Assembly (NCBI GenBank): GCA_021292105.1
Contig: CM037864.1
Span: 10,649,898 to 10,713,897, forward strand
DNA length: 64,000 bases
Reading direction: 5' to 3'
Source of the DNA: Anadara kagoshimensis
Taxonomy: Eukaryota > Mollusca > Bivalvia > Arcoida > Arcidae
Under the pieces are notes generated by a model, which did not search any database, was not told the DNA's origin, and saw only the letters and a list, made by a program, of their open reading frames with translations. Below are positions 1 through 64,000 of this stretch, piece after piece (within the stretch, counting starts at the first letter, position 1; each line of letters opens with the position of its first letter). The position numbers and the translations under genes are program-made.

Positions 1-36
1 CCATGGATTCTTTAAAACAATTACCAAAACAGCATT

Positions 37-165
37 TATAGGCAAACAGCATTGACCTGTCCGCTTGACCTTTTTCATTAGGAATATTAATATTGGAGCG
101 TCCACTCAATGAATGGGTAGTGTTAGGATTCGCAGTTGATGCATATACACATTGCCCATGATTAA
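37..165 (+). mobile_element. MITE fragment (left half)
   Basis: The block beginning TATAGGCAAACAGCATTGAC matches the left end of the inverted-repeat element found whole at 55,125-55,352 and twice near 7.6-8.1 kb. Only the left half is evident here; the mirror-image right end is not found downstream. Confidence 0.55.
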
Positions 166-2084
166 AAAAACACTCTATTTTAAGTTTAAAGTGTTTTTAA
201 TATCAGAAACAAGTGCCTGTGATCTGGATGCTCTATGCAGTGGCGTAGTCAGAAAAAAATAAAGCCTGGCACTAAAAGCACTACACGCACCGTAGAGTTC
301 TTCACACTAAGGGGTCTGGGTGCATGTTCCCCTGTGAAAAAATTTGAAAAAATGAAGCAATTTCACTCTAAAACAATAGTTTCGTGAGTAAAAAGAAATT
401 TGAAATGATTTTTCCATTAAGTTCAAACAAGGACACAGTGATTTATCTGGGGAAAATGTAACCGAAATAGCCAGAGATTACACAAATACAAAAATAATAA
501 TATTACAAATTGCCATTTAATTTTTTAAAAATCTTTACATTATTTCTGAATGAAATCTAGTAACTTCAATACCCATCCCCGATTTTCAGCCACTGATACA
601 CGTAATTTTACCAATGATTGACCCTGATATACATTATATAAGAAAAACCAATAAATATTTTAATCTTATGCGTGTTTTAATGATGTTTAATGACAGGCCC
701 CAGTTTTGCAAGGCATTCCTTAACTAAGATTTTCTTAACTTAAAGCTGGTAAATTTAAAATTTAAATAATTTTATTTTTTTTCATAAATTTTTTTGTAAT
801 TTTGAAGATCATTCTAAGCTTATAATATCTATAATTTTATTTTGTTGAAACATTGTATTTTTAGCATGATAAAATATAGCCGAACCAATCAGCCCACTAA
901 ACCCCAATTTTTATTTTTTACTTGGGGATTTGGCAAACGCGAAAACGCCAGAAACGAAAACAGGCGACGGTAGCTTCCAGTACTTCCTAACCCCACTCTT
1001 GCTGGCAACATGGAACACTTCCTAAAACATTATTCTACAGATCCATGCCTAACTTTTAATTAAAATCCATCGATATCAATAGAAATGCAAGGTTTTCTGA
1101 GGTCTCTTCAGCTCTCTGTCACTGTCGCATCGTGAAGACATTACTAATCTGCATTGACCAATCAGATCGCACCACAAACCCCCAACATTTAAAAAATTAA
1201 AATGGGGGTTCAGTGGTCTGATTAATCGGACTAGATAAAATATTGTCAGAATTTTCTAGATTTCAATTACAGAAAATCTTAATAAGAAATGATTGTAAAA
1301 CTGAGGTCTGATGTTTTAATTTTGGAGTCTTGTTGTGACACTGTTTTCAAAGTTTTGCCGTTTGTTAAAAATAATGTTTTATTTATTTACATATTTATTG
1401 ATTTATTTACTTTTACTATGTTTAATTGTTAATAAAATGTTTATCAAATAAAAAAACAATTTTTATTTTATAAATACACATGCTTTGAGCATATTTTTTT
1501 CACAAGAATTAAGAGAACAGAGGAACAATTATGTTAAATTACGTCCTATTCAAAAATATTCCACTTACATCAAGGCAGTCGGTTCAGGTAAAGTGGAGGA
1601 ATACGGAGTACCCAGAGAAAACCAACCGACTGGGAAAACAAACTGACAAATATTCTCACACTATCCGAGTTGGATTCGAGCCTAGGCGATTTGAAACGCC
1701 GTGGTCATATTGGAGTCTTATTCAAAGATATGTTCAAGGAAATATACCCCCAGGTAACCAAGTTAAAAATACACAATAAAACTGAAATGGAGAGCTATTT
1801 CAAAAGTATCGTCCAAACGAACCGCCCAACTGGAAACCGACCATGTGCATGATTAACATAGGAATAGTCAAGGGCACATCTACTCTACCCAAGGATTGTT
1901 CCTGTGAAGTTTTAAAAAGATCAGTGAAATAGTTTTCAAGAAAATGGTAGGAAAATGTTGGTGGAAGAAATGAAGTAAACACTATATCCCCCACTTCATT
2001 GTTGCTGGTGCTAGTAACAACTAAATGCAAAACAAAAACAAAAAAACGAAACAAGCAACAAACAAAAAACAAAGGGTACTTTTA

Positions 2085-2255
2085 AGACAGTTCTGGGATG
2101 GTGGAGGAAACTGGAGTACTCGGAGACAACCGCCAATCTTGGGCAGCAAACAGACACACTGTCTCATACTAAGATCTGCCCCAAGTGGTATTAGAACCTA
2201 GGTGATGAGTGGCACTGTGATTTTAAGTCAATTACTCAGTCACCAAGGCCCAAAT
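2085..2255 (-). mobile_element. tRNA-like SINE, family C, partial
   Basis: Shares the order of blocks seen in other family-C copies, read here in reverse: a 'gatggtggaggaaactggag' block, a segment about letters cut at 'cagacaca', a 'gaacctaggtgatgagtggc' block like a tRNA B box, and 'caccaaggccc' near the tRNA-like head. Boundaries are approximate. Confidence 0.5.
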
Positions 2256-2259
2256 AACA

Positions 2260-2560
2260 TAAGAGTTTGATTGAATTGGATTTCCGTCCCAGTCAAGATT
2301 ATTTCACTTATATTGAGACGTCACCAGCTATAGGTTAAGTTGCAGAAATTTTGAATTTGCAGTGCACTAAGGGCAATATGCAGGGAGGATTCTTTAACCT
2401 GCTACATCTGCCGTGACACACAGCATTGGTTTTTAAATCATCTTCCAAAGTACCTTGTGATTTTCATTTCGTAAAATGCAGAGTGCTTGGCAAAAAACAG
2501 TCACTACCTATTTTCAGGCTTTGGCGAGAACTGGACAGAGTTTGAACCCATGTTGGTATT
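2260..2560 (-). mobile_element. tRNA-derived SINE, family A, diverged
   Basis: Contains the family-A body in reverse: 'cccagtcaagattatttcac', 'ccagctataggttaagttgc' and 'gagtgcttggcaaaaaacag'. The tRNA-like head is weak, so this is an older copy with uncertain ends. Confidence 0.5.
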
Positions 2561-2624
2561 ATTGTATTTCAAAACAAGCATTTTTTTTTTACTTTTACAA
2601 TACATTTCTGACTACTTTGGTGTC

Positions 2625-2800
2625 AATCAAAAACAAACTTACCAATCCATGTTCAAATCACAATTCTGAAGCGAAGCAAAGACTTTGAAACTGGCAAAGA
2701 GTTAAACACATGAACTTCCACCAAGGAAGTGAGGCTGGGTGGTCCGGAATGGTAAACACCTTCTGTTTAGCTAGCTACCCACCACATGAGCAATATAAAT
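2625..2800 (+). repeat. Interspersed repeat, family D
   Basis: Shares the signature 'accaatccatgttcaaatca', then 'tgaacttccaccaaggaagt', then 'tgtttagctagctacccacc' with copies near 6.1-6.5, 10.7, 29.5, 51.6, 59.4 (reverse) and 61.9 kb. The copies lie in introns and intergenic DNA and carry no reading frame. Confidence 0.6.
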
Positions 2801-3084
2801 TGTACAAACCATAATGTTGTAAGATTTTGTGAAAATTTTAATGAAATAAATAATTATACAGTATATTGCAAAACACAAATGAAATAAATATGTGACAATG
2901 TATGATAAACACTATACAGCATGGACATTCCTTTAAGGAAAGATCAAAGATGGAATAATTTTAATATTTTACAGTTATGATGCACATTTTATGTGTGATG
3001 AATCTACGGAGCAGATGTTACATGTATGATTGTAATTGAACAAATTTATTAGCAGTTAAAACCATGATTAAACAAAATTTATGG

Positions 3085-3320
3085 GTGGACTAGCCAAGTG
3101 GTACTGTCAGTGGCTTTTGAAGTCAAGGGTTGTGGGTTTGAACCTCTCAGACTTGGAATTTTCTGAAATGATTTTCATCTCCTGCAAATACTATAGCTGT
3201 AAAAACCTGTTTTAAGGTAGTCTTTTGGATAAGACTCGAAACTGGGGTCCCGTGTCTCATTGCATGCTAAAGACACCTCTGAAGAGTTTAGTTGTAACTA
3301 TGGTAACAACAAAAGGGCTC
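3085..3320 (+). mobile_element. tRNA-like SINE, other family
   Basis: A tRNA-like head is visible: 'ggactagccaagtggtactg' resembles an A box and 'gggtttgaacctc' a B box. Part of the body ('gactcgaaactggggtcccg', 'gctaaagacacctctgaaga') recurs near 51,780-51,920. Ends are not defined. Confidence 0.4.
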
Positions 3321-4047
3321 CCTAGTTAACAAGAGGTCAAAAGGTCAATAGAATACCAGTTCTGAACACAATGGAACTGTTACCATGGTTACATCATTCT
3401 TTTTCTTCAAAACGGCTATCAAAATACAGGTTTGATCAAAACATTATATCTTAATCAAATCTGAACCAATCATTTAAAAATACTTAACTGAATGTTGACT
3501 GTATATTATAAATGCTTTTAGTTATGTTATTTTGGCTAAATTGACAGTTTTTATCCTATTGCAAATGAAATGTCTCAATATTGTAAATGCTCAGGAAATA
3601 CACATTTTTGTGTTAACTTGTGTGCCAATTTTTCAAATTAAAAGATCTCAACTTTGTGACTGCTCGGAGTGTACATACATGTATATATTTTTGGAAATAC
3701 CCAATTTTTTGTAAATAAGTTTTCCATAAATAAATTATTGATATTTAACACATTCCTTTTTTTTGGAAAAACACAATTTTTGTAAATATATATAAGTTTT
3801 CCATGAATAAATACATGTAACTGATATTTTACTAACTCCATTTGAATTTTAATACAATGTAGCCAATAATATCCAGTGTTCTTGTCCTCAAGTTGGATGT
3901 ATGGAGATCACATGACAGCAATATAAAGACTTGTATCTCAATCTTGTGACCCCTTTCTTTTGTAGCAGCCCATGTCAATCACTTGACCATATATTTAAGA
4001 CTTCCATTATCAATTTTTGTAATCTTCTCTTGTGAATCTCTTCTTTT

Positions 4048-7000
4048 TCAACTTACTTCTCTTTCAAAGGAAAATTTTAAAAAATTGTCTTTTTCAGGAT
4101 CTGATTTTCCGGCCAACTAAAATACAAATAAGTGTCATTTATTGATAAATTATCTGATATTAAAATGAGCATGCATACCGGTAACTCCTAACAACAGAAA
4201 TTAACACAATTAAGAGACAGAAGGGGAGAATACTTTCAGGTTGGGTTCACCTGTACACATGTGAGGAACCTAGTTTTTAAAAGATAAGGAACTTGCACAA
4301 TAAAATGCTTTTACTAGTGCCATTTTCTTAGAAATTGTGATGAAATACTTACTAAAATTTGATAGAAACAATCGGTTAAGAAATATTTGCAGTTGTCATG
4401 TTGGACTCAAGTTCTTCGGTGATATTTCTGCAAAATGCTGAATAGCGTTCTTTTCACTCTTGAACACCCCTGCAGTAGCTCAGATGGTAGAGTGCTCTCT
4501 CTGTGAGTGGGAGGTCATGTGTTTGAGCCCCCGACTGGGTCTGACCCAAGACTTGAAAGTGGGTAGTGACTGTTCTTTCGCCAACCAATTGACATTACGA
4601 AATGAAAGTCACGGTTCTTTTTTCGGATGGGAACTTAAAATAAATGAGGTCCCATGTCACATGGGCTTGGCACAATAAAGAACCCTGCTGTTTAATGCCA
4701 TCAGCTCAATGCACAGGCAAAATTTCTGCACTTTCGCCTATAGCTGGCAATGTCTCGATGTAAGTGAAATATTCTTGACTGGGACATTAAATACCATTAC
4801 TCAACTTAACTCTTTTCACTCTTGGATATTTGCTGATAAAAACTAGTACAATATGGAAAATGTATGCCAATGTATGGTAATCATGTTTAGATATTTTAAA
4901 ATCACACAGAAAAAAATATGTTTACTTTTCGAATGGTCATTTATTTAAGAATGGAATTGCACTTTTTACGTTGTTATCGGGATGTAACAACGTGAAAATT
5001 ATCACAAATTGTGTAGCGTAGCGTAGCTCAAAGTAGTTCCGGTAGAAAACGTTGTTATTGGAAAATAACACCGTGTTTTTGCAAGATAACAACCAATGAA
5101 AGTGCTCTAAATTGTGTAACAACGCGAAGTTTGTAATTATATATGTTTACATACATTTTTCAATTGTTTCCCTAATCATGTATTTCACATATTTTTGCTG
5201 ATGACATAAAAAGTACCGTAAAAGGGATTTTCACAGGATGAAAATTTCGCCATTTCTGAAATCTCGCATTTCACGTGGGTGTAATTTCCACGATACCAAT
5301 GTAAGTAAGTGTATATTTTATATATATGATATATTAACCTGTGTATGGTAGACATTTTCACGTGGGTAGAATTTTTGCGGTATTTTCTTTAGCGCAAAAT
5401 AAGCGACAATTTTACCCACGCGAAAAATTTCCCCTTTACAGTATTGTGTGACATACATACCTCACAACCAGCAGCTTTAGCCATTCCTGTAACTCTTTTA
5501 TGAAATTCTGCAACTTGTTCTAGCTTTAATTCTAGCATATATCTATAAAAGATTATCAATCAATGAAAGTAGTGTTTATTTTAATGTTCAAAACATAAAC
5601 ATGTTAAATATTTTTTTGAAATAGTTAAGATTTTGTTGATTCAAAATGCATTGGACCTTTTTTTAATACAGTTCTTTGCAATTCAGAGTTTTCCATAGTT
5701 TAAGTATTATGATTTTACAATAAGTTTGTTTCATCTGAATTGAAAGGCAAATTTGAACAGAATGTCAAGGGGCAGAAACAGATCTTTATAAAAAAAACTG
5801 GCAAGAAAACAATATAACAGGACAAAAGCGGTCTTTATATAGAAGTTTACACTATAGCAGGCTTAACTGTATTAATAAACTAAGAAATAATTACCATGAG
5901 ATTGTAAATTATGATAATCTTTGTACTAAATTTATTTTTGACAGACATTATTCAAAACATACCTGGCTGATTCTAAAATAACTGTAGCTTTATCAGCAAA
6001 CATGGCTGAAACTTCAGGTTTCACATTATGTACAAGACTGAAAATAAAATGAAACAGATCAAAACTGTCAGTACTCGTTTGATTTACAAATATCATCAAA
6101 TCAAACACATCCCAAGTCAACCACATACATACCGGTCCATGTCCAAATCACAGCCCCAAGTTGACTACAAACATACCGGTCCATGTCCAAATCACAGCCC
6201 CAAGTCTACCACAAACATACCAGTCTATGTCCAATTCACAGTCCCAAGTTGACTACAAACATACCAGTCCATGTTCAAATCACAGTCCCAAGTCGACCAC
6301 AAACATATATACTGGTGTCTAATTGTTCAAATCACAGTCCCAAGTCGACCACAAACATACCAGTCTATGTCCAAATCACAGTCCCAAAAGTAAAATAAAA
6401 ACTGTGCAAACTGGCAAATTAAGTTAAACATGTGAACATCCACCAGAAAAGTAAGGCTGGAAACTCCAGAAGGGTAAGCACCTCCTGTATAGCTAGCTAT
6501 ACCCGCCATTTGAGAAATCAAAATCGAGAATTAAAAGAAACATGGAACTATGGCACAAACAAATAATATGAATTGGCTTTAAATAAATTGGCAAAATGTA
6601 ACTCATAAACATTTATTGACATTAAAGGCAATGGAAACTACAAGTCTTGGTCAAGATGGTTTTGATCTCAATTTGATATCATAAAATATAACAATACCAT
6701 TTTACACCCGTATGGATCACAACACTTCTCACCACCTAGGTGTGAATCCCACTTGAGACAAATCCTAGTGCAAGTAAGTTTGCAAGTTTGCTTGCAGAAG
6801 GTTGTTGGTCTTCTCTAGGCACTCTGATTTCCTCTACAATCCCTGAACTGACCACCTCAATAGAAGTGAAAGAATGTAGACTGCACGGCTCCGGAAAATC
6901 CCATTAGCACTCCCAGACATTTTTTTCACATGGTCTCTTCGAAATCCCCCTCCCCTTCAGATTAATACCATACCCCACTTCAACTGAGCCATTGTGCCAT

Positions 7001-10000
7001 CATTTTGTTTGGTGGAATAGTAGATTGAGACATAAAGTGTAAAACTCCATTACTCAACCCCACTCCATCTGTTGGACGGATACATTTATATTTAATAATA
7101 TTTTACAAAAAAAAAGATGACTTACCTGTTTGAAAAATATACAATCTGAAATAAATTCTTGTATTTACTTTTGTTGGGTAAGGCTTCTATTGAGTTGAGA
7201 GGTAGGAATGTTATTTTAACACCATCTAATGGTATAGGTTCTGAAAGTCACAAACAAAACAAGAAGAGTCATTATTATTTCGAAACAATAAACATAGCAC
7301 TGCTGTCCATATGTCAGCAAATGCATTACACGTCCCAGAATTCATATCTCATGATAGAACAGATATATTCCTTTCAGGTTTAATTGCAAGGCGCACTTTT
7401 TCTCCAATGTACTGTTTCATAGTAAAGAAGCCTGATCTTAGCGGAAAGACATAGCAATGTACGCTTTCACTGACATGAACGACATACAAAATGTATATAA
7501 TTTGAAGTTTTCAAAAACTTTAAGGGAAAAAATTGTACCTTAACTAATAGAAACAAACAAACATAAGCTTGTAGCTCAATGTATAGATAAACAACATTGA
7601 CCTGTCCATTTGACCTTTAATTTATATATTTATCATGGACCCATATATTAGTTTGTAGGGAACATGGGTGTTTTTTTCATCTACAACATGGGGAAACTTA
7701 CATTGATTAAATCCTAACTATACCCATGTATTGGGTAGACCGTCTTATATGAATATTCCTGATGAACGGTCAAGCTAGCAGGTCATTGTTGTTTGCCTAT
7801 ATATACATGTAAATATATAAGGTTAAACTCCATTATCTGGACATTTGACCTTTTATGAAGAATATTCATATAGGAGGATCCACACAATACATGGGTAGTG
7901 TTCAGATCTGAGTTAATACATACATAGTGCAAAGGTTTATTCTATGAGGTGAGTATATCTCATAATGTTTACAAAATAAACACCTGTGCTTCCTATATAT
8001 AGATGTACCTGTTTCGTGATAAATATTTAAATGAAAGGTCAAGCAAACAGGTCAAAGTTGTTTGCCTATATTTGTCCAATTCGTTTACACATAATATCCA
8101 CATCATCAAGTCAGGTAATTTGTATATAAATAGACTCACAATAGAGTAAATATTTACCATATTCAGAGTCCAGTGGATTTTGTTCTTCTTTAGAATCTCC
8201 ATTACTTGCTTTTGAGTCTTCATTACCTTCTTTTGCCTCACTGTCTTTTTTAGTTTCTTCTTCTTCTTCAGTAATTTCTATATAAGAATCAATATAATCA
8301 ATTACTAATATAGTCGAACTTGCCTTAAAGGTCATCTCTATATAAGGGCCACCTGCTTATAAAGGCCAATAGAATTGTATCCAAATTGTTTTTTATTCAT
8401 ATTATTTTCACTTTTTTATCAAGACCACCTGCCCATAAAAGCCACTTTACCTGGTTCCCTTGGGTGGCCTTTATAGACAGGTTTGACTGTACCTTGTTTC
8501 TGTAAAAATTAACAAATGAGCTTTTAAATTGTTAACATTTAGAGAACCTATTCCTCAGGTATTCATATTTTTAAGCTACATAAATTGTACCACTACGGTA
8601 GATGGGTAGCTCAGTAGGTAAAGTGTTTGCTCTGTATATGAGGTTGTGAGTTCTAACCCAAGCCAGGGTTTTGACAAGATAGTGTTCTTTCCCTATGCAC
8701 TCAGCATTTAGAAATAAGTCACTGGATCCTTTGGAAGTCTTTTTAAACCAATGCCCTTTATCATAATCCGTGTGGCACATTAAAGAACCCTCTCTGCACA
8801 TTTCCCCAAGTGCACGGTCAAGGTCAAAATTTCTGCCACTTCCTCTATAGTTTGTGGTGTCTCAATATAAGTGAAATATTCTAGACTGGGATATAAAAAC
8901 CTGAATCAATCAATCAATTGGAATTTATACATACCTGTTAATGTTGGACCTTTATTTGTGTCCCCTTCACCTTTTTCATCTGGTTTTGAAGGTTGTACAT
9001 ATATTTCTTTTGTTATAAGTTCATGGAATAGTGCCAGCATATTATATTCTGCAATTTCCTGTGCAGTCTAAAAAAACAAAATTATTTACCACAATACATT
9101 TCATGATTTGTATTGAAAAATCTCATTTTAATTCATTAGCATTAAAAATAAAATCTAATTATATTTTGTCACATACAGTGGTTTCAAGTGAACTAAAGAT
9201 GTTTTTCAACCTACTCAAGATTCTATCATTTATACTGAGGTGGTCAGTTCAGAAATGTTGGAGGAAACCAGAGTATCCACAGAAAATAACAAATCTACTT
9301 TCTCACACTAAAATCAAACTGATTGAGATTCAAACTATGGTAGTATGAAGCCATATTCTTTAAGCTATCCTTTTAGACTGTTAGGCCCCCAAAATTTATC
9401 AACAGTAGAAATCAACAGATATGCACTAAAAAATCAAATGTTTTTTGGCTAAAATATATAGACCTATTTCTATGCAATTTGGTTCTAAAATTATAAAATT
9501 AACGATTAAAAATTAAATTATGTCATGAATGCTTTGTAGAGATTTTGTAATATTACCTCCCTTTAATAAACCTTTTTCCATAAAACATATTTAAGATAAT
9601 AATTAATATTCTAGAAATTACAATTACCTTTGTATAAAGATTATTACTTTTCTTAAAGAATGATTTCTCATCACTCTCTATACCAATGGCCACATAGGGA
9701 CTAACCAGGATATCACCCCAATAACCACGACGAGCTATCCTCTCGCCTTCCTGTAATGAAAAAGAAATCTCCTGATAATAAAACATGGTTGGATCCTTAT
9801 TCCCACTGAGAGAGTCTCAGCTTCGAGGCTTTTCAAAACTTCAATATAACATATAACAGTAGTTATGGTAGTTTTATAAATGTTTAGGTTTATTAAATAC
9901 AAGTTTTCCAATGTAATATTTTGGTCTCGTCCTTTTGTCGTAGCTGTATCACTACTCGTTGCGTAAGCGCGACTCGTAGTGATACGGCTACGAAAAAAGG

Positions 10001-13000
10001 ACTTGACCTGATACTGAGGGTTGTACATACACGCTGTGTATATAATATGTATACACTGGCAAAATCCATTATCAGTTTATCAACAACTGACAGTGCAAAA
10101 TATGCTACTTATCCTAGGCAACTTACATGTTTTACCACCAGGCCTGATGCCAGAGTTTTATTGGGTGTGTCATAATTGGCTTCTCTCACTTCAAATGCAT
10201 TTCCTTTGCCCCTCCAATATTTGTATTCTTGAGCGTTGATTATATCTGCCTGTAAAAATAAAACAGAATTTTACTTTACTATCTTTAAAAATTAAAACCA
10301 CAATCAAACAATAACTAAACCAAATATTTGTCAAATACCACTACTCCCTCTGTAAGTGGGAGGTAGTGGGTTCGCTCCCCCAGCTCAGTCTGACCCAATA
10401 CTGGAAAGTGGGTAGTGACTGTTCTTTCGCCAAGCACTCGGCAGACATTACGAAATGAAAGTCACAGTTATTTCGGATGGGAACTTAAAATAAACGAGGT
10501 CCCGTGTCATGATGGGCTTGGCACACTAAAGACCCCTGCTGTATAATGCCATCAGCGCAACCCACAGGCAAAATTTCTGCACCTTCGCCTATAGCTGCGA
10601 CGTCTCGATATAAGTGACATATTCTTGACTGGGACGTTAAACACCATTACTCAACTCAACTCAACTCAAACATTTGTCAAAACTGAATTCATTGTTTGAT
10701 AATCAAAACAAACATACCAATCCATGCCCAAATTACAATTCCAAACCATAGTTAAAACTTTAAAACTGACATATTAGGTTATACATGCAAACTTCCACCA
10801 GGGAAGTGAGTCCGGGTGCTCTGGAAGAGTAAGGGTAAATCATTAATTAAACTCCAAACTCTGAAAAAAAATCACCATTGTCCATCCATAATTTGTCAAG
10901 AGAGATCATCTGCAATTTTCTGACATTATTTTCTCAAATACAAGTGCAGTTTTTTGCTTGATGCAACACATATTTCTTGCAATCTTCAGCTTGATGGCAA
11001 GAAATAGCAAGATTTGAAAACTAGAAGCAAAAATGTTTATCCCATCGTTGTACCACCAGAAAATTAACAAAATGTTATACATACATCTCTAACTGCCAGT
11101 CCCATGTGATAGCTCCAGTCAAAGGCATTATTCTTGGTGTCATATCTGGTCCCTAAATACTGACGCACTCGGAAATCCCTGAAATTAATATGATTACATT
11201 TTAATATCATGGATAATCCCTACCAAACCAGATGATTTTTCCATATTTTTTATTTGATTAAAAATTAATTAAATTTAATGTTAGTTAAATAAAATATTTA
11301 AATATATCGCACATAGGTGCGAAATTTACAAGAGTAGAAGCTTTTTTTAACAAAAGTTTAGCCTGAAAATTAGCTGCTTAAATTACACAGGTGCCAAATT
11401 ACATAGGTTTTTATGGTATTTTATCTATAGTAATGGGGTTCACCACTGTACCACATGATCAATACCTTTTAATGTTTGTGCAGGACATTTTGGAAAACAT
11501 TCACTTATTTCCTGGATTATGTCGTATTTATGGGAAAGTGTGATCTGATATGATTCTATATCCAGGGGATAATTGTTCTGCAAAAATGCTATGGGGTATT
11601 ACATGGTTAAAAAGCAAACCAATATGAATTATTTAAACTAATGAGAAAATATTCAGAAAATATCATAAAACAGATTACTAATCAAAAAATGCCAGTTTCA
11701 TTTTTTTTTTTTTTTTCAAAATCTATGCGAAATAAATAATAAAAATTGTGAATATAGTTAAAATATTCTAATAAGAAGTATTTGGTGTTTAAAATTTTAG
11801 CTTTAGATGGTGATGTTTCAAATTCTTGACTTGGTGTTACCATGGTAACCTGATTAATCATCAAATAAGTCTAACAATAATGATTCAAAACAATGTTTGA
11901 ATTTTCATAAACTTACCATAACTTTTCTGCTAAGAACACCTTATCCTCCGGATTTCTCCACATTTTAAATATTCCATCTAAGAAATCTCTTTCTTTAAAC
12001 TACAACATTAAAACACAAACACATTTGAAAACAAGTATATGAGATTTATTGATACAATAATTTTAATAGAATGGGCGATAAATTATTCATGATACCCCCG
12101 CTGTTCCAAGACTAAACAAACTATTTTTATGTAAATCTTGCAACAGCCATAATAGACTAGTTTTCGCTACTGACTTAAATGGTAACAGGATAATGTACCA
12201 GTTGATCTGCAACCTTAACAACTGCTGTCATGGTGAGCTCATTCCTAAAAGCCACCCTGAGTGCCACTAGTACAAAAACACATACTAGTAATACACACTG
12301 CCACTCATGGTCACATCAGGGTAGTCTAGAGCCATCTGGCTGATCCTAGCACCACAGTAAAAAATTATTAAGAATTGAGTTGAGTAATGGTGTTTAACAT
12401 CCCAGTCAAGAATATTTCACTTATATCGAGATGTCGCCAGCTATAGGTGAAAGTGCAGAAATTTTGCCTGTGCATTGCGCTGATGGCAATTTATAGCAGG
12501 GTTCTTTAGCATGCCAAGCTCGCCGTGACACGGGACCTCGGTTGTTTTAAATTCCCATCCGAATGAACTGTGACTTTCATTTCGTAATGTCGAGTGCTTG
12601 GCGAAAGAACAGTCACTACCCACTTTCAAGTCTTAGGTCAGACCTGGCCTGGGTTTGAACCCATAACCTCCCACTTATGGAGTGAGCACTCTACCATCTG
12701 AGCTATCACAGTGGTTAAAATATTTAGATGCCCTAATACAAGCAAAAGACTTATTAAAGATGTCATAAAATATGATCAAAATATAAGTACATGCAATGAT
12801 AATATTATACTAGTATTCAATAACTTACTTTTAATTGGGATAAATCTAAAATTGGCAATTTCTTTTCTAAATAATCAAAATTTGTAACCATCCTACAAAA
12901 GAAATATCAAGATTTTTAGTAATAATAAATAATAGTTTTCAGGATTCCGATGGGAAGATAGATATCCGTTTAGGAGAGCTGTCGCTCTCTCACTCTTTTT

Positions 13001-13092
13001 CTTAAACATATTATATGCACACACCAGCTGTACCATAAATAGTAGTTTTCAATTAAAAAGAGAGTTATGAGTTGATGTGATTTCAACCCCCT

Positions 13093-13151
<59 letters not shown>

Positions 13152-16100
13152 AAATAGATTTTCCATTTAGGAGAGAGTTGTGAGTTGATATACTGGAGGG
13201 TTTCCAAATTTCCAAAATCCAAAACTCTCTCTCTCTCAAACACACCCACAACCCAGATGCACCATCTTCACTTTTAAAAAAACTAAACTCTTGACAAGAT
13301 AGTACAATTGTTCTTGATATCTTTACTAGAGTTGTATAAGTGATACTAATTTTATACTCACTCTATGAATTCATTGGACATTTTCTCTACATATTCACTT
13401 GACTGTTTCCTCACAAGAATGTTTCCATACAGTTCCAGAAACAATTCTGTTTTCTCTGTAAAAATTTAAATTTGCAAAAATTAAAAAAAAAAACGAGTTT
13501 TATAATTTTTTGAAATATCAAATCAATGCATTTAACAAATACTTTTTCAACTTTAATTTGTAAAAAAAAAGCATTGATATGATGTAAGAACAAATGTTTG
13601 TGTTTTTTGTTCATGACAATATGACATCAAGACTTAATTCTTCTGTGCAAAAAAAAAAATTAAAAGATTTTACCTATCAAAATGCTTGAATATAAGGACG
13701 GATTGAAATTATAAATGTAAAATCAGGATATTGTTATAAGTTGAAAAGACTTTCAATTTCATAGGATTCAATTTTAAAAAATCAGATTTATACTTTGAAA
13801 TAATCTACCTTGTAAACCCATTCTTTTCTGCTGTTCCAAGGCTATTGCTAAAAATAGCATATCTCTGGCATATAATTCTAGAGAGTTTTCTAAAATGTAA
13901 AACTGAAAAAGACAAGAAAATGATCACAAATTTATCTTTTACTTTAATTCAAGATAAATTAGTTATGAAGTGCCACTGACAGCCATCAATCTTTCTGTAT
14001 ATATATTGCATTTTTATAAAGAAAACAAATAAATTGTTAATCCCTGGTGGAGGTGGGGGTGAGACTTGACTGACTTGACTGAGGGAGGAAATTTTGTTGC
14101 TGATTTGTCTAAAACATTAGCTTTTTAATCAAAAAGCTTCTTACTGTCTAGGTTAAAATCCAGCTCAGAGAGACCCTGATGTCAGTTCACAGGTCAGGGG
14201 TCTGTGATTTTCTCTAGGTACTATGGATTCCTCCACTGTTTCTCTATTGTCTAAGAATTGACAGTCTCCATATAAGTGAAATAGTTGACTCTACTGTAAA
14301 ACACCATTACTCCATCAACATTTTGCTTATAAGTACAAGATCAGTGATTTGTTACTGTTTTTAAAAATACTTTCTGCCATTTAAATTGGGAAAATGTGAT
14401 GCTCCGAAATACAGCAAACTGTTTTATGACACGTTTTCAATAGCTTAGAATTCTCATTGCAAACATTTTTTGGAAAAAGACAACTAGAAATAATTTTTGC
14501 TAGTATATCACTGTTGTTTTTGGGGAAATTTTATTGTTGAAATTGGAAAATTTTTGTCTTTTTACACTAGGGGAAACTACCTTGATTCGGTAATAATTTT
14601 AAGCAAACAAAATCACTAAAGATGCTTTGATTTCTCAAAATGTTTTCTTCTGTATTAGCATCTTGTAGCACAAGTATTAAAAATATCTGAAACAGGGCCA
14701 ATTTTGCCAGTTAGTGAACATAGCTCTGTATGAACTAAATTATTCATTTTATCAGTATCAGAAATATTCCAGAACATTTTAATATAATAAAACTAAGAAC
14801 AAAGTATGTGTTGCCTGTATTTTCTAGAGGTTGGCAATATGATTAAGGGGAATAAAAGGTGGGATGTGGTAGAATGAAGGGTTCTTCATTATTTTTATTT
14901 TTTTCACTAAAAATATGTGAAAATGTCAGTAGACAAACGTTCAGATTATCAGTAACATTTTAACTTAATTGAGATGACTTGAGACAAGCATGTGCATATG
15001 AAATCAACATGGTATGGTCGGCTTATAATTTATTGGTGTATCTTGATAATTTATAATATTTATATTTACATGAAGTTTCCGATTGTGATGACGATGTGAT
15101 CTTGAAGTTGTCTGTAACACATGGCGTAAATCACCAGCACCAACTAATAATATTCACATCATCTGAAAGTAGATCAATTCATTCTATAAATATAAAACAT
15201 CCTTTTAAAAATATGTGACCAAAAGATGGCTCTTTTCAGAATGTTGTGACAGTATTCTTTTTTTTTTCTAATGATTTGAAACACCTTTCTTTTTGGCAAC
15301 ACAGCTTATCAGTTACTGGTATTTTTTTCAGAGATAACCATGATAACTCAGGGATTTTTCTCGTCTTGTTGGAAAAAGGACCTTGGGATGAAATTGGGAA
15401 GAATGCTTGATAAACAATTGATTTTGGAAAAAATCACAATAACATAATAGAAATTTTATACTGATAATTGAACAAATTATATCAGTGTTCACATCACAGC
15501 AAAATAGCAGAAGCAGAGAGCAACATAAAATGCAGGTTAATTTCAAGCGAAATCATTTATCAGAACGAGATAACTATCTCAGACTAAGAGCCTAAGATCT
15601 TGTGGTTTTTTTTTAAATTGATAATTGTAGCCAGTGGGGATTTTTTTTACTACAGGATTGGGAAAAAATTCATGCTCTTTTGCATTGGCAAATGGTCCCT
15701 TTACCAGACCCTGTGGGCACCCAGAAAAACCCCTGTAAATGAATTGGCAAACTGTAGATAAATAGTCAACATATATAAAATATAACTTACTTGATTGATT
15801 GATTGAATGGGGTTTAATGTTCGAGTAAAGAATATTTCACTTATATCTAGATATCACCAGCTTTAAGTGCAGTGGCAGAAATTTTATTTTTAACGTGAGC
15901 TCAGGTAATCCAAAGGACTCTGTAACTTTCATTTCTAAATGCTGAGTGCTTGGCGAAAGAACAGTCACTACCTATTTTCAAGTCTTGGTCAGACTCAACA
16001 GAGGTTCAAACCCACAAACTCCTACATTTGAAGCAAGTACTCTACCAACTGAGCTATGGTAGAGGTCTATGAAAATATAAGCCTTTGACAATGTTTTCTG

Positions 16101-16595
16101 TATTCAGCGATAACCATTTTATCACTAGTTTTATAAACATACCTGAACAACCATCTTTATCTAACTTTAAATTCTTCAAAGCAGAAATGCAATCTGAAAA
16201 TACATGAAATATTTGTAGTATTTTGATTTCATTTTAAACTGGAATTGCAAATTAAACAAGTTTGGGACCCCTCCAACTTTAGGTACAAACATTCATGCCT
16301 CAAATTTCAAGTGATTTAACCATGTCAGTCTATAGTTGATGCACTCGTGTCTCTCTACCATATTTCCCCATTTTACAATTATTTATTCAATCATCTTCAA
16401 TGGAGAGAGAGAGAGAGAGAGAGTTTAAATGTTTCCAATGAAACCAAAATACCAGATTATCAAAATTGGACAAAAACAAGCAACTGGCAAAATTTTAATT
16501 TTCCAAAATCGATAAATTGTGTTGTTACCCTTGTCCTGAAGATCCAGAGCAGGACTAAAACCCCACCATGTAACTGTTCCAAAACCGTCTGTCAT
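4048..16595 (-). CDS. DNAAF3: Dynein axonemal assembly factor 3 (16 exons)
   Basis: Cytoplasmic factor that helps preassemble outer and inner dynein arms for cilia and flagella (Chlamydomonas PF22 orthologue). I joined exons at 16595-16529, 16193-16143, 15143-15070, 13902-13809, 13455-13362, 12892-12829, 11999-11917, 11178-11085, 10249-10127, 9750-9628, 9067-8935, 8277-8158, 7240-7126, 6037-5963, 5542-5461 and 4116-4048. Every join uses GT-AG and the phases agree, giving about 486 residues; the human protein is somewhat longer. Diagnostic matches are [17 protein letters not shown] at the N terminus, [34 protein letters not shown] and [13 protein letters not shown]. An acidic, low-complexity insert is encoded by exon 12 ([17 protein letters not shown]). 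The ATG at 16,595 is chosen because it aligns with the family start. Exon 3 shows a frame problem at its 5' edge (see findings). The last exon ([20 protein letters not shown], then stop) is the least certain. Confidence 0.9.
4463..4811 (+). mobile_element. tRNA-derived SINE, family A, with 13-bp TSD
   Basis: Full copy. The tRNA-like head reads 'gtagctcagatggtagagtg' (A box) and 'catgtgtttgagccc' (B box). The body contains 'cgccaaccaattgacattac' and 'tgacattaaataccatt'-like tail ending in the short 'actcaactt' repeats. It is flanked by the exact direct repeat CTTTTCACTCTTG at 4450-4462 and 4812-4824, the mark of retroposition. It lies inside the last DNAAF3 intron. Confidence 0.85.
6110..6510 (+). 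repeat. Family D repeat with internal 44-bp tandem array
   Basis: Six units of about 44 bp (roughly 6,117-6,390), each reading like 'accacaaacataccagtcta' then 'tgtccaaatcacagtcccaa', precede the usual family-D body ('gaacatccaccagaaaagta', 'tgtatagctagctatacccg'). The single-copy start of family D has been multiplied here. It sits in DNAAF3 intron 13, just beside exon 14. Confidence 0.7.
6690..7060 (+). mobile_element. SINE family C copy
   Basis: Carries the family-C series: 'gatcacaacacttctcacca', 'aggtgtgaatcccacttgag', 'gtttgcttgcagaaggttgt', 'ctctaggcactctgatttcc', and a tail with 'ccattactcaaccccactcc'. Ends are approximate. Lies in DNAAF3 intron 13, close to exon 13. Confidence 0.55.
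7583..7803. mobile_element. Inverted-repeat MITE (copy of the 55-kb element)
   Basis: Starts with 'tagataaacaacattgacct' and ends with its mirror 'aggtcattgttgtttgccta'. The two ends form terminal inverted repeats of about 30 bp with mismatches. No internal coding sequence. Confidence 0.6.
7798..8075. mobile_element. Second MITE copy, adjacent
   Basis: Immediately follows the previous copy and shares internal blocks such as 'tatgaagaatattcatatag' and 'tacatgggtagtgttcagat' with the 55-kb copy. The right end reads 'caggtcaaagttgtttgcct'. The left end is more decayed. Confidence 0.55.
8330..8495. repeat. Dispersed 'kinked' repeat, copy 1
   Basis: Contains 'ctctatataagggccacctg' and 'ggtggcctttatagacaggt', which point in opposite directions. 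The same words recur near 26,525-26,705, 31,000-31,530 and 35,755-35,830, so this is an interspersed family with inverted ends. No coding potential. Confidence 0.45.
8600..8920 (+). mobile_element. tRNA-derived SINE, family A, diverged
   Basis: The head 'gggtagctcagtaggtaaag' and B-box-like 'gtgagttctaacccaa' are clear. The body has 'aagtcactggatcctttgg' and 'cacattaaagaaccctctct'. The tail is 'tcaatcaatcaattgg'. It ends about 15 bp before the donor side of DNAAF3 exon 11. Confidence 0.7.
9235..9395 (-). mobile_element. SINE family C fragment
   Basis: Reverse-oriented family-C words: 'tgttggaggaaaccagagta', 'tttctcacactaaaatcaaa' and 'gattgagattcaaactatgg'. Short and diverged. Confidence 0.4.
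10336..10671 (+). mobile_element. tRNA-derived SINE, family A, 5'-truncated, with TSD
   Basis: Begins inside the tRNA-like region ('gtaagtgggaggtagtgggt', 'tcgctccc') and runs through the family-A body to 'gacgttaaacaccattactc' plus repeated 'aactc'. The direct repeat ATTTGTCAAA at 10326-10335 and 10672-10681 marks the insertion. Lies in DNAAF3 intron 8. Confidence 0.8.
10700..10850 (+). repeat. Interspersed repeat, family D
   Basis: Has 'accaatccatgcccaaatta', 'aaacttccaccagggaagtg' and 'gtgctctggaagagtaaggg', the family-D order. It sits directly after the family-A SINE. Confidence 0.6.
12373..12716 (-). mobile_element. tRNA-derived SINE, family A
   Basis: Near-full copy in reverse: tail 'gagtaatggtgtttaacatc', body 'gaatatttcacttatatcga', then B box (reverse of 'gggtttgaaccca' region) and A box in 'ctaccatctgagctatcaca'. 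A clean TSD could not be seen. Lies in DNAAF3 intron 6. Confidence 0.75.
13095..13149. repeat. (CT)n microsatellite
   Basis: About 55 bp of uninterrupted CT dinucleotides within DNAAF3 intron 5, with shorter CT runs nearby at about 12,984-13,000 and 13,226-13,238. The flanks are themselves duplicated ('gagagttatgagttgatgtg' and 'gagagttgtgagttgatata'). Confidence 0.9.
15791..16068 (-). mobile_element. tRNA-derived SINE, family A, older copy
   Basis: Reads 'gattgattgattgaatgggg', 'aagaatatttcacttatatc', 'tgcttggcgaaagaacagtc' and ends with the reverse tRNA head 'ctaccaactgagctatggta'. Lies in DNAAF3 intron 2, just downstream of exon 2. Confidence 0.7.
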
Positions 16596-16959
16596 TTTTT
16601 GTTGATGTTTTTGGACGTAATTCTGAGTTTTAAAGCCGAATCCAGACTTGTCGTCTGTGATATGTCCAGTCACGCCGCATCCACAGTAGCCATTCGTAAA
16701 CAAACCAGTTCCGCACAAAATGGAATTTAAATGTGGATGATAAAAATAATATTTCTTTCATATTAAAATTCAATGAATTATATATCATATACATATTTGT
16801 TTTAACAATATTTTGCCTTTAAAAAGAAATAAATTTAATAAATTTCATAATTTGCCCCTGTCCTACAAGATGTCTGCGCCCATGATGAAAAACGAGAAAA
16901 GCACTTGATCTATTATTTAGAAAGTTAATTACAGCTTTACAACATTAATAGTCAAAAAG
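16596..16959. promoter_or_regulatory. Bidirectional promoter region DNAAF3 / CWF19L1
   Basis: The start codons of two divergent genes, DNAAF3 on the minus strand and CWF19L1 on the plus strand, lie only 364 bp apart. Both transcription starts and both 5' UTRs must fit here unless upstream exons exist. The DNAAF3-proximal part is relatively GC-rich (for example 'gtccagtcacgccgcatcca'), the centre is AT-rich. No TATA box position could be assigned with confidence. The divergent layout is seen directly; the shared-promoter role is inferred. Confidence 0.6.
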
Positions 16960-19900
16960 ATGTCCGGAAAACCGCTTAGATTGTGAGTAAACTTTCTGTT
17001 TATTTTGCGCATTTTATTAGATCTATATATTTTCGTTTTTCTTATCCTTTACACTACAAATAAATGCCCCTACCCCTGAAAAACCCCTGAAAACTATCTC
17101 CATTGGGATGCAGGTCCAACGTTTTCATAGAGTGAATTACCGGGAGGGTTTACCTGGACCTTCTATATTTGCAAAGGAGAAAAAAAACCTTTTCATAAAT
17201 GAATATGGTTACCAGTATAATAAATTGAAAATTTTGCTACAATGGCTAACTTTCTTGCTGCCAAATCAATTTTCAATGCAACATTGGCAGTGCCAAATTG
17301 AAGTTCACAATGTGAAATGATATGACATCAACAATAGATTATGACGTCAGATGTGCTTGTAGTCATATGACATCATTAGTTAATTGTAGATTATAATCTC
17401 AATAGTCAACATTTTACATTTTTGTTTACTTTTCAGACAAATTTGAGTATCTCTTAGTATTTTAACCAAGAGTTATCAATTCCATTGAAAGGACGTATGT
17501 GTCTGTATGGCAGGCTGTCGGTAGAGTACACATTTTCTGTTTGGCAGCAAGAGGGTTTTGCCAGTCTAGTAGTAGTATTTCTTAATAACACAAAATGACT
17601 TTTCTACTACAGGTTGGTCAGTGGTGATGTAGATGGACATTTTGACCAGTTGTTTTCAAGAATTCGAAGCTTGCAGAGTAAAAGTGGAAATTTTGATGTA
17701 AGAATTCTACGACTTTATGTCTTGGAGTGTTTGTTTCTCCTATAGACATTTGAGACTAATCATACATTAATGATAAATGATTAAAATAACACAGAAAAAA
17801 TCTTGTTCTACAGAAATACAATATTGTAATGTCTAAACAACTAATAAAGTTGAATCCCCAAAATAATTGGGTGTCTTGTGACTTACTGTTGTTCGTGACA
17901 ACGAATTATGCTTTATTTCATGTTTCTATAGCAAACCAAATAAATCTGAATAAAAATTGATATTATTCTCTTACTTGTACCTAGTCGCAACAGGAAATCT
18001 GTATGCGCATCTGTGATTAGTGTAGAATATTTCTGCGCAGAGCAAATGGGGATTTAACATGTTGAAAAACTAGGCGGATCCTGTTGTGCATATGACGTAA
18101 AACATCACCAAGGACATCATTTTCGGTGTAAACATTGTCATTTTTGCTTTGTAAAATCCCCATAGAGCCAACATTTTCTACAGAAATACTCTATGACAAT
18201 CGTGGATGCGTATACAGACTTTCAGTTACAACTAGGCACAATATCAATCCTTATTCAAATTTATTTAATTTTCTATAGAAATAAAGACTATTTCACTGTC
18301 ACCAACAAACCGGCTCAGACAGTGGTGGTCTTATGTGCGGGTTTACAGCTTCTCTAACTTTAAAAACAAATGTATATAGTGATATTATTACTAATTTATG
18401 TATCACAAACTACCTAATTCTTCAGAATTTAATGTCTACCTTTAAGGTAGTTCCATACCATAGTGACGTCGTCGTTTTGTGCGTACGGTCAAATAATCTC
18501 CATGACATAATGGTTAATTTAAATGCAAGACACTTTTGGTTTCTAAGCATGACAAAAAAATATTAAAGCTTATTTGTTGATAACAGTAGTCAAAATTTGA
18601 TCATTTATGTCGTGAAAATGGCCACCAGGTGGCGCTTCAGAACTTCTTAAGGAAGTCGAATACCTGCCCTGAAATTTTGGCATGTTGAATGGTTTATGCC
18701 CATGTACAACATATCAAAATTTCAATATGTGTTTTCAGGCGATTTGTAAAGTATGGAACTACCTTAAGTATTTGTCTACCTGTGTAAAATGAATACATGT
18801 CTAATTTATTTAAACAAAATCTTCAGTCACAATGGGAAGTTCTCTGTATATATACTGATAATGTGATTTTCTTTACAGCTACTTTTATGTGTTGGTAATT
18901 TTTTTGGTGATGATGCCAGTAAATGGGAACCCTATGTCAGTGGAGAGATCAAAGGTAGGTAACTCAGACAAGTTTACTGTACATCTGACTTTCTTTATGC
19001 ACAGGCTGTATATTTTTTAACAGTTACCCTCAGACTAAAATGGAGACCGTGATGGCCTAATGGATAAGACGTCAATCTACAAATCCAGGGTCTCTCATCA
19101 CTGGGAGTTCGAGTCTCGCTCAGACAACATATGGGAATATGAATTTTCTTTGCCATTGGGCTTTACTGGTTCACCTGTATCAGTATAATGTGACTGGGGG
19201 AATGGTGCGCTTGTCTGCAGTGTACTGACTCAGTGAGCTAGCACCTTAAAGTCGCCCAGAGTGCATGACCACAAAACACATTCGCACTTCACATACATAC
19301 ACAAACTTGTTCATATATTAATTTATAGAGATTAATAAAGTAGTTCTTGTTGTGAATAGCTAAAAAATTGCTGATGCGACGTTAAGCAACATTCAACTAA
19401 CTCACCAAACCAACCAACTCAGACTAAAGCCATAGAAGAAAGTTCCAACAAATTCAACACTTTATACATGCATTATGACAATTTTCAGAACACCAGATTA
19501 CCAAATGGGGTTTGCCAGTATACCAAGTGATAACACCATAACACTTTTCAGAAACATTTATATTTACTGGATTTGCCATGCTAGATCGGCATGACTTTTA
19601 GTGATGTCATAATCTAAAGACAATCACATAACGTCACCCTGTGGGGAACATAACATCATGTTGCGGTAAAATTCATACGCATCAGGGGTCATGACCCTTA
19701 TTGTCTTTCAATAGGAATTGCAATATAATTGCTTTTGCATGTTTCATCAAAGAGAGATACAATTATATAGTAAGTATTAAATTTTTATTTCAGTTCCAGT
19801 TAGTACACTTATTCTTGGACCAAATGACACCAAGTACGTGCATTACTACCAAGGCAAAGATGGAGCAGAGTTGTGTGAAAATGTTACATATTTAGGTATG

Positions 19901-22900
19901 TTCATGTTTTTGCAGATAAATTATGTAAATGATTGTGTTTTTAAGTAGGATTTTTACTTTTCAATGTCTATCTCCACTGTTGTTTTAATTGAGAAAGTTT
20001 AATCAGTTAATTTTGTACATTTTGGAAAGTAAAATTAATAATTCCAGATCATTCATGATGAAAATATTTCATGCTTAAACAACTGTCATTTGCCGAAGGT
20101 CAACGGTTTTCTCCTGATACTTTGGAGTTGAGTGAGTAATGGTGTTTAACGTCCCAGTCAAGAATATTTCACTTATATCAAGACGTCACCATCTATAGGG
20201 GAAGGTGCAGAAATTTTGCCTGTGCATTGTGCTGATGGCATTATACAGCTGGGTTCTTTATGATGCCAAGCCTACCAAGACACGGGACGTCATTTAAGTT
20301 CCCATCCGAAAGTACCGCGACTTTCATTTCGCAATGCCGAGTGCTTGGCGAAGGAACAGTCACTACCAACTTTTAAGTCTCGGGTTAAACCCGGCCAGGG
20401 ATCGAACTCATGACCTCCCACTTACGTAATGAGCACTCTACCAACTGAGCTACCGCAGTTGTCCCCTGATACTTTGGTTTCTTCCATCATCCTGTAATTA
20501 ACCACATTCATATAACTGAAAGAATCTTGCCTGTTATGTAATATATCATATTTCTCTCCGATTATAAATCAATTTCTTCTGGTTTTAGTTTAACCGTCCA
20601 CCACCTTCGGTAAGTGTGAGATCATGTGTTCGAACCTTGACTGGGTCTGACCAAAGACTTGAAAGTGAGAAGTGACTGTACTTTCGCCAAGCACTCTGCA
20701 TTACTAAATGAAAGTCACTGTTCTTTCGGATGGGATCTTAAAATAAATGAGGTCTTGTGCCACAGTGGGCTTGGCATGATAAAGATTCCTGCTGTATAAT
20801 GCCATCAGCGCAATACACAGGCAAAATTTCTGCAACTTTGCCAATAACTGGCGACTTCTAGATATAAGTGAAATATTCTTGACTGGGGCGTTAAATGCCA
20901 TTACTCAACTCAACTCAACTCAACTCCGCCACCTTCGAATAACTTGTTCATTGTTTACTTTTAGGCAAAACAGGAAAGTTCACTGGTTCCTCAGGTTTAC
21001 AGATTGCTTACCTCAGTGGTCTAGAGAGTTCCACATCAGACGATACACACTTTTCTCAGAAAGAGTTATCTACCCTTACCATGCCTGCCTTATCAACCAA
21101 TGATTATCAGGGTGTAGACATACTGATGACATCACAGTGGTCAAGGGGAGTGGAGAAATATGGGGCACCTGTTGTAAGTAATTAATTAAGTTATGATTTC
21201 ATTATTATCTAGACGTCAATTGATCTTCATTTCCAACCCTACATATGTGTTATACAAAATAGGTGTAAAGTTTAAACTGTTTTCGTCAGCTCATCAAACA
21301 TCAGTTTTCCCATGATCAGAATATATAAAAAGTATGAAAAATTAAGATATTAAAACTACCAGCTGACTAGTGTTTATATTGAAGCATTGATTGGACTTAA
21401 AGTTGGTAAGAAGTATAAAATTTAATGAAGTAAATAAGTTACATGTACAATAGAAGTGGAAAACATCACAACAAATGGCTCTGTTAACAGGTTGAAGGAA
21501 CACCAGAATCTCATTAGTTGATACAAACAGCAGAATATCGTTGGTTGATTGGTCTTATAACAGTAATTATAACACTGTAATCTTATTGATCTTTAGCTGC
21601 AGAAGTTCAATGGTTGATTATTACCGGTACAGGAGAACCCAAAAGACTGATAACTCAAATAGCAGCAGAATCATAGTTTTTGGTAGATATGATATTTTTT
21701 AAAGCACTTGAGTCATTGTGCTCCATAGATAAGTCTAATTTTTTTAAACTTCATTATACTGATAGCAATTTTTTAATGTAATGTTGGACATTTTAAAATG
21801 CACATGTACATATTTCATAAAATACATATGGTAATTTAAAAATAAATTTAAAAATCTTAAAATTTTACTTTACAGGATGGATTTGATACAAGTATTGGAT
21901 CAGAAGCAATATCACAGTTAGCCATGATACTTCGTCCTAGGTACCACTTCTGTGGTCTTCAAGGGGTTTATTATGAAAGACAGCCTTACAGGTAAATTAC
22001 TTGATTTATTGAGATGAAATATTTCTGTGGAAAAGGAAATGTTGCTGCTATTGGGAAATGTCAAAAATGGTGATTTATACACCAGAAGTGATATCTTTGG
22101 TGGCATTATAAATATACACAAAGAATGTCCCATTCGTTTGATTTTTCAACATGTAAAATTCAACATTTTACTCTGTTCAGAGATATTCTATGGAAACTGC
22201 AGATGGGCATAACAAATTTCTGTTAGGACTAAAGGCTCAAATAAGTGAACAATTTCAAATTTTATTCAAGTTTAGTGGATTTTATGTGGAAAGTAAGCAT
22301 ATTTCACTGTCACAAACACAGTGATTCTGATAGTAATTAGTTTACATTTTGTGTTTCAGAAATCATAAAGTTTTGGCCGAGAAAGAACGACATGTAACCA
22401 GATTTCTTGCATTAGCAAATGTTGGCAACAAAGAAAAGAAAAAGGTACATTGAATTTACAATTTATTTTACTAGTATTTTATATTATTTAATCTTTGAAC
22501 TTTTTTTAGACCAGATTGATGTTTTACTTAAAAGAACAAGCATACTCAGCATTGTTGTTAAAACCTTAATTAAACATTACGCTGACTATAGGAGGTAGGC
22601 AAAGCATCTAATTTCATGCAGTTCTTGTTTTTGTTGTTATTGGAATTTTTTGGTTGCGAGTGGTTTGTGATTTGAATTTTACCAGTCTTTCAAGAATCAG
22701 CTTAAAGATCACACCTCTCTATGCTTAGGTTTGAATCCTACTCTGGCAGGTCTTAGAATGAGAATGTTTCTCAGCTCCCTTGCCAAAAGTTGATGCATGG
22801 TTTTCTCCAGGTACTCTTGTTTCCTCCAAGGGCTTCAGTAGCCGTGTGGTCTGAAGTGTGTACATACAGATCACAGCACCTCTCACCTCCTAGGTTTCAA

Positions 22901-25900
22901 CCTCACTCAGGACAGATCCTAGTGTGAGAAAGTTTGTCAGTTTGCTTGTCGGAGGTTGGCCTTTTTCTCTTGGCACTCTGATTTTATCCACCAATCATGA
23001 ACTGATTGTCTCAAGATAAGTGCAAATGTCTTTACTGGGGCATTAAACTCTATACTCCACTCCAGTTTCCTCCATCACTGCTGAACTGACTGGATACAAG
23101 TAAATAATCTGTGATGGGTTGTAAAAAAACAACTTTATTCTTATTATGTAACATTTTGTTTCAGTATCTGTATGCCTTTAATATTGTGCCTTTATCATCA
23201 ATGGACAGAGAGGAATTAACCAAACAGCCACAAGGGTGTACAGAATGTCCGTATAAAATTGATATGTCCGTGATCAAAGAAAAGGTAAGGGAGATAACTC
23301 TGGGGTGTACAGAATGTCCATATAAAGTAGACATGTAAGTGATCAAAGAAAAGGTAAGTAAGGGAGATAACTCTGGGGTGTACAGAATGTCCATATAAAG
23401 TAGACATGTCGGTGATCAAAGAAAAGGTAAGGGAGATAACTCTGGGGTGTACAGAATGTCCATATAAAGTAGATATATCAGTGATCAAAGAAAAGGTAAG
23501 GGAGATAACTCTGGGGTGTACAGAATGTCCATATAAAGTTGACATGTCCGTGATCAAAGAAAAGGTAAGGGAGATAACTCTGGGGTGTACAGAATGTCCA
23601 TATAAAGTTGACATGTCCGTGATCAAAGAAAAGGTAAGGGAGATAACTCTGGGGTGTACAGAATGTCCATATAAAGTTGACATGTCCGTGATCAAAGAAA
23701 AGGTAAGGGAGATAACTCTGGGGTGTTCAGAATGTCCATATAAAGTTGACATGTCCGTGATCAAAGAAAAGGTAAGGGAGATAACTCTGGGGTGTACAGA
23801 ATGTCCATATAAAGTTGACATGTCCGTGATCAAAGAAAAGGTAAGGGAGATAACTCTGGGGTGTACAGAATGTCCATACAAAGTAGATATATCAGTTATA
23901 AAAGAAAAGGTAAGGGAGATAACTCTGGGGTGTACAGAATGTCCATATAAAGTTGACATGTCCGTGATCAAAGAAAAGGTAAGGGAGATAACTCTGGGGT
24001 GTACAGAATGTCCATATAAAGTTGACATGTCCGTGATCAAAGAAAAGGTAAGGGAGATAACTCTGGGGTGTACAGAATGTCCATATAAAGTAGATATATC
24101 AGTGATCAAAGAAAAGGTAAGGGAGATAACTCTGGGGTGTACAGAATGTCCATATAAAGTAGATATATCAGTGATCAAAGAAAAGGTAAGGGAGATAACT
24201 CTGGGGTGTATAGAATGTCCATATAAAGTAGATATATCAGTTATAAAAGAAACGGTAAGCAGAGCTCTATCACCTTTTGTGAATGGAGCCAGGCTCCTTG
24301 AAATTGTGAAAATAAGCATAATCAAGACCAACATTGTGAAAAAAAGTGATAGGAAAATTTCAAAATACTGTTTTTAAAGCTACGTTTATAAAATAGTGAA
24401 AATTGGCATATTAATACTAAAAAACAAATATAAGATTTTGAATTGTGAATAGGGCAGAATATTGGCTCCAAAAATGTCCCAGACAGAGCCCTGGTAAGGG
24501 GATAACTCAGAGGTGTACAGAATGTTCATATAAAGTAGATATGTCAGTTCAGTTAAGTGACTTGTACTTTGAAGAAGAATTTTGTCTATACTAAAACTTT
24601 ACCTGCTCATCACAACTCAAAATGAGGATGATTAAAATGTTCAATAAATCTGTGCAAAAAGTATGTCATTTTGCTTGCTGAACATTGACGATTTTGGAAA
24701 CTCTGGTTTCCCCCACCATACCAGAACTTATCACCTTGATGTAAGTGAACTTAGCATCCTGTATTATTTTTAGTTTTAGCATTTTTAGTGACTAGCTATT
24801 GCCAAGTAATATTTTACAGCTACAAGCAACAGTCCTGATAACTTTGTTTGGTGAACAAGGAATATTCTGCTCAATTGCTTTTGATTATACTGTGAAAGAT
24901 GTGAATTAGACATTTCTTGTTTTGTACTTTGTTTGGTGAACAAGAAATATTCTGCTCAATTGCTTTTGATTATACTGTGAAAGATGTGAATTAGACATTT
25001 CTTGTTTTGAACTTTGTTTGATGAACAAGGAATATTCTGCTCAATTGCTTTTGATTATACTATGAAAGATGTGAATTAGACATTTCTTGTTTTGAACTTT
25101 GTTTGGTGAACAAGGAATATTCTGCTCAATTGCTTTTGATTATACTGTGAACTGTTTGGTGAACAAGGAATATTCTGCTCAATTGCTTTTGATTATACTA
25201 TGAAAGATGTGAATTAGACATTTCTTGTTTTGAACTTTGTTTGGTGAACAAGGAATATTCTGCTCAATTGCTTTTGATTATACTGTGAAAGATGTAAATT
25301 AGACATTTCTTTTTTGAATTTATAGGAAGAAACTAAAGCTCAATTTTTCTACGATATGAACTCAGGTAAAGGCTCAAAGAAAAGACAACATGAAGGAGAT
25401 GACATGAGAGCAAAGAAACAACACAGAAAACCCCGTAAGTATATAGTATATTTAATATAAATGTTCTTGAACTGTGTACTGTAATAAACTAGTAAACTAC
25501 AATGGTTGTTCACTTTCTTTTTATCCCTTGTGTTTCAAAGAGGGGGATATTAAATTGGAGTTTACATCCATCCTTCCCTACATCCAAAATTCTTATCGGA
25601 GCTAATTCTCCAGAACTATGAAGCACTATTTCACGAAATGTGGTGCATAGTACCAACATAGACAGAAGATGCACATATTGTTAACCCGAGTTGGTTTGCT
25701 TATTTTTCTTGGAAATTATAGCCCTTTGAACATAAGTGCAGATCACAAAAAAGAACCTGCTGGCAGGGGATCCTCATTCACTGAATTTGCTTGTTTAAGG
25801 GAATACTGAAGCAATTTAAGAGATATTTTTGTGTGCAAATGACATTAGTAAAGTCGTTTTACTGCCAGTGTTTTGCAGTCAAATTCTGATTGATTTGAGA

Positions 25901-28900
25901 CTAAGTCAAATGACACCACCAAACAAATATGCATTTTATGTTCCCAACAGTAACTTTTGTTCTCTGGCTTCATATGGCAGGAACTGATATCATATCCAGT
26001 TACTAGACTCAAGATTTTAGACAAAACTTACAGACACTATTATATTTCCTGTATATCAGGAAATTAAAAATTTTTGGTCTGATTTATATTACATATTATT
26101 TTTAATGTTTACAAATTTTATCATAATTTATCATTTTGGTTAATTCACATGAATTTAAATTATTGTAGATCTTATAGATAACCTTGAGCATTATGATTGT
26201 ATTTAATTTGATGATGGATTTATTGTAAATCAGCACTATTGCATCATTGTAAAAATTGCTGAAATTAGTACACTGATAAAATTAATATGTTTACAGTAGT
26301 AACCGCACCATTTCTATTTTTAGCACAACCTACAGGTCCATGTTGGTTTTGTTTGGGAAGTCCAGAAGTAGAGAAGCACCTCGTAACCAGTGTTGGAACA
26401 CAAGTTGGTTTTTTATTGTTTTTCGTCTTTACTCTTTGCATTACATATATTAATTTGTATACATTTGTGTTATAATTACTCCATTGGTTTTATTTAGTGA
26501 GAATATAACATGTAAATTATGTATGCAGTCAAACCTGTCTATAAAGGCCCCACAAGGAAACCAGTAAAAGTGGTCATTATTGGCAGGTGGCTCTTGTATA
26601 CAGGTACAAGTAACATGAATAGAGACCTATGGGGATACATTTTTACTGGCTTTTAAAAGTAGGTGGACTTGTATAGAGGTGGTCTTTAAGGCAGATTCAG
26701 CTGTATAAACCTCTGGTTCTGCCGCATATTTCAGTGAAATTTAACCATGAAAAAAATAAGAGGTGGGAGTGGGTGTGTTTGTGTGTGTTGCAATAATATG
26801 AAAATCCAGTGAGATTAAAATGTATAAACTATTAACAAATTAATTAATCATACTGAAAGATCAACTATAAGTACATTAATGTAAAACCTTGTTATAATGA
26901 TCATCTATGCCACCTCACAGCATAAACAAAGTTTTTAAAGTCAAAATTCATTTCTTCCAATGATTTTCTATGAACATGTACTAGTAAGTTTCTTTCTTCA
27001 TTTATTGTTAAACCTCTTTATGGTGCAAACACTTGATGGACAAATGAAGACGTTAAATCAATGTCTTATAGTATATCATATGCATTTTTATTGTATGATA
27101 GCCCCAAAAGTCGTACAGTTAACCCATGTAATAAAAATCATATTAAACACATGCAATATCGCTCATGTTTCCTTGGTTAATTGCATCATATGATTGCTGT
27201 AACATTGCTTGTTCTGTTGTAGATGTTAAAGCTCGTTTTTATATACAAAATGTTTTCTTGCATTTTACAATAAACAGAATCTTACATTCTAGTTTATGTA
27301 ATAATGCATTTATTATGAACACAAGGCTTGTTGCATAAAATTTTATTCAGCCAATATTACATAATCACTCTTGTAAGATCATCCTAAATATTACGAGTTT
27401 ATGTTATTTTCAGACATATTTAGCCCTAGCTAAAGGAGGGTTAGTAGATGACCATGTACTCATATTACCTATTGGTCATTATCAGTCCACGGTCACGGCA
27501 CCAAGTGAAGTTCTAGAAGAGATTGACCAGTATCCTTTTTATCAAGTTATTTGTACAAAGTGTAAAAAAGTTAGTGACATACTTAGTAGGGATGCTTGGC
27601 TAATTGGTTCAAGTCACAGACTCATGATTCCAGTCATGGGTTCAAGCCACTGTGTTAATTCCTTGCAATGGAATAATACCGTCCTCTGTCAGGTTGCACC
27701 AGTGATCACTAAAACTGGGATAAGCACTTGCCATATCACCCTGTAGGCTCGGCACAGACTTTAATTTTTAGGTCATATACAATACTGCTAGGTGCTGTCA
27801 AGGACAAATGTTCTCTACATGAAATAGTATTAAAGTGGTTATTCAACAAATTAATAACTGCATGTGATAGGTTGGGGCTCAAACACTGGCAAGCTTCTGA
27901 CCGAGACCTGAAAATAGATAGTGACTTTTTTTTGCCAAGCACTCGGCATTTAAAAATGAAAGTCACTAGGCCCTTTGAAAGAGACATTAAAAACCAATTT
28001 TCCATGTAAAGCAGGCGAGGCACATTATGGAACCCTCCCTGCACAATGTCATGAGCTCATTGCAAATCCACTTCACCTATTGCTGGTGATGTTTCGATAT
28101 ACACCGAATATGCTTGACTAAGAAGTAGGAGCCTTATTACTGCTGTATTCAATAGACCATTATATTATGGATACCAGAAATCCATTGAATTTGTGATGTA
28201 TAGAAATTAACAAATTAATGCACCTTTGATCAATAAGATATTTATAACAGGCTCTATATGTTAATTCAAATTGAGCTGTTAAATCCGTGAAATGTTGTTT
28301 CTTATAAACACTTATATTCCTTATGCGTAATCAGATACAAGTCAAGTTTAAAGAAATATTACAAATCACGAGGTAAAGCTGTGGTATTTTTTGAGAGGAA
28401 TTATAAAACACAACATCTACAAATACAGGTAAAACACATATGAAACAGATTAAAAGCAAGATATTTTTTCAAATACAGATAAAAACAAAGTGTTGTCAAT
28501 TGTAAACATGTGCTTGCCAGTTGTCAAGAGATTTGTGATGCAATCTAGCCCCAGAGTGCCCAATATGCTATTGCTGCCTAAGTCCCAAAATGTTTGATTG
28601 AATAAAAAGCATGTGACATATAACACACATAATTAAGCACATGTGTCTGGATTTAAGTGAGCAATTTCTGCAAACTGCAAATTTCAATGTTTCATAAACA
28701 AAAAAAAACATTTAACATAAGCATAGTAGAGTTCAGAATGTATAGAAATCAAATCACCATGACATCATCATCATTTCTTTTTCAGGCTGTACCAATTCCA
28801 CAAGATTGTGTACAAGAGGTAAAAGAGACATTTATGGAAGCTGCAGAATCAGAATCTTTTGAACTTCATGAAATACCAAAACATTCGGACATTAAACAGG

Positions 28901-30561
28901 TATAGTTGATTTCAAATTTGTAATACACACTCAGACATTAAACAGGTAAAGTTGATTTCAGAAATGTCATACACACTCGAACATTTAACAGGTATAGTTG
29001 GTTTCAGAAATGTCATACACATTTATCAATAAAAAAAGATATAGTTGATTTCAGAAATGTCATACACATTTAGGTATAAAACAGGTATAGTTGATTTCAG
29101 ATATGTCATATGACTTGAAACTTATGGTTATGGACCACAGCACATGGCACCTCCTTCCAAGACACACCCTAGTGTTAAAAAGTTGTGAGTTCCCTTACAA
29201 AAATATATAAGTTTACCTACCAGCTTGTTAACTGTGAAACTAAGTACACATAAACACATCTCTGAATGTTAAACCGTGAAAGCTTCTACCCATGAATATT
29301 TCTTGTTATACAGTAAAACAATTTTTCGATGTTCATGACAATAATTTATTTTAATATAAATTTCAACTATAACTTTTAATTTATTTTTCAAATTTCAGAT
29401 CGTACCACCAGGTGCCCCGTATTTTTATGCAGAGTTGCCTACTGGTGATAAACTACTTCACAGAATATCTAAACATTTCCCTCTTCAGTTTGGAAGGTTA
29501 GTACCCTTATAATAAATCAAAAACAAACATACCAGTCCATGTCCAAACTACAATTCCAAAAACTTTGAAAACTGGTTACCAGAAATGAAGGTAAATGTGA
29601 ACTTCCACCAGGGAATTGAGGTTCCAAGCTCAGGGGGGTTTTCACCTCCTGTTTAGCTAGCTATAGCCGTCACTTTTGAAATGGAGAAACATGGAGCTGT
29701 AGGACCTCAAATATAGGATAATGTTAGATACAGAGACATCATTTAATATCCCTGAGTGTAGTGTAATATTTGATATCCTTTTCAGTAGGTTTTAGCTCAC
29801 CTGGCTGAAAGTCCATGGGAGCTTATGGAGCAGTTTGTGTATGTCTGTGCTGTGTTTGCCTGTGCCATTAATACTTATTTTCAACAACTCCAAAATCACT
29901 GTTAAACTTATTGTGTGTAAATGGGCATCATTCACCATTATATGAAAGAATAAGAATGATCTCCCTTTCATTACAATACACAGTGTCAAATCAGCATCCC
30001 AATTGTTTTTAAATGAAATTATATCACTTAAAACAACCACTATTTACAGCCCCATTAGACCTCAATTCATTAATGGCGGATGTTATTACCACATATTTTT
30101 TATACCCGTATAACCGTACGCATGTGACTTCATACATCGATTGAATAGGATTAAATAGTCAAGTTTAGAATTAAATCAAAATTTTATTGATATTTTTCCA
30201 AAGAGTTGCTGTCTAAATGATTGATGATTGATCTTTGATCGTGATGAACTGCAAAAAAAGATCCGACTGTATGACGAAAACAAAATGGCAGATCTTAAAC
30301 CGTATTTACATACCCAAATATGACAAATTTCTATTAAATTAACTTTAATTATCACTAAATTGATGTATTTATAGCCAATCATAAAGTTGTAAAGCCCATG
30401 TACAAGTATACTATAAAATATGGGTATAAAAATATGTGGTAATAACACATTTGTTATTGACACGTAAGGGGCAATAACCACTTCGTTCATTAATATGCTT
30501 TTGATTTAAATTTCTTGTACAATCCTACCTTTATATGCTTTATACCTCTATGTGCTGTCTG

Positions 30562-30616
<55 letters not shown>

Positions 30617-30960
30617 TTATTTATTTATTTATTTATTTATTTATTATTTATTTTTTTTTTCATGTATTTATTTATTTATTCATTCACATGTTTAACTTAT
30701 GTCAGTTTCAAAGTTTTTACTTTACTTTGGAAATAAGAATTGGACATGGATTAGTGTGTTTGTTTTCGATTTATTTATTTATTTAAAATCAATAATATTT
30801 TTTTTTACTTTATTTTAGGGATGTATTATGTTCTCCACCATTGTTAAACATGCCAGAGAGGGTCGACTGGAAAGTTTGTAAGTTAACAAAGGAAGATGAA
30901 ACAGACTATGCTAAACTGTTCAAGACAAAGTTTAAAGAATATGATTTCAATTTTACATGA
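16960..30960 (+). CDS. CWF19L1: CWF19-like protein 1 (15 exons)
   Basis: Orthologue of human CWF19L1 and yeast Drn1, proteins tied to the late spliceosome and to intron-lariat turnover with Dbr1. Exons: 16960-16982, 17613-17697, 18879-18954, 19794-19895, 20965-21173, 21876-21991, 22360-22444, 23165-23284, 25326-25434, 26324-26403, 27414-27529, 28335-28428, 28786-28899, 29399-29496, 30819-30960. They sum to 1,569 nt with matching phases: 522 residues and a TGA stop, against 538 in human. Residues 1 to about 255 form the metallophosphatase-like domain ([24 protein letters not shown]). Then follow the CwfJ C-terminal domains with CWFC at about 315-318, the HIT-like stretch [12 protein letters not shown] at about 349-360, [12 protein letters not shown] and [15 protein letters not shown]. 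The start MSGKPLRL aligns with the family start. Intron 11 is U12-type; intron 10 has a weak GTTGGT donor; intron 8 holds a donor-bearing repeat array. Confidence 0.95.
17973..18241. mobile_element. MITE with ~60-bp inverted ends (CWF19L1 intron 2)
   Basis: The left end TTGTACCTAGTCGCAACAGG and following 'ctgtatgcgcatc' are mirrored at the right by 'gatgcgtatacag' and 'acaactaggcacaat', giving imperfect terminal inverted repeats of about 60 bp. A short piece of the same end recurs in reverse at about 45,896-45,921. No coding content. Confidence 0.65.
18446..18763. mobile_element. MITE with TTAA target site
   Basis: The ends GGTAGTTCCATAC and GTATGGAACTACC are perfect 13-bp inverted repeats, flanked on both sides by TTAA (18442-18445 and 18764-18767). 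A TTAA target site is typical of piggyBac and Kolobok elements. At 318 bp and without a reading frame it is non-autonomous. Lies in CWF19L1 intron 2. Confidence 0.8.
19044..19430 (+). mobile_element. tRNA-derived SINE, family B
   Basis: The head 'gatggcctaatggataagac' and 'gggagttcgagtctcgc' look like an A box and B box of an arginine-type tRNA. The body has 'tttactggttcacctgtatc' and 'gtataatgtgactggggg', and the tail 'gacgttaagcaacattcaac'. A second copy is at about 43,733-44,100. Lies in CWF19L1 intron 3. Confidence 0.75.
20126..20464 (-). mobile_element. tRNA-derived SINE, family A, with 13-bp TSD
   Basis: Full reverse-oriented copy from 'gttgagtgagtaatggtgtt' to 'ctaccaactgagctaccgca'. 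The exact direct repeat CCTGATACTTTGG flanks it at 20113-20125 and 20465-20477. Lies in CWF19L1 intron 4. Confidence 0.88.
20610..20928 (+). mobile_element. tRNA-derived SINE, family A, head-truncated, with TSD
   Basis: Begins inside the tRNA-like part ('gtaagtgtgagatcatgtgt', 'tcgaacc') and ends in 'ttactcaactcaactcaact'. CCACCTTCG is repeated at 20601-20609 and 20929-20937. Together with the preceding opposite copy it forms a head-out pair about 150 bp apart, which could fold in the pre-mRNA. Confidence 0.8.
22830..23075 (+). mobile_element. SINE family C copy
   Basis: Clear family-C copy: 'cagtagccgtgtggtctgaa' (tRNA-like start), 'gatcacagcacctctcacct', 'aggtttcaacctcactcagg' (B-box-like), 'gtttgtcagtttgcttgtcg' and tail 'ctatactccactcc'. 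Lies in CWF19L1 intron 7, ending about 90 bp before exon 8. Confidence 0.65.
23285..24254 (+). repeat. 69-bp tandem array derived from the exon 8 edge and splice donor
   Basis: About 14 units of 69 bp follow directly on CWF19L1 exon 8. Each unit repeats the exon end (encoding CTECPYK-D-SVIKEK) and the donor GTAAGGGAGATAACTCTGGG. Because 69 is a multiple of three, the array stays open for 12 units in the plus frame and longer on the minus strand. Reading on from exon 8 meets a TAA in the first unit (23,336-23,338), and the second unit has a 4-bp gtaa insertion, so full read-through is blocked. The simplest reading is an intronic minisatellite carrying repeated donor sites, not a protein repeat. 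The last donor-like GTAAGC is at 24,255. Confidence 0.9.
24841..25315 (+). repeat. 85-bp minisatellite at the 3' end of CWF19L1 intron 8
   Basis: Five full and one shortened unit of about 85 bp, starting at 24841, 24926, 25011, 25096, 25151 (after a deletion) and 25233. Each reads 'actttgtttggtgaacaagg', 'aatattctgctcaattgctt' and so on to 'ttagacatttcttgtttt'. The array stops about 10 bp before the acceptor of exon 9, so it contributes to the polypyrimidine and branch region. Confidence 0.88.
26525..26710. repeat. Dispersed 'kinked' repeat, copy 2
   Basis: Has 'caaacctgtctataaaggcc' at the left and 'ggtggtctttaaggcagatt' at the right, related to the sequence at 8,330-8,495. Lies in CWF19L1 intron 10. 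Confidence 0.45.
27530..28334 (+). other. U12-type (minor spliceosome) intron of CWF19L1
   Basis: The donor is GTATCCTTTTT, a perfect match to the U12-type GTATCCTT consensus. The acceptor ends ...TTCCTTATGCGTAATCAG, in which TTCCTTA resembles the U12 branch site, with its A about 11 nt before the AG; U2-type introns normally need a longer spacing and a pyrimidine tract, which is absent. Splicing here joins CA|A in phase 2 and restores [16 protein letters not shown] as in human. A diverged family-A SINE occupies part of the interior (about 27,880-28,160). Confidence 0.85.
28900..29110 (+). repeat. 46-bp tandem repeats from the exon 13 edge and donor
   Basis: The end of CWF19L1 exon 13 and its donor ('gacattaaacag' then GTATAGTTGATTTC) recur downstream at donor positions about 28946, 28992, 29039 and 29085, so about four extra units of 46 bp. 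Three keep an AACAG|GT junction. The reading frame is not preserved, because 46 is not a multiple of three. Confidence 0.85.
29518..29680 (+). repeat. Interspersed repeat, family D
   Basis: Begins just after exon 14 with 'accagtccatgtccaaacta', then 'tgaacttccaccagggaatt' and 'tgtttagctagctatagccg'. Typical family-D order; ends approximate. Confidence 0.6.
30563..30700. repeat. (GATT)n and (TTTA)n microsatellites
   Basis: About 13 GATT units (30,563-30,616) run directly into a TTTA-rich stretch that continues with breaks to about 30,690. Further TTTA units occur just before the last exon of CWF19L1. The tract makes the final intron very T-rich. Confidence 0.9.
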
Positions 30961-31530
30961 CAGAAGTGATTGTTTTGATACAGCATCCAACATCATTCAC
31001 ATTACAGTAAAACCTATAAAGATGACCGATTGGACCTAAGAAATATGGACTTTAAAAAACATGTGGTCTTGAAATAGAGGATACCAGTACATACAGGTGG
31101 TGTTTTTTTTGGGTCAGTTTTACATGACAGAAGTCATTCACATTACAGTAAAACTTTTAAAAACCACACATGAGACCTAAGAAATTTGGACTTTAAAGAC
31201 TGGTGGCCTTTATATAGGGGTGGGTACAGGTGGTCTTGTTTTTGGCAGCTTTACATGATAGAAGTGACTGTCCCGATACAGCATTCATGACCCATGGAGA
31301 ACCAAAAATATAGACTTTATAAAGACAGGTGCTCTATATAAAAGGATAGATACAGGTGGTCATTATATAAAAGATTTTATTTAAATATAAAGCAATAGAA
31401 CCTGAAAACAGGGAATTAAATATACTAGTGGTCTTATATAGTGATCTTTATAGCAAATATGAAGCAAAGGGACCTTAAAAGTGGTGTTAAAAGACAGGTG
31501 GTCTTTATATAGTAGTGATCATTACAGCAA
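30953..31530 (+). repeat. Duplicated stop-codon region and 'kinked' repeats in CWF19L1 3' UTR
   Basis: The words around the stop ('ttttacatgacagaagtgat', 'acattacagtaaaac') come back at about 31,117 and 31,247, interleaved with 'ggtggtctttatata'-type blocks of the dispersed repeat seen near 8.3 and 26.5 kb. These probably form the 3' UTR. Confidence 0.65.
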
Positions 31531-32010
31531 GTTTCACTGTATACATATTTCATAAAGTCATATGTCATTGACAGATGAACATTTAACATTATTCCATTTC
31601 ATCAAAAATTGGTATCACTTTAGCTCATCTGCATGAAAAGCTAAAAAGTGATGTCTGTACCTCAGCCTCTGCATCAATATCAGTGTCTATTGTTAAGTTT
31701 ATGGGGTGATGCAACCAAATAGATGGATTTTTTCAGGTGCCATTTTGTCACTTTGATTTTCAAAACATCACAAAGTAATATTTTGGTTATTTCTGGTTGC
31801 AAAAATTAAATTTCAACAAAACTTGACATCCATGATATTTTACATTTTAGGGATATTGCATAAAATACTTTGTTTTCTTAGATGACATGAAATGTTCTCA
31901 CAAGATTAACTTATTTTAAAGGGCAGATAACAAGAATTTAAATTTTGCTAAGTTTATTAAATCGATGTGTCATAAATTTTTCATCATTGTTAATATAATA
32001 TATAACATTA

Positions 32011-32029
32011 AATAAAGTATGTTAATAAA
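32011..32029 (+). terminator. Poly(A) signals, candidate end of CWF19L1
   Basis: Two AATAAA hexamers, at 32011-32016 and 32024-32029, are the first close pair after the CWF19L1 stop and are followed by a T-rich stretch. They imply a 3' UTR of about 1.05 kb. Assignment is inferred from distance only. Confidence 0.45.
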
Positions 32030-32059
32030 TTTTTTACCATAATGACAACTGTTAAAGTT

Positions 32060-32420
32060 TTGTTGTTTTCTTCCTGGTATCCTAGCTTGAAGAAGGGTTT
32101 TATATCCAAGTTATATCAAGACTTCACTAGCTATAGGTAAAGTGGCAGAAAAGGTTACCTTTAGAGTGCGCTTCAGGGCAATTTGAGAGGATGGGGTCTT
32201 TAACATGCCATGCTTGCCATGACACGGGGTATCAGTTTTTTAAGGGACTCTCTTCCAAAGGAATCTGTGAGACTATGACTTTTAATTCTAAATCCCGAGT
32301 GCTTATTGAAAGAACAATCTTTACCTATTTTTAACTCTTGGTCAGACTTGTCCAGAGTTCCAATCCTTGATCTCCCACTAAGGAAGCAAGCATTATACCC
32401 ATTGCCTTGCCGCAGTGGTG
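32060..32420 (-). mobile_element. tRNA-derived SINE, family A, diverged
   Basis: Reverse-oriented family-A words: 'atatcaagacttcactagct', 'gccatgacacggggtatcag', 'cgagtgcttattgaaagaac'. Strongly diverged, with an untidy tRNA-like end. Confidence 0.5.
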
Positions 32421-32429
32421 TTAGATTGG

Positions 32430-35400
32430 TTGGCAGGTGACTGGCATTGTACTTATTTTTGCTGTGTTCTTATTCTGGCAAATGATGTCAGATTTATATT
32501 GCACAGAGTCTATGTTAACATGTGACTTTCGTCCAACACTTAGTACTTAAAGATTAATGCTAATTTTACATGTTGGGAAATCCAAATTGCATTAATATAG
32601 TCAAGATGGCAAAAATAGATAAATGGCAAGAATAGGTATAATGCCATTGTTTCACATCCCAGGTAAGATTATTTCACTTATATCAAGATAATACCAGCAG
32701 TAGCTGAAGTAGCAGGAATCAATAACTATGCAGTTTTCTATCCAATTCCAATGCAAGATTATTTCCCTTATATCAAGACACTACCAGCTATAACTGAAGC
32801 AGCGGAAATATTGATGCGATGGCATTTCATTAGTGTACTTATCCCAATGAGAAGTCAAGAATCTTTTTTGAGTCACACCTATTGTAGAACAGGAAATCAG
32901 TTTTCATGGTCTCATTCAAAGAAAGTAATGCTGTTTCATGTCCCAGTGAAAATAATTTCACTTACAACAGTTCTGGGATAGCAGAGGAAACTGGAGTACA
33001 TATAGAAAAACGGTCAACTTTCGACAAGTGAACAGACAAATTTCCACATACATGTACTCTATCGAGGTTAAACTTGCACATAGGCAGTTAGAGGTGTTGT
33101 GATTGATAAATTTACACTTTATACAACTCACAGTGACTTGGCCACTGCAGTAACCTCTCATTCAAAGGACCCAGTGTCCATCTGTTTGATTCATATACTT
33201 TTGATTAATCTACTCATAAAGGAGATAGTACGATAGGCGGCATATTCGGCCCCAAAAATCACAAAAATTAAAATGCGACATGGACTTGTAATAATTATGT
33301 TAAAACACAACCTTGATATGAACTGTTAATTTCCAATTTAATTTTTGTCACTTTATGTCTGATGACGTCACGACGACGGTGCCAACGGTGACGTAATGGC
33401 GGTTTTATCGTGTATTTGTCGTATTTTGAGAATATTTTTCAATATTTCATACCCAGCGCAGGCAACAACCAAAAAGATATTTTCAACATAGATGCATTTC
33501 GTGAATATCTTCAACATATAAATATGGTTTTGGTTGTTGCGTGCGCTCGATATGAAAAAAGTTAAAAATAGTCAGAAAAAGGGGATACTGTTACTGAAAA
33601 CAACAAGTTACTGAACTCCTTTCTGTTCCTATTAGTACATAATAGTAGCGGCAAGCATACAATTAGCCTATCCGTCACCATTATGGGAAAACTGTGATAA
33701 CTCGGATTTTTTGAAGCAGTTTTCTCGCAGGATATCTCAACTTGTAGAAGATAACGATGCACAGTTTTCAAATCTATACGCCGACAACGAAACATTTCCT
33801 TTACTTTTCGTGAAAGGTCATACTTTGAAAAGTAGATTTATTAGAAAGAGATATTATACCCGATATAAGTAACAGATATTAAAAAAAATTTGTATATCAC
33901 GGTATTCACGGAATTTAAGGTTTTCAACAACCGGGTCACGAATATCAACCAAAATGAAAGAACGGTTATATTTTCCAAGGTTGAAATTTTAGGTCTCTGT
34001 CGGAACATGACAAAATTTTCTTATTCCGCAATCAAGTTACACATATCTATCTACCAAATATCCACCATTTTCTTATTTATTTAAAATACATGTAATTTTT
34101 TTTTGTTTTTTTTTTTTTGAATAGGTTTCACATTGTTTAAAAATGAAGATTGTTTTTAATCGCCGTGTAAATATTTTTAAAATAGACTCTAGATAGATCT
34201 TTAAATATCGTTACGCAACTTTCTTGTACCTTAAGATTACCACAATTCAGTAATTATCTATAAATTTTGGCAAAATCCGTACTAAAATAAACTGAATTTC
34301 TTATATTATCATTTTATGTAAAGAAAATGTCGATCTTCGATCACTTTTGAGACAGTTCTGTTGAAACGAAAATGTACCATTTTCAGTATTAAAAAATTGT
34401 TCGATACACAGTTGGATTCGTGTGCCTTACTACGTCCGTAACATCTTTCTAAATATACAAAACAGGGGTCAAATATTAGGCCGGTGTTTGAAAGAACTAG
34501 AAATGTCTGCAAACTCGACTAATACCCCTCCCAATTGTTGGTGGAGAAATTTGATCGTCTTTGATGGGTTTTTATGATGTTTGTGATAAATTATGTTAAA
34601 ATTATTTTTCAGGAGTTCAATGCCTGGAATTTGCAAATAATTCATAATTCAATAAAATATATGCGAACAAACGGATAATCTCTGGTACACATGCTCTTAT
34701 AATACTTAACATCTGTGCATAATATCAGGAAAACTCAATTTTTAATCATAAATGCATAGGTTCTTATGATGTTTAATATCTATGCATATTTTGTTAATTA
34801 AATAAATAAATTACCTGACAAATTGTATGTATGGCCAAATTTTCAATGTTAGCAATTCTAAGTCTGGAAATAATTCCGCAAAATATATATAGATCCGATA
34901 AAACTGATAATTGCACAGATTCTTATGAGCCTTATATGTGTGTATAGTTTCAGAAAATTTAGATTTAACGTATTTAAATTAAACTCCGGAAGGAAGTTTT
35001 GTCCACGGACAGACAGACAGACAGACATGTGATTCCAGTATAACCCCTTCGTTTCGGGACCCGTATGGGCGCAGGACATTTGAGCGCAAATTAAAAAAAA
35101 ACCTCAAAGAGGATATTTGAGCGAAAGTTTTAATATTTTAAATCTATTTTCTGTTCCAGTATGAAGGGCGGAGAAAGAAATAGCTGAATATTCGCTCAAA
35201 TTGCCCCCCCCCCCCCCCCCCCCCCCCGGGGGTGTTTAAAAATGTTTTAATTAGATATTTTGTGTTCAGTATTTTCCGACTTTCAGTCGAGCTGTTATAC
35301 AAAGTGTTCATCAGTTTCAGTGTGCAATGTGCTTATGATCGATGTTGCGTCGGTGATCAGGGGTCGAGTGGACTTGCAACGTTTTTCACCCAAAATTTAA

Positions 35401-36450
35401 GAATCAAACTCGTAACGTTTTCAGTTCGCTTGGCGAAGGTATTTGCTTTCTCCGGACATTCCGGTTTCCCCAAACATCCCAGAACTTATCACCTTGCTAA
35501 AAGCAAAATAAACATGACTTGGGCGTAATGCAACATTACTTCACTCCACTCGAATAATGTGATCAGGTAAAGTATTTTGTTTATCAACTTTGCAATAGTA
35601 CTAGAAGTAAAAAAAGTGAAAACATGTAATGAAGATTTTAAGAATGAAAGGGCGATTCACAGTCTTATATTGTTTCAAATGGATTACATAAAACAAAATT
35701 CACCAGTCAACTGCCACAGGAAGTAACTACATACACATGGTATTTATAGAATCAAACCCGAATGTAAAGACCACTTCATAAAACTTGCAAAAGTGGTCCT
35801 CATATACAGGCGGCCATCGTAAACTTGAAATATGATTTTTAAGATGTCACTAGTCTTTATAAGAAGACAAATACGGTATCTCGGTGGACACTCCGTATAT
35901 GAGAATTCGGGGTTCGAAACCTATCAAGTCTGACTAGGTAGCGACTATTATTTCGCCAAACACTCGGCATTAAGAAATGTTGGGTCCCAAGAAGACCTTA
36001 AAACCTATACCCCGTGTCATGGCTAAAGAAACCAATATGTGCATTGCTGTTGCGGCCGTCTCATGAAGAAACCCACCCCTCCCTCCCAAAAATAAAATTC
36101 TCTATACCAGTTAAATAATTTTGACTGGATTTCAAACACTATTTAATCAATCGACCAACTAACAATGCCGTTAAATAACACTTTTCTTGTTATCATTTGA
36201 AGCTGTGATCGTTAGGCGGCCGATTAATCGCATATCCAACGGCTACTTCTCTCAGCATTTGGTTGAATCTCAAGGACCTGATGTGAAAATGTTTTGTTTC
36301 AAAGTTAGTGGTTTTCTTTGGATACTCAGATTAAGTACCAGAACTGAATATCTCGATACGAGCGAAATAATTTTGACTCGCCACTGGATGTGCATCATTA
36401 CAAACAAAATTGTATAATCCAGGCCAGTGACAGGATTTTGTTATAAGGTC
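32430..36450. other. Intergenic, no gene recognised
   Basis: No exon-like conserved protein segment was found on either strand. The stretch holds family-C SINE fragments (about 32,965-33,170 and 35,430-35,545), a CG-rich 'gatgacgtcacgacgacggt' patch near 33,361 that looks related to 37.5 kb, a 24-base C run (35,204-35,227), and a worn SINE near 35,880-36,060. Otherwise it is AT-rich and unremarkable. Confidence 0.5.
35204..35227 (+). repeat. Poly(C) tract
   Basis: 24 consecutive C followed by five G. Runs of this length are prone to assembly and read errors; the true length is uncertain. Confidence 0.9.
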
Positions 36451-36454
36451 ATTT

Positions 36455-36886
36455 TAGCTCACCTGGCAAAGCCAAGTGAGCTTATGTTATGGCAAAGCGT
36501 GCATCCGTGCGTGCGTCAACTTGGATCTTCTCCTCTGAAACTACGGAACCAATTTAAACCAATTCGGTGTGAGAGGTCCTTGCAAGATAAAGATTAAAAA
36601 TTGTGTCCGGCATAATTGACCAATATCCAATATGGCCGCTGTTACTAAAAATAGCAAAAACCTATTATTAGTCAGTGTGGATTTATTTATGGGCCGATTT
36701 TGTTCAAATTTGGTACACAGAAACTAGATAGATAGTCATTTAACATATGTAACGGGATTTGCTGTCAAATATGTTTCCATTTTCAGTGAAAGTATACATG
36801 AAATGTTAACAAACTTAATCCTCTGAGTGTCTTCAGGCGCATGCTTACCAGGTGAGAGATACAGGCCCATTGGGCTCTTGTTGTCA
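36455..36886. mobile_element. Interspersed element with 'TAGCTCACCTGG' end
   Basis: Begins 'ttttagctcacctggcaaag' and ends near 'taccaggtgagagatacagg' and 'cccattgggctcttgttgtc', so 'CACCTGG' is mirrored by 'CCAGGTG'. Partial relatives start at about 29,793 and 37,115. No coding frame. From general familiarity this is a common kind of bivalve repeat; its class is not assigned. Confidence 0.55.
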
Positions 36887-37054
36887 TTTATGACTGAAAT
36901 CACCTTCCATTTTTGCGTTTTGCAAGGCAAGGGAAAACAAGTATATGGATTGAAAGAGTGGGTCTAAGTGTTAGAAAACAATAAAAATTCTTAAATCAAT
37001 AGCGAAGAAACACGAAACTACATGAAAATTTCGGCAGCCGATTTTCCGATTTTG

Positions 37055-37079
37055 CCCCCCCCCCCCCCCCCCCCCCCCC
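37055..37079 (+). repeat. Poly(C) tract
   Basis: 25 consecutive C in intergenic DNA, flanked by non-repeat sequence. Length may be an assembly estimate. Confidence 0.9.
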
Positions 37080-37747
37080 GACAGTTGCGGTTGTGAATTT
37101 GGACTATTTTTTTTTAGCTCATCTGAGCTTTTGTCATCTATCTTCGTCCGTCGCCCGTTCTTCGTCGTCCGTCATGTGTAAACTTTTCACATTTTAATCA
37201 ACTCCTCCAAAACTACAAAGCCAAATTGGATGATATTTGGCAGTAATGTCTATATGAAGGCCTTTCAGATTTGCGCAAAGGAAAGGATTATGTCCCCTTG
37301 GGGCACCATTAAGGGGAAAATTGTGAAAATCTGACTTAAATGAACACAACATTGTTTCTCTAATATTCATAATCCTTAAGTAAGAAATACACTTTAGCAA
37401 GGTACAGTGATACAAATGTATTCTGATTGTTTGATTTTCAATATTGGTTTTATTGTAATTAATTATTATGTAGCCCTGAAATACGGAAAAACATTCTATT
37501 TCGCCGTAAATAAGTGCCCCCTTTTGGGGCCTCGCTATTGACACCCATGACGTCATGATATTTAAAATGAACTGTTATTGATTAAAGTAAATGGGGAACT
37601 TCAAAATATAAACATAATAATCAATTCTGAGATGGGGCCGAAATCGGCCCTTATACTCCCAACTCCTTTCTTTTTATACCCTCAACATTAAGTAAATTCT
37701 TTCAATCAGATAGTAAAAAAAAATCCAAAAATATTTTTAGAGCATAA

Positions 37748-37753
37748 TTTATT
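37748..37753 (-). terminator. Poly(A) signal for the small minus-strand gene
   Basis: TTTATT on the plus strand reads AATAAA on the minus strand, about 190 bp after the stop codon at 37,940-37,942. Assigned on distance and orientation only. Confidence 0.45.
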
Positions 37754-37939
37754 TTTTTAAATCTATAGCCTGCACTCAAACACAATATTCTATTTTAAAT
37801 GTTCTGTAAAATACTCATTAGTAAAGGGAAAACATAACCAACTTTACTCACAAAATAAATGTATATAGCTCATATCGTTCAGTTTAAAACGGTAAAATTC
37901 CAAAAATCTATGTATAAATTACTAAGTAGATGCATTTCG

Positions 37940-39904
37940 TTATTGTTTCTTTGGTTTTGGCTGTTCTTGTCTATATTTTAAGGCTTCAACTTCTCTGTCA
38001 AAGAATGCCATATCTGTATCTCCAGATGCACCATATGTTCTCTTTTGGTTATGATATTGTTGTTTAGAAGAACCTGGGAAATAAAAAAAAATTTAAGTTT
38101 GATGATGATCAAGGGAGATAACTACAGACATGAGTGAGTGAGGAGTGAGTGAATAATGGTGTTAAACGTCCCAGTGACATATTTCACTTATATCGAGATG
38201 TCGCCAGCTATTGGTGAAGGTGCAGAAATTTTGCCTGTGCATTGCACTAATGCATTATACAGCAGAGTTCTTTAGCATGCCAAATTCACCGTGACACAGG
38301 ACCTCGTTTATTTTAAATTCCCAGCCGAAAGAAACCTGACTTTCATTTCATAATGCCGCGTGTCTGGCGAAAGAACAGTTACAACCCACTTTCAAGTCTT
38401 GGATCAGACCCGGCCTGGGATCGAACCCACGACCTCCCACTTACGGGGCAAGCACTCTACCAACTGAGCTACTGCAGTGGTAATTACAGACATGAAATAG
38501 ATATGGTGACTTCCAAAACTGTGAAAGATGTTCTGTTTTGGTTATGATATTGTTGTTTAGAAGAGCCTGGAGAATAAGAACAATTTAAGTATGATGGTGA
38601 TCAAGGGAGATAACTACAGACAGATGAAATAGATCTGGTGACTTCCAAAACTGTGAAAGGTGTTCTGTTTTGGTTATGATATTGTTGTTTAGAGTGATTA
38701 CAGGGATGAAGCTTAACTATTTTGAAGGGCCCAGTTCACTTCAGAAAAGAAGCTGTAATAGTAATAAATAGCTAATATGTGTAAACATTAAGGGGCCCAA
38801 ACTGAATTTTAGTAGCCATGGGCTACTGGGCCCCCACTAATTTTCATCCCTCAGACCTGGTGAAAAGAGCTGGGGTGCAATTCATGGACTGAGGCAACCA
38901 AAGTAGCAACAAACAGAGGCAAATGAAGAGAACTTGTAAAGGGCCTGGTTTTCCTTGCGGAGAAACAGAAATAAGTCTTTGTTGTTTAGAAGGACCAAAA
39001 AATGAGAACAATGTTAATCACTGGATTAAAGATTATGTTAATAATTAATCAATGACAAAATGACTGTTATTTCTCCCTTTTAGATTTAATTGATCTAATT
39101 TAATTAAAAATAATGATTTTAATATCATTTGGGTTTAGATTTCTGTCTAAACTGCAAAACAGGAATAAATTCTATCATTTTAGTCATCTTTTTATACAAA
39201 GCATAAACTGTATCAGATGTTTACTTCTTCAGTCAATTTTCTAGGCGAGTAAGTAATGGTAGATATATTGGTATGTGAATTAGGTAAAGATCAAGGGAGA
39301 TAACTACAGACAAGAAATGGATCTGGTGACTTTCAAAACTGAAAGATTAGGTGTTAAAATATTATGAGGCATTACATTACATGGTCCCTTCAGAAAAATC
39401 AGAATAAAATTCAGTAATGGGGTGGAGTATACTCCAACTAATCAATGCCAAGCTACATTTCAGACTATGTGTTTTCGGATGGCACATTGTCCATCATGTA
39501 GCTTACCCTCAATTTCAGACTTTTAATTAGTTGGAGTACATGGAAGTAATGTAGTTTAACACCCAAGTCAGAAATATTTCACGTAATCAGTTCAGGCCTA
39601 GTACCCATAGAAATCCACCAACTTTCAACAAGCAAACTGATCATTCTCTAACATTTGGATCAATGGGGTTCTAACCTAAGTGGTGAGTGGCACTGTGATG
39701 TGTAACTGTGAGCTTTAGACCACTAAATCACAGCTACCCCCAGAATCAAATTTGAATTTTATTTTTTAATTCTTCATATAATAGTTGTGTCTTAATGGTT
39801 TATACAATCAAACAAGCTCAAAAAAGGACCTGAATCACTAACCTAACTCTACTTTTTTTTCTTTAAAGTATCTAAATGATTTTATATATATATATATATA
39901 TATA

Positions 39905-39938
<34 letters not shown>

Positions 39939-40384
39939 GTTCTGGTGACCATTCTTGAACTGTTTAAGGACAAATTTCAACAAAATCAGTACATTAATAA
40001 GTAGGTCTTAGTGTGAGAGTTCAATTGCCAATGGTCATGGTTTGTTTCTGGTACCGTTACTCAAGTTTCCTCCACCATTCCAGATTTGGCTGCCTCAGTA
40101 TAAGTGAAAGAATCTTGAATAGGACATACAACACCATGGATTTCTTCACTCCACTCAACACTGATCACAAAACAGCAAAGAGTTAACTTCGGTTAATGAT
40201 TAAATGGAGATACTCTAAAATCAAGAAGTTTTCAAGATGTCAATTTCAAGACATTAGTATTTCTGGTGCAAGCTATTTACAATAGATCTACAGTAATTAT
40301 TTAAACATTGTTACCTGAAGTAGAACTTTGTGTTGTTGTTGATGTTGTTTTGCTCTGTCCAGAACAATAGGCTCTCAACATGAA
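37940..40384 (-). CDS. Small unidentified protein gene, last two exons
   Basis: Two joined exons on the minus strand, 40384-40315 and 38073-37940. Splice sites are canonical (CAG|TTC, TCAG|GTAACA, CCCAG|GTT), with matching phase 1, and the frame closes at TAA. From the first ATG the product is 66 residues: MLRAYCSGQSKTT, then a threonine/serine/glutamine-rich linker, then SSKQQYHNQKRTYGASGD, DMAFFDREVEALKYRQEQ and a lysine-rich end PKPKKQ. The tail is hydrophilic and probably helical. Either translation begins in the first exon listed or another exon lies upstream (40.4-42.0 kb), as the frame is open at its 5' edge. I do not recognise the family. The intron of about 2.2 kb contains copies of the last exon's 5' edge. 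Confidence 0.6.
38134..38484 (-). mobile_element. tRNA-derived SINE, family A, with 11-bp TSD
   Basis: Reverse-oriented full copy ending in the tRNA head 'ctaccaactgagctactgca'. The direct repeat TACAGACATGA is present at 38123-38133 and 38485-38495. It inserted into one unit of the exon-edge duplication described for this intron, so it is younger than that duplication. Confidence 0.88.
38520..38700 (-). repeat. Copies of the last-exon acceptor edge in the intron
   Basis: The block 'ttttggttatgatattgttg' + 'tttagaag' from the 5' edge of the last exon (38,040-38,073) recurs at about 38,535-38,565 and 38,665-38,692. Surrounding 'gatcaagggagataactaca' and 'ggtgacttccaaaactgtga' segments recur with it; a fourth copy of those is at about 39,290-39,345. 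The first intronic copy keeps an intact CTCCAG|G acceptor on the minus strand. Confidence 0.8.
39540..39740 (-). mobile_element. SINE family C fragment
   Basis: Reverse family-C words: 'acccaagtcagaaatatttc', 'tttcaacaagcaaactgatc', 'ggggttctaacctaagtggt' and 'tgagtggcactgtgatgtgt'. Lies in the intron of the small minus-strand gene. Confidence 0.45.
39884..39938. repeat. (TA)n microsatellite
   Basis: About 55 bp of TA dinucleotides with two one-base breaks, in the intron of the small minus-strand gene. Confidence 0.9.
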
Positions 40385-40399
40385 CTGAAAATAAATATC

Positions 40400-42000
40400 A
40401 AATTTGAAATCAACACATTAGAACTGAAGCGTATAAATGATGAAATTTGGAAATTGTACAGATATTTATTTCTCCTTTAAACTCTCTTGCTGCTACAAGG
40501 ACATTTGTGTCCTCTACTGGCAGCCTGCAATGTGGACATTCGACCTGAAATTCAAAGCTCCGACCATAAGAAAAGCTTTTTGGAGCCAAGAATTTCAGGT
40601 CTACCCTGACACATATGTCCTTTCATTAGAATTGACACGCTTGTTTGCAAGACTGAGAGATACTTATCATCTTTTTGCAAAGAAAACAAAATTTGCAAAT
40701 GTTGACTATTGAGATTAATAACTAATACCATAAACTAATGATGTCATACAAGTATAAAACCTATGTGACACCATGACCTATTTTTGATGTAAACATCAAC
40801 TTGACATTGCCAATATTGTGTTGAAATTCAATTTGGCAGCAAGACGGTTAAATACATGTTATTATGACATATTTAGTCAGGTTGTGAAATTAACATTCAA
40901 TGTACAAGTGTTTCAGTTCAGGCTGCATGTCAGCCGCTTAACTTGGAACACCAAGTCCCTCATCTCAGCAAGCGGTATTTAAAGCATGAATCTGTTAACT
41001 TCTTTTAGCATAACTAAAATGTAATACATGTCTATCTATCTTTAGATACCGCAACACACTTATTGGAGTATTATGTGCAGCGTGCACGTCAGAGTAAAAA
41101 ATTTAGTGGGTGGGTTGTGGTGAGAGGGGGTGGGGAATATGTACATTGAAAGGATAGATGAAAGTGTTTTTTTTTGTTAGGTTGAAATGAAAGAAGAGAA
41201 AACAGTAAACAGGTAAAAACAGGTTATGGTTGTGTATGTGACACTCGACTCACTGCTAATTTGAATGAGTCAAGGTCCAACAGTATAACAGTGTCATTTG
41301 GGAGCCTGTTCCATTGGTATACTGCTTAAGGGACTTGTAACTTCCTGGGAGCGAGAAACTTCCCTGGGCTTATTTTAGGGACCATGTAAAAGTCTTTGGC
41401 TGTGTGTAACATTGTACAGTTGTATGTGATGCAATAGGCTACATTTTGTGGAAACTACACTATTCTTAAATGAGTGTATCCTAATAAACGTGGCCATTTT
41501 ATAACTCGAAGTCAAAACTACAAAAAAATCTTACAGAAACATGGGTAAATTAATCATAAATAACAAGAAATGAACTTGGAAATTTGAAGGACAGAGTTGG
41601 AACTTGGATTTGCCTGTTTATAAAAAGATGGCGAATCTGATCTCCTTTAAACACGAAACAACCAATGCCATGTGATTTCCTTGTTATGTTAAAACTGTTG
41701 TCACTATCTTATATTCTAACAGAATTAAACAAACCGGTATGTTTTGCCGTCCTAGGGCAGAGATTTTAACAGTTGTAGCCATTTTTAACAGTTGTATTGT
41801 TTCGACTATACGATTCGGATTATTTCAATAACCCGAAAAATATAAAAATTTAAAGGGCGATAATTTTCATATTACCGCTTAGTTTTAATTTTTGCCACTT
41901 GGTGGTGCAAAATTGTATCAAAGTGCATAGATTAGCGTTCAACCCTTTCAACAAGTAAAACATAGGGATTCCGTGATTTTGCATGGTAAACCCTGTTCCG
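40400..42000. other. Stretch before RPS11, no exon assigned
   Basis: No conserved coding segment was recognised. It should contain the 5' end of the small minus-strand gene and the RPS11 promoter. The right end (41,930-42,015) is less AT-rich than the rest. The gene starts here could be divergent, but the upstream exon of the minus-strand gene was not located. Confidence 0.4.
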
Positions 42001-42001
42001 G

Positions 42002-42008
42002 TCTTTTT
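42002..42008 (+). promoter_or_regulatory. Pyrimidine tract (TOP-like) at the RPS11 start
   Basis: The tract TCTTTTT lies 12 bp upstream of the RPS11 ATG. Ribosomal protein mRNAs typically start with a C inside such a tract (5' TOP), which ties their translation to growth signalling. The position fits a very short 5' UTR of about 17 nt. The start site itself is inferred. Confidence 0.6.
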
Positions 42009-42019
42009 GATCGACCAAC

Positions 42020-45000
42020 ATGGCGGAACAGGTTGGAAAACATGTGAAGTGGTAGTAAATAAACTACCACGAGCAATATTTAAACAACTCTTTTAATGAA
42101 ATAAAGCTGTAGATTGGCTAAACTGAAACTACAATGAATGAGCCCCATAAGCATGTCCTTATGATTTCATTTTAATTATTATACTCGCTTCAAACAACAG
42201 TTTAACTTGTTAGGTAAAAGGAGGGGGGGGCAGGAAACTATAACTAAAGTACTGGACAGGGCCTTGAGGCATCATTGCACTACATCTTGGTCTATGTATT
42301 ATGTATGCATACTTACACAAGCACTGAAAAACTAAATGAAATAAATTATGTTTCAAATTGGTTAAATTATTGTCTTGTTAGGTGTGTCCATCAACTGTAT
42401 TCAAAATATTTTTGGGGCAGGGGAACATGGGTTCCATGTCGAAGTTCCTTACCTTACTCTACATCATTCATTGTGGAGAAAGCTTAGCCATGTTGAAGTT
42501 AGTTACCTTATTTATACCCATATACCATTCCTCATTGGGCTATTCCATTTTACTGTTTAATTAATGTCCGGCGTAGCACATGTTTTTCAGGCTATTAGAT
42601 GTATTTTGTAGTAATAAATGAGCACCAAGGTACATATCATCTCGGTCAAAGCTTTTTAAAATCCTTTCGGGGGTTTACAATGCATTGAGAAGACATGAAG
42701 TTTAAAACACATGGCTCAGGCGAATTGAACTGCGCATGTACGGTGATTCCATTTTTTCACACTGGTAAGATCGTCTGACTAAAGGGAGACTACCAAAACA
42801 AAAAACAGTAGCTGTAAACAAACAATTCTAGGAGTTGTTCTTGTTAAAGCGATCATACCCACGATGAATGGGCAAATCCAAGATAAACTTGCCAATACCC
42901 GGATGATTGCAACTTCTGTTTGTCTGTTCCAATAGGAAATAATGGTAAATCCCCTGAAGGATTTTAAAAAGCTTTGCATTTTATTTTCTGACTGAGATGG
43001 TCTTGGTGTTCATTTATTACGACAAAATGCATACGTAGCAACGGTATATGACATGATAGAAATTTTATTGATTTTCATATCTAAAAGTTTGAAAAACATG
43101 CTACGCAGGACATGAATTAAACAGTAGTCATTACTGATAATAAGTAGAAACGATCATCTGTGTAGGGAAGGGGGTAAAAGCCAGTGCACACATCTTGTAC
43201 CAGGGATTCATCAAGGGCCTATTTAGGGCCGAAATTGGGCCCGATTCCCAATGAAAAAAATGTTGACTTTTTCCCAAAATTGGCAGAGAAAATTCCCAAT
43301 TAGAAAATTGTGTTGTTTTTAAACGAAATTGAAAGTAAATTTTGCGAAACCTCCCAAATCACCAAAATCAAGTAAAAGATTCTAAATTATTTTACAACAA
43401 AATCTGCAAAGGAAGATGAAGATACTGCTTCTACATCAAAGGCTTCCGAGGTCGTGAGTAAACCGACTTCTGACATGATGTCGAAGTTTTCTCAAAATGA
43501 GCAAAAAGTTGATAGTTTTTCCCAATTTTTAGTTCAGGGCCTTTTCCCAAAAGACCCTGATAAATCCCTGTGTACATGTAGCATTAATTCCAGGGTTAAA
43601 TTTCTTTTCTAAAATACAGTAGCCATTTAAACTTCAAACCATGAAAAGAACATTTTCTGTCTAAATAAGGCGATGGAAGGCCCACACATTCTATTTGTTT
43701 CTTAGTGGAGTTTATCCCATTGTTTCCTTTGATTCAGAGGCCACGTCGGATAAGACGTCAGTCTTCAAATCCAGGGTCCCTCATCGCTGCGAGTTCGAGC
43801 CCCGATCAGGCACATGTGAAAAAGTGAATTTCTCTTGATGTTTGGCCTTTACTGGTTCACCTGGTATCAGTATAATGTGACTGAGGGATTGGCTTGTTTG
43901 TCACATACTGACTGAGCAAGCACGTTAAAGTCGCCCTGAGTGTACGTTAGTACAAGGCAGACCATATAACACACTCACACTTCACATGCGTACATGAATT
44001 TGTTCATAGATTAAACCATATAGATTAATAAAAAAAATAGTTTTTGTCACCAATAGCTGAAAAATTGCTGATGTGATGTAAGCAACATCCAACCAACCTT
44101 AGAATTAAATGTCAAGACTACATAACATCCACCTTAATCTGTTGATATACTACACTATTTAAGATAAATGAAATAAGAGTAAAGGATATTATTAAGAATA
44201 TTATGTTGTTATTTTTCAGACTGAAAGGTCATTCCAGAAACAGCCTACTGTATTCTTAAACAAGAAAGAAAATCTCCTTTCCACAAAAGGGAAGAAAAAT
44301 CTGAGACACTTCAGAAATGTTGGTCTAGGTTTCAAAACCCCAAGAGAGGTAGGTAGCTACAAGGAAAATTGTGTTACTGATGGAATGTGAAGGCCAAAAA
44401 AATCGTATCTGTGTAAGGTCGCTTGTCATTTGTTTTGTACCTTGCATAACGTGCATACTGTCAATTTTTTGAGTCTTGGCAATTTAGTTTAAGGTCCACT
44501 TGAATTTTTGTCTGGACAAAATTGTGTAAGCACTGATTGTACACAGGGTTTTGATACCACTAATTGTTTTGTAGCTGCAAATGATGTTTTAATCACGATG
44601 GTCTACTGACATCCTTTGATGAAATGCCTAAAGGCACTTGTCTGATGCAGCAATTGAAGTATCGCCGACCATGCCTTTTATGTTGCGACACTGGCCGCCA
44701 TCAAGGTACCAAAGCAGTGTCATGGCAACTAATGACGTACTAGTGTCAGTGACGTCATTAAATGGCACAATTCAGGCTGAGTTTTTATTCACTGTGTGTA
44801 AATAAAGCATGACTGGCATTTGTTGATACATTGTGGGCGTGGCCAGCGATCCATCAATTATACTTAGTGCGAGAAATGAAAGCATGTTGTAACACTTTAT
44901 TAGTCTTATTGTGTTCTAATATGAAAAAAGTTGGCATGAAATCGCTATTGTCTGCATATATAACATTCCAGATAAACAAAGACCTGGGAATTTGGGATTT

Positions 45001-47232
45001 GCTTTAGTCAAGTTACATTCAAAATAAAATTATGACATGGATTAATGAATAATGATGGATGGCCTATTCATGCAGGGTTTTATCAAGGGCCTATTTAGGG
45101 CCGAAATTCGGCCCCATTCCCAATGGAAAAACATTGATTTTTTCCCAAAATGGACTGAGAAAATTCCCAATTAGAAAATACACTTAAGAGATCATGATTC
45201 AATAACTCCATAATTTCACATAATAGCAAGTATTTCAGAAAGCGCGTCAAGACGGAGGATGGAAAATCAAGCAAAAAGTGAGTAAACCGACTTCTGACAT
45301 AGAGATTGAAAGTAAACCGGAAAAATGTGATGACAAACTCGAACATCAAGTTAAATTAAACACTGATAAACACTTAGTGGCAGAAAACGATTATTCATTT
45401 CTAAATGGCACCAAATATGATGTCAAAGTTTTCCCAAAATGAGCAAAAAGTTGAGTTTTTCCCAATTTTCAGTTTAAGGCCTTTTCCCAAAGGACCCTGA
45501 TAAATCCCTGTCATGTCCAACTCCAAGACTATATAAATTATAAATTAGATAATTGGCACAAAGTTTTAAAGTATTTTCAAGCAGTCTGAGATTAGAAAAC
45601 ATACATGCATGCATACAAAAAAATTCCCTTGCTATTGATTTGACAAGCATCTGTGTGTGAAGTATGGCATTTCTTTTGATCTCCCAAGTGTTTTAAATCC
45701 AATTTTGTAAAGTGTTTTTATTTAAGAACACACCGACCCAAGTGATTACAGAGTGCTTGTAACATTTTAAAGAATAGATAGTAAGACAAGAACTTTATTT
45801 TTATAACAAAAAATGAGAAATCTTTTTTCCAAAAATAAGGGGAATTTAAAAAAAAAAGTTCAATATTTTTCAAAAGGTATTTTACATACAGATTTCCTGT
45901 TACGACTAGGTACAAGTAAGTGAAAAATATGATCTTTATTACTTTGAAGATTATGTGCTTTGATTTTCTAAAATCAAGATTTTTTCACTGTCGCAAACAG
46001 AGGGATTCCAACAGTAACATATATATACTTATTTAAATCAAAATCCTAAAATTAATTGATGTGGTAAACAAAAGTAATAAGGAACACCTAAGCTGCAAAT
46101 GATGTTTTTATCACGATGGTCTACTGACATAATAATGGTGAAATGCCTAAAGGCAATTGGCTGATGCAGCTTTGTTTTTAGCTTGATTCAGCTTTTTTAG
46201 ATTATTAGAGTCTAATACTCATCCTGTATTGCGTTAAAAAAAAGTTGGAAGAAATAGCTAATTATTTGTACTTGTAGCGTGGTTTAATGCATTGACATAT
46301 AAATTATGATTCTGTCATTTAAAACATATATAAAACTAAACTATATAAAAGATGATTAAGTTATTAAGGCCTTTTAAAAAATTGTTTGGTTCGGGTCACC
46401 CGACCTTACCTGCAAATTTCGCCCGACCCTGATGTTTTTTTCGTTGTCTGACCCGTTCCGGATTGAGAAACATTTGGTCTATCTGTAGAATCTGTAAAAC
46501 TTTTTGAGGGCCTTGATAAGCCTAGGCTTGCAATATCCTTGTGTCAACAATTTATTTGGAAGCAGCTTGCTTTTTGTATAAGATATATATATATATACAT
46601 GTATATATATATAACCTACCTACCCTACCTAGATTTTTTTTTTACGTTACCAGAACCAAACAAATTTTTTTAGGCCTAAAACATCCACAATAGCAACTTT
46701 GCTGATCAGGGCCTTGTCAGTCAAGTGGCTTATGGATCACAGCACCTCTCACTGCCTCGTTCAGGGAAATCTCATTGTGAAACCTTGTTCAGTTCTTTTG
46801 CCAACGATTGAGGTTTTCCTCTGGGTATGCAGGTTTCTTTCACCATCCAAGAACTTGTCACCTTGATATAAGTGAAAAAAAATCTGATTGGGATGTTAAA
46901 CACCATTGAGGTTTTTCTAAATTCTTTCATCCATTTGACATCAAGCATTTCAATGTATCAAAGTAAAGGTTTAGCTGCATATGATGTTTTTATCACGATG
47001 GTCTACTGACATAATAATGGTGAAATGCCTAAAGGCAATTATCTGATGCAGCCTTCATGTTTAAAAAAGACTTCTGACAATGTCTGCAATACAGAGATAC
47101 TTAACCTGGTTAAGTTTTGTGGCCACTACAAAAATTCAGATTTTTTTCATAAACCCCACTCTCATGCCTGTAATAAGCATTATTAACATTAACATTTCAA
47201 TAAACATGTCTGGTAGGGCAAATAAAAGTTTT

Positions 47233-47293
<61 letters not shown>

Positions 47294-50200
47294 TTAAGGG
47301 ATGAAGATTAGCAGGGGGCCAGTTGCTCATGGCCACTAAAATTCAGTCTGGGCCCCTTAATGTTTACACATTGTAGCTATTTATTACTATTACAACTTTT
47401 ATGCAATGAGCTGGGCCCCTAACTCAAAATAGTTAAGCTTCATCCCTGTCTGATACATGTATATATAATAAAAAAGTATGTATATATATTTGATGGGAAA
47501 GGATAAATCTAAATGAAGACGCACTATAGGAATTAAATAGGTTTGAATCTTGTGCTTCAACAGATTGATTGATTGAATGAAGTTTTATGTTTCATTTATG
47601 TTTCAGTCAAGAATATTTGATTGATAATGAGACATCACCAGCTATAAGTGAGGTGACAAATTTTTACCTTTAATTTGAACAGTCTGGGTATGTTTGCTGC
47701 AGATGATGTTTTTATCACGATGGTCTACTGACATAATAATGGTGAAATGCCTAAAGGCAATTTTCTGATGCAGCTACCAGTGTTCATTATATGATTTTTA
47801 CTCATGAAAAGAGTGGAATGGAATAATGATTATTTTATGCCCCAGTGAAGATTGTTTAAGTTGCTTCGTTTGGGATGGTAGAGGAAAATGAGTGCCCAGA
47901 GAAAAATTCATATCTTTCTCAAAAGAGCATAAAAAGATAAAAATTACATGAAGGAGAAAAACATTTTCCTTAATTTAAAAGTTTTAATTGAACACTTGAA
48001 AAGTATTGGCTCAAATAAACTTATTTGAACATGAAAAATTTACAACAAAAATCGAATGAAAAATACATAGTAGAAATAGGATAAATTACAATAATTAAAT
48101 TTAGAAAATTTACCAAAATATTTGGGAAGATTATAGGTTTTGAACTAAACAAGAGTTCATTTTCAGCCCCAAACTATGCAGATTGACAAGTTTTTGATGC
48201 CATTAGGCATTGATTTTGTTAGGGTGAATGGATGAATAAAGCTACACATGATGTTATATCTGACACTGTCTACTTACAAATACAATGGGGATAATGCCAT
48301 ATGGCTGTTTACTGATGTAGCTTACTTCAATCCTTTTATGTACTACTACAGTAGATCAGTTGGTTGAATGTTCACTCTGTTAGGGAAGGGGGTTGGAACA
48401 AATTCACTATTGGAACAAGTACTTTCTTGATAGGTCTGCCCAAATTTGAATATAGGTAGGGGCTGCTCTTTTGTCAATCACTCTGTTAAATGAAAGTCAC
48501 GGGCTACCAATGTCTGGTGTCACAGTAGGTATGACACCCTAAAGAACCCTCTGTGTGCATTCCCCTGAGTGAAAGGCAATGGTAAAAATTTCTGTGGCAT
48601 GACATCTCAATATAATTAAAAAAAATTGATTGAATTGTATGTAAAATTCCTTTTAATTATTCGACCTTTTTTATGTGGAATTTTTTTTTAACAATTAATG
48701 AAATAACCACTCTACTTTGCTCATGATATTGAAGAAAATAATTCTCAATTGATGGAGACATTGGTATGGAATTTAACTGTAAACCGAGTAGAAATGACAA
48801 GTGGCTAAATCGCTAGCAAAAACTATCCATTGGAACAAATTCACTGTTGGAACAAGTACTCTACAAATTAAACTACGTAATACCATTTAGACACTTCTGT
48901 TAGAGGTGAATAAAGCTACACATGATGTTATATCTGACACTGTCTTCTTACAAATACAATGGGGATAATGCCATATGGCAGTTTACTGATGTAGCTTACT
49001 TCACTCTGTTTTATGTACCACAGTTAGTAGGGTGTTAACTCTGTATGCTGGAGACCAGGATTCAAATTTTGACTGTTTCTGACCAAGATTGAAAATAGGT
49101 ACTCACCAAGTACAGAAATCCTTGGGACTAGACCTAAAAAAACTAAAGTCCCATTTAACAGTAGGCATTGCACAAAAAAAACTCCCTGTACATCGCCCTG
49201 AAAAAGGTAAACGTTTCTGTCACATGACATCTTGGTATAAGCAAAATATTCTTCACTTGGACCTAAATCTTCATTTATAAAGTCAATCTTATTTCATGTG
49301 GAATGTTTTTTAAGATGAACTTGGATGGATTTTACTGTGTTTGATTCTTATTAGTAATTTGTATTTTTCAGGCTATGGAGGGACATTACATTGATAAGAA
49401 ATGTCCATTCACAGGAAACATTAGCATCAGAGGTCGTATTTTGACCGGAACCGTTATGAAGATGAAGATGCAGAGGACCATCGTTATCCGTAGAGATTAC
49501 CTCCACTACGTTAGAAAGTACAACAGATTTGAAAAGAGGCATAAAAATATGTCCGTTCATCTTAGTCCTTGCTTCAGGTGATTGTATGATTTATCTCCCT
49601 TGGGTCTTACACACAATAAGGACAGATAGAATTTTAAAATGTGTCTGAAAATCTTATAGAGTGGCCTAAGATCTGAAAATTTCAATAGTTCAGAACAGAG
49701 AATTTACAAAATATTACAGAACAAACTGAAAGAATCCTGGCTACAGATAGTTAATTATACCAGAAATTTACTTTCAACTATTGCATGAATGGAATAGTAT
49801 GTTGTCCTGTACTTACCAGGGCACTTGGTGACCGGGTTGTCTAGAGTGACTGCTTAAGCTAATTATCACCTCTGACAGCCTAGATTTTAACCCTGCTCTG
49901 GCAGATCCTTAGTGTGAGAAAGTTTGTCAGTTTACTTGTCAAAGGTCGTTGGATTTCTCTGGACACTCAAACTTTCTCCACCATTCCAGACCTATACACC
50001 TCAATACAAGTGAACTTATTTTGTCTGGGGTGTAATGCACCATTGCTAGACTCCACTCCTTTAATAACTCAAACTTATTCACTTTATTGTGTTGAAGTGA
50101 ATCTATTTCCTTTATATTTTCTTTGATGAGTCTCTCTCGATAAACCCCAAACTTCTTTTTGAAGCCAAAATTTGTCTGAAGAAATGGTGGCAAAGGATCA

Positions 50201-50459
50201 AGGTTTTTTTACTGTATATTTGTATTGAAACTATTGTTTCTGAAGCATCGCTAAATGAATGTTCTTTTATTACAGCGAGTTATTTTGAGAAAATATCTTG
50301 TTCTCTCACGTTTCAAATGTTTTATGTTTTGGCAGGGATGTACAACTTGGTGATATTGTGACAGTTGGAGAATGTCGTCCACTCAGCAAGACAGTACGTT
50401 ACAACACTCTAAAAGTGATGAAGGCTGGTGGCGCAAAGAAGTCATTCTCTAAATTCTAA
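42020..50459 (+). CDS. RPS11: 40S ribosomal protein S11 (uS17), 4 exons
   Basis: Component of the small ribosomal subunit (uS17 family, rRNA-binding OB-fold). Exons: 42020-42031, 44220-44348, 49372-49577, 50336-50459. They total 471 nt: 156 residues and stop, against 158 in human. Recognition is near certain from [50 protein letters not shown] and [17 protein letters not shown]. The tiny first exon encodes MAEQ and joins [12 protein letters not shown], as in fly and human. Its donor is the unusual GTTGGA; a second in-frame donor 12 nt downstream (GTGAAG) would add VGKH. Intron 2 (5 kb) hosts six box C/D snoRNAs, matching the human arrangement in which RPS11 hosts SNORD35B. No AATAAA is obvious just after the stop. 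Confidence 0.95.
43201..43570. mobile_element. hAT5-like MITE, copy 1, with 5-bp TSD
   Basis: The left end CAGGGATTCATCAAGGGCCT mirrors the right end 'gaccctgataaatccctg'. TGTAC flanks both sides (43196-43200, 43571-43575). CAGGG-type ends with a 5-bp target duplication suggest a hAT5-like element. 370 bp, without an intact frame. Lies in RPS11 intron 1. Confidence 0.8.
43733..44100 (+). mobile_element. tRNA-derived SINE, family B
   Basis: Second copy of the family at 19,044-19,430: head 'gtcggataagacgtcagtct', B box 'gcgagttcgagccccga', body 'ggttcacctggtatcagtat', tail 'gatgtaagcaacatccaacc'. Ends about 120 bp before RPS11 exon 2. Confidence 0.75.
44574..44651 (+). ncRNA. SNORD35: Box C/D snoRNA, SNORD35-like, copy 1
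   Basis: 78-nt unit closed by the perfect stem GCTGCA/TGCAGC. Box C is ATGATGT (581-587), D' is CTGA (606-609), C' is TTGATGA, D is CTGA (642-645). The sequence before D', ATCACGATGGTCTA, matches the U35 guide and is complementary to the 28S rRNA segment UAGACCGUCGUGA, allowing one G-U pair. By the box+5 rule it points to the C of UAGAC, the site 2'-O-methylated by human U35. Lies in RPS11 intron 2. Confidence 0.88.
44652..44859. mobile_element. Palindromic MITE with AATT ends, copy 1
   Basis: The left end AATTGAAGTATCGCCGACCA is mirrored by the right end 'tggccagcgatccatcaatt', about 31 bp of imperfect inverted repeat. The 208-bp body has 'gccgccatcaaggtaccaaa' and 'gtcagtgacgtcattaaatg', shared with a reversed copy at 61,538-61,729. 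It begins at the very base after the snoRNA stem. Confidence 0.75.
45073..45510. mobile_element. hAT5-like MITE, copy 2, with 5-bp TSD
   Basis: Same ends as the copy at 43,201 (CAGGGTTTTATCAAGGGCCT and 'gaccctgataaatccctg'). TCATG flanks both sides (45068-45072, 45511-45515). 438 bp; the inner part differs in length from copy 1. Lies in RPS11 intron 2. Confidence 0.8.
46092..46170 (+). ncRNA. SNORD35: Box C/D snoRNA, SNORD35-like, copy 2
   Basis: 79 nt with stem GCTGCA/TGCAGC, box C ATGATGT, D' CTGA, C' region 'aatggtgaaat' and D CTGA. The guide TATCACGATGGTCTA before D' is identical to copies 3 and 4. The C' box is weaker than in copy 1. The flanks are unrelated to those of copy 1, so only the snoRNA body is conserved. 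Confidence 0.88.
46974..47052 (+). ncRNA. SNORD35: Box C/D snoRNA, SNORD35-like, copy 3
   Basis: 79 nt, same plan and guide as copy 2; differs in the first loop base after the stem (GCTGCAT) and near box D ('gcaattatCTGA'). The conserved guide despite changes elsewhere suggests selection on function. Confidence 0.88.
47234..47290. repeat. (CT)n microsatellite
   Basis: About 57 bp of CT dinucleotides in RPS11 intron 2, between snoRNA copies 3 and 4. Confidence 0.92.
47696..47774 (+). ncRNA. SNORD35: Box C/D snoRNA, SNORD35-like, copy 4
   Basis: 79 nt, stem GCTGCA/TGCAGC, box C GATGATGT, guide TATCACGATGGTCTA, D' CTGA, D TCTGA. This copy has the best C box (GATGATG). It lies in RPS11 intron 2, about 640 bp downstream of copy 3. 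Confidence 0.88.
48241..48321 (+). ncRNA. Box C/D snoRNA, diverged type, copy 5
   Basis: 81 nt closed by GCTACA/TGTAGC. Box C is ATGATGT and D is CTGA; C' is GATAATG. The internal words TTATATCTGACACTGTCTA and 'aatgccatatggctgttta' still echo SNORD35 (human U35 has a similar AATGCCAATGGC block), but the 28S guide before D' is lost and D' reads CTTA or an earlier CTGA. The target is unknown. Probably an old duplicate with a new or no target. Confidence 0.75.
48915..48995 (+). ncRNA. Box C/D snoRNA, diverged type, copy 6
   Basis: 81 nt, almost identical to copy 5 (few substitutions, for example 'gtcttctta' for 'gtctactta' and 'tggcagttta' for 'tggctgttta'). The stem and boxes are kept. The flanking 'aacaaattcactgttggaac' also occurs before copy 5's downstream SINE, so a larger block was duplicated. 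Confidence 0.75.
49830..50065 (+). mobile_element. SINE family C copy
   Basis: Family-C order: 'ttggtgaccgggttgtctag' (tRNA-like head), 'cctagattttaaccctgctc', 'agtttgtcagtttacttgtc', 'ctccaccattccagacctat', 'ccattgctagactccactcc'. Lies in RPS11 intron 3. Confidence 0.6.
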
Positions 50460-50535
50460 TTGTAAAATGTAAAGTAAAAAAAAAAAAAGAAATGAAAATA
50501 TGCTTCTTGTTGTTTTTTATCTTTGTTGGATATTT

Positions 50536-50739
50536 ATACCCCCTGCAAACTAGTTTGAGGGGGTATATAGGAATCATCCTGTCTGTCTGTCCGTGTAAAA
50601 TCGTGTATGGGCCATACCTTATCAATGCTTTGGACGACTCATGAAATTTACGATGAATAATCGTCATGGTCCTTAACCAAGGTCATATTGGAAAGATCAA
50701 GGTCGCAGGAAAACTATAAATATGGGGGGTAGGGGGTAT
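50536..50739. mobile_element. MITE with ATACCCCCT ends
   Basis: Starts 'ataccccctgcaaactagtt' and ends 'ggggggtagggggtat', giving short inverted ends ATACCCCCT/AGGGGGTAT. It begins 76 bp after the RPS11 stop, so it may lie in or just beyond the RPS11 3' UTR. No frame. Confidence 0.6.
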
Positions 50740-51170
50740 TTGGCTCTCAAGACACGGTTCTAGTATTTAACTGCAACAGTAAATTTAATTGGCAACTAGA
50801 CATGTATGTAGACAGCCATCTGGTGCCAGTTTCAACACCTGGGTTTAGTTGTTGGTGCACGTGATATTCCCCATGGATTGAACACCAGTCTTGCAAGGTT
50901 ATTGAGGAATATTTGACTTAAGTCAGTCTATATGGATCATTTAGCTACCACAGAGTTCAGTAATGTTCATGGAAAAACTGCTGAATCTATAGAAATAATG
51001 AAGTTAATATGTCAAAATTTCTATAGAAATGGCCTTTTACCTTGGTAATTAATTATATAATCCAGTCCTGTTATGATTGGCATCAATTGCTTCTCTGGCA
51101 TACATAGTGGTGAGTATTTGTTAACTGCCCAGGAACACTGAAATGAAATGTGTTGTGTATATTGCTAAAG

Positions 51171-51492
51171 TGAGAGTGAGTAATGGTGTTTTACGTCTCA
51201 GTCAAGACGTCGCCAGCTATAGGCGGCGAAGGTGCATAAATTTTGCCTGTGCGTTGCGCTAATGGCATTATACAGCAGGGTTCTTTAGCGTGCCAAGCCC
51301 ACCATGACACTGGACCTCGTTTACTAGTATTTTAGTTCCCATCCGAAAGAACCGCGATTTCATGCCAAGTGCTAGGCGAAAAAACAGTCTCTACACACTT
51401 TCAAGTCTTGGATCAGACCCGGCCGGGGATCGAACCCAAGACCTCCCACTTACGAAGCGAGCACTCTACCAACTGAGCTACCGCATTGGTTA
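51171..51492 (-). mobile_element. tRNA-derived SINE, family A, with 13-bp TSD
   Basis: Reverse full copy from 'tgagagtgagtaatggtgtt' to 'ctaccaactgagctaccgca'. The exact direct repeat TATATTGCTAAAG flanks it at 51158-51170 and 51493-51505. Confidence 0.88.
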
Positions 51493-51599
51493 TATATTGC
51501 TAAAGGATATAACACAGCCAATTTATAGACTATTATATAACCACTGGACTATGCATTGCCACTTTTCAAGATTAAATTTGGGTTTAGTGTTCAGATAAA

Positions 51600-51760
51600 T
51601 CGACGAAAAACATACATACCAATCCATGTCTAAAGCGCAATCCCAAAGCAAAGAAAAAACTGAATACTGGCATTTTAAACAAGCGAACTTCTACCAGGGA
51701 AGTGAGATCAGGTGCTCTGGAAGGGTAAGCAACTTCTGTTTAGCTAACTACACCAGCTAA
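51600..51760 (+). repeat. Interspersed repeat, family D
   Basis: Has 'ataccaatccatgtctaaag', 'cgaacttctaccagggaagt', 'gtgctctggaagggtaagca' and 'ctgtttagctaactacacca'. Standard family-D layout. Confidence 0.6.
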
Positions 51761-53357
51761 TTGTGTATCAAAACCAGAAATTGAAATCTGACCCTAAAAA
51801 GCTCATTACTAGAACAGTCTCAGATGAGACTCAAAACCGAGGTCCCATGTATTGGTACACGCTAAAGATGCATCTGAAGAGAAGGCCACCTTTTGTACTA
51901 CGGAGGACACAACTACATGAACTAAAAGCGACAGAAACGGACAGCAAGATAAGTTTATGGAATTTTATATTTCAATATTTGTGATGTTGAACCAAACGCA
52001 AAGACGTAGCTTGCAATTGCCGCGCTAAATATCGGATCGTATTTGTATTAAACACCAAGAAAAGGATACAAAATAATCTATAGTGAACAAATATGGTTAG
52101 TCATATTGATAATTGCTGTCTTTTCTACGACTGACTAAATAAAAAAACCCAGTAAAACTTCGGTATGACGTTATTTGTATTACAAAATGATACTTCGAAA
52201 ATCTCAACACAGTGATTTCAAGCTTCACTTTGCTCGGGCATTTTACTTTCCATCTATATGAAATGTACTATATAATGGTCTTTAGATTGAAGCTTTACGG
52301 CAATGTGTTCCGAGGCACGGGTAACCATACTTGGAAGTGATATTGCCTATGCATATAGTGTTACAAAAACAATACTTTGAAATTCTCAGTGATAGCTTCA
52401 CTTTTCTCAAGTACTTTACCTTCCGTCTATATGAAATATACATTATAATGGATGTGCTTACATTGAAGTTTTAAGCCAATGTGTTCCGAGGTACTGCTAG
52501 ACAATATTTGTATTAACAGTAGGTAATTTATTTGTTAAATTTAGTAAAATCCATTTTTTATGTATTGCAAATGAAACGAAAATTTAATCGAATGTCGAAT
52601 AAGTAACTGTTACTTATTTAATGTTGAACGCTGCAATATGTTGAATAAGTAACGCATTTTCGACTTCGCAGATTTCAATGAAATTTTATAAATGGGCTGA
52701 TCAAATTTGCTTGTGGTGTTGTCATGACTATTAACACCAGGTCAAGGTGACTTATGGATGCAACATTTTTATAAAAAAAACTTGTTTGAAATCTATCATG
52801 AATGACAGAAGAAAAAACTTTGATGTGACAATTGGCTTCTCTATAGAGTCTTAAGCCTATAGTTTGTTCATTTCGTAAATGGGTTACGTATAGATACATT
52901 GTATTACAACAAACCACGAATTTATCACCCAAACCAAATGTTGTTTTTTTTTCTTAGAAACCACGAAAATTGGACCTACAACCACGAAAAGAATTGTAAT
53001 TTAAGAAAGTGTTGAAATGTACCGTAAGTACTTAAAATGAAACGGCCATCAATATTACATTTTCTTAAACACTTAAATATCGACTCATTAAGGATACTTT
53101 GGTCTATTTAGAAGTTCGATATTTACATATCGTTTCTTAGTATGCTCAATTAATTATATCAATGACAAGAGAATCTGTGGAAAACTCCGGAAGCTGATTG
53201 AAGATTAATTAACACTTATATATATATATATGTATCTGGAAAAGTGATGGATAAATTGTTAAAAGGTAATTAAAGCAATGTATTGGGATTTGCTGTTACT
53301 TGAGAAATTAAGTCAAATCCGTTCCGTCAATGTGGAAACGCTTCATATTGTGAGTAT

Positions 53358-53361
<4 letters not shown>

Positions 53362-53393
<32 letters not shown>

Positions 53394-53465
53394 AGAGCAT
53401 GAAATTCTCTCTCTCTCTCTCTCTCTCATCAAAAGCATGGATTTTTTCTCTCTCATCATTTCATG

Positions 53466-53508
<43 letters not shown>
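53362..53508. repeat. Compound (CT)n microsatellite
   Basis: Three CT runs (about 53,362-53,390, 53,407-53,428 and 53,470-53,507) separated by short similar spacers ('cattaagagcatgaaatt', 'catcaaaagcatggattt'), so the tract itself appears duplicated. Confidence 0.85.
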
Positions 53509-53509
<1 letters not shown>

Positions 53510-54734
53510 ACTTTTTTACTGTTAATACATGTAATGGAAAAAAGCTCTATGACACACACTCAAAGAGGGATACTAGTATATGTTGAACAAGCATGTACGC
53601 GCGCGCGTGTGTGTGTGTCATTTTATGATACCAACATGTATACATATTTAATTAAATTACATATTTACTTAAACCGCTTTTGAAATTAACATTTACATGT
53701 ATTCTTAATTGATTATGCAATATTGGTCTTTTTCTGGATTCAAAATTTTAATTTTTAATTGTAATTTTTTAAAAAGAAAATTGATAATTTTTCGTTTCAA
53801 TGATTTCAAAAGAATACTGTCAATTTTATGACATCGCACTAACTTACGGTAAGTTGGGCAAATTCAGTTTTCTGCCAAGGACTCTGCACATTTTGTGTTG
53901 TTTACAAAAGAATGATTTTTCCCATTTATTTCGGACAATAGTGTTTATCTCGGCACGTGTATAATTGAAAGTTAAAATTGATATTTCCATCATAGCTGTG
54001 ATATATATCGCGAAAATATTTATAACATAACATATTATCAATTATGGTAAGTGAATGATGTTTTATATGACAAAAACAAAAGTTTTCAGATATTTAAGGC
54101 ATGACATGTTACTTTGATGCATGTGATTATTCGCCCACTCATTGCGAATCGGCTTCAGTGCATGTTGCATATAACATAAAACTGTTTTTGTTTCATTCTA
54201 TAGTATTTGTTTGTTTGTTCTTGTTTGTTTCCGTTGGCTACTTTTGTTGTTGTTGTTGTTGTTGCTTTGGTTATATTGTCAAGTGCGTCATTGATATATA
54301 TATATATATTTTTCGTTGGCTATTTTTTTTTGTTGTTGCTGTTGTTTTGGTTATATTGTCATGTGCGTCATTGATTTACACCTACCAAAGTTTAATTATT
54401 TATTTCTATTATATGGAAGTATTCAGAAAAAAATCAACACATTTGTATTGGAAATATAAGACTTGCTATACTGCTAAATTTGCAACGCTAGGAAGTGTCT
54501 AGCTGTTTGCTATGGACTGATATAGTTGAGTGTATTGATTTCTTCATAGTGACTGATTAGATGATCACCTCCAAACGAACCGGAGGTAACAAGCAATTGG
54601 TTTAAACGTTACAGGCTATGGTTTTAGCCCATTAAACATTTTCGGAATATTGCATCTTTATCTTTTAGTGGCCCTCATATGTGGAAGGTCAAAAGATCAG
54701 AAAACCATAAAATCAGTTGGTTGTTCACTTTTAA

Positions 54735-54900
54735 AATAATATCTTAACCCGATAGAGGAAACCCGAGTAAACGATAGACATCCATCGACCTTTGGTAAGC
54801 GAACTAACAAACTCTTCTAACACTAGGACATTCCCGAGTGGATTTCTTACATAGGCAGTGAGATATCGCGCTTGGCCACTGCAATGAGGCGAAAACACAA
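54735..54900 (-). mobile_element. SINE family C fragment
   Basis: Reverse words 'gatagaggaaacccgagtaa', 'ctttggtaagcgaactaaca' and 'gcgcttggccactgcaatga' match the family-C tail, middle and tRNA-like head. Confidence 0.5.
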
Positions 54901-55124
54901 CACATACGAATCGGATAACGCAATCATAGTGTTCATTTGTTTATATTTGTTTTGACAATTTCAAGGACATTGACCAATTGAACTTTCACGATCTTTGAAT
55001 TGCTTGACATGATTGAACGAGTTTAACACGGAAGTGAAATTGATTTCTAAAGACACAACCAATGCATAAAACATGTAAATTTCAATGTGCTGAATCGGTT
55101 GTTTACTTAGGATTACTTTTTTAA

Positions 55125-55352
55125 TAGACAAACAACATAGACCTGTCCGCTTGACCTTTCATTAGGAATATTCATATACGATGATCCACCTAATGCAAAG
55201 GTAGTGTAGGATTTGCAGTTAATGACCAACAATGCATTTCCCATGATATGGACGAAATTACATCTGTGATGCCCTATATACATAAATGTATTGGTCGATA
55301 ATAAATATTCAAATTGAAGGTGAAGCGGACAGGTCAGTGTTGTTTACCTATA
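55125..55352. mobile_element. Inverted-repeat MITE, best copy
   Basis: The left end TAGACAAACAACATAGACCT + 'gtccgcttgacctttcatt' mirrors the right end 'gaaggtgaagcggacaggtc' + 'agtgttgtttaccta'. About 228 bp. Relatives are at 37-165 and at 7,583-8,075. Confidence 0.75.
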
Positions 55353-55799
55353 CACATCAGGGTATTATATCGTCGCTATATTTTTCCATTATGTAGAGAA
55401 CATGCTGTTTCAAGAATTAATCAATAAAGTTAATAATTGAATTAAAAATTTGAAATCATCCAATCTTGCAGTTTTTTGTAAATAATCCTCAAATGTATAC
55501 AACTTACAGGTATCGTAATTTTGAGCATCGCTTTAATATGTGTCGTAGAGTTTAAGAGCCGAACATAAGTAAAAACTTTACATTTTTATTTATTTATTTA
55601 TAGAAATATTGGGTTTCTAAAAATGGTAAAACCAATCACAAACTACTGAAGTAAAACGGAGAGAAAAAGTAATTCTAAAAGGCTTGGCTATTCAAAGAAA
55701 AAAACTTAAATGGAATGCTTGCATGAATCCTTGTTAACCAGAGTTTTACTTTGAATAATCACATGACTCAGAAAAGGGATCGTTAAAATACCGAGATAC

Positions 55800-58560
55800 T
55801 GATTTAGCGTAGTATATCAATTGTTGAACTAACACAATGACATTAATGCCAATAAACGACATGAACTCCAACTCGAATAGTTACATGAAGTTAACCAAAA
55901 AGGAATAATTAAAATTAGTGTTTTGAAAGAAAGAGCGAGAACATAACTTTTAACGTCATATATCTTAATCTGTCCATAGTAGACAACGTAATATTCAAAA
56001 TCGTAAGACACACAAAGCGATAGCAATTCCAATTTGAATACTTACCAGGATTAACCAAAAAGGAATAATTCAAATTGATTCTAAGACACTGATTTGAAAC
56101 AGAGCAAGAACATCAAAACTGTGTATCTTGAGTGAAGACAACAATAGTCTGTGCTAGATTAATTGACAAAAGAATAGTTGAAATGCCAAGAAGCTGATTT
56201 GAGAGTGTACTAATTGCTGTATAAAGTAAACTTAGACCCGTCATACTAGCACAGTGACATCAATTCCAATTTGGATAGTCACAGGATAAAACAAAAAGGA
56301 ACAGTTCAGTTGCTAAGACGCTGATTTGAAAGAGAGCAAGATCATGTGTACTAATGGTTTTATTAAGTAATACAGAATCGCCGTACTAGCACAGTGGCAT
56401 GAATTCCGATTTAAATAGGTACACGTCTTAAACGGAAAGGAGTCGTTGAGTTCACAAGACGCCGATTTGAAACAGCGCAAGAACATGTATTAAGTAAAAT
56501 TAACAAGCAATATACAGAATCGTCATACTAGCACAGTGGCCTCAATTCCAATTTGGATAGTTATAGGATAAAACAAAAAGGAACAGTTCAGTTGCCAAGA
56601 CGCTGAACTGAAAGACAGCAAGAACGTATGTACTAAATGTTGTGTAGAGAAAGCTAATTACGTAATACATGAGTCGTCATACTAACAGAGTGACATCGAT
56701 TCCGATTTCAAAAGTTACATGACTTAAACGAAAAAGAGTAGTTAAAATGCAAAGGCGCTGATTTGAAAGAGACCGAGAACAATAAGGGCATTTACCAATA
56801 GTTGCGGAGACTACAGATAGTAATTTTCAGACTAGCACAGCAGGATCTTTTTCCAATTTGAATAATTTCTTGGATTAAACGAAAAGGAATATTTCCAATG
56901 CCAAGGCGCTGATTTGAAAGAGAGCATGAACAATAAGGACGTTTACCAATTGTTGAGTAAGTAATAGTCAAACTAGCACAGCTGCATCAATTTCAATTTG
57001 AATAACTTCCTGGATTAAACGAAAAGGAATATTTCAAATGCCAAGGCACTGATGTGAAATAGAGCGAGAAAATTAAAGCCGTTTACATTAAATTGTTGAG
57101 TAGAATAAAAAAAAGGAACCGTCAAACTAGCACAGCGGTATCAATTCCGATTTGAATAATTTCCTGCATCAACCAAAAAAGAATATTTCAAATACCAATG
57201 CATTGATGTGAAAGAGAGCCAGAACATTAAAGATATTTACCAATTGTTGAGTAGACAAAAGAAAATTATCGCCAAACTAGCACAGCGGCATCGATTCCAA
57301 TTTGAAAAGCGTCCTGTATCAACCAAAAAGGAATACTTCATTTGTCAATGTATTGATATGAAGAGAATGAGAGCATTAAAGACGTTTACATTACCAATAG
57401 TTGAGTAGACATAAGGAGGTAATTATCAGACTAGCACAGTGGCATCAATTCCAATTTGAAGAATTTCCTGGATCAATCAAAAAGAAATATTTCAAATACC
57501 AATGTATTGATGTGAGCGAGAGCGAGAGCATTAAAGACGTTTGCCAATAGTTGAGTAGACAAAAGAAAGTAAATTCAAATTTGATAAGTTACCTGGATCA
57601 ACCGAAAAGGAATCTTTGTATTGATATAAAAAGAGAGCGAGAACATTAACACTGCTGTCTTCGATAAGCAAAGTAATACTAATATTGAGTAGACTTAAGT
57701 AAGTAATCATCAAACTTGCAAAGCGGCATTATTTCCAATTTGAATAATTTCCTGGATCAACCAAAAAGTAATATTTCAAATACCAATGTATTGATATGAA
57801 AGAGATAACATTAATACTGCTGTCTTGAGTGAGCAAAGTATTACTAATGTAACTTCAGAACAGTCGGACTCACTTCCTCCTGGATAAAACAAAAGAGTAT
57901 TGTTTAAATGTGAAGACGCTGATTTCAAGAGAGCATGACACGTGCACTATGTATAATCATTGTATAGAGTAAAATAAGTTCTATAAGTAATATTCAGAAT
58001 CGTCAAGTTAGCACAGCAGCATCAATTCCGATTTCATTACTAGTAGTTACCTATATCAACGGAAAGGAATATTTCAAAAAACAAGGTAGAGAACGACAAC
58101 ATTAAGAGTGATTTCCAGTGGTAGTAAAAAAAGTAATACTACTTATTCAGAATAGTCGGACTCGGATTTGATTACTAGTGTATCAACGGAAAGGAATATT
58201 TCAAAAACCAAGGTAGAGCGCGACAACATTAAGAGCGGTTTCCAGTGGTAGTAAACAAAATAATACTACTTCAGAATATTCGGAGTCACACAGAGACAGC
58301 AATTCCTTCTAGATTACACAAAAGGGTATAGCTGTAGTTTATATTTTAAGACGCTGGTTTGAAAGACAGCAAGAATATGTGTACTAAGTGATGTATACAT
58401 ACAGTAAAGCGACTTTAAGAATCTTCAGACTAATACAGCGGCATCAGTTCCGATTTGAAGAATCCTAGTTAACTAAAATAAAGTTTAATGGCATCGATTC
58501 TAAATTGAATAATTATTATATGGATCAACAGTAAAAGAATTGTTGAAATGTTAAAATGGG
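55800..58560. repeat. Satellite-like array of about 150-bp diverged units
   Basis: About 16 to 18 units spaced roughly 140-160 bp share the words 'cagcggcatcaattccaatt', 'tgaataatttcctggatcaa', 'ccaaaaaggaatatttcaaa' and 'gctgatttgaaagagagcaa'. Units differ by many substitutions and small indels, so the array is old. Short reading frames inside are by-products. It ends about 300 bp upstream of the membrane-protein gene. Confidence 0.85.
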
Positions 58561-58864
58561 CATCTGTAACATAGATTTCATACCGTTTATAATCTGTTAG
58601 TCGATATTTATTTTAAAAATCAGTATTTCACAGCTTCACACAGCAGAGTTTTAAAAAACTATACACAATGTTCATATTTAATTCATAACTTATTCCAACA
58701 AGCAGTACATTGGATTTCGTAGTCTAGCAAGCGGTACATTGGATTTTGTTTAGATATAATATACACAGTACTAGTATCTGGATTTAGACATCGTTTTTCA
58801 ATTGGTAAAATGACATTGCATAAATTGTGAGTGATTGAAGTGTATTCCTAAATGTGATACGGAA

Positions 58865-61800
58865 ATGGCTACAAATTTAACAATAATCACTGGAAATTCA
58901 TTAAACAACGACACAGTTCGTAGGATTCCGACATTTGCAGAGATATTTCTACCACCATATATACTGCTTTGTACCAGCGTTGTAGGTAAGTCTATTGAAA
59001 AATATATATGCTTATTTTTGAAATTTTAAGAAATAAAAAACCACACCACTGGGCATTATCCTGACATTAAACCCAATGGGGTATCTAATGGTGTGTTATG
59101 CCATAGTCATTTCTTTTACTTATACCGAATCATTATCAGTCGGTTCTAGAATGGTGGAGGAATTTAGAGTACCTGTAAGCCGAATCGACAAACTTTCTTA
59201 CCGTGATTAGGATCTGTCCCAGTGGGATTCGAATCTAGGCATCGAGATGCACTGTATTGTGTAAGCTCTCACTTTTGACAACTTGGCCACCGAGACTCCG
59301 AGCCTAGCAAGATATAAAATCTACAAAAACATATTAAGACCAGGCACAACAGCTAAACAGGAAGTGCTTAACCTTCCGATGCACCTGGCCTCACTTCTTG
59401 GTTGAAGTTCACGTGTTTAACTTACATTGTCAGTTTAAAAATTGTCGCTTTGCTTTGGTAGTTTGATTTGGACGTGGATTGATACGCTAGCTTTTGATTA
59501 TTGTAACATCTAGTTTTGTCCATATTCTGTGAGTCCATATTTATTGGGCTTTATATAGAAGCAAGATGGACGGTGTAAAGCAATGTTGTTTATAAATGCG
59601 TTTGTAATAGTATTTCCAAGATGAAATAACATGCATCTTGATCAATGCACTTTGTGCTTTCCTGTATAACATATCTTTCTACTTAAGCAATTCATACACC
59701 TGGGTTCTCCGTTATGTGGAAAATCATCAATACGGAAATTGCATCTCCAGATTTAACATTGATACTCTAAATCAAGTATGAGATAAAGGGGAGAGTGATT
59801 TTAAAGCTCAGTTTAAGATCAAACTGAAATAAATCAAAGTAAAAGCAATGCATATGTACTTCCTGTAAATTTTCAATGTTTATTTCAGATGTCACTAGCG
59901 TAATTAAAATATAATTTTACGTCTATCATAAACCATTTTTAAAATTTTATCTTTAAATACATTTAAAAACATGACATGTCTTTATTGTTTTTCTATAATG
60001 TATCTGCGTACGAAAAGTTTGTTACGAAGTTTAGGCAATTTTTTCTACGACACACGAAAATAACTGATTCAAAATTATGAAAAATAACTCGTAGAGACTT
60101 AATTGGTTCAAACTTTAGTTCCTGTTACGACATACATCTAAAAGATCATTTGTTAAATGGTTTCATTTAAACATTAGAACACAAGCCCTAGAAGTTTTCT
60201 TTTTGCTATTGCAACATGCTTAAAATAATCATCCAATATCTGTTTTTATGAACAAAAATTTTCAACGGCAAAACTCAAAGGGTATATCGTCATGTCTAGT
60301 TTTCCCATTTGGCATAGTTATTTTCAACATGTTTGATGGACACCTTGTCGAAATATCCCATTTAAGTTACTACATGTATTTGCTTTTTTACAATTGTGAA
60401 ATGATTGTTAATACTAGTATGAAAGTACGAAACCCTGACCTAATTTTCATGATTGACTGATTTTTACTGATAACTTCATATATTTTTGTCAAATAGAACT
60501 CAAATTTGGTATGTACGATAAGTTAACCTATGTTTGAGGGACACCTTGTCAAAATGTCATCCCATTTCAGTTACAATTTGTTTTATTTAACACTTGTGTA
60601 ATGATTGTGAATACTAGAATAAAGTATGAAATTAGGTAACCGTGACCTAATTTTCATTGTTAACTGATATTTTTTTTTTACTTCATGAATTTTTGTCGTT
60701 GGAATCTCAAAATTGGTAGGTTTGATTATTGTAACAGCTGCCTGATTTACACGTTTGAAGTGATTCTCATTTCAGTTACATTTTGTTTTTATATGACACT
60801 GGTGAATGAATGTAAATACTAGAAAGTGACCTATGAAAGTAGGTAACCATGACCTAATTTTCATGGTTAACTGATTTTTTTCACTTCGAGAATTTTTGAC
60901 GTGGAGACCCCACATCTTATTTCTTTGTTTTTATTTAACACTGGTGAACTGATTGTAAATACAAGTATAAAGTATTATAGTAGGTAAATGTGACCTAATT
61001 TTCATGGTTAACTGATTTTTTATTTTATTTTTTCTTCTTCGACTTCATGAATTTTTGTCGTGGAGACCTCACACGTAGTAAGTTACAGCTGCTTGAAGAA
61101 CACCTTTAAAATGACATCCTGTTCAGTTATAATTTGTTTTTATTTAACACTTGTGAATGATTGTAAATACCAGTATGGTTTTGGCCTACAACTGTGTTTG
61201 CACTACGTTCACTAAACATTTAGTATAATTTAAAACAAATATATATAATTTATTTTACAAAGGTAAGCATCTTATACAATTCCATTGATTAAGAAATAAA
61301 TAGTCATTTAATAGGTGAAAAGGGTCACGGGTTTTACGTACGGGACTAATAAATTGCGTATCAATAAAGACCCTAGTATCTTTTAGTGCATGTGTCGATT
61401 TCCCATAGATATAATTTATTTTTAATAATTATCAAATATTTACAAAATCATATAAATTTACCTATTTATATTTGTAGTAAAACATTGTTCTGGTACTTAT
61501 GGACAATGTTCTTATGTCAACACAACTCCGTTATTGAAATTGACGGATCGCCGGCCACACACACTATGTTCCGACAAAGGGATGCAAAGAGAATGAAAAC
61601 TCAGAGTGAATTGTGCGGTTTAATGACGTCATTGACACTAGAACGTCATTGGTTGCCGTGACGATGCTTTGGTACCGTGATGGCGGCCAGTGTTGGAACA
61701 TTGTGGGCGTGACCGGCGGTACGTCAATTGGCAATACTAGCAATTACATTATGACGTATTAATTATTTCCTTCTAATGTCAGTGAAGTGTTGTTTAATAT

Positions 61801-63514
61801 ATTGGTCAACATCTTAAAACATTTTGGTTTCACAATTTTGGTCCAAGAACTACTGATGAGAAATTGTATTCCAAAGCGGCAGTTTAGTGCTGTAAAATTA
61901 GCAATGGTATAATATGTAATTAAAAAACAAACATACTAATCCATGTCCGAATCACAATCCAGAAGCAAAGTAAAAACTCCTGTACTGACAAGATAGGGAA
62001 GTGAGGCCGGGTGCTCCAGAAAGCTACATGCAATCATGACTAGTGACACAGAAATTTTGAAACAAACAATATGAAAAAGTACACCTCCCAAAAATCCCCA
62101 AAACTTCATTTAGGGAATTCACATGATACATGCATTCTTATTTTTTACATAAGAAAGTATATTATAAAACATTAAACAGACCATAGGCATAAACCCGCTT
62201 CACTATTTAACAAGTGCTTGATTTTCTATGATAAGATGGATATTAGAAAAGTGGGGTTTTCTCGAATAAAGGATGGCACATGGAGAGAAAAAACTCACAA
62301 ACTTCATTAGTGAATTGATGCGTTTTCTGCATGTTTGCAGAATTACTGTTTATCTCGTTAATAATTGTTTTCAGGGCTCATTACCATCATTTGTTTAGTC
62401 AAGCTTTTGTTGATGTTATAAAGGGTTTTGAAAGACTAGCACACTTACCTTAGTAAACATGGGGTAACGTTTTCAATCTTTTTGTGGGTCTTTAATGCAA
62501 TGATTTACTTTACTTGGTAATGGAGTTCATAATCGGCCCTCGTGATACCCATATACTTTTTGCAGATCTTACACTTCCATTGTATATGGAATCACTTGAG
62601 CTATTCTGAGAATTTGCTATATGAACGTTTTCCGTAGTACATTGGCGAATCCAATAGGACAAACATAAAATGTTTTGTGGATAGTTGCTAGTTATTATTC
62701 ACACATCACAGCATAATGCATAGGATTCAATATTAGATATTGACAGAAGTTAGGACTTAAATAATTATTAAATTATCCTTGGCCTTTTACAGTCAATATG
62801 CTATAAAATGTCTACAATTAAATTGTTTTCTTTTCTTTACTGTAGGAATTTTCCTGATGGTAATGTTTACACGCCATTCATATGTATTAAAGTTCAGGAA
62901 GAGAAACAAGGTGGAGAATTGGGAATATGAGTTAGCGAATTATTACCAAATAAATATTGTAAAACAAGGTCATAAGATAGAAACAGACAACCTTACATTA
63001 GATAGTATATCAATCAATTCTGACAAGTCGCAATTTTTATCCCAGTTTGACAGAGAAGTTGTTCGAAGTTTAAAAATGTTTTACAACAATTTTGGTGACG
63101 TCATGACAATATGTGTTCCTGCCTTGGTAACCTTATTGCTTGGGCCAATTCTGATGTCTTTTTATTTTAGTATCCGTGAATGGTTCTGGTCACTGGAAAA
63201 ATATCCAGTTCTTCCGAATATAAACCAATGTGTTTCGTGTTTCTTAACGCCTGCGGGGCTAGTTTACGCCATTTCGTTTGGATTTGCTTTCCAGCAGGCG
63301 TTAACGAAACAAAATGAAATCTTGATAAAAATGACAGAAGAAATAAGCAAACTAGATCAAGCAGCGACATTAGCTACTAAAATAAAGCTAGAATCTAACG
63401 TATCAAGGATGAGTATACTAAGAGCAATAAAATCAGAGGCTATCTACATGATTTGTCAAATACAGAAGAAAAAGACAGCATCATTTAAATATAGACCAGA
63501 TAGAGATGTTACAG
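58865..63514 (+). CDS. Unidentified multi-pass membrane protein, 5' exons only
   Basis: Two exons, 58865-58985 and 62846-63514, joined VV|GIF in phase 1. The second ends at the donor ACAG|GTGAGT, so the gene runs past the right edge. The 263 residues seen begin MATNLTIITGNSLNNDT, with two N-glycosylation sequons (NLT, NDT) before membrane segment 1 (about 26-48). Segment 2 is about 126-149 (VPALVTLLLGPILMSFYF) and segment 3 about 172-191 (GLVYAISFGFAFQQAL). A long polar helix follows (KQNEILIKMTEEISKLDQAA). The ATG has a good context (GAAATGG). The GxxYAISFGFAFQQA-then-helix pattern is loosely like DUF4239/bestrophin-like proteins; I hold that only as a weak idea. It could be a channel or sensor, but no function is claimed. 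Confidence 0.8.
59150..59310 (-). mobile_element. SINE family C copy
   Basis: Reverse copy: 'ctagaatggtggaggaattt', 'ttaggatctgtcccagtggg', 'gattcgaatctaggcatcga' (B-box-like) and 'acttggccaccgagactccg' (head). In intron 1 of the membrane-protein gene. Confidence 0.6.
59335..59505 (-). repeat. Interspersed repeat, family D, reversed
   Basis: Reads 'gctaaacaggaagtgcttaa', 'cctggcctcacttcttggtt', 'gaagttcacgtgtttaactt' and 'tttggacgtggattgatacg', the reverse complement of the family-D order. Confidence 0.65.
60280..61175 (+). repeat. Tandem array of about 150-200-bp units in intron 1
   Basis: Four to five diverged units share 'gacctaattttcatggttaa', 'cttcatgaatttttgtcgtg', 'tttttatttaacacttgtga' and 'gattgtaaatactagtataa'. 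Spacing of the 'ttttcatggttaactga' block is about 195, 215 and 135 bp, so units vary in length. Confidence 0.8.
61538..61729. mobile_element. Palindromic MITE with AATT ends, copy 2 (reversed)
   Basis: Starts AATTGACGGATCGCCGGCCA and ends 'gaccggcggtacgtcaatt'. The body reads as the reverse complement of the copy at 44,652-44,859, including 'ggtaccgtgatggcggccag' and 'taatgacgtcattgacacta'. Both carry a TGACGTCA motif. Confidence 0.75.
61925..62040 (+). repeat. Interspersed repeat, family D, short
   Basis: Has 'acatactaatccatgtccga', 'atcacaatccagaagcaaag' and 'gaagtgaggccgggtgctcc', without the usual tail. Confidence 0.55.
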
Positions 63515-64000
63515 GTGAGTGAGCAAGGCCCATTTTGCCTACTAAAACAATTATCTCTCAGCATATTCAAGATCAAAAGAATAAAAACCATTTTAGCAAT
63601 TTTTTAAAATTTCCTTTTTAGCTGGAAGTTCATGTTTTGAATTGAAGTGTTTTGTTACTGATTTGTTCAGTTGTACACGTTCTGTTGTTTAGGTTTTTGT
63701 ACCGGTTTTTTTGAATTATTTAGACATTTTGGTTTGCCTTCTTCATGAAGCACAAAAAATTCATGAATTAAACTTACCTAATTTTTTAAAGAATATGGCT
63801 GTAATATAATTAATTATGAAGAAAACAATTATCATATGACAGATTTTTCGCTAGGCTGATTTTCTTGATTTTATTTGCCATGATATGACAACAATGTCCA
63901 GAACTTGAAACCAACTGTAGACAATTCACTTGCACTGACGACATTCAAACCTCGATTAAGTAACAATTTCACATAAATTTTCATGTTCAACATTTGAATT

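Follow-up and report, generated by a model that had tools for sequence, protein, structure and literature searches.

An RPS11 intron of Anadara kagoshimensis carries six box C/D snoRNA units, four of them SNORD35

Results and discussion

RPS11 and its cluster-bearing intron

The stretch of DNA analysed here (64,000 nt, hereafter the window) contains a gene for RPS11, identified by tblastn and by the Pfam domains Ribosomal_S17_N and Ribosomal_S17, and one of the introns of this gene hosts six units of the box C/D snoRNA type, all read from the + strand. An earlier note on this DNA had reported six such units between 44574 and 48995, and both ends proved exact. With at least two snoRNAs in a single spliced intron, delimited by coding exons and splice signals, the locus is an intronic snoRNA cluster. 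Its features are as follows.

44220..44348, + strand: RPS11 coding exon 5' of the cluster, TERSFQ...FKTPRE (translation, tblastn, Pfam)
44349..49371, + strand: RPS11 intron of 5023 nt, GT...AG, all six units inside (coding exons and splice signals)
44574..44651, + strand: unit 1, SNORD35 (Rfam 45.8 bits, motif scan)
46092..46170, + strand: unit 2, SNORD35 (Rfam 44.2 bits, motif scan)
46974..47052, + strand: unit 3, SNORD35 (Rfam 41.4 bits, motif scan)
47696..47774, + strand: unit 4, SNORD35 (Rfam 42.6 bits, motif scan)
48241..48321, + strand: unit 5, diverged C/D unit, type B (Rfam 27.3 bits, motif scan, alignment)
48915..48995, + strand: unit 6, diverged C/D unit, type B (Rfam 28.6 bits, motif scan, alignment)
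49372..49577, + strand: RPS11 coding exon 3' of the cluster, ...SPCF (tblastn; 3' splice site before it, 5' splice site after it)
50336..50459, + strand: final RPS11 coding exon, ending in the stop codon (tblastn, boundary letters)

Unit 1 begins 225 nt from the 5' splice site and unit 6 ends 376 nt from the 3' splice site, with spacers of 1440, 803, 643, 466, and 593 nt between consecutive units. The intron had been labelled intron 2; a 3' splice site before 44220 does imply an exon further upstream, but the search for exon 1 upstream of the 44220 exon did not find it, and the number itself is inferred.

Box architecture and family assignment

Box C/D snoRNAs are stable RNAs of 70–90 nt bound by fibrillarin, NOP56, NOP58, and SNU13. 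All six units show the corresponding signature of a box C near the 5' end, a CUGA box D near the 3' end, and a terminal stem. In unit 1, for example, box C lies at 44581–44587, the D' guide at 44593–44605, the D' box at 44606–44609, and box D at 44642–44645. Box C reads AUGAUGU rather than RUGAUGA, as it also does in the SNORD35 model. A motif scan of both strands of the 64 kb (box C [AG]TGATG[AT], CTGA 48–114 nt downstream, terminal stem ≥6 bp) returned the same six units and no others, and found no match in ten mononucleotide shuffles of the + strand, the only strand shuffled. Together with the alignment of the units, these empty shuffles led us to reject an origin by chance or from simple repeats.

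Membership of SNORD35 was decided by the gathering score of Rfam RF00211 (36 bits), which units 1–4 exceed (41.4–45.8 bits). Units 5 and 6 fall below it and were rejected as members, although the alignment shows them to be relatives. The description of four near-identical and two diverged units was correct: compared with unit 2 over 83 nt, unit 3 is 95% and unit 4 is 93% identical, with unit 1 somewhat more divergent. SNORD35 identity holds for units 1–4 by Rfam and is not supported for units 5 and 6, which have lost the 28S guide and are not further SNORD35 guides; where a D' box would stand, unit 5 has CTTA. Both type B units nevertheless retain their terminal stem and boxes C and D.

The terminal stem differs between the unit types by one G-C to A-U double change, which is all the covariation there is in it, and since 18 of the 500 control (a) shuffles reached the pooled score, the support is weak. 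An inner GCC-GGC hairpin is also retained, without covariation. Folding z-scores were −2.3, −2.6, −3.9, and −2.3 for units 1–4, and −0.2 and −1.6 for units 5 and 6.

A shared guide for 28S rRNA

The D' guide of units 1–4 forms a 13-bp duplex with UAGACCGUCGUGA, a conserved site in 28S, consisting of 12 Watson-Crick pairs and one G-U pair with TAGACCGTCGTGA, and none of 60 shuffled guides paired equally well with 28S. The C of UAGAC, named beforehand as the target, is indeed the fifth base from the D' box in this pairing. From the genome itself, one 28S fragment of ~85 nt was used; the other guide tests used rRNA of other eukaryotes. For the D guides, tested against the rRNA of other eukaryotes, 19, 13, 19, and 3 of 60 shuffles paired as well as units 1, 2, 3, and 4, respectively; the low value of unit 4 was set aside because this guide varies from unit to unit. 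The UAGAC site was absent from the best pairings of the D' guides of units 5 and 6, whose best rRNA pairing was matched by 12 and 8 of 60 shuffles, and their D guides were matched by 19 and 16 of 60 on the rRNA of other eukaryotes.

A second RPS11 locus and conservation of the units

We found a second RPS11 locus, a paralogue or a retained haplotype, 623 kb away on the same contig and beyond the window. Its corresponding intron carries seven units, four of them SNORD35 and three diverged; lying where it does, this locus was missed by the earlier note and is new in the present analysis. A chain of blocks of at least 500 bp, bounded on the left by the end of the sequence compared, covers 136 kb on the window side with 59 blocks and 94.6 kb aligned at a mean identity of 91.6%.

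Between the loci, units 1–4 differ at 2 of 315 sites (0.6%) and the remaining aligned intron at 218 of 3432 (6.4%; one-sided Fisher P 5.6e-7). Taken singly, units 1, 2, 3, and 4 show 0/78, 2/79, 0/79, and 0/79 differences (binomial P 0.006, 0.12, 0.006, and 0.006). Unit 2 is thus not significant alone, and both of its differences lie immediately 5' of box D. For units 5 and 6, constraint is not significant (5/162 differences, P 0.055), and unit 6 has the most differences of any unit (3/81). Identical stretches also occur outside the units, the longest (232 nt) spanning the surroundings of unit 3, and 7% of all 79-nt windows of the intron are identical between the loci. When the unit positions were slid jointly along the intron, conservation was equal or better at 11 of 5019 offsets for all six units, at 14 of 5019 for units 1–4, and at 370 of 5019 for units 5 and 6. 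The comparison of the two loci suggests that the four SNORD35 units have been kept for use.

Searching the genome for SNORD35 outside the two RPS11 loci gave no match among the best 59 of 17859 candidates scored. As a test of haplotype against paralogue, other snoRNA families gave mixed results: SNORD18 has one place with two matches (best 60 of 230717 candidates scored) and SNORD36 likewise one place with two matches (best 70 of 380153), but SNORD14 has six matches on one contig, in two triplets that almost mirror each other, and a seventh on C3.

Origin, processing, and possible function of the copies

The most likely reading is that units 1–4 provide the same methylation guide redundantly and that several of them mature from one intron. 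More fully, we put a probability of about 0.7 on units 1–4 being working, redundant SNORD35 guides, several matured per RPS11 transcript, with units 5 and 6 orphan or decaying. The RPS11 pre-mRNA would then be the source of these SNORD35-family snoRNAs. The core C/D proteins would bind boxes C and D of each unit, closed by its terminal stem of 6–8 bp; snoRNPs would form on the nascent intron, the spacers would be cut, and exonucleases would trim the pieces to each protected unit. The D' guide is predicted to position fibrillarin for 2'-O-methylation of 28S rRNA at the C of UAGAC (human Cm4506). The copies probably multiplied within the intron, at a time so distant that their flanks have since grown unalike, and we propose that units 1–4 were kept because dose matters. 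The sequence features, the host, the guide pairing, and the joint conservation of units 1–4 between two loci are observed; expression, processing route, methylation, and dose role are what we infer.

The identity of the units could instead reflect recent copying or gene conversion, most copies being non-functional passengers. The close likeness of units 2–4, the location of both RPS11 loci on one contig, and the identical stretches beyond the units fit such a history. However, the flanks of units 1–4, compared without gaps, resemble one another at chance level, which makes recent copying of the units together with their flanks unlikely, and the rest of the intron has diverged between the loci far more than the units have. 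Units 1, 3, and 4 each have private bases ahead of box C and of box D that do not differ between the loci, and unit identity is therefore not simple homogenisation. We consider passenger copies improbable. Recent spread by a unit-carrying element was rejected, as units 1–4 share nothing past their edges in ungapped 20-nt bins and neither unit type turned up outside the two clusters, either among the best 59 of 17859 candidates scored or with exact patterns.

The route of maturation could also differ from that in the preferred reading. If the excised intron is trimmed from its ends only, the product would be a long RNA capped by units 1 and 6 (a sno-lncRNA) with the inner units as by-products, or at most the outer units would mature. 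Introns with two snoRNAs give sno-lncRNAs by such a route, according to the part of PMC11028025 consulted, and no shared internal cleavage signal was found in the two introns: a search for an RNase III-type spacer hairpin common to both (30 mononucleotide shuffles per window) gave none, with z ≤ −4 in 3 of 197 windows of one intron and 0 of 230 of the other. Yet the inner units 2–4 differ by only 2, 0, and 0 sites between the loci, and it is the outer unit 6 that differs most, so we regard this route as unlikely. Division of the region by hidden non-coding exons, each unit lying in its own small intron, is less probable still; the spacers would have room for them and certain spacer stretches are identical between the loci, but the background conservation is patchy. 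The suggestion in the earlier note that only one snoRNA may be made per transcript is also argued against by the joint conservation of units 1–4, with unit 2 alone not being significant.

Units 5 and 6 appear to be two copies of one diverged relative; although they lack the 28S guide, they still look capable of forming snoRNPs, and they are most likely orphan or decaying. There is a small chance that they and their three relatives at the second locus make up a new guide with another target, or cap the ends of an intron RNA that bears several snoRNPs, in which case the intron would yield four rRNA guides and, besides these, a product with a role of its own.

Comparison with known snoRNA clusters

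The SNORD35 RNA and its RPS11 host have long been known, and the unusual part is the number in one intron. In the part of PMC8393311 consulted, human SNORD35A/RPL13A and SNORD35B/RPS11 are given for 28S-Cm4506, which bears out the proposed conservation of RPS11 as the SNORD35B host. One snoRNA per intron, invoked previously as the rule, is the predominant arrangement, but not an absolute one: the portions consulted of PMC2780460 and PMC11028025 describe clusters, first in rice and next in Drosophila (PMC2780460), and name intronic snoRNA clusters as a class (PMC11028025). The principle is not new, since it is known from rice and Drosophila. Among the matches listed in the open-licence literature, none described SNORD35 units clustered in the RPS11 intron of an invertebrate. 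With four jointly conserved guide copies in one ribosomal-protein intron and a seven-unit sister locus, the rule of one snoRNA per intron can be put to a natural test in animals. Such a test would reveal if one intron can give rise to many mature C/D snoRNAs in animal cells, and if the dose of a single rRNA methylation is tuned by the number of copies.

The rice and Drosophila clusters resemble the present one in having several snoRNAs per intron (PMC2780460, PMC11028025, as far as consulted), but the title of a cited paper mentions H/ACA clusters for Drosophila, whereas the units here are C/D. The sno-lncRNAs likewise derive from an intron with more than one snoRNA and end in two of them (PMC11028025, same portion), unlike the six units here with their conserved inner members. 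The closest counterparts are human SNORD35B/RPS11 and SNORD35A/RPL13A, which share the Rfam family, the D' guide core, and the 28S target Cm4506 (PMC8393311, part consulted). The guide CACGAUGGUCU of units 1–4 is also present in the Rfam SNORD35 consensus, and with SNORD35B the host gene, RPS11, is shared as well. In contrast to both human genes, the RPS11 intron described here combines four copies of the family and two diverged units.

Six box C/D units in one RPS11 intron

The cluster in the RPS11 intron is real and represents a known guide in a known host gene; what is unusual is the number of units and the presence of the cluster twice in the genome assembly. The earlier note had placed six box C/D units, four of them SNORD35-like, at 44574-48995, and both statements are borne out. 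Four units score 41.4-45.8 bits against the Rfam SNORD35 cut-off of 36 bits, and a scan for boxes C and D plus a terminal stem (6 bp or more), independent of the SNORD35 model, returned units 1-6 and no others on both strands of the 64 kb. The + strand, mononucleotide-shuffled ten times, yielded no unit.

Box C/D units and their host intron (window positions)
44349-49371, +, RPS11 intron with all six units, 5023 nt
44574-44651, +, unit 1, SNORD35, Rfam 45.8 bits
46092-46170, +, unit 2, SNORD35, Rfam 44.2 bits
46974-47052, +, unit 3, SNORD35, Rfam 41.4 bits
47696-47774, +, unit 4, SNORD35, Rfam 42.6 bits
48241-48321, +, unit 5, type B (diverged), 27.3 bits, under the cut-off
48915-48995, +, unit 6, type B (diverged), 28.6 bits, under the cut-off

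RPS11 was correctly named as the host: the exons flanking the cluster encode it (Pfam Ribosomal_S17_N and Ribosomal_S17), and the downstream exon is 88.6% identical over 70 residues to human RPS11. Exon 1 was not found, and the label "intron 2" is therefore presumptive. The 5' splice site lies 225 nt upstream of unit 1 and the 3' splice site 376 nt downstream of unit 6, and the successive spacers measure 1440, 803, 643, 466 and 593 nt.

Guide and predicted rRNA target

Directly 5' of the D' box, all eight SNORD35 (type-A) units of the two RPS11 loci carry UCACGAUGGUCUA, whose pairing with 28S UAGACCGUCGUGA comprises 12 Watson-Crick pairs and one G-U and sets the C of UAGAC against the fifth base from the D' box. 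Of 60 shuffled guides, none paired equally well with the rRNA set. The pairing agrees with the methylation target predicted earlier from sequence. A second guide next to box D of units 1-4 is unlikely, as the bases there vary among units. The only exact match to the target stretch in the organism's own genome lies within a 28S fragment of ~85 nt, so that this fragment, and not rDNA, is the part of the organism's 28S that was read. The genome collection contains the stretch exactly in 13 contigs as well, and Rfam found eukaryotic LSU rRNA in all six of these that were scanned.

Units 5 and 6 still have both boxes (C and D) and an 8-bp terminal stem; in this stem one G-C pair is replaced by A-U through substitutions on both sides. 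Their D' guide is altered, CUUA stands where the D' box would be, and between 8 and 19 of 60 shuffles equal their best rRNA pairings. The two share a 105-nt block (95% identity) consisting of the unit plus 8 and 16 nt of flank, beyond which the ungapped flanks are alike at chance level; comparison of their surroundings gave two further repeated stretches, whose copies lie 437 and 625 nt apart.

A second RPS11 locus and conservation between the copies

In the genome (1.115 Gb, 36 contigs), a search at E ≤ 0.001 gave one further RPS11 locus, which shares a contig with the first and lies 623 kb downstream of it. Its corresponding intron (5827 nt) holds four SNORD35 and three type-B units. Genome-wide, at least eight SNORD35 units exceed the cut-off (59 of 17859 candidates scored) and the type-B pattern has five exact matches, all within the two RPS11 clusters. 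When all 13 units were used to build a model, it recovered them by construction and, over 313 kb of the two regions, had no further match with an E of 1 or less. The surroundings are collinear (G000:C8:11231538-11393645 aligned with window coordinates -32202 to 104000), covering 136 kb of the window side in 59 blocks of at least 500 bp. These blocks align over 94.6 kb at a mean identity of 91.6%, and the copies are separated by numerous insertions and deletions. The doubled region is therefore a large segmental duplication or, alternatively, a second haplotype that was retained.

Where the two introns align in collinear blocks, 2 of 315 aligned sites in units 1-4 differ between loci, compared with 218 of 3432 (6.4%) in the remaining aligned sequence (one-sided Fisher P 5.6e-7). 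Units 1 (0/78), 3 and 4 (0/79 each) have a binomial P of 0.006; unit 2 (2/79, P 0.12) is not significant alone, so the case for units 1-4 is a joint one. Units 5 (2/81, P 0.11) and 6 (3/81, P 0.24) together give 5/162 (P 0.055); their orthology is uncertain, since the loci do not have the same number of copies. The two internal RPS11 exons encode the same peptide at both loci, their 333 nt differing by 4 silent changes. In a weaker control, in which the unit positions were moved together along the intron (5019 offsets), the 7 differences observed over all six units were reached at 11 offsets, while 14 were as good for units 1-4 and 370 for units 5-6; six randomly drawn windows reached 7 differences in 0.0001 of 200000 draws. 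Regardless of units, 7% of 79-nt intron windows are identical between loci, and unit 3 sits inside an identical run of 232 nt. Within the window, units 2-4 are 93-95% identical, unlike their flanks, and the flanks of units 1-4 match at chance level (ungapped 20-nt bins). Together with the inter-locus conservation, this sequence comparison speaks for units 1-4 being old duplicates that were kept.

Other features of the window and genome

A repeat of ~300-340 bp, whose window copies are 79-89% identical to those of the second locus, is probably a tRNA-derived SINE, as one copy (51202-51489) includes a tRNA-Thr-like gene. The ~85-nt 28S piece (match G000:C5:36583885-36583920, -) stands alone in AT-rich DNA, with no Rfam rRNA match at gathering score in the surrounding 1.6 kb, and is probably a dispersed rRNA fragment. 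The 13 contigs with the exact target stretch, which is of eukaryotic 28S type, are labelled as bacterial MAGs, with full-model eukaryotic LSU rRNA in three of the six scanned; this is contamination of genome bins.

Further features (window positions)
4467-4803, 10353-10667, 12376-12714, 20125-20459, 20611-20921, 38143-38482, 51202-51489, copies of the ~300-340 bp repeat
51415-51487, -, tRNA-Thr-like gene
23234-24259, 69-bp tandem repeat, 14.8 copies, 95% matches, one frame open for >330 codons on each strand; a related array is present at the second RPS11 locus
27339-27743, open frame, CwfJ C-terminal domain match, 42.3 bits (cut-off 21)
62761-63519, open frame, sub-threshold bestrophin-like match, 20.9 bits (cut-off 32)

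Among other snoRNA families of this genome, SNORD18 and SNORD36 each have at least two hits, 1.2 and 2.3 kb apart, respectively. SNORD14 has one copy on C3 and two groups of three copies on C11, in opposite orientation (G000:C11:7518575-7520875, +, and 10437621-10439917, -), whose nearly mirrored spacing (1292, 909 vs. 899, 1298) is perhaps that of another duplicated host region. For these families the hits were compared by genome position, irrespective of intron boundaries, and they give no gauge of how common one-intron clustering is here.

Processing and comparison with known systems

Intronic snoRNAs are usually released by debranching and exonuclease trimming, and two in one intron can yield sno-lncRNAs (PMC11028025). 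The same paper supports the earlier note in that one snoRNA per intron is the predominant rule, but the rule is not absolute. Since the inner units vary between loci as little as unit 1, several units probably mature from each transcript, which would need cuts within the spacers; no hairpin marking such cuts is common to the introns of both RPS11 loci. Several snoRNAs per intron match the intronic clusters reported first in rice and later in Drosophila (PMC2780460), and units 1-4 have both family and host gene in common with human SNORD35 in RPS11, which PMC8393311 assigns to 28S-Cm4506.
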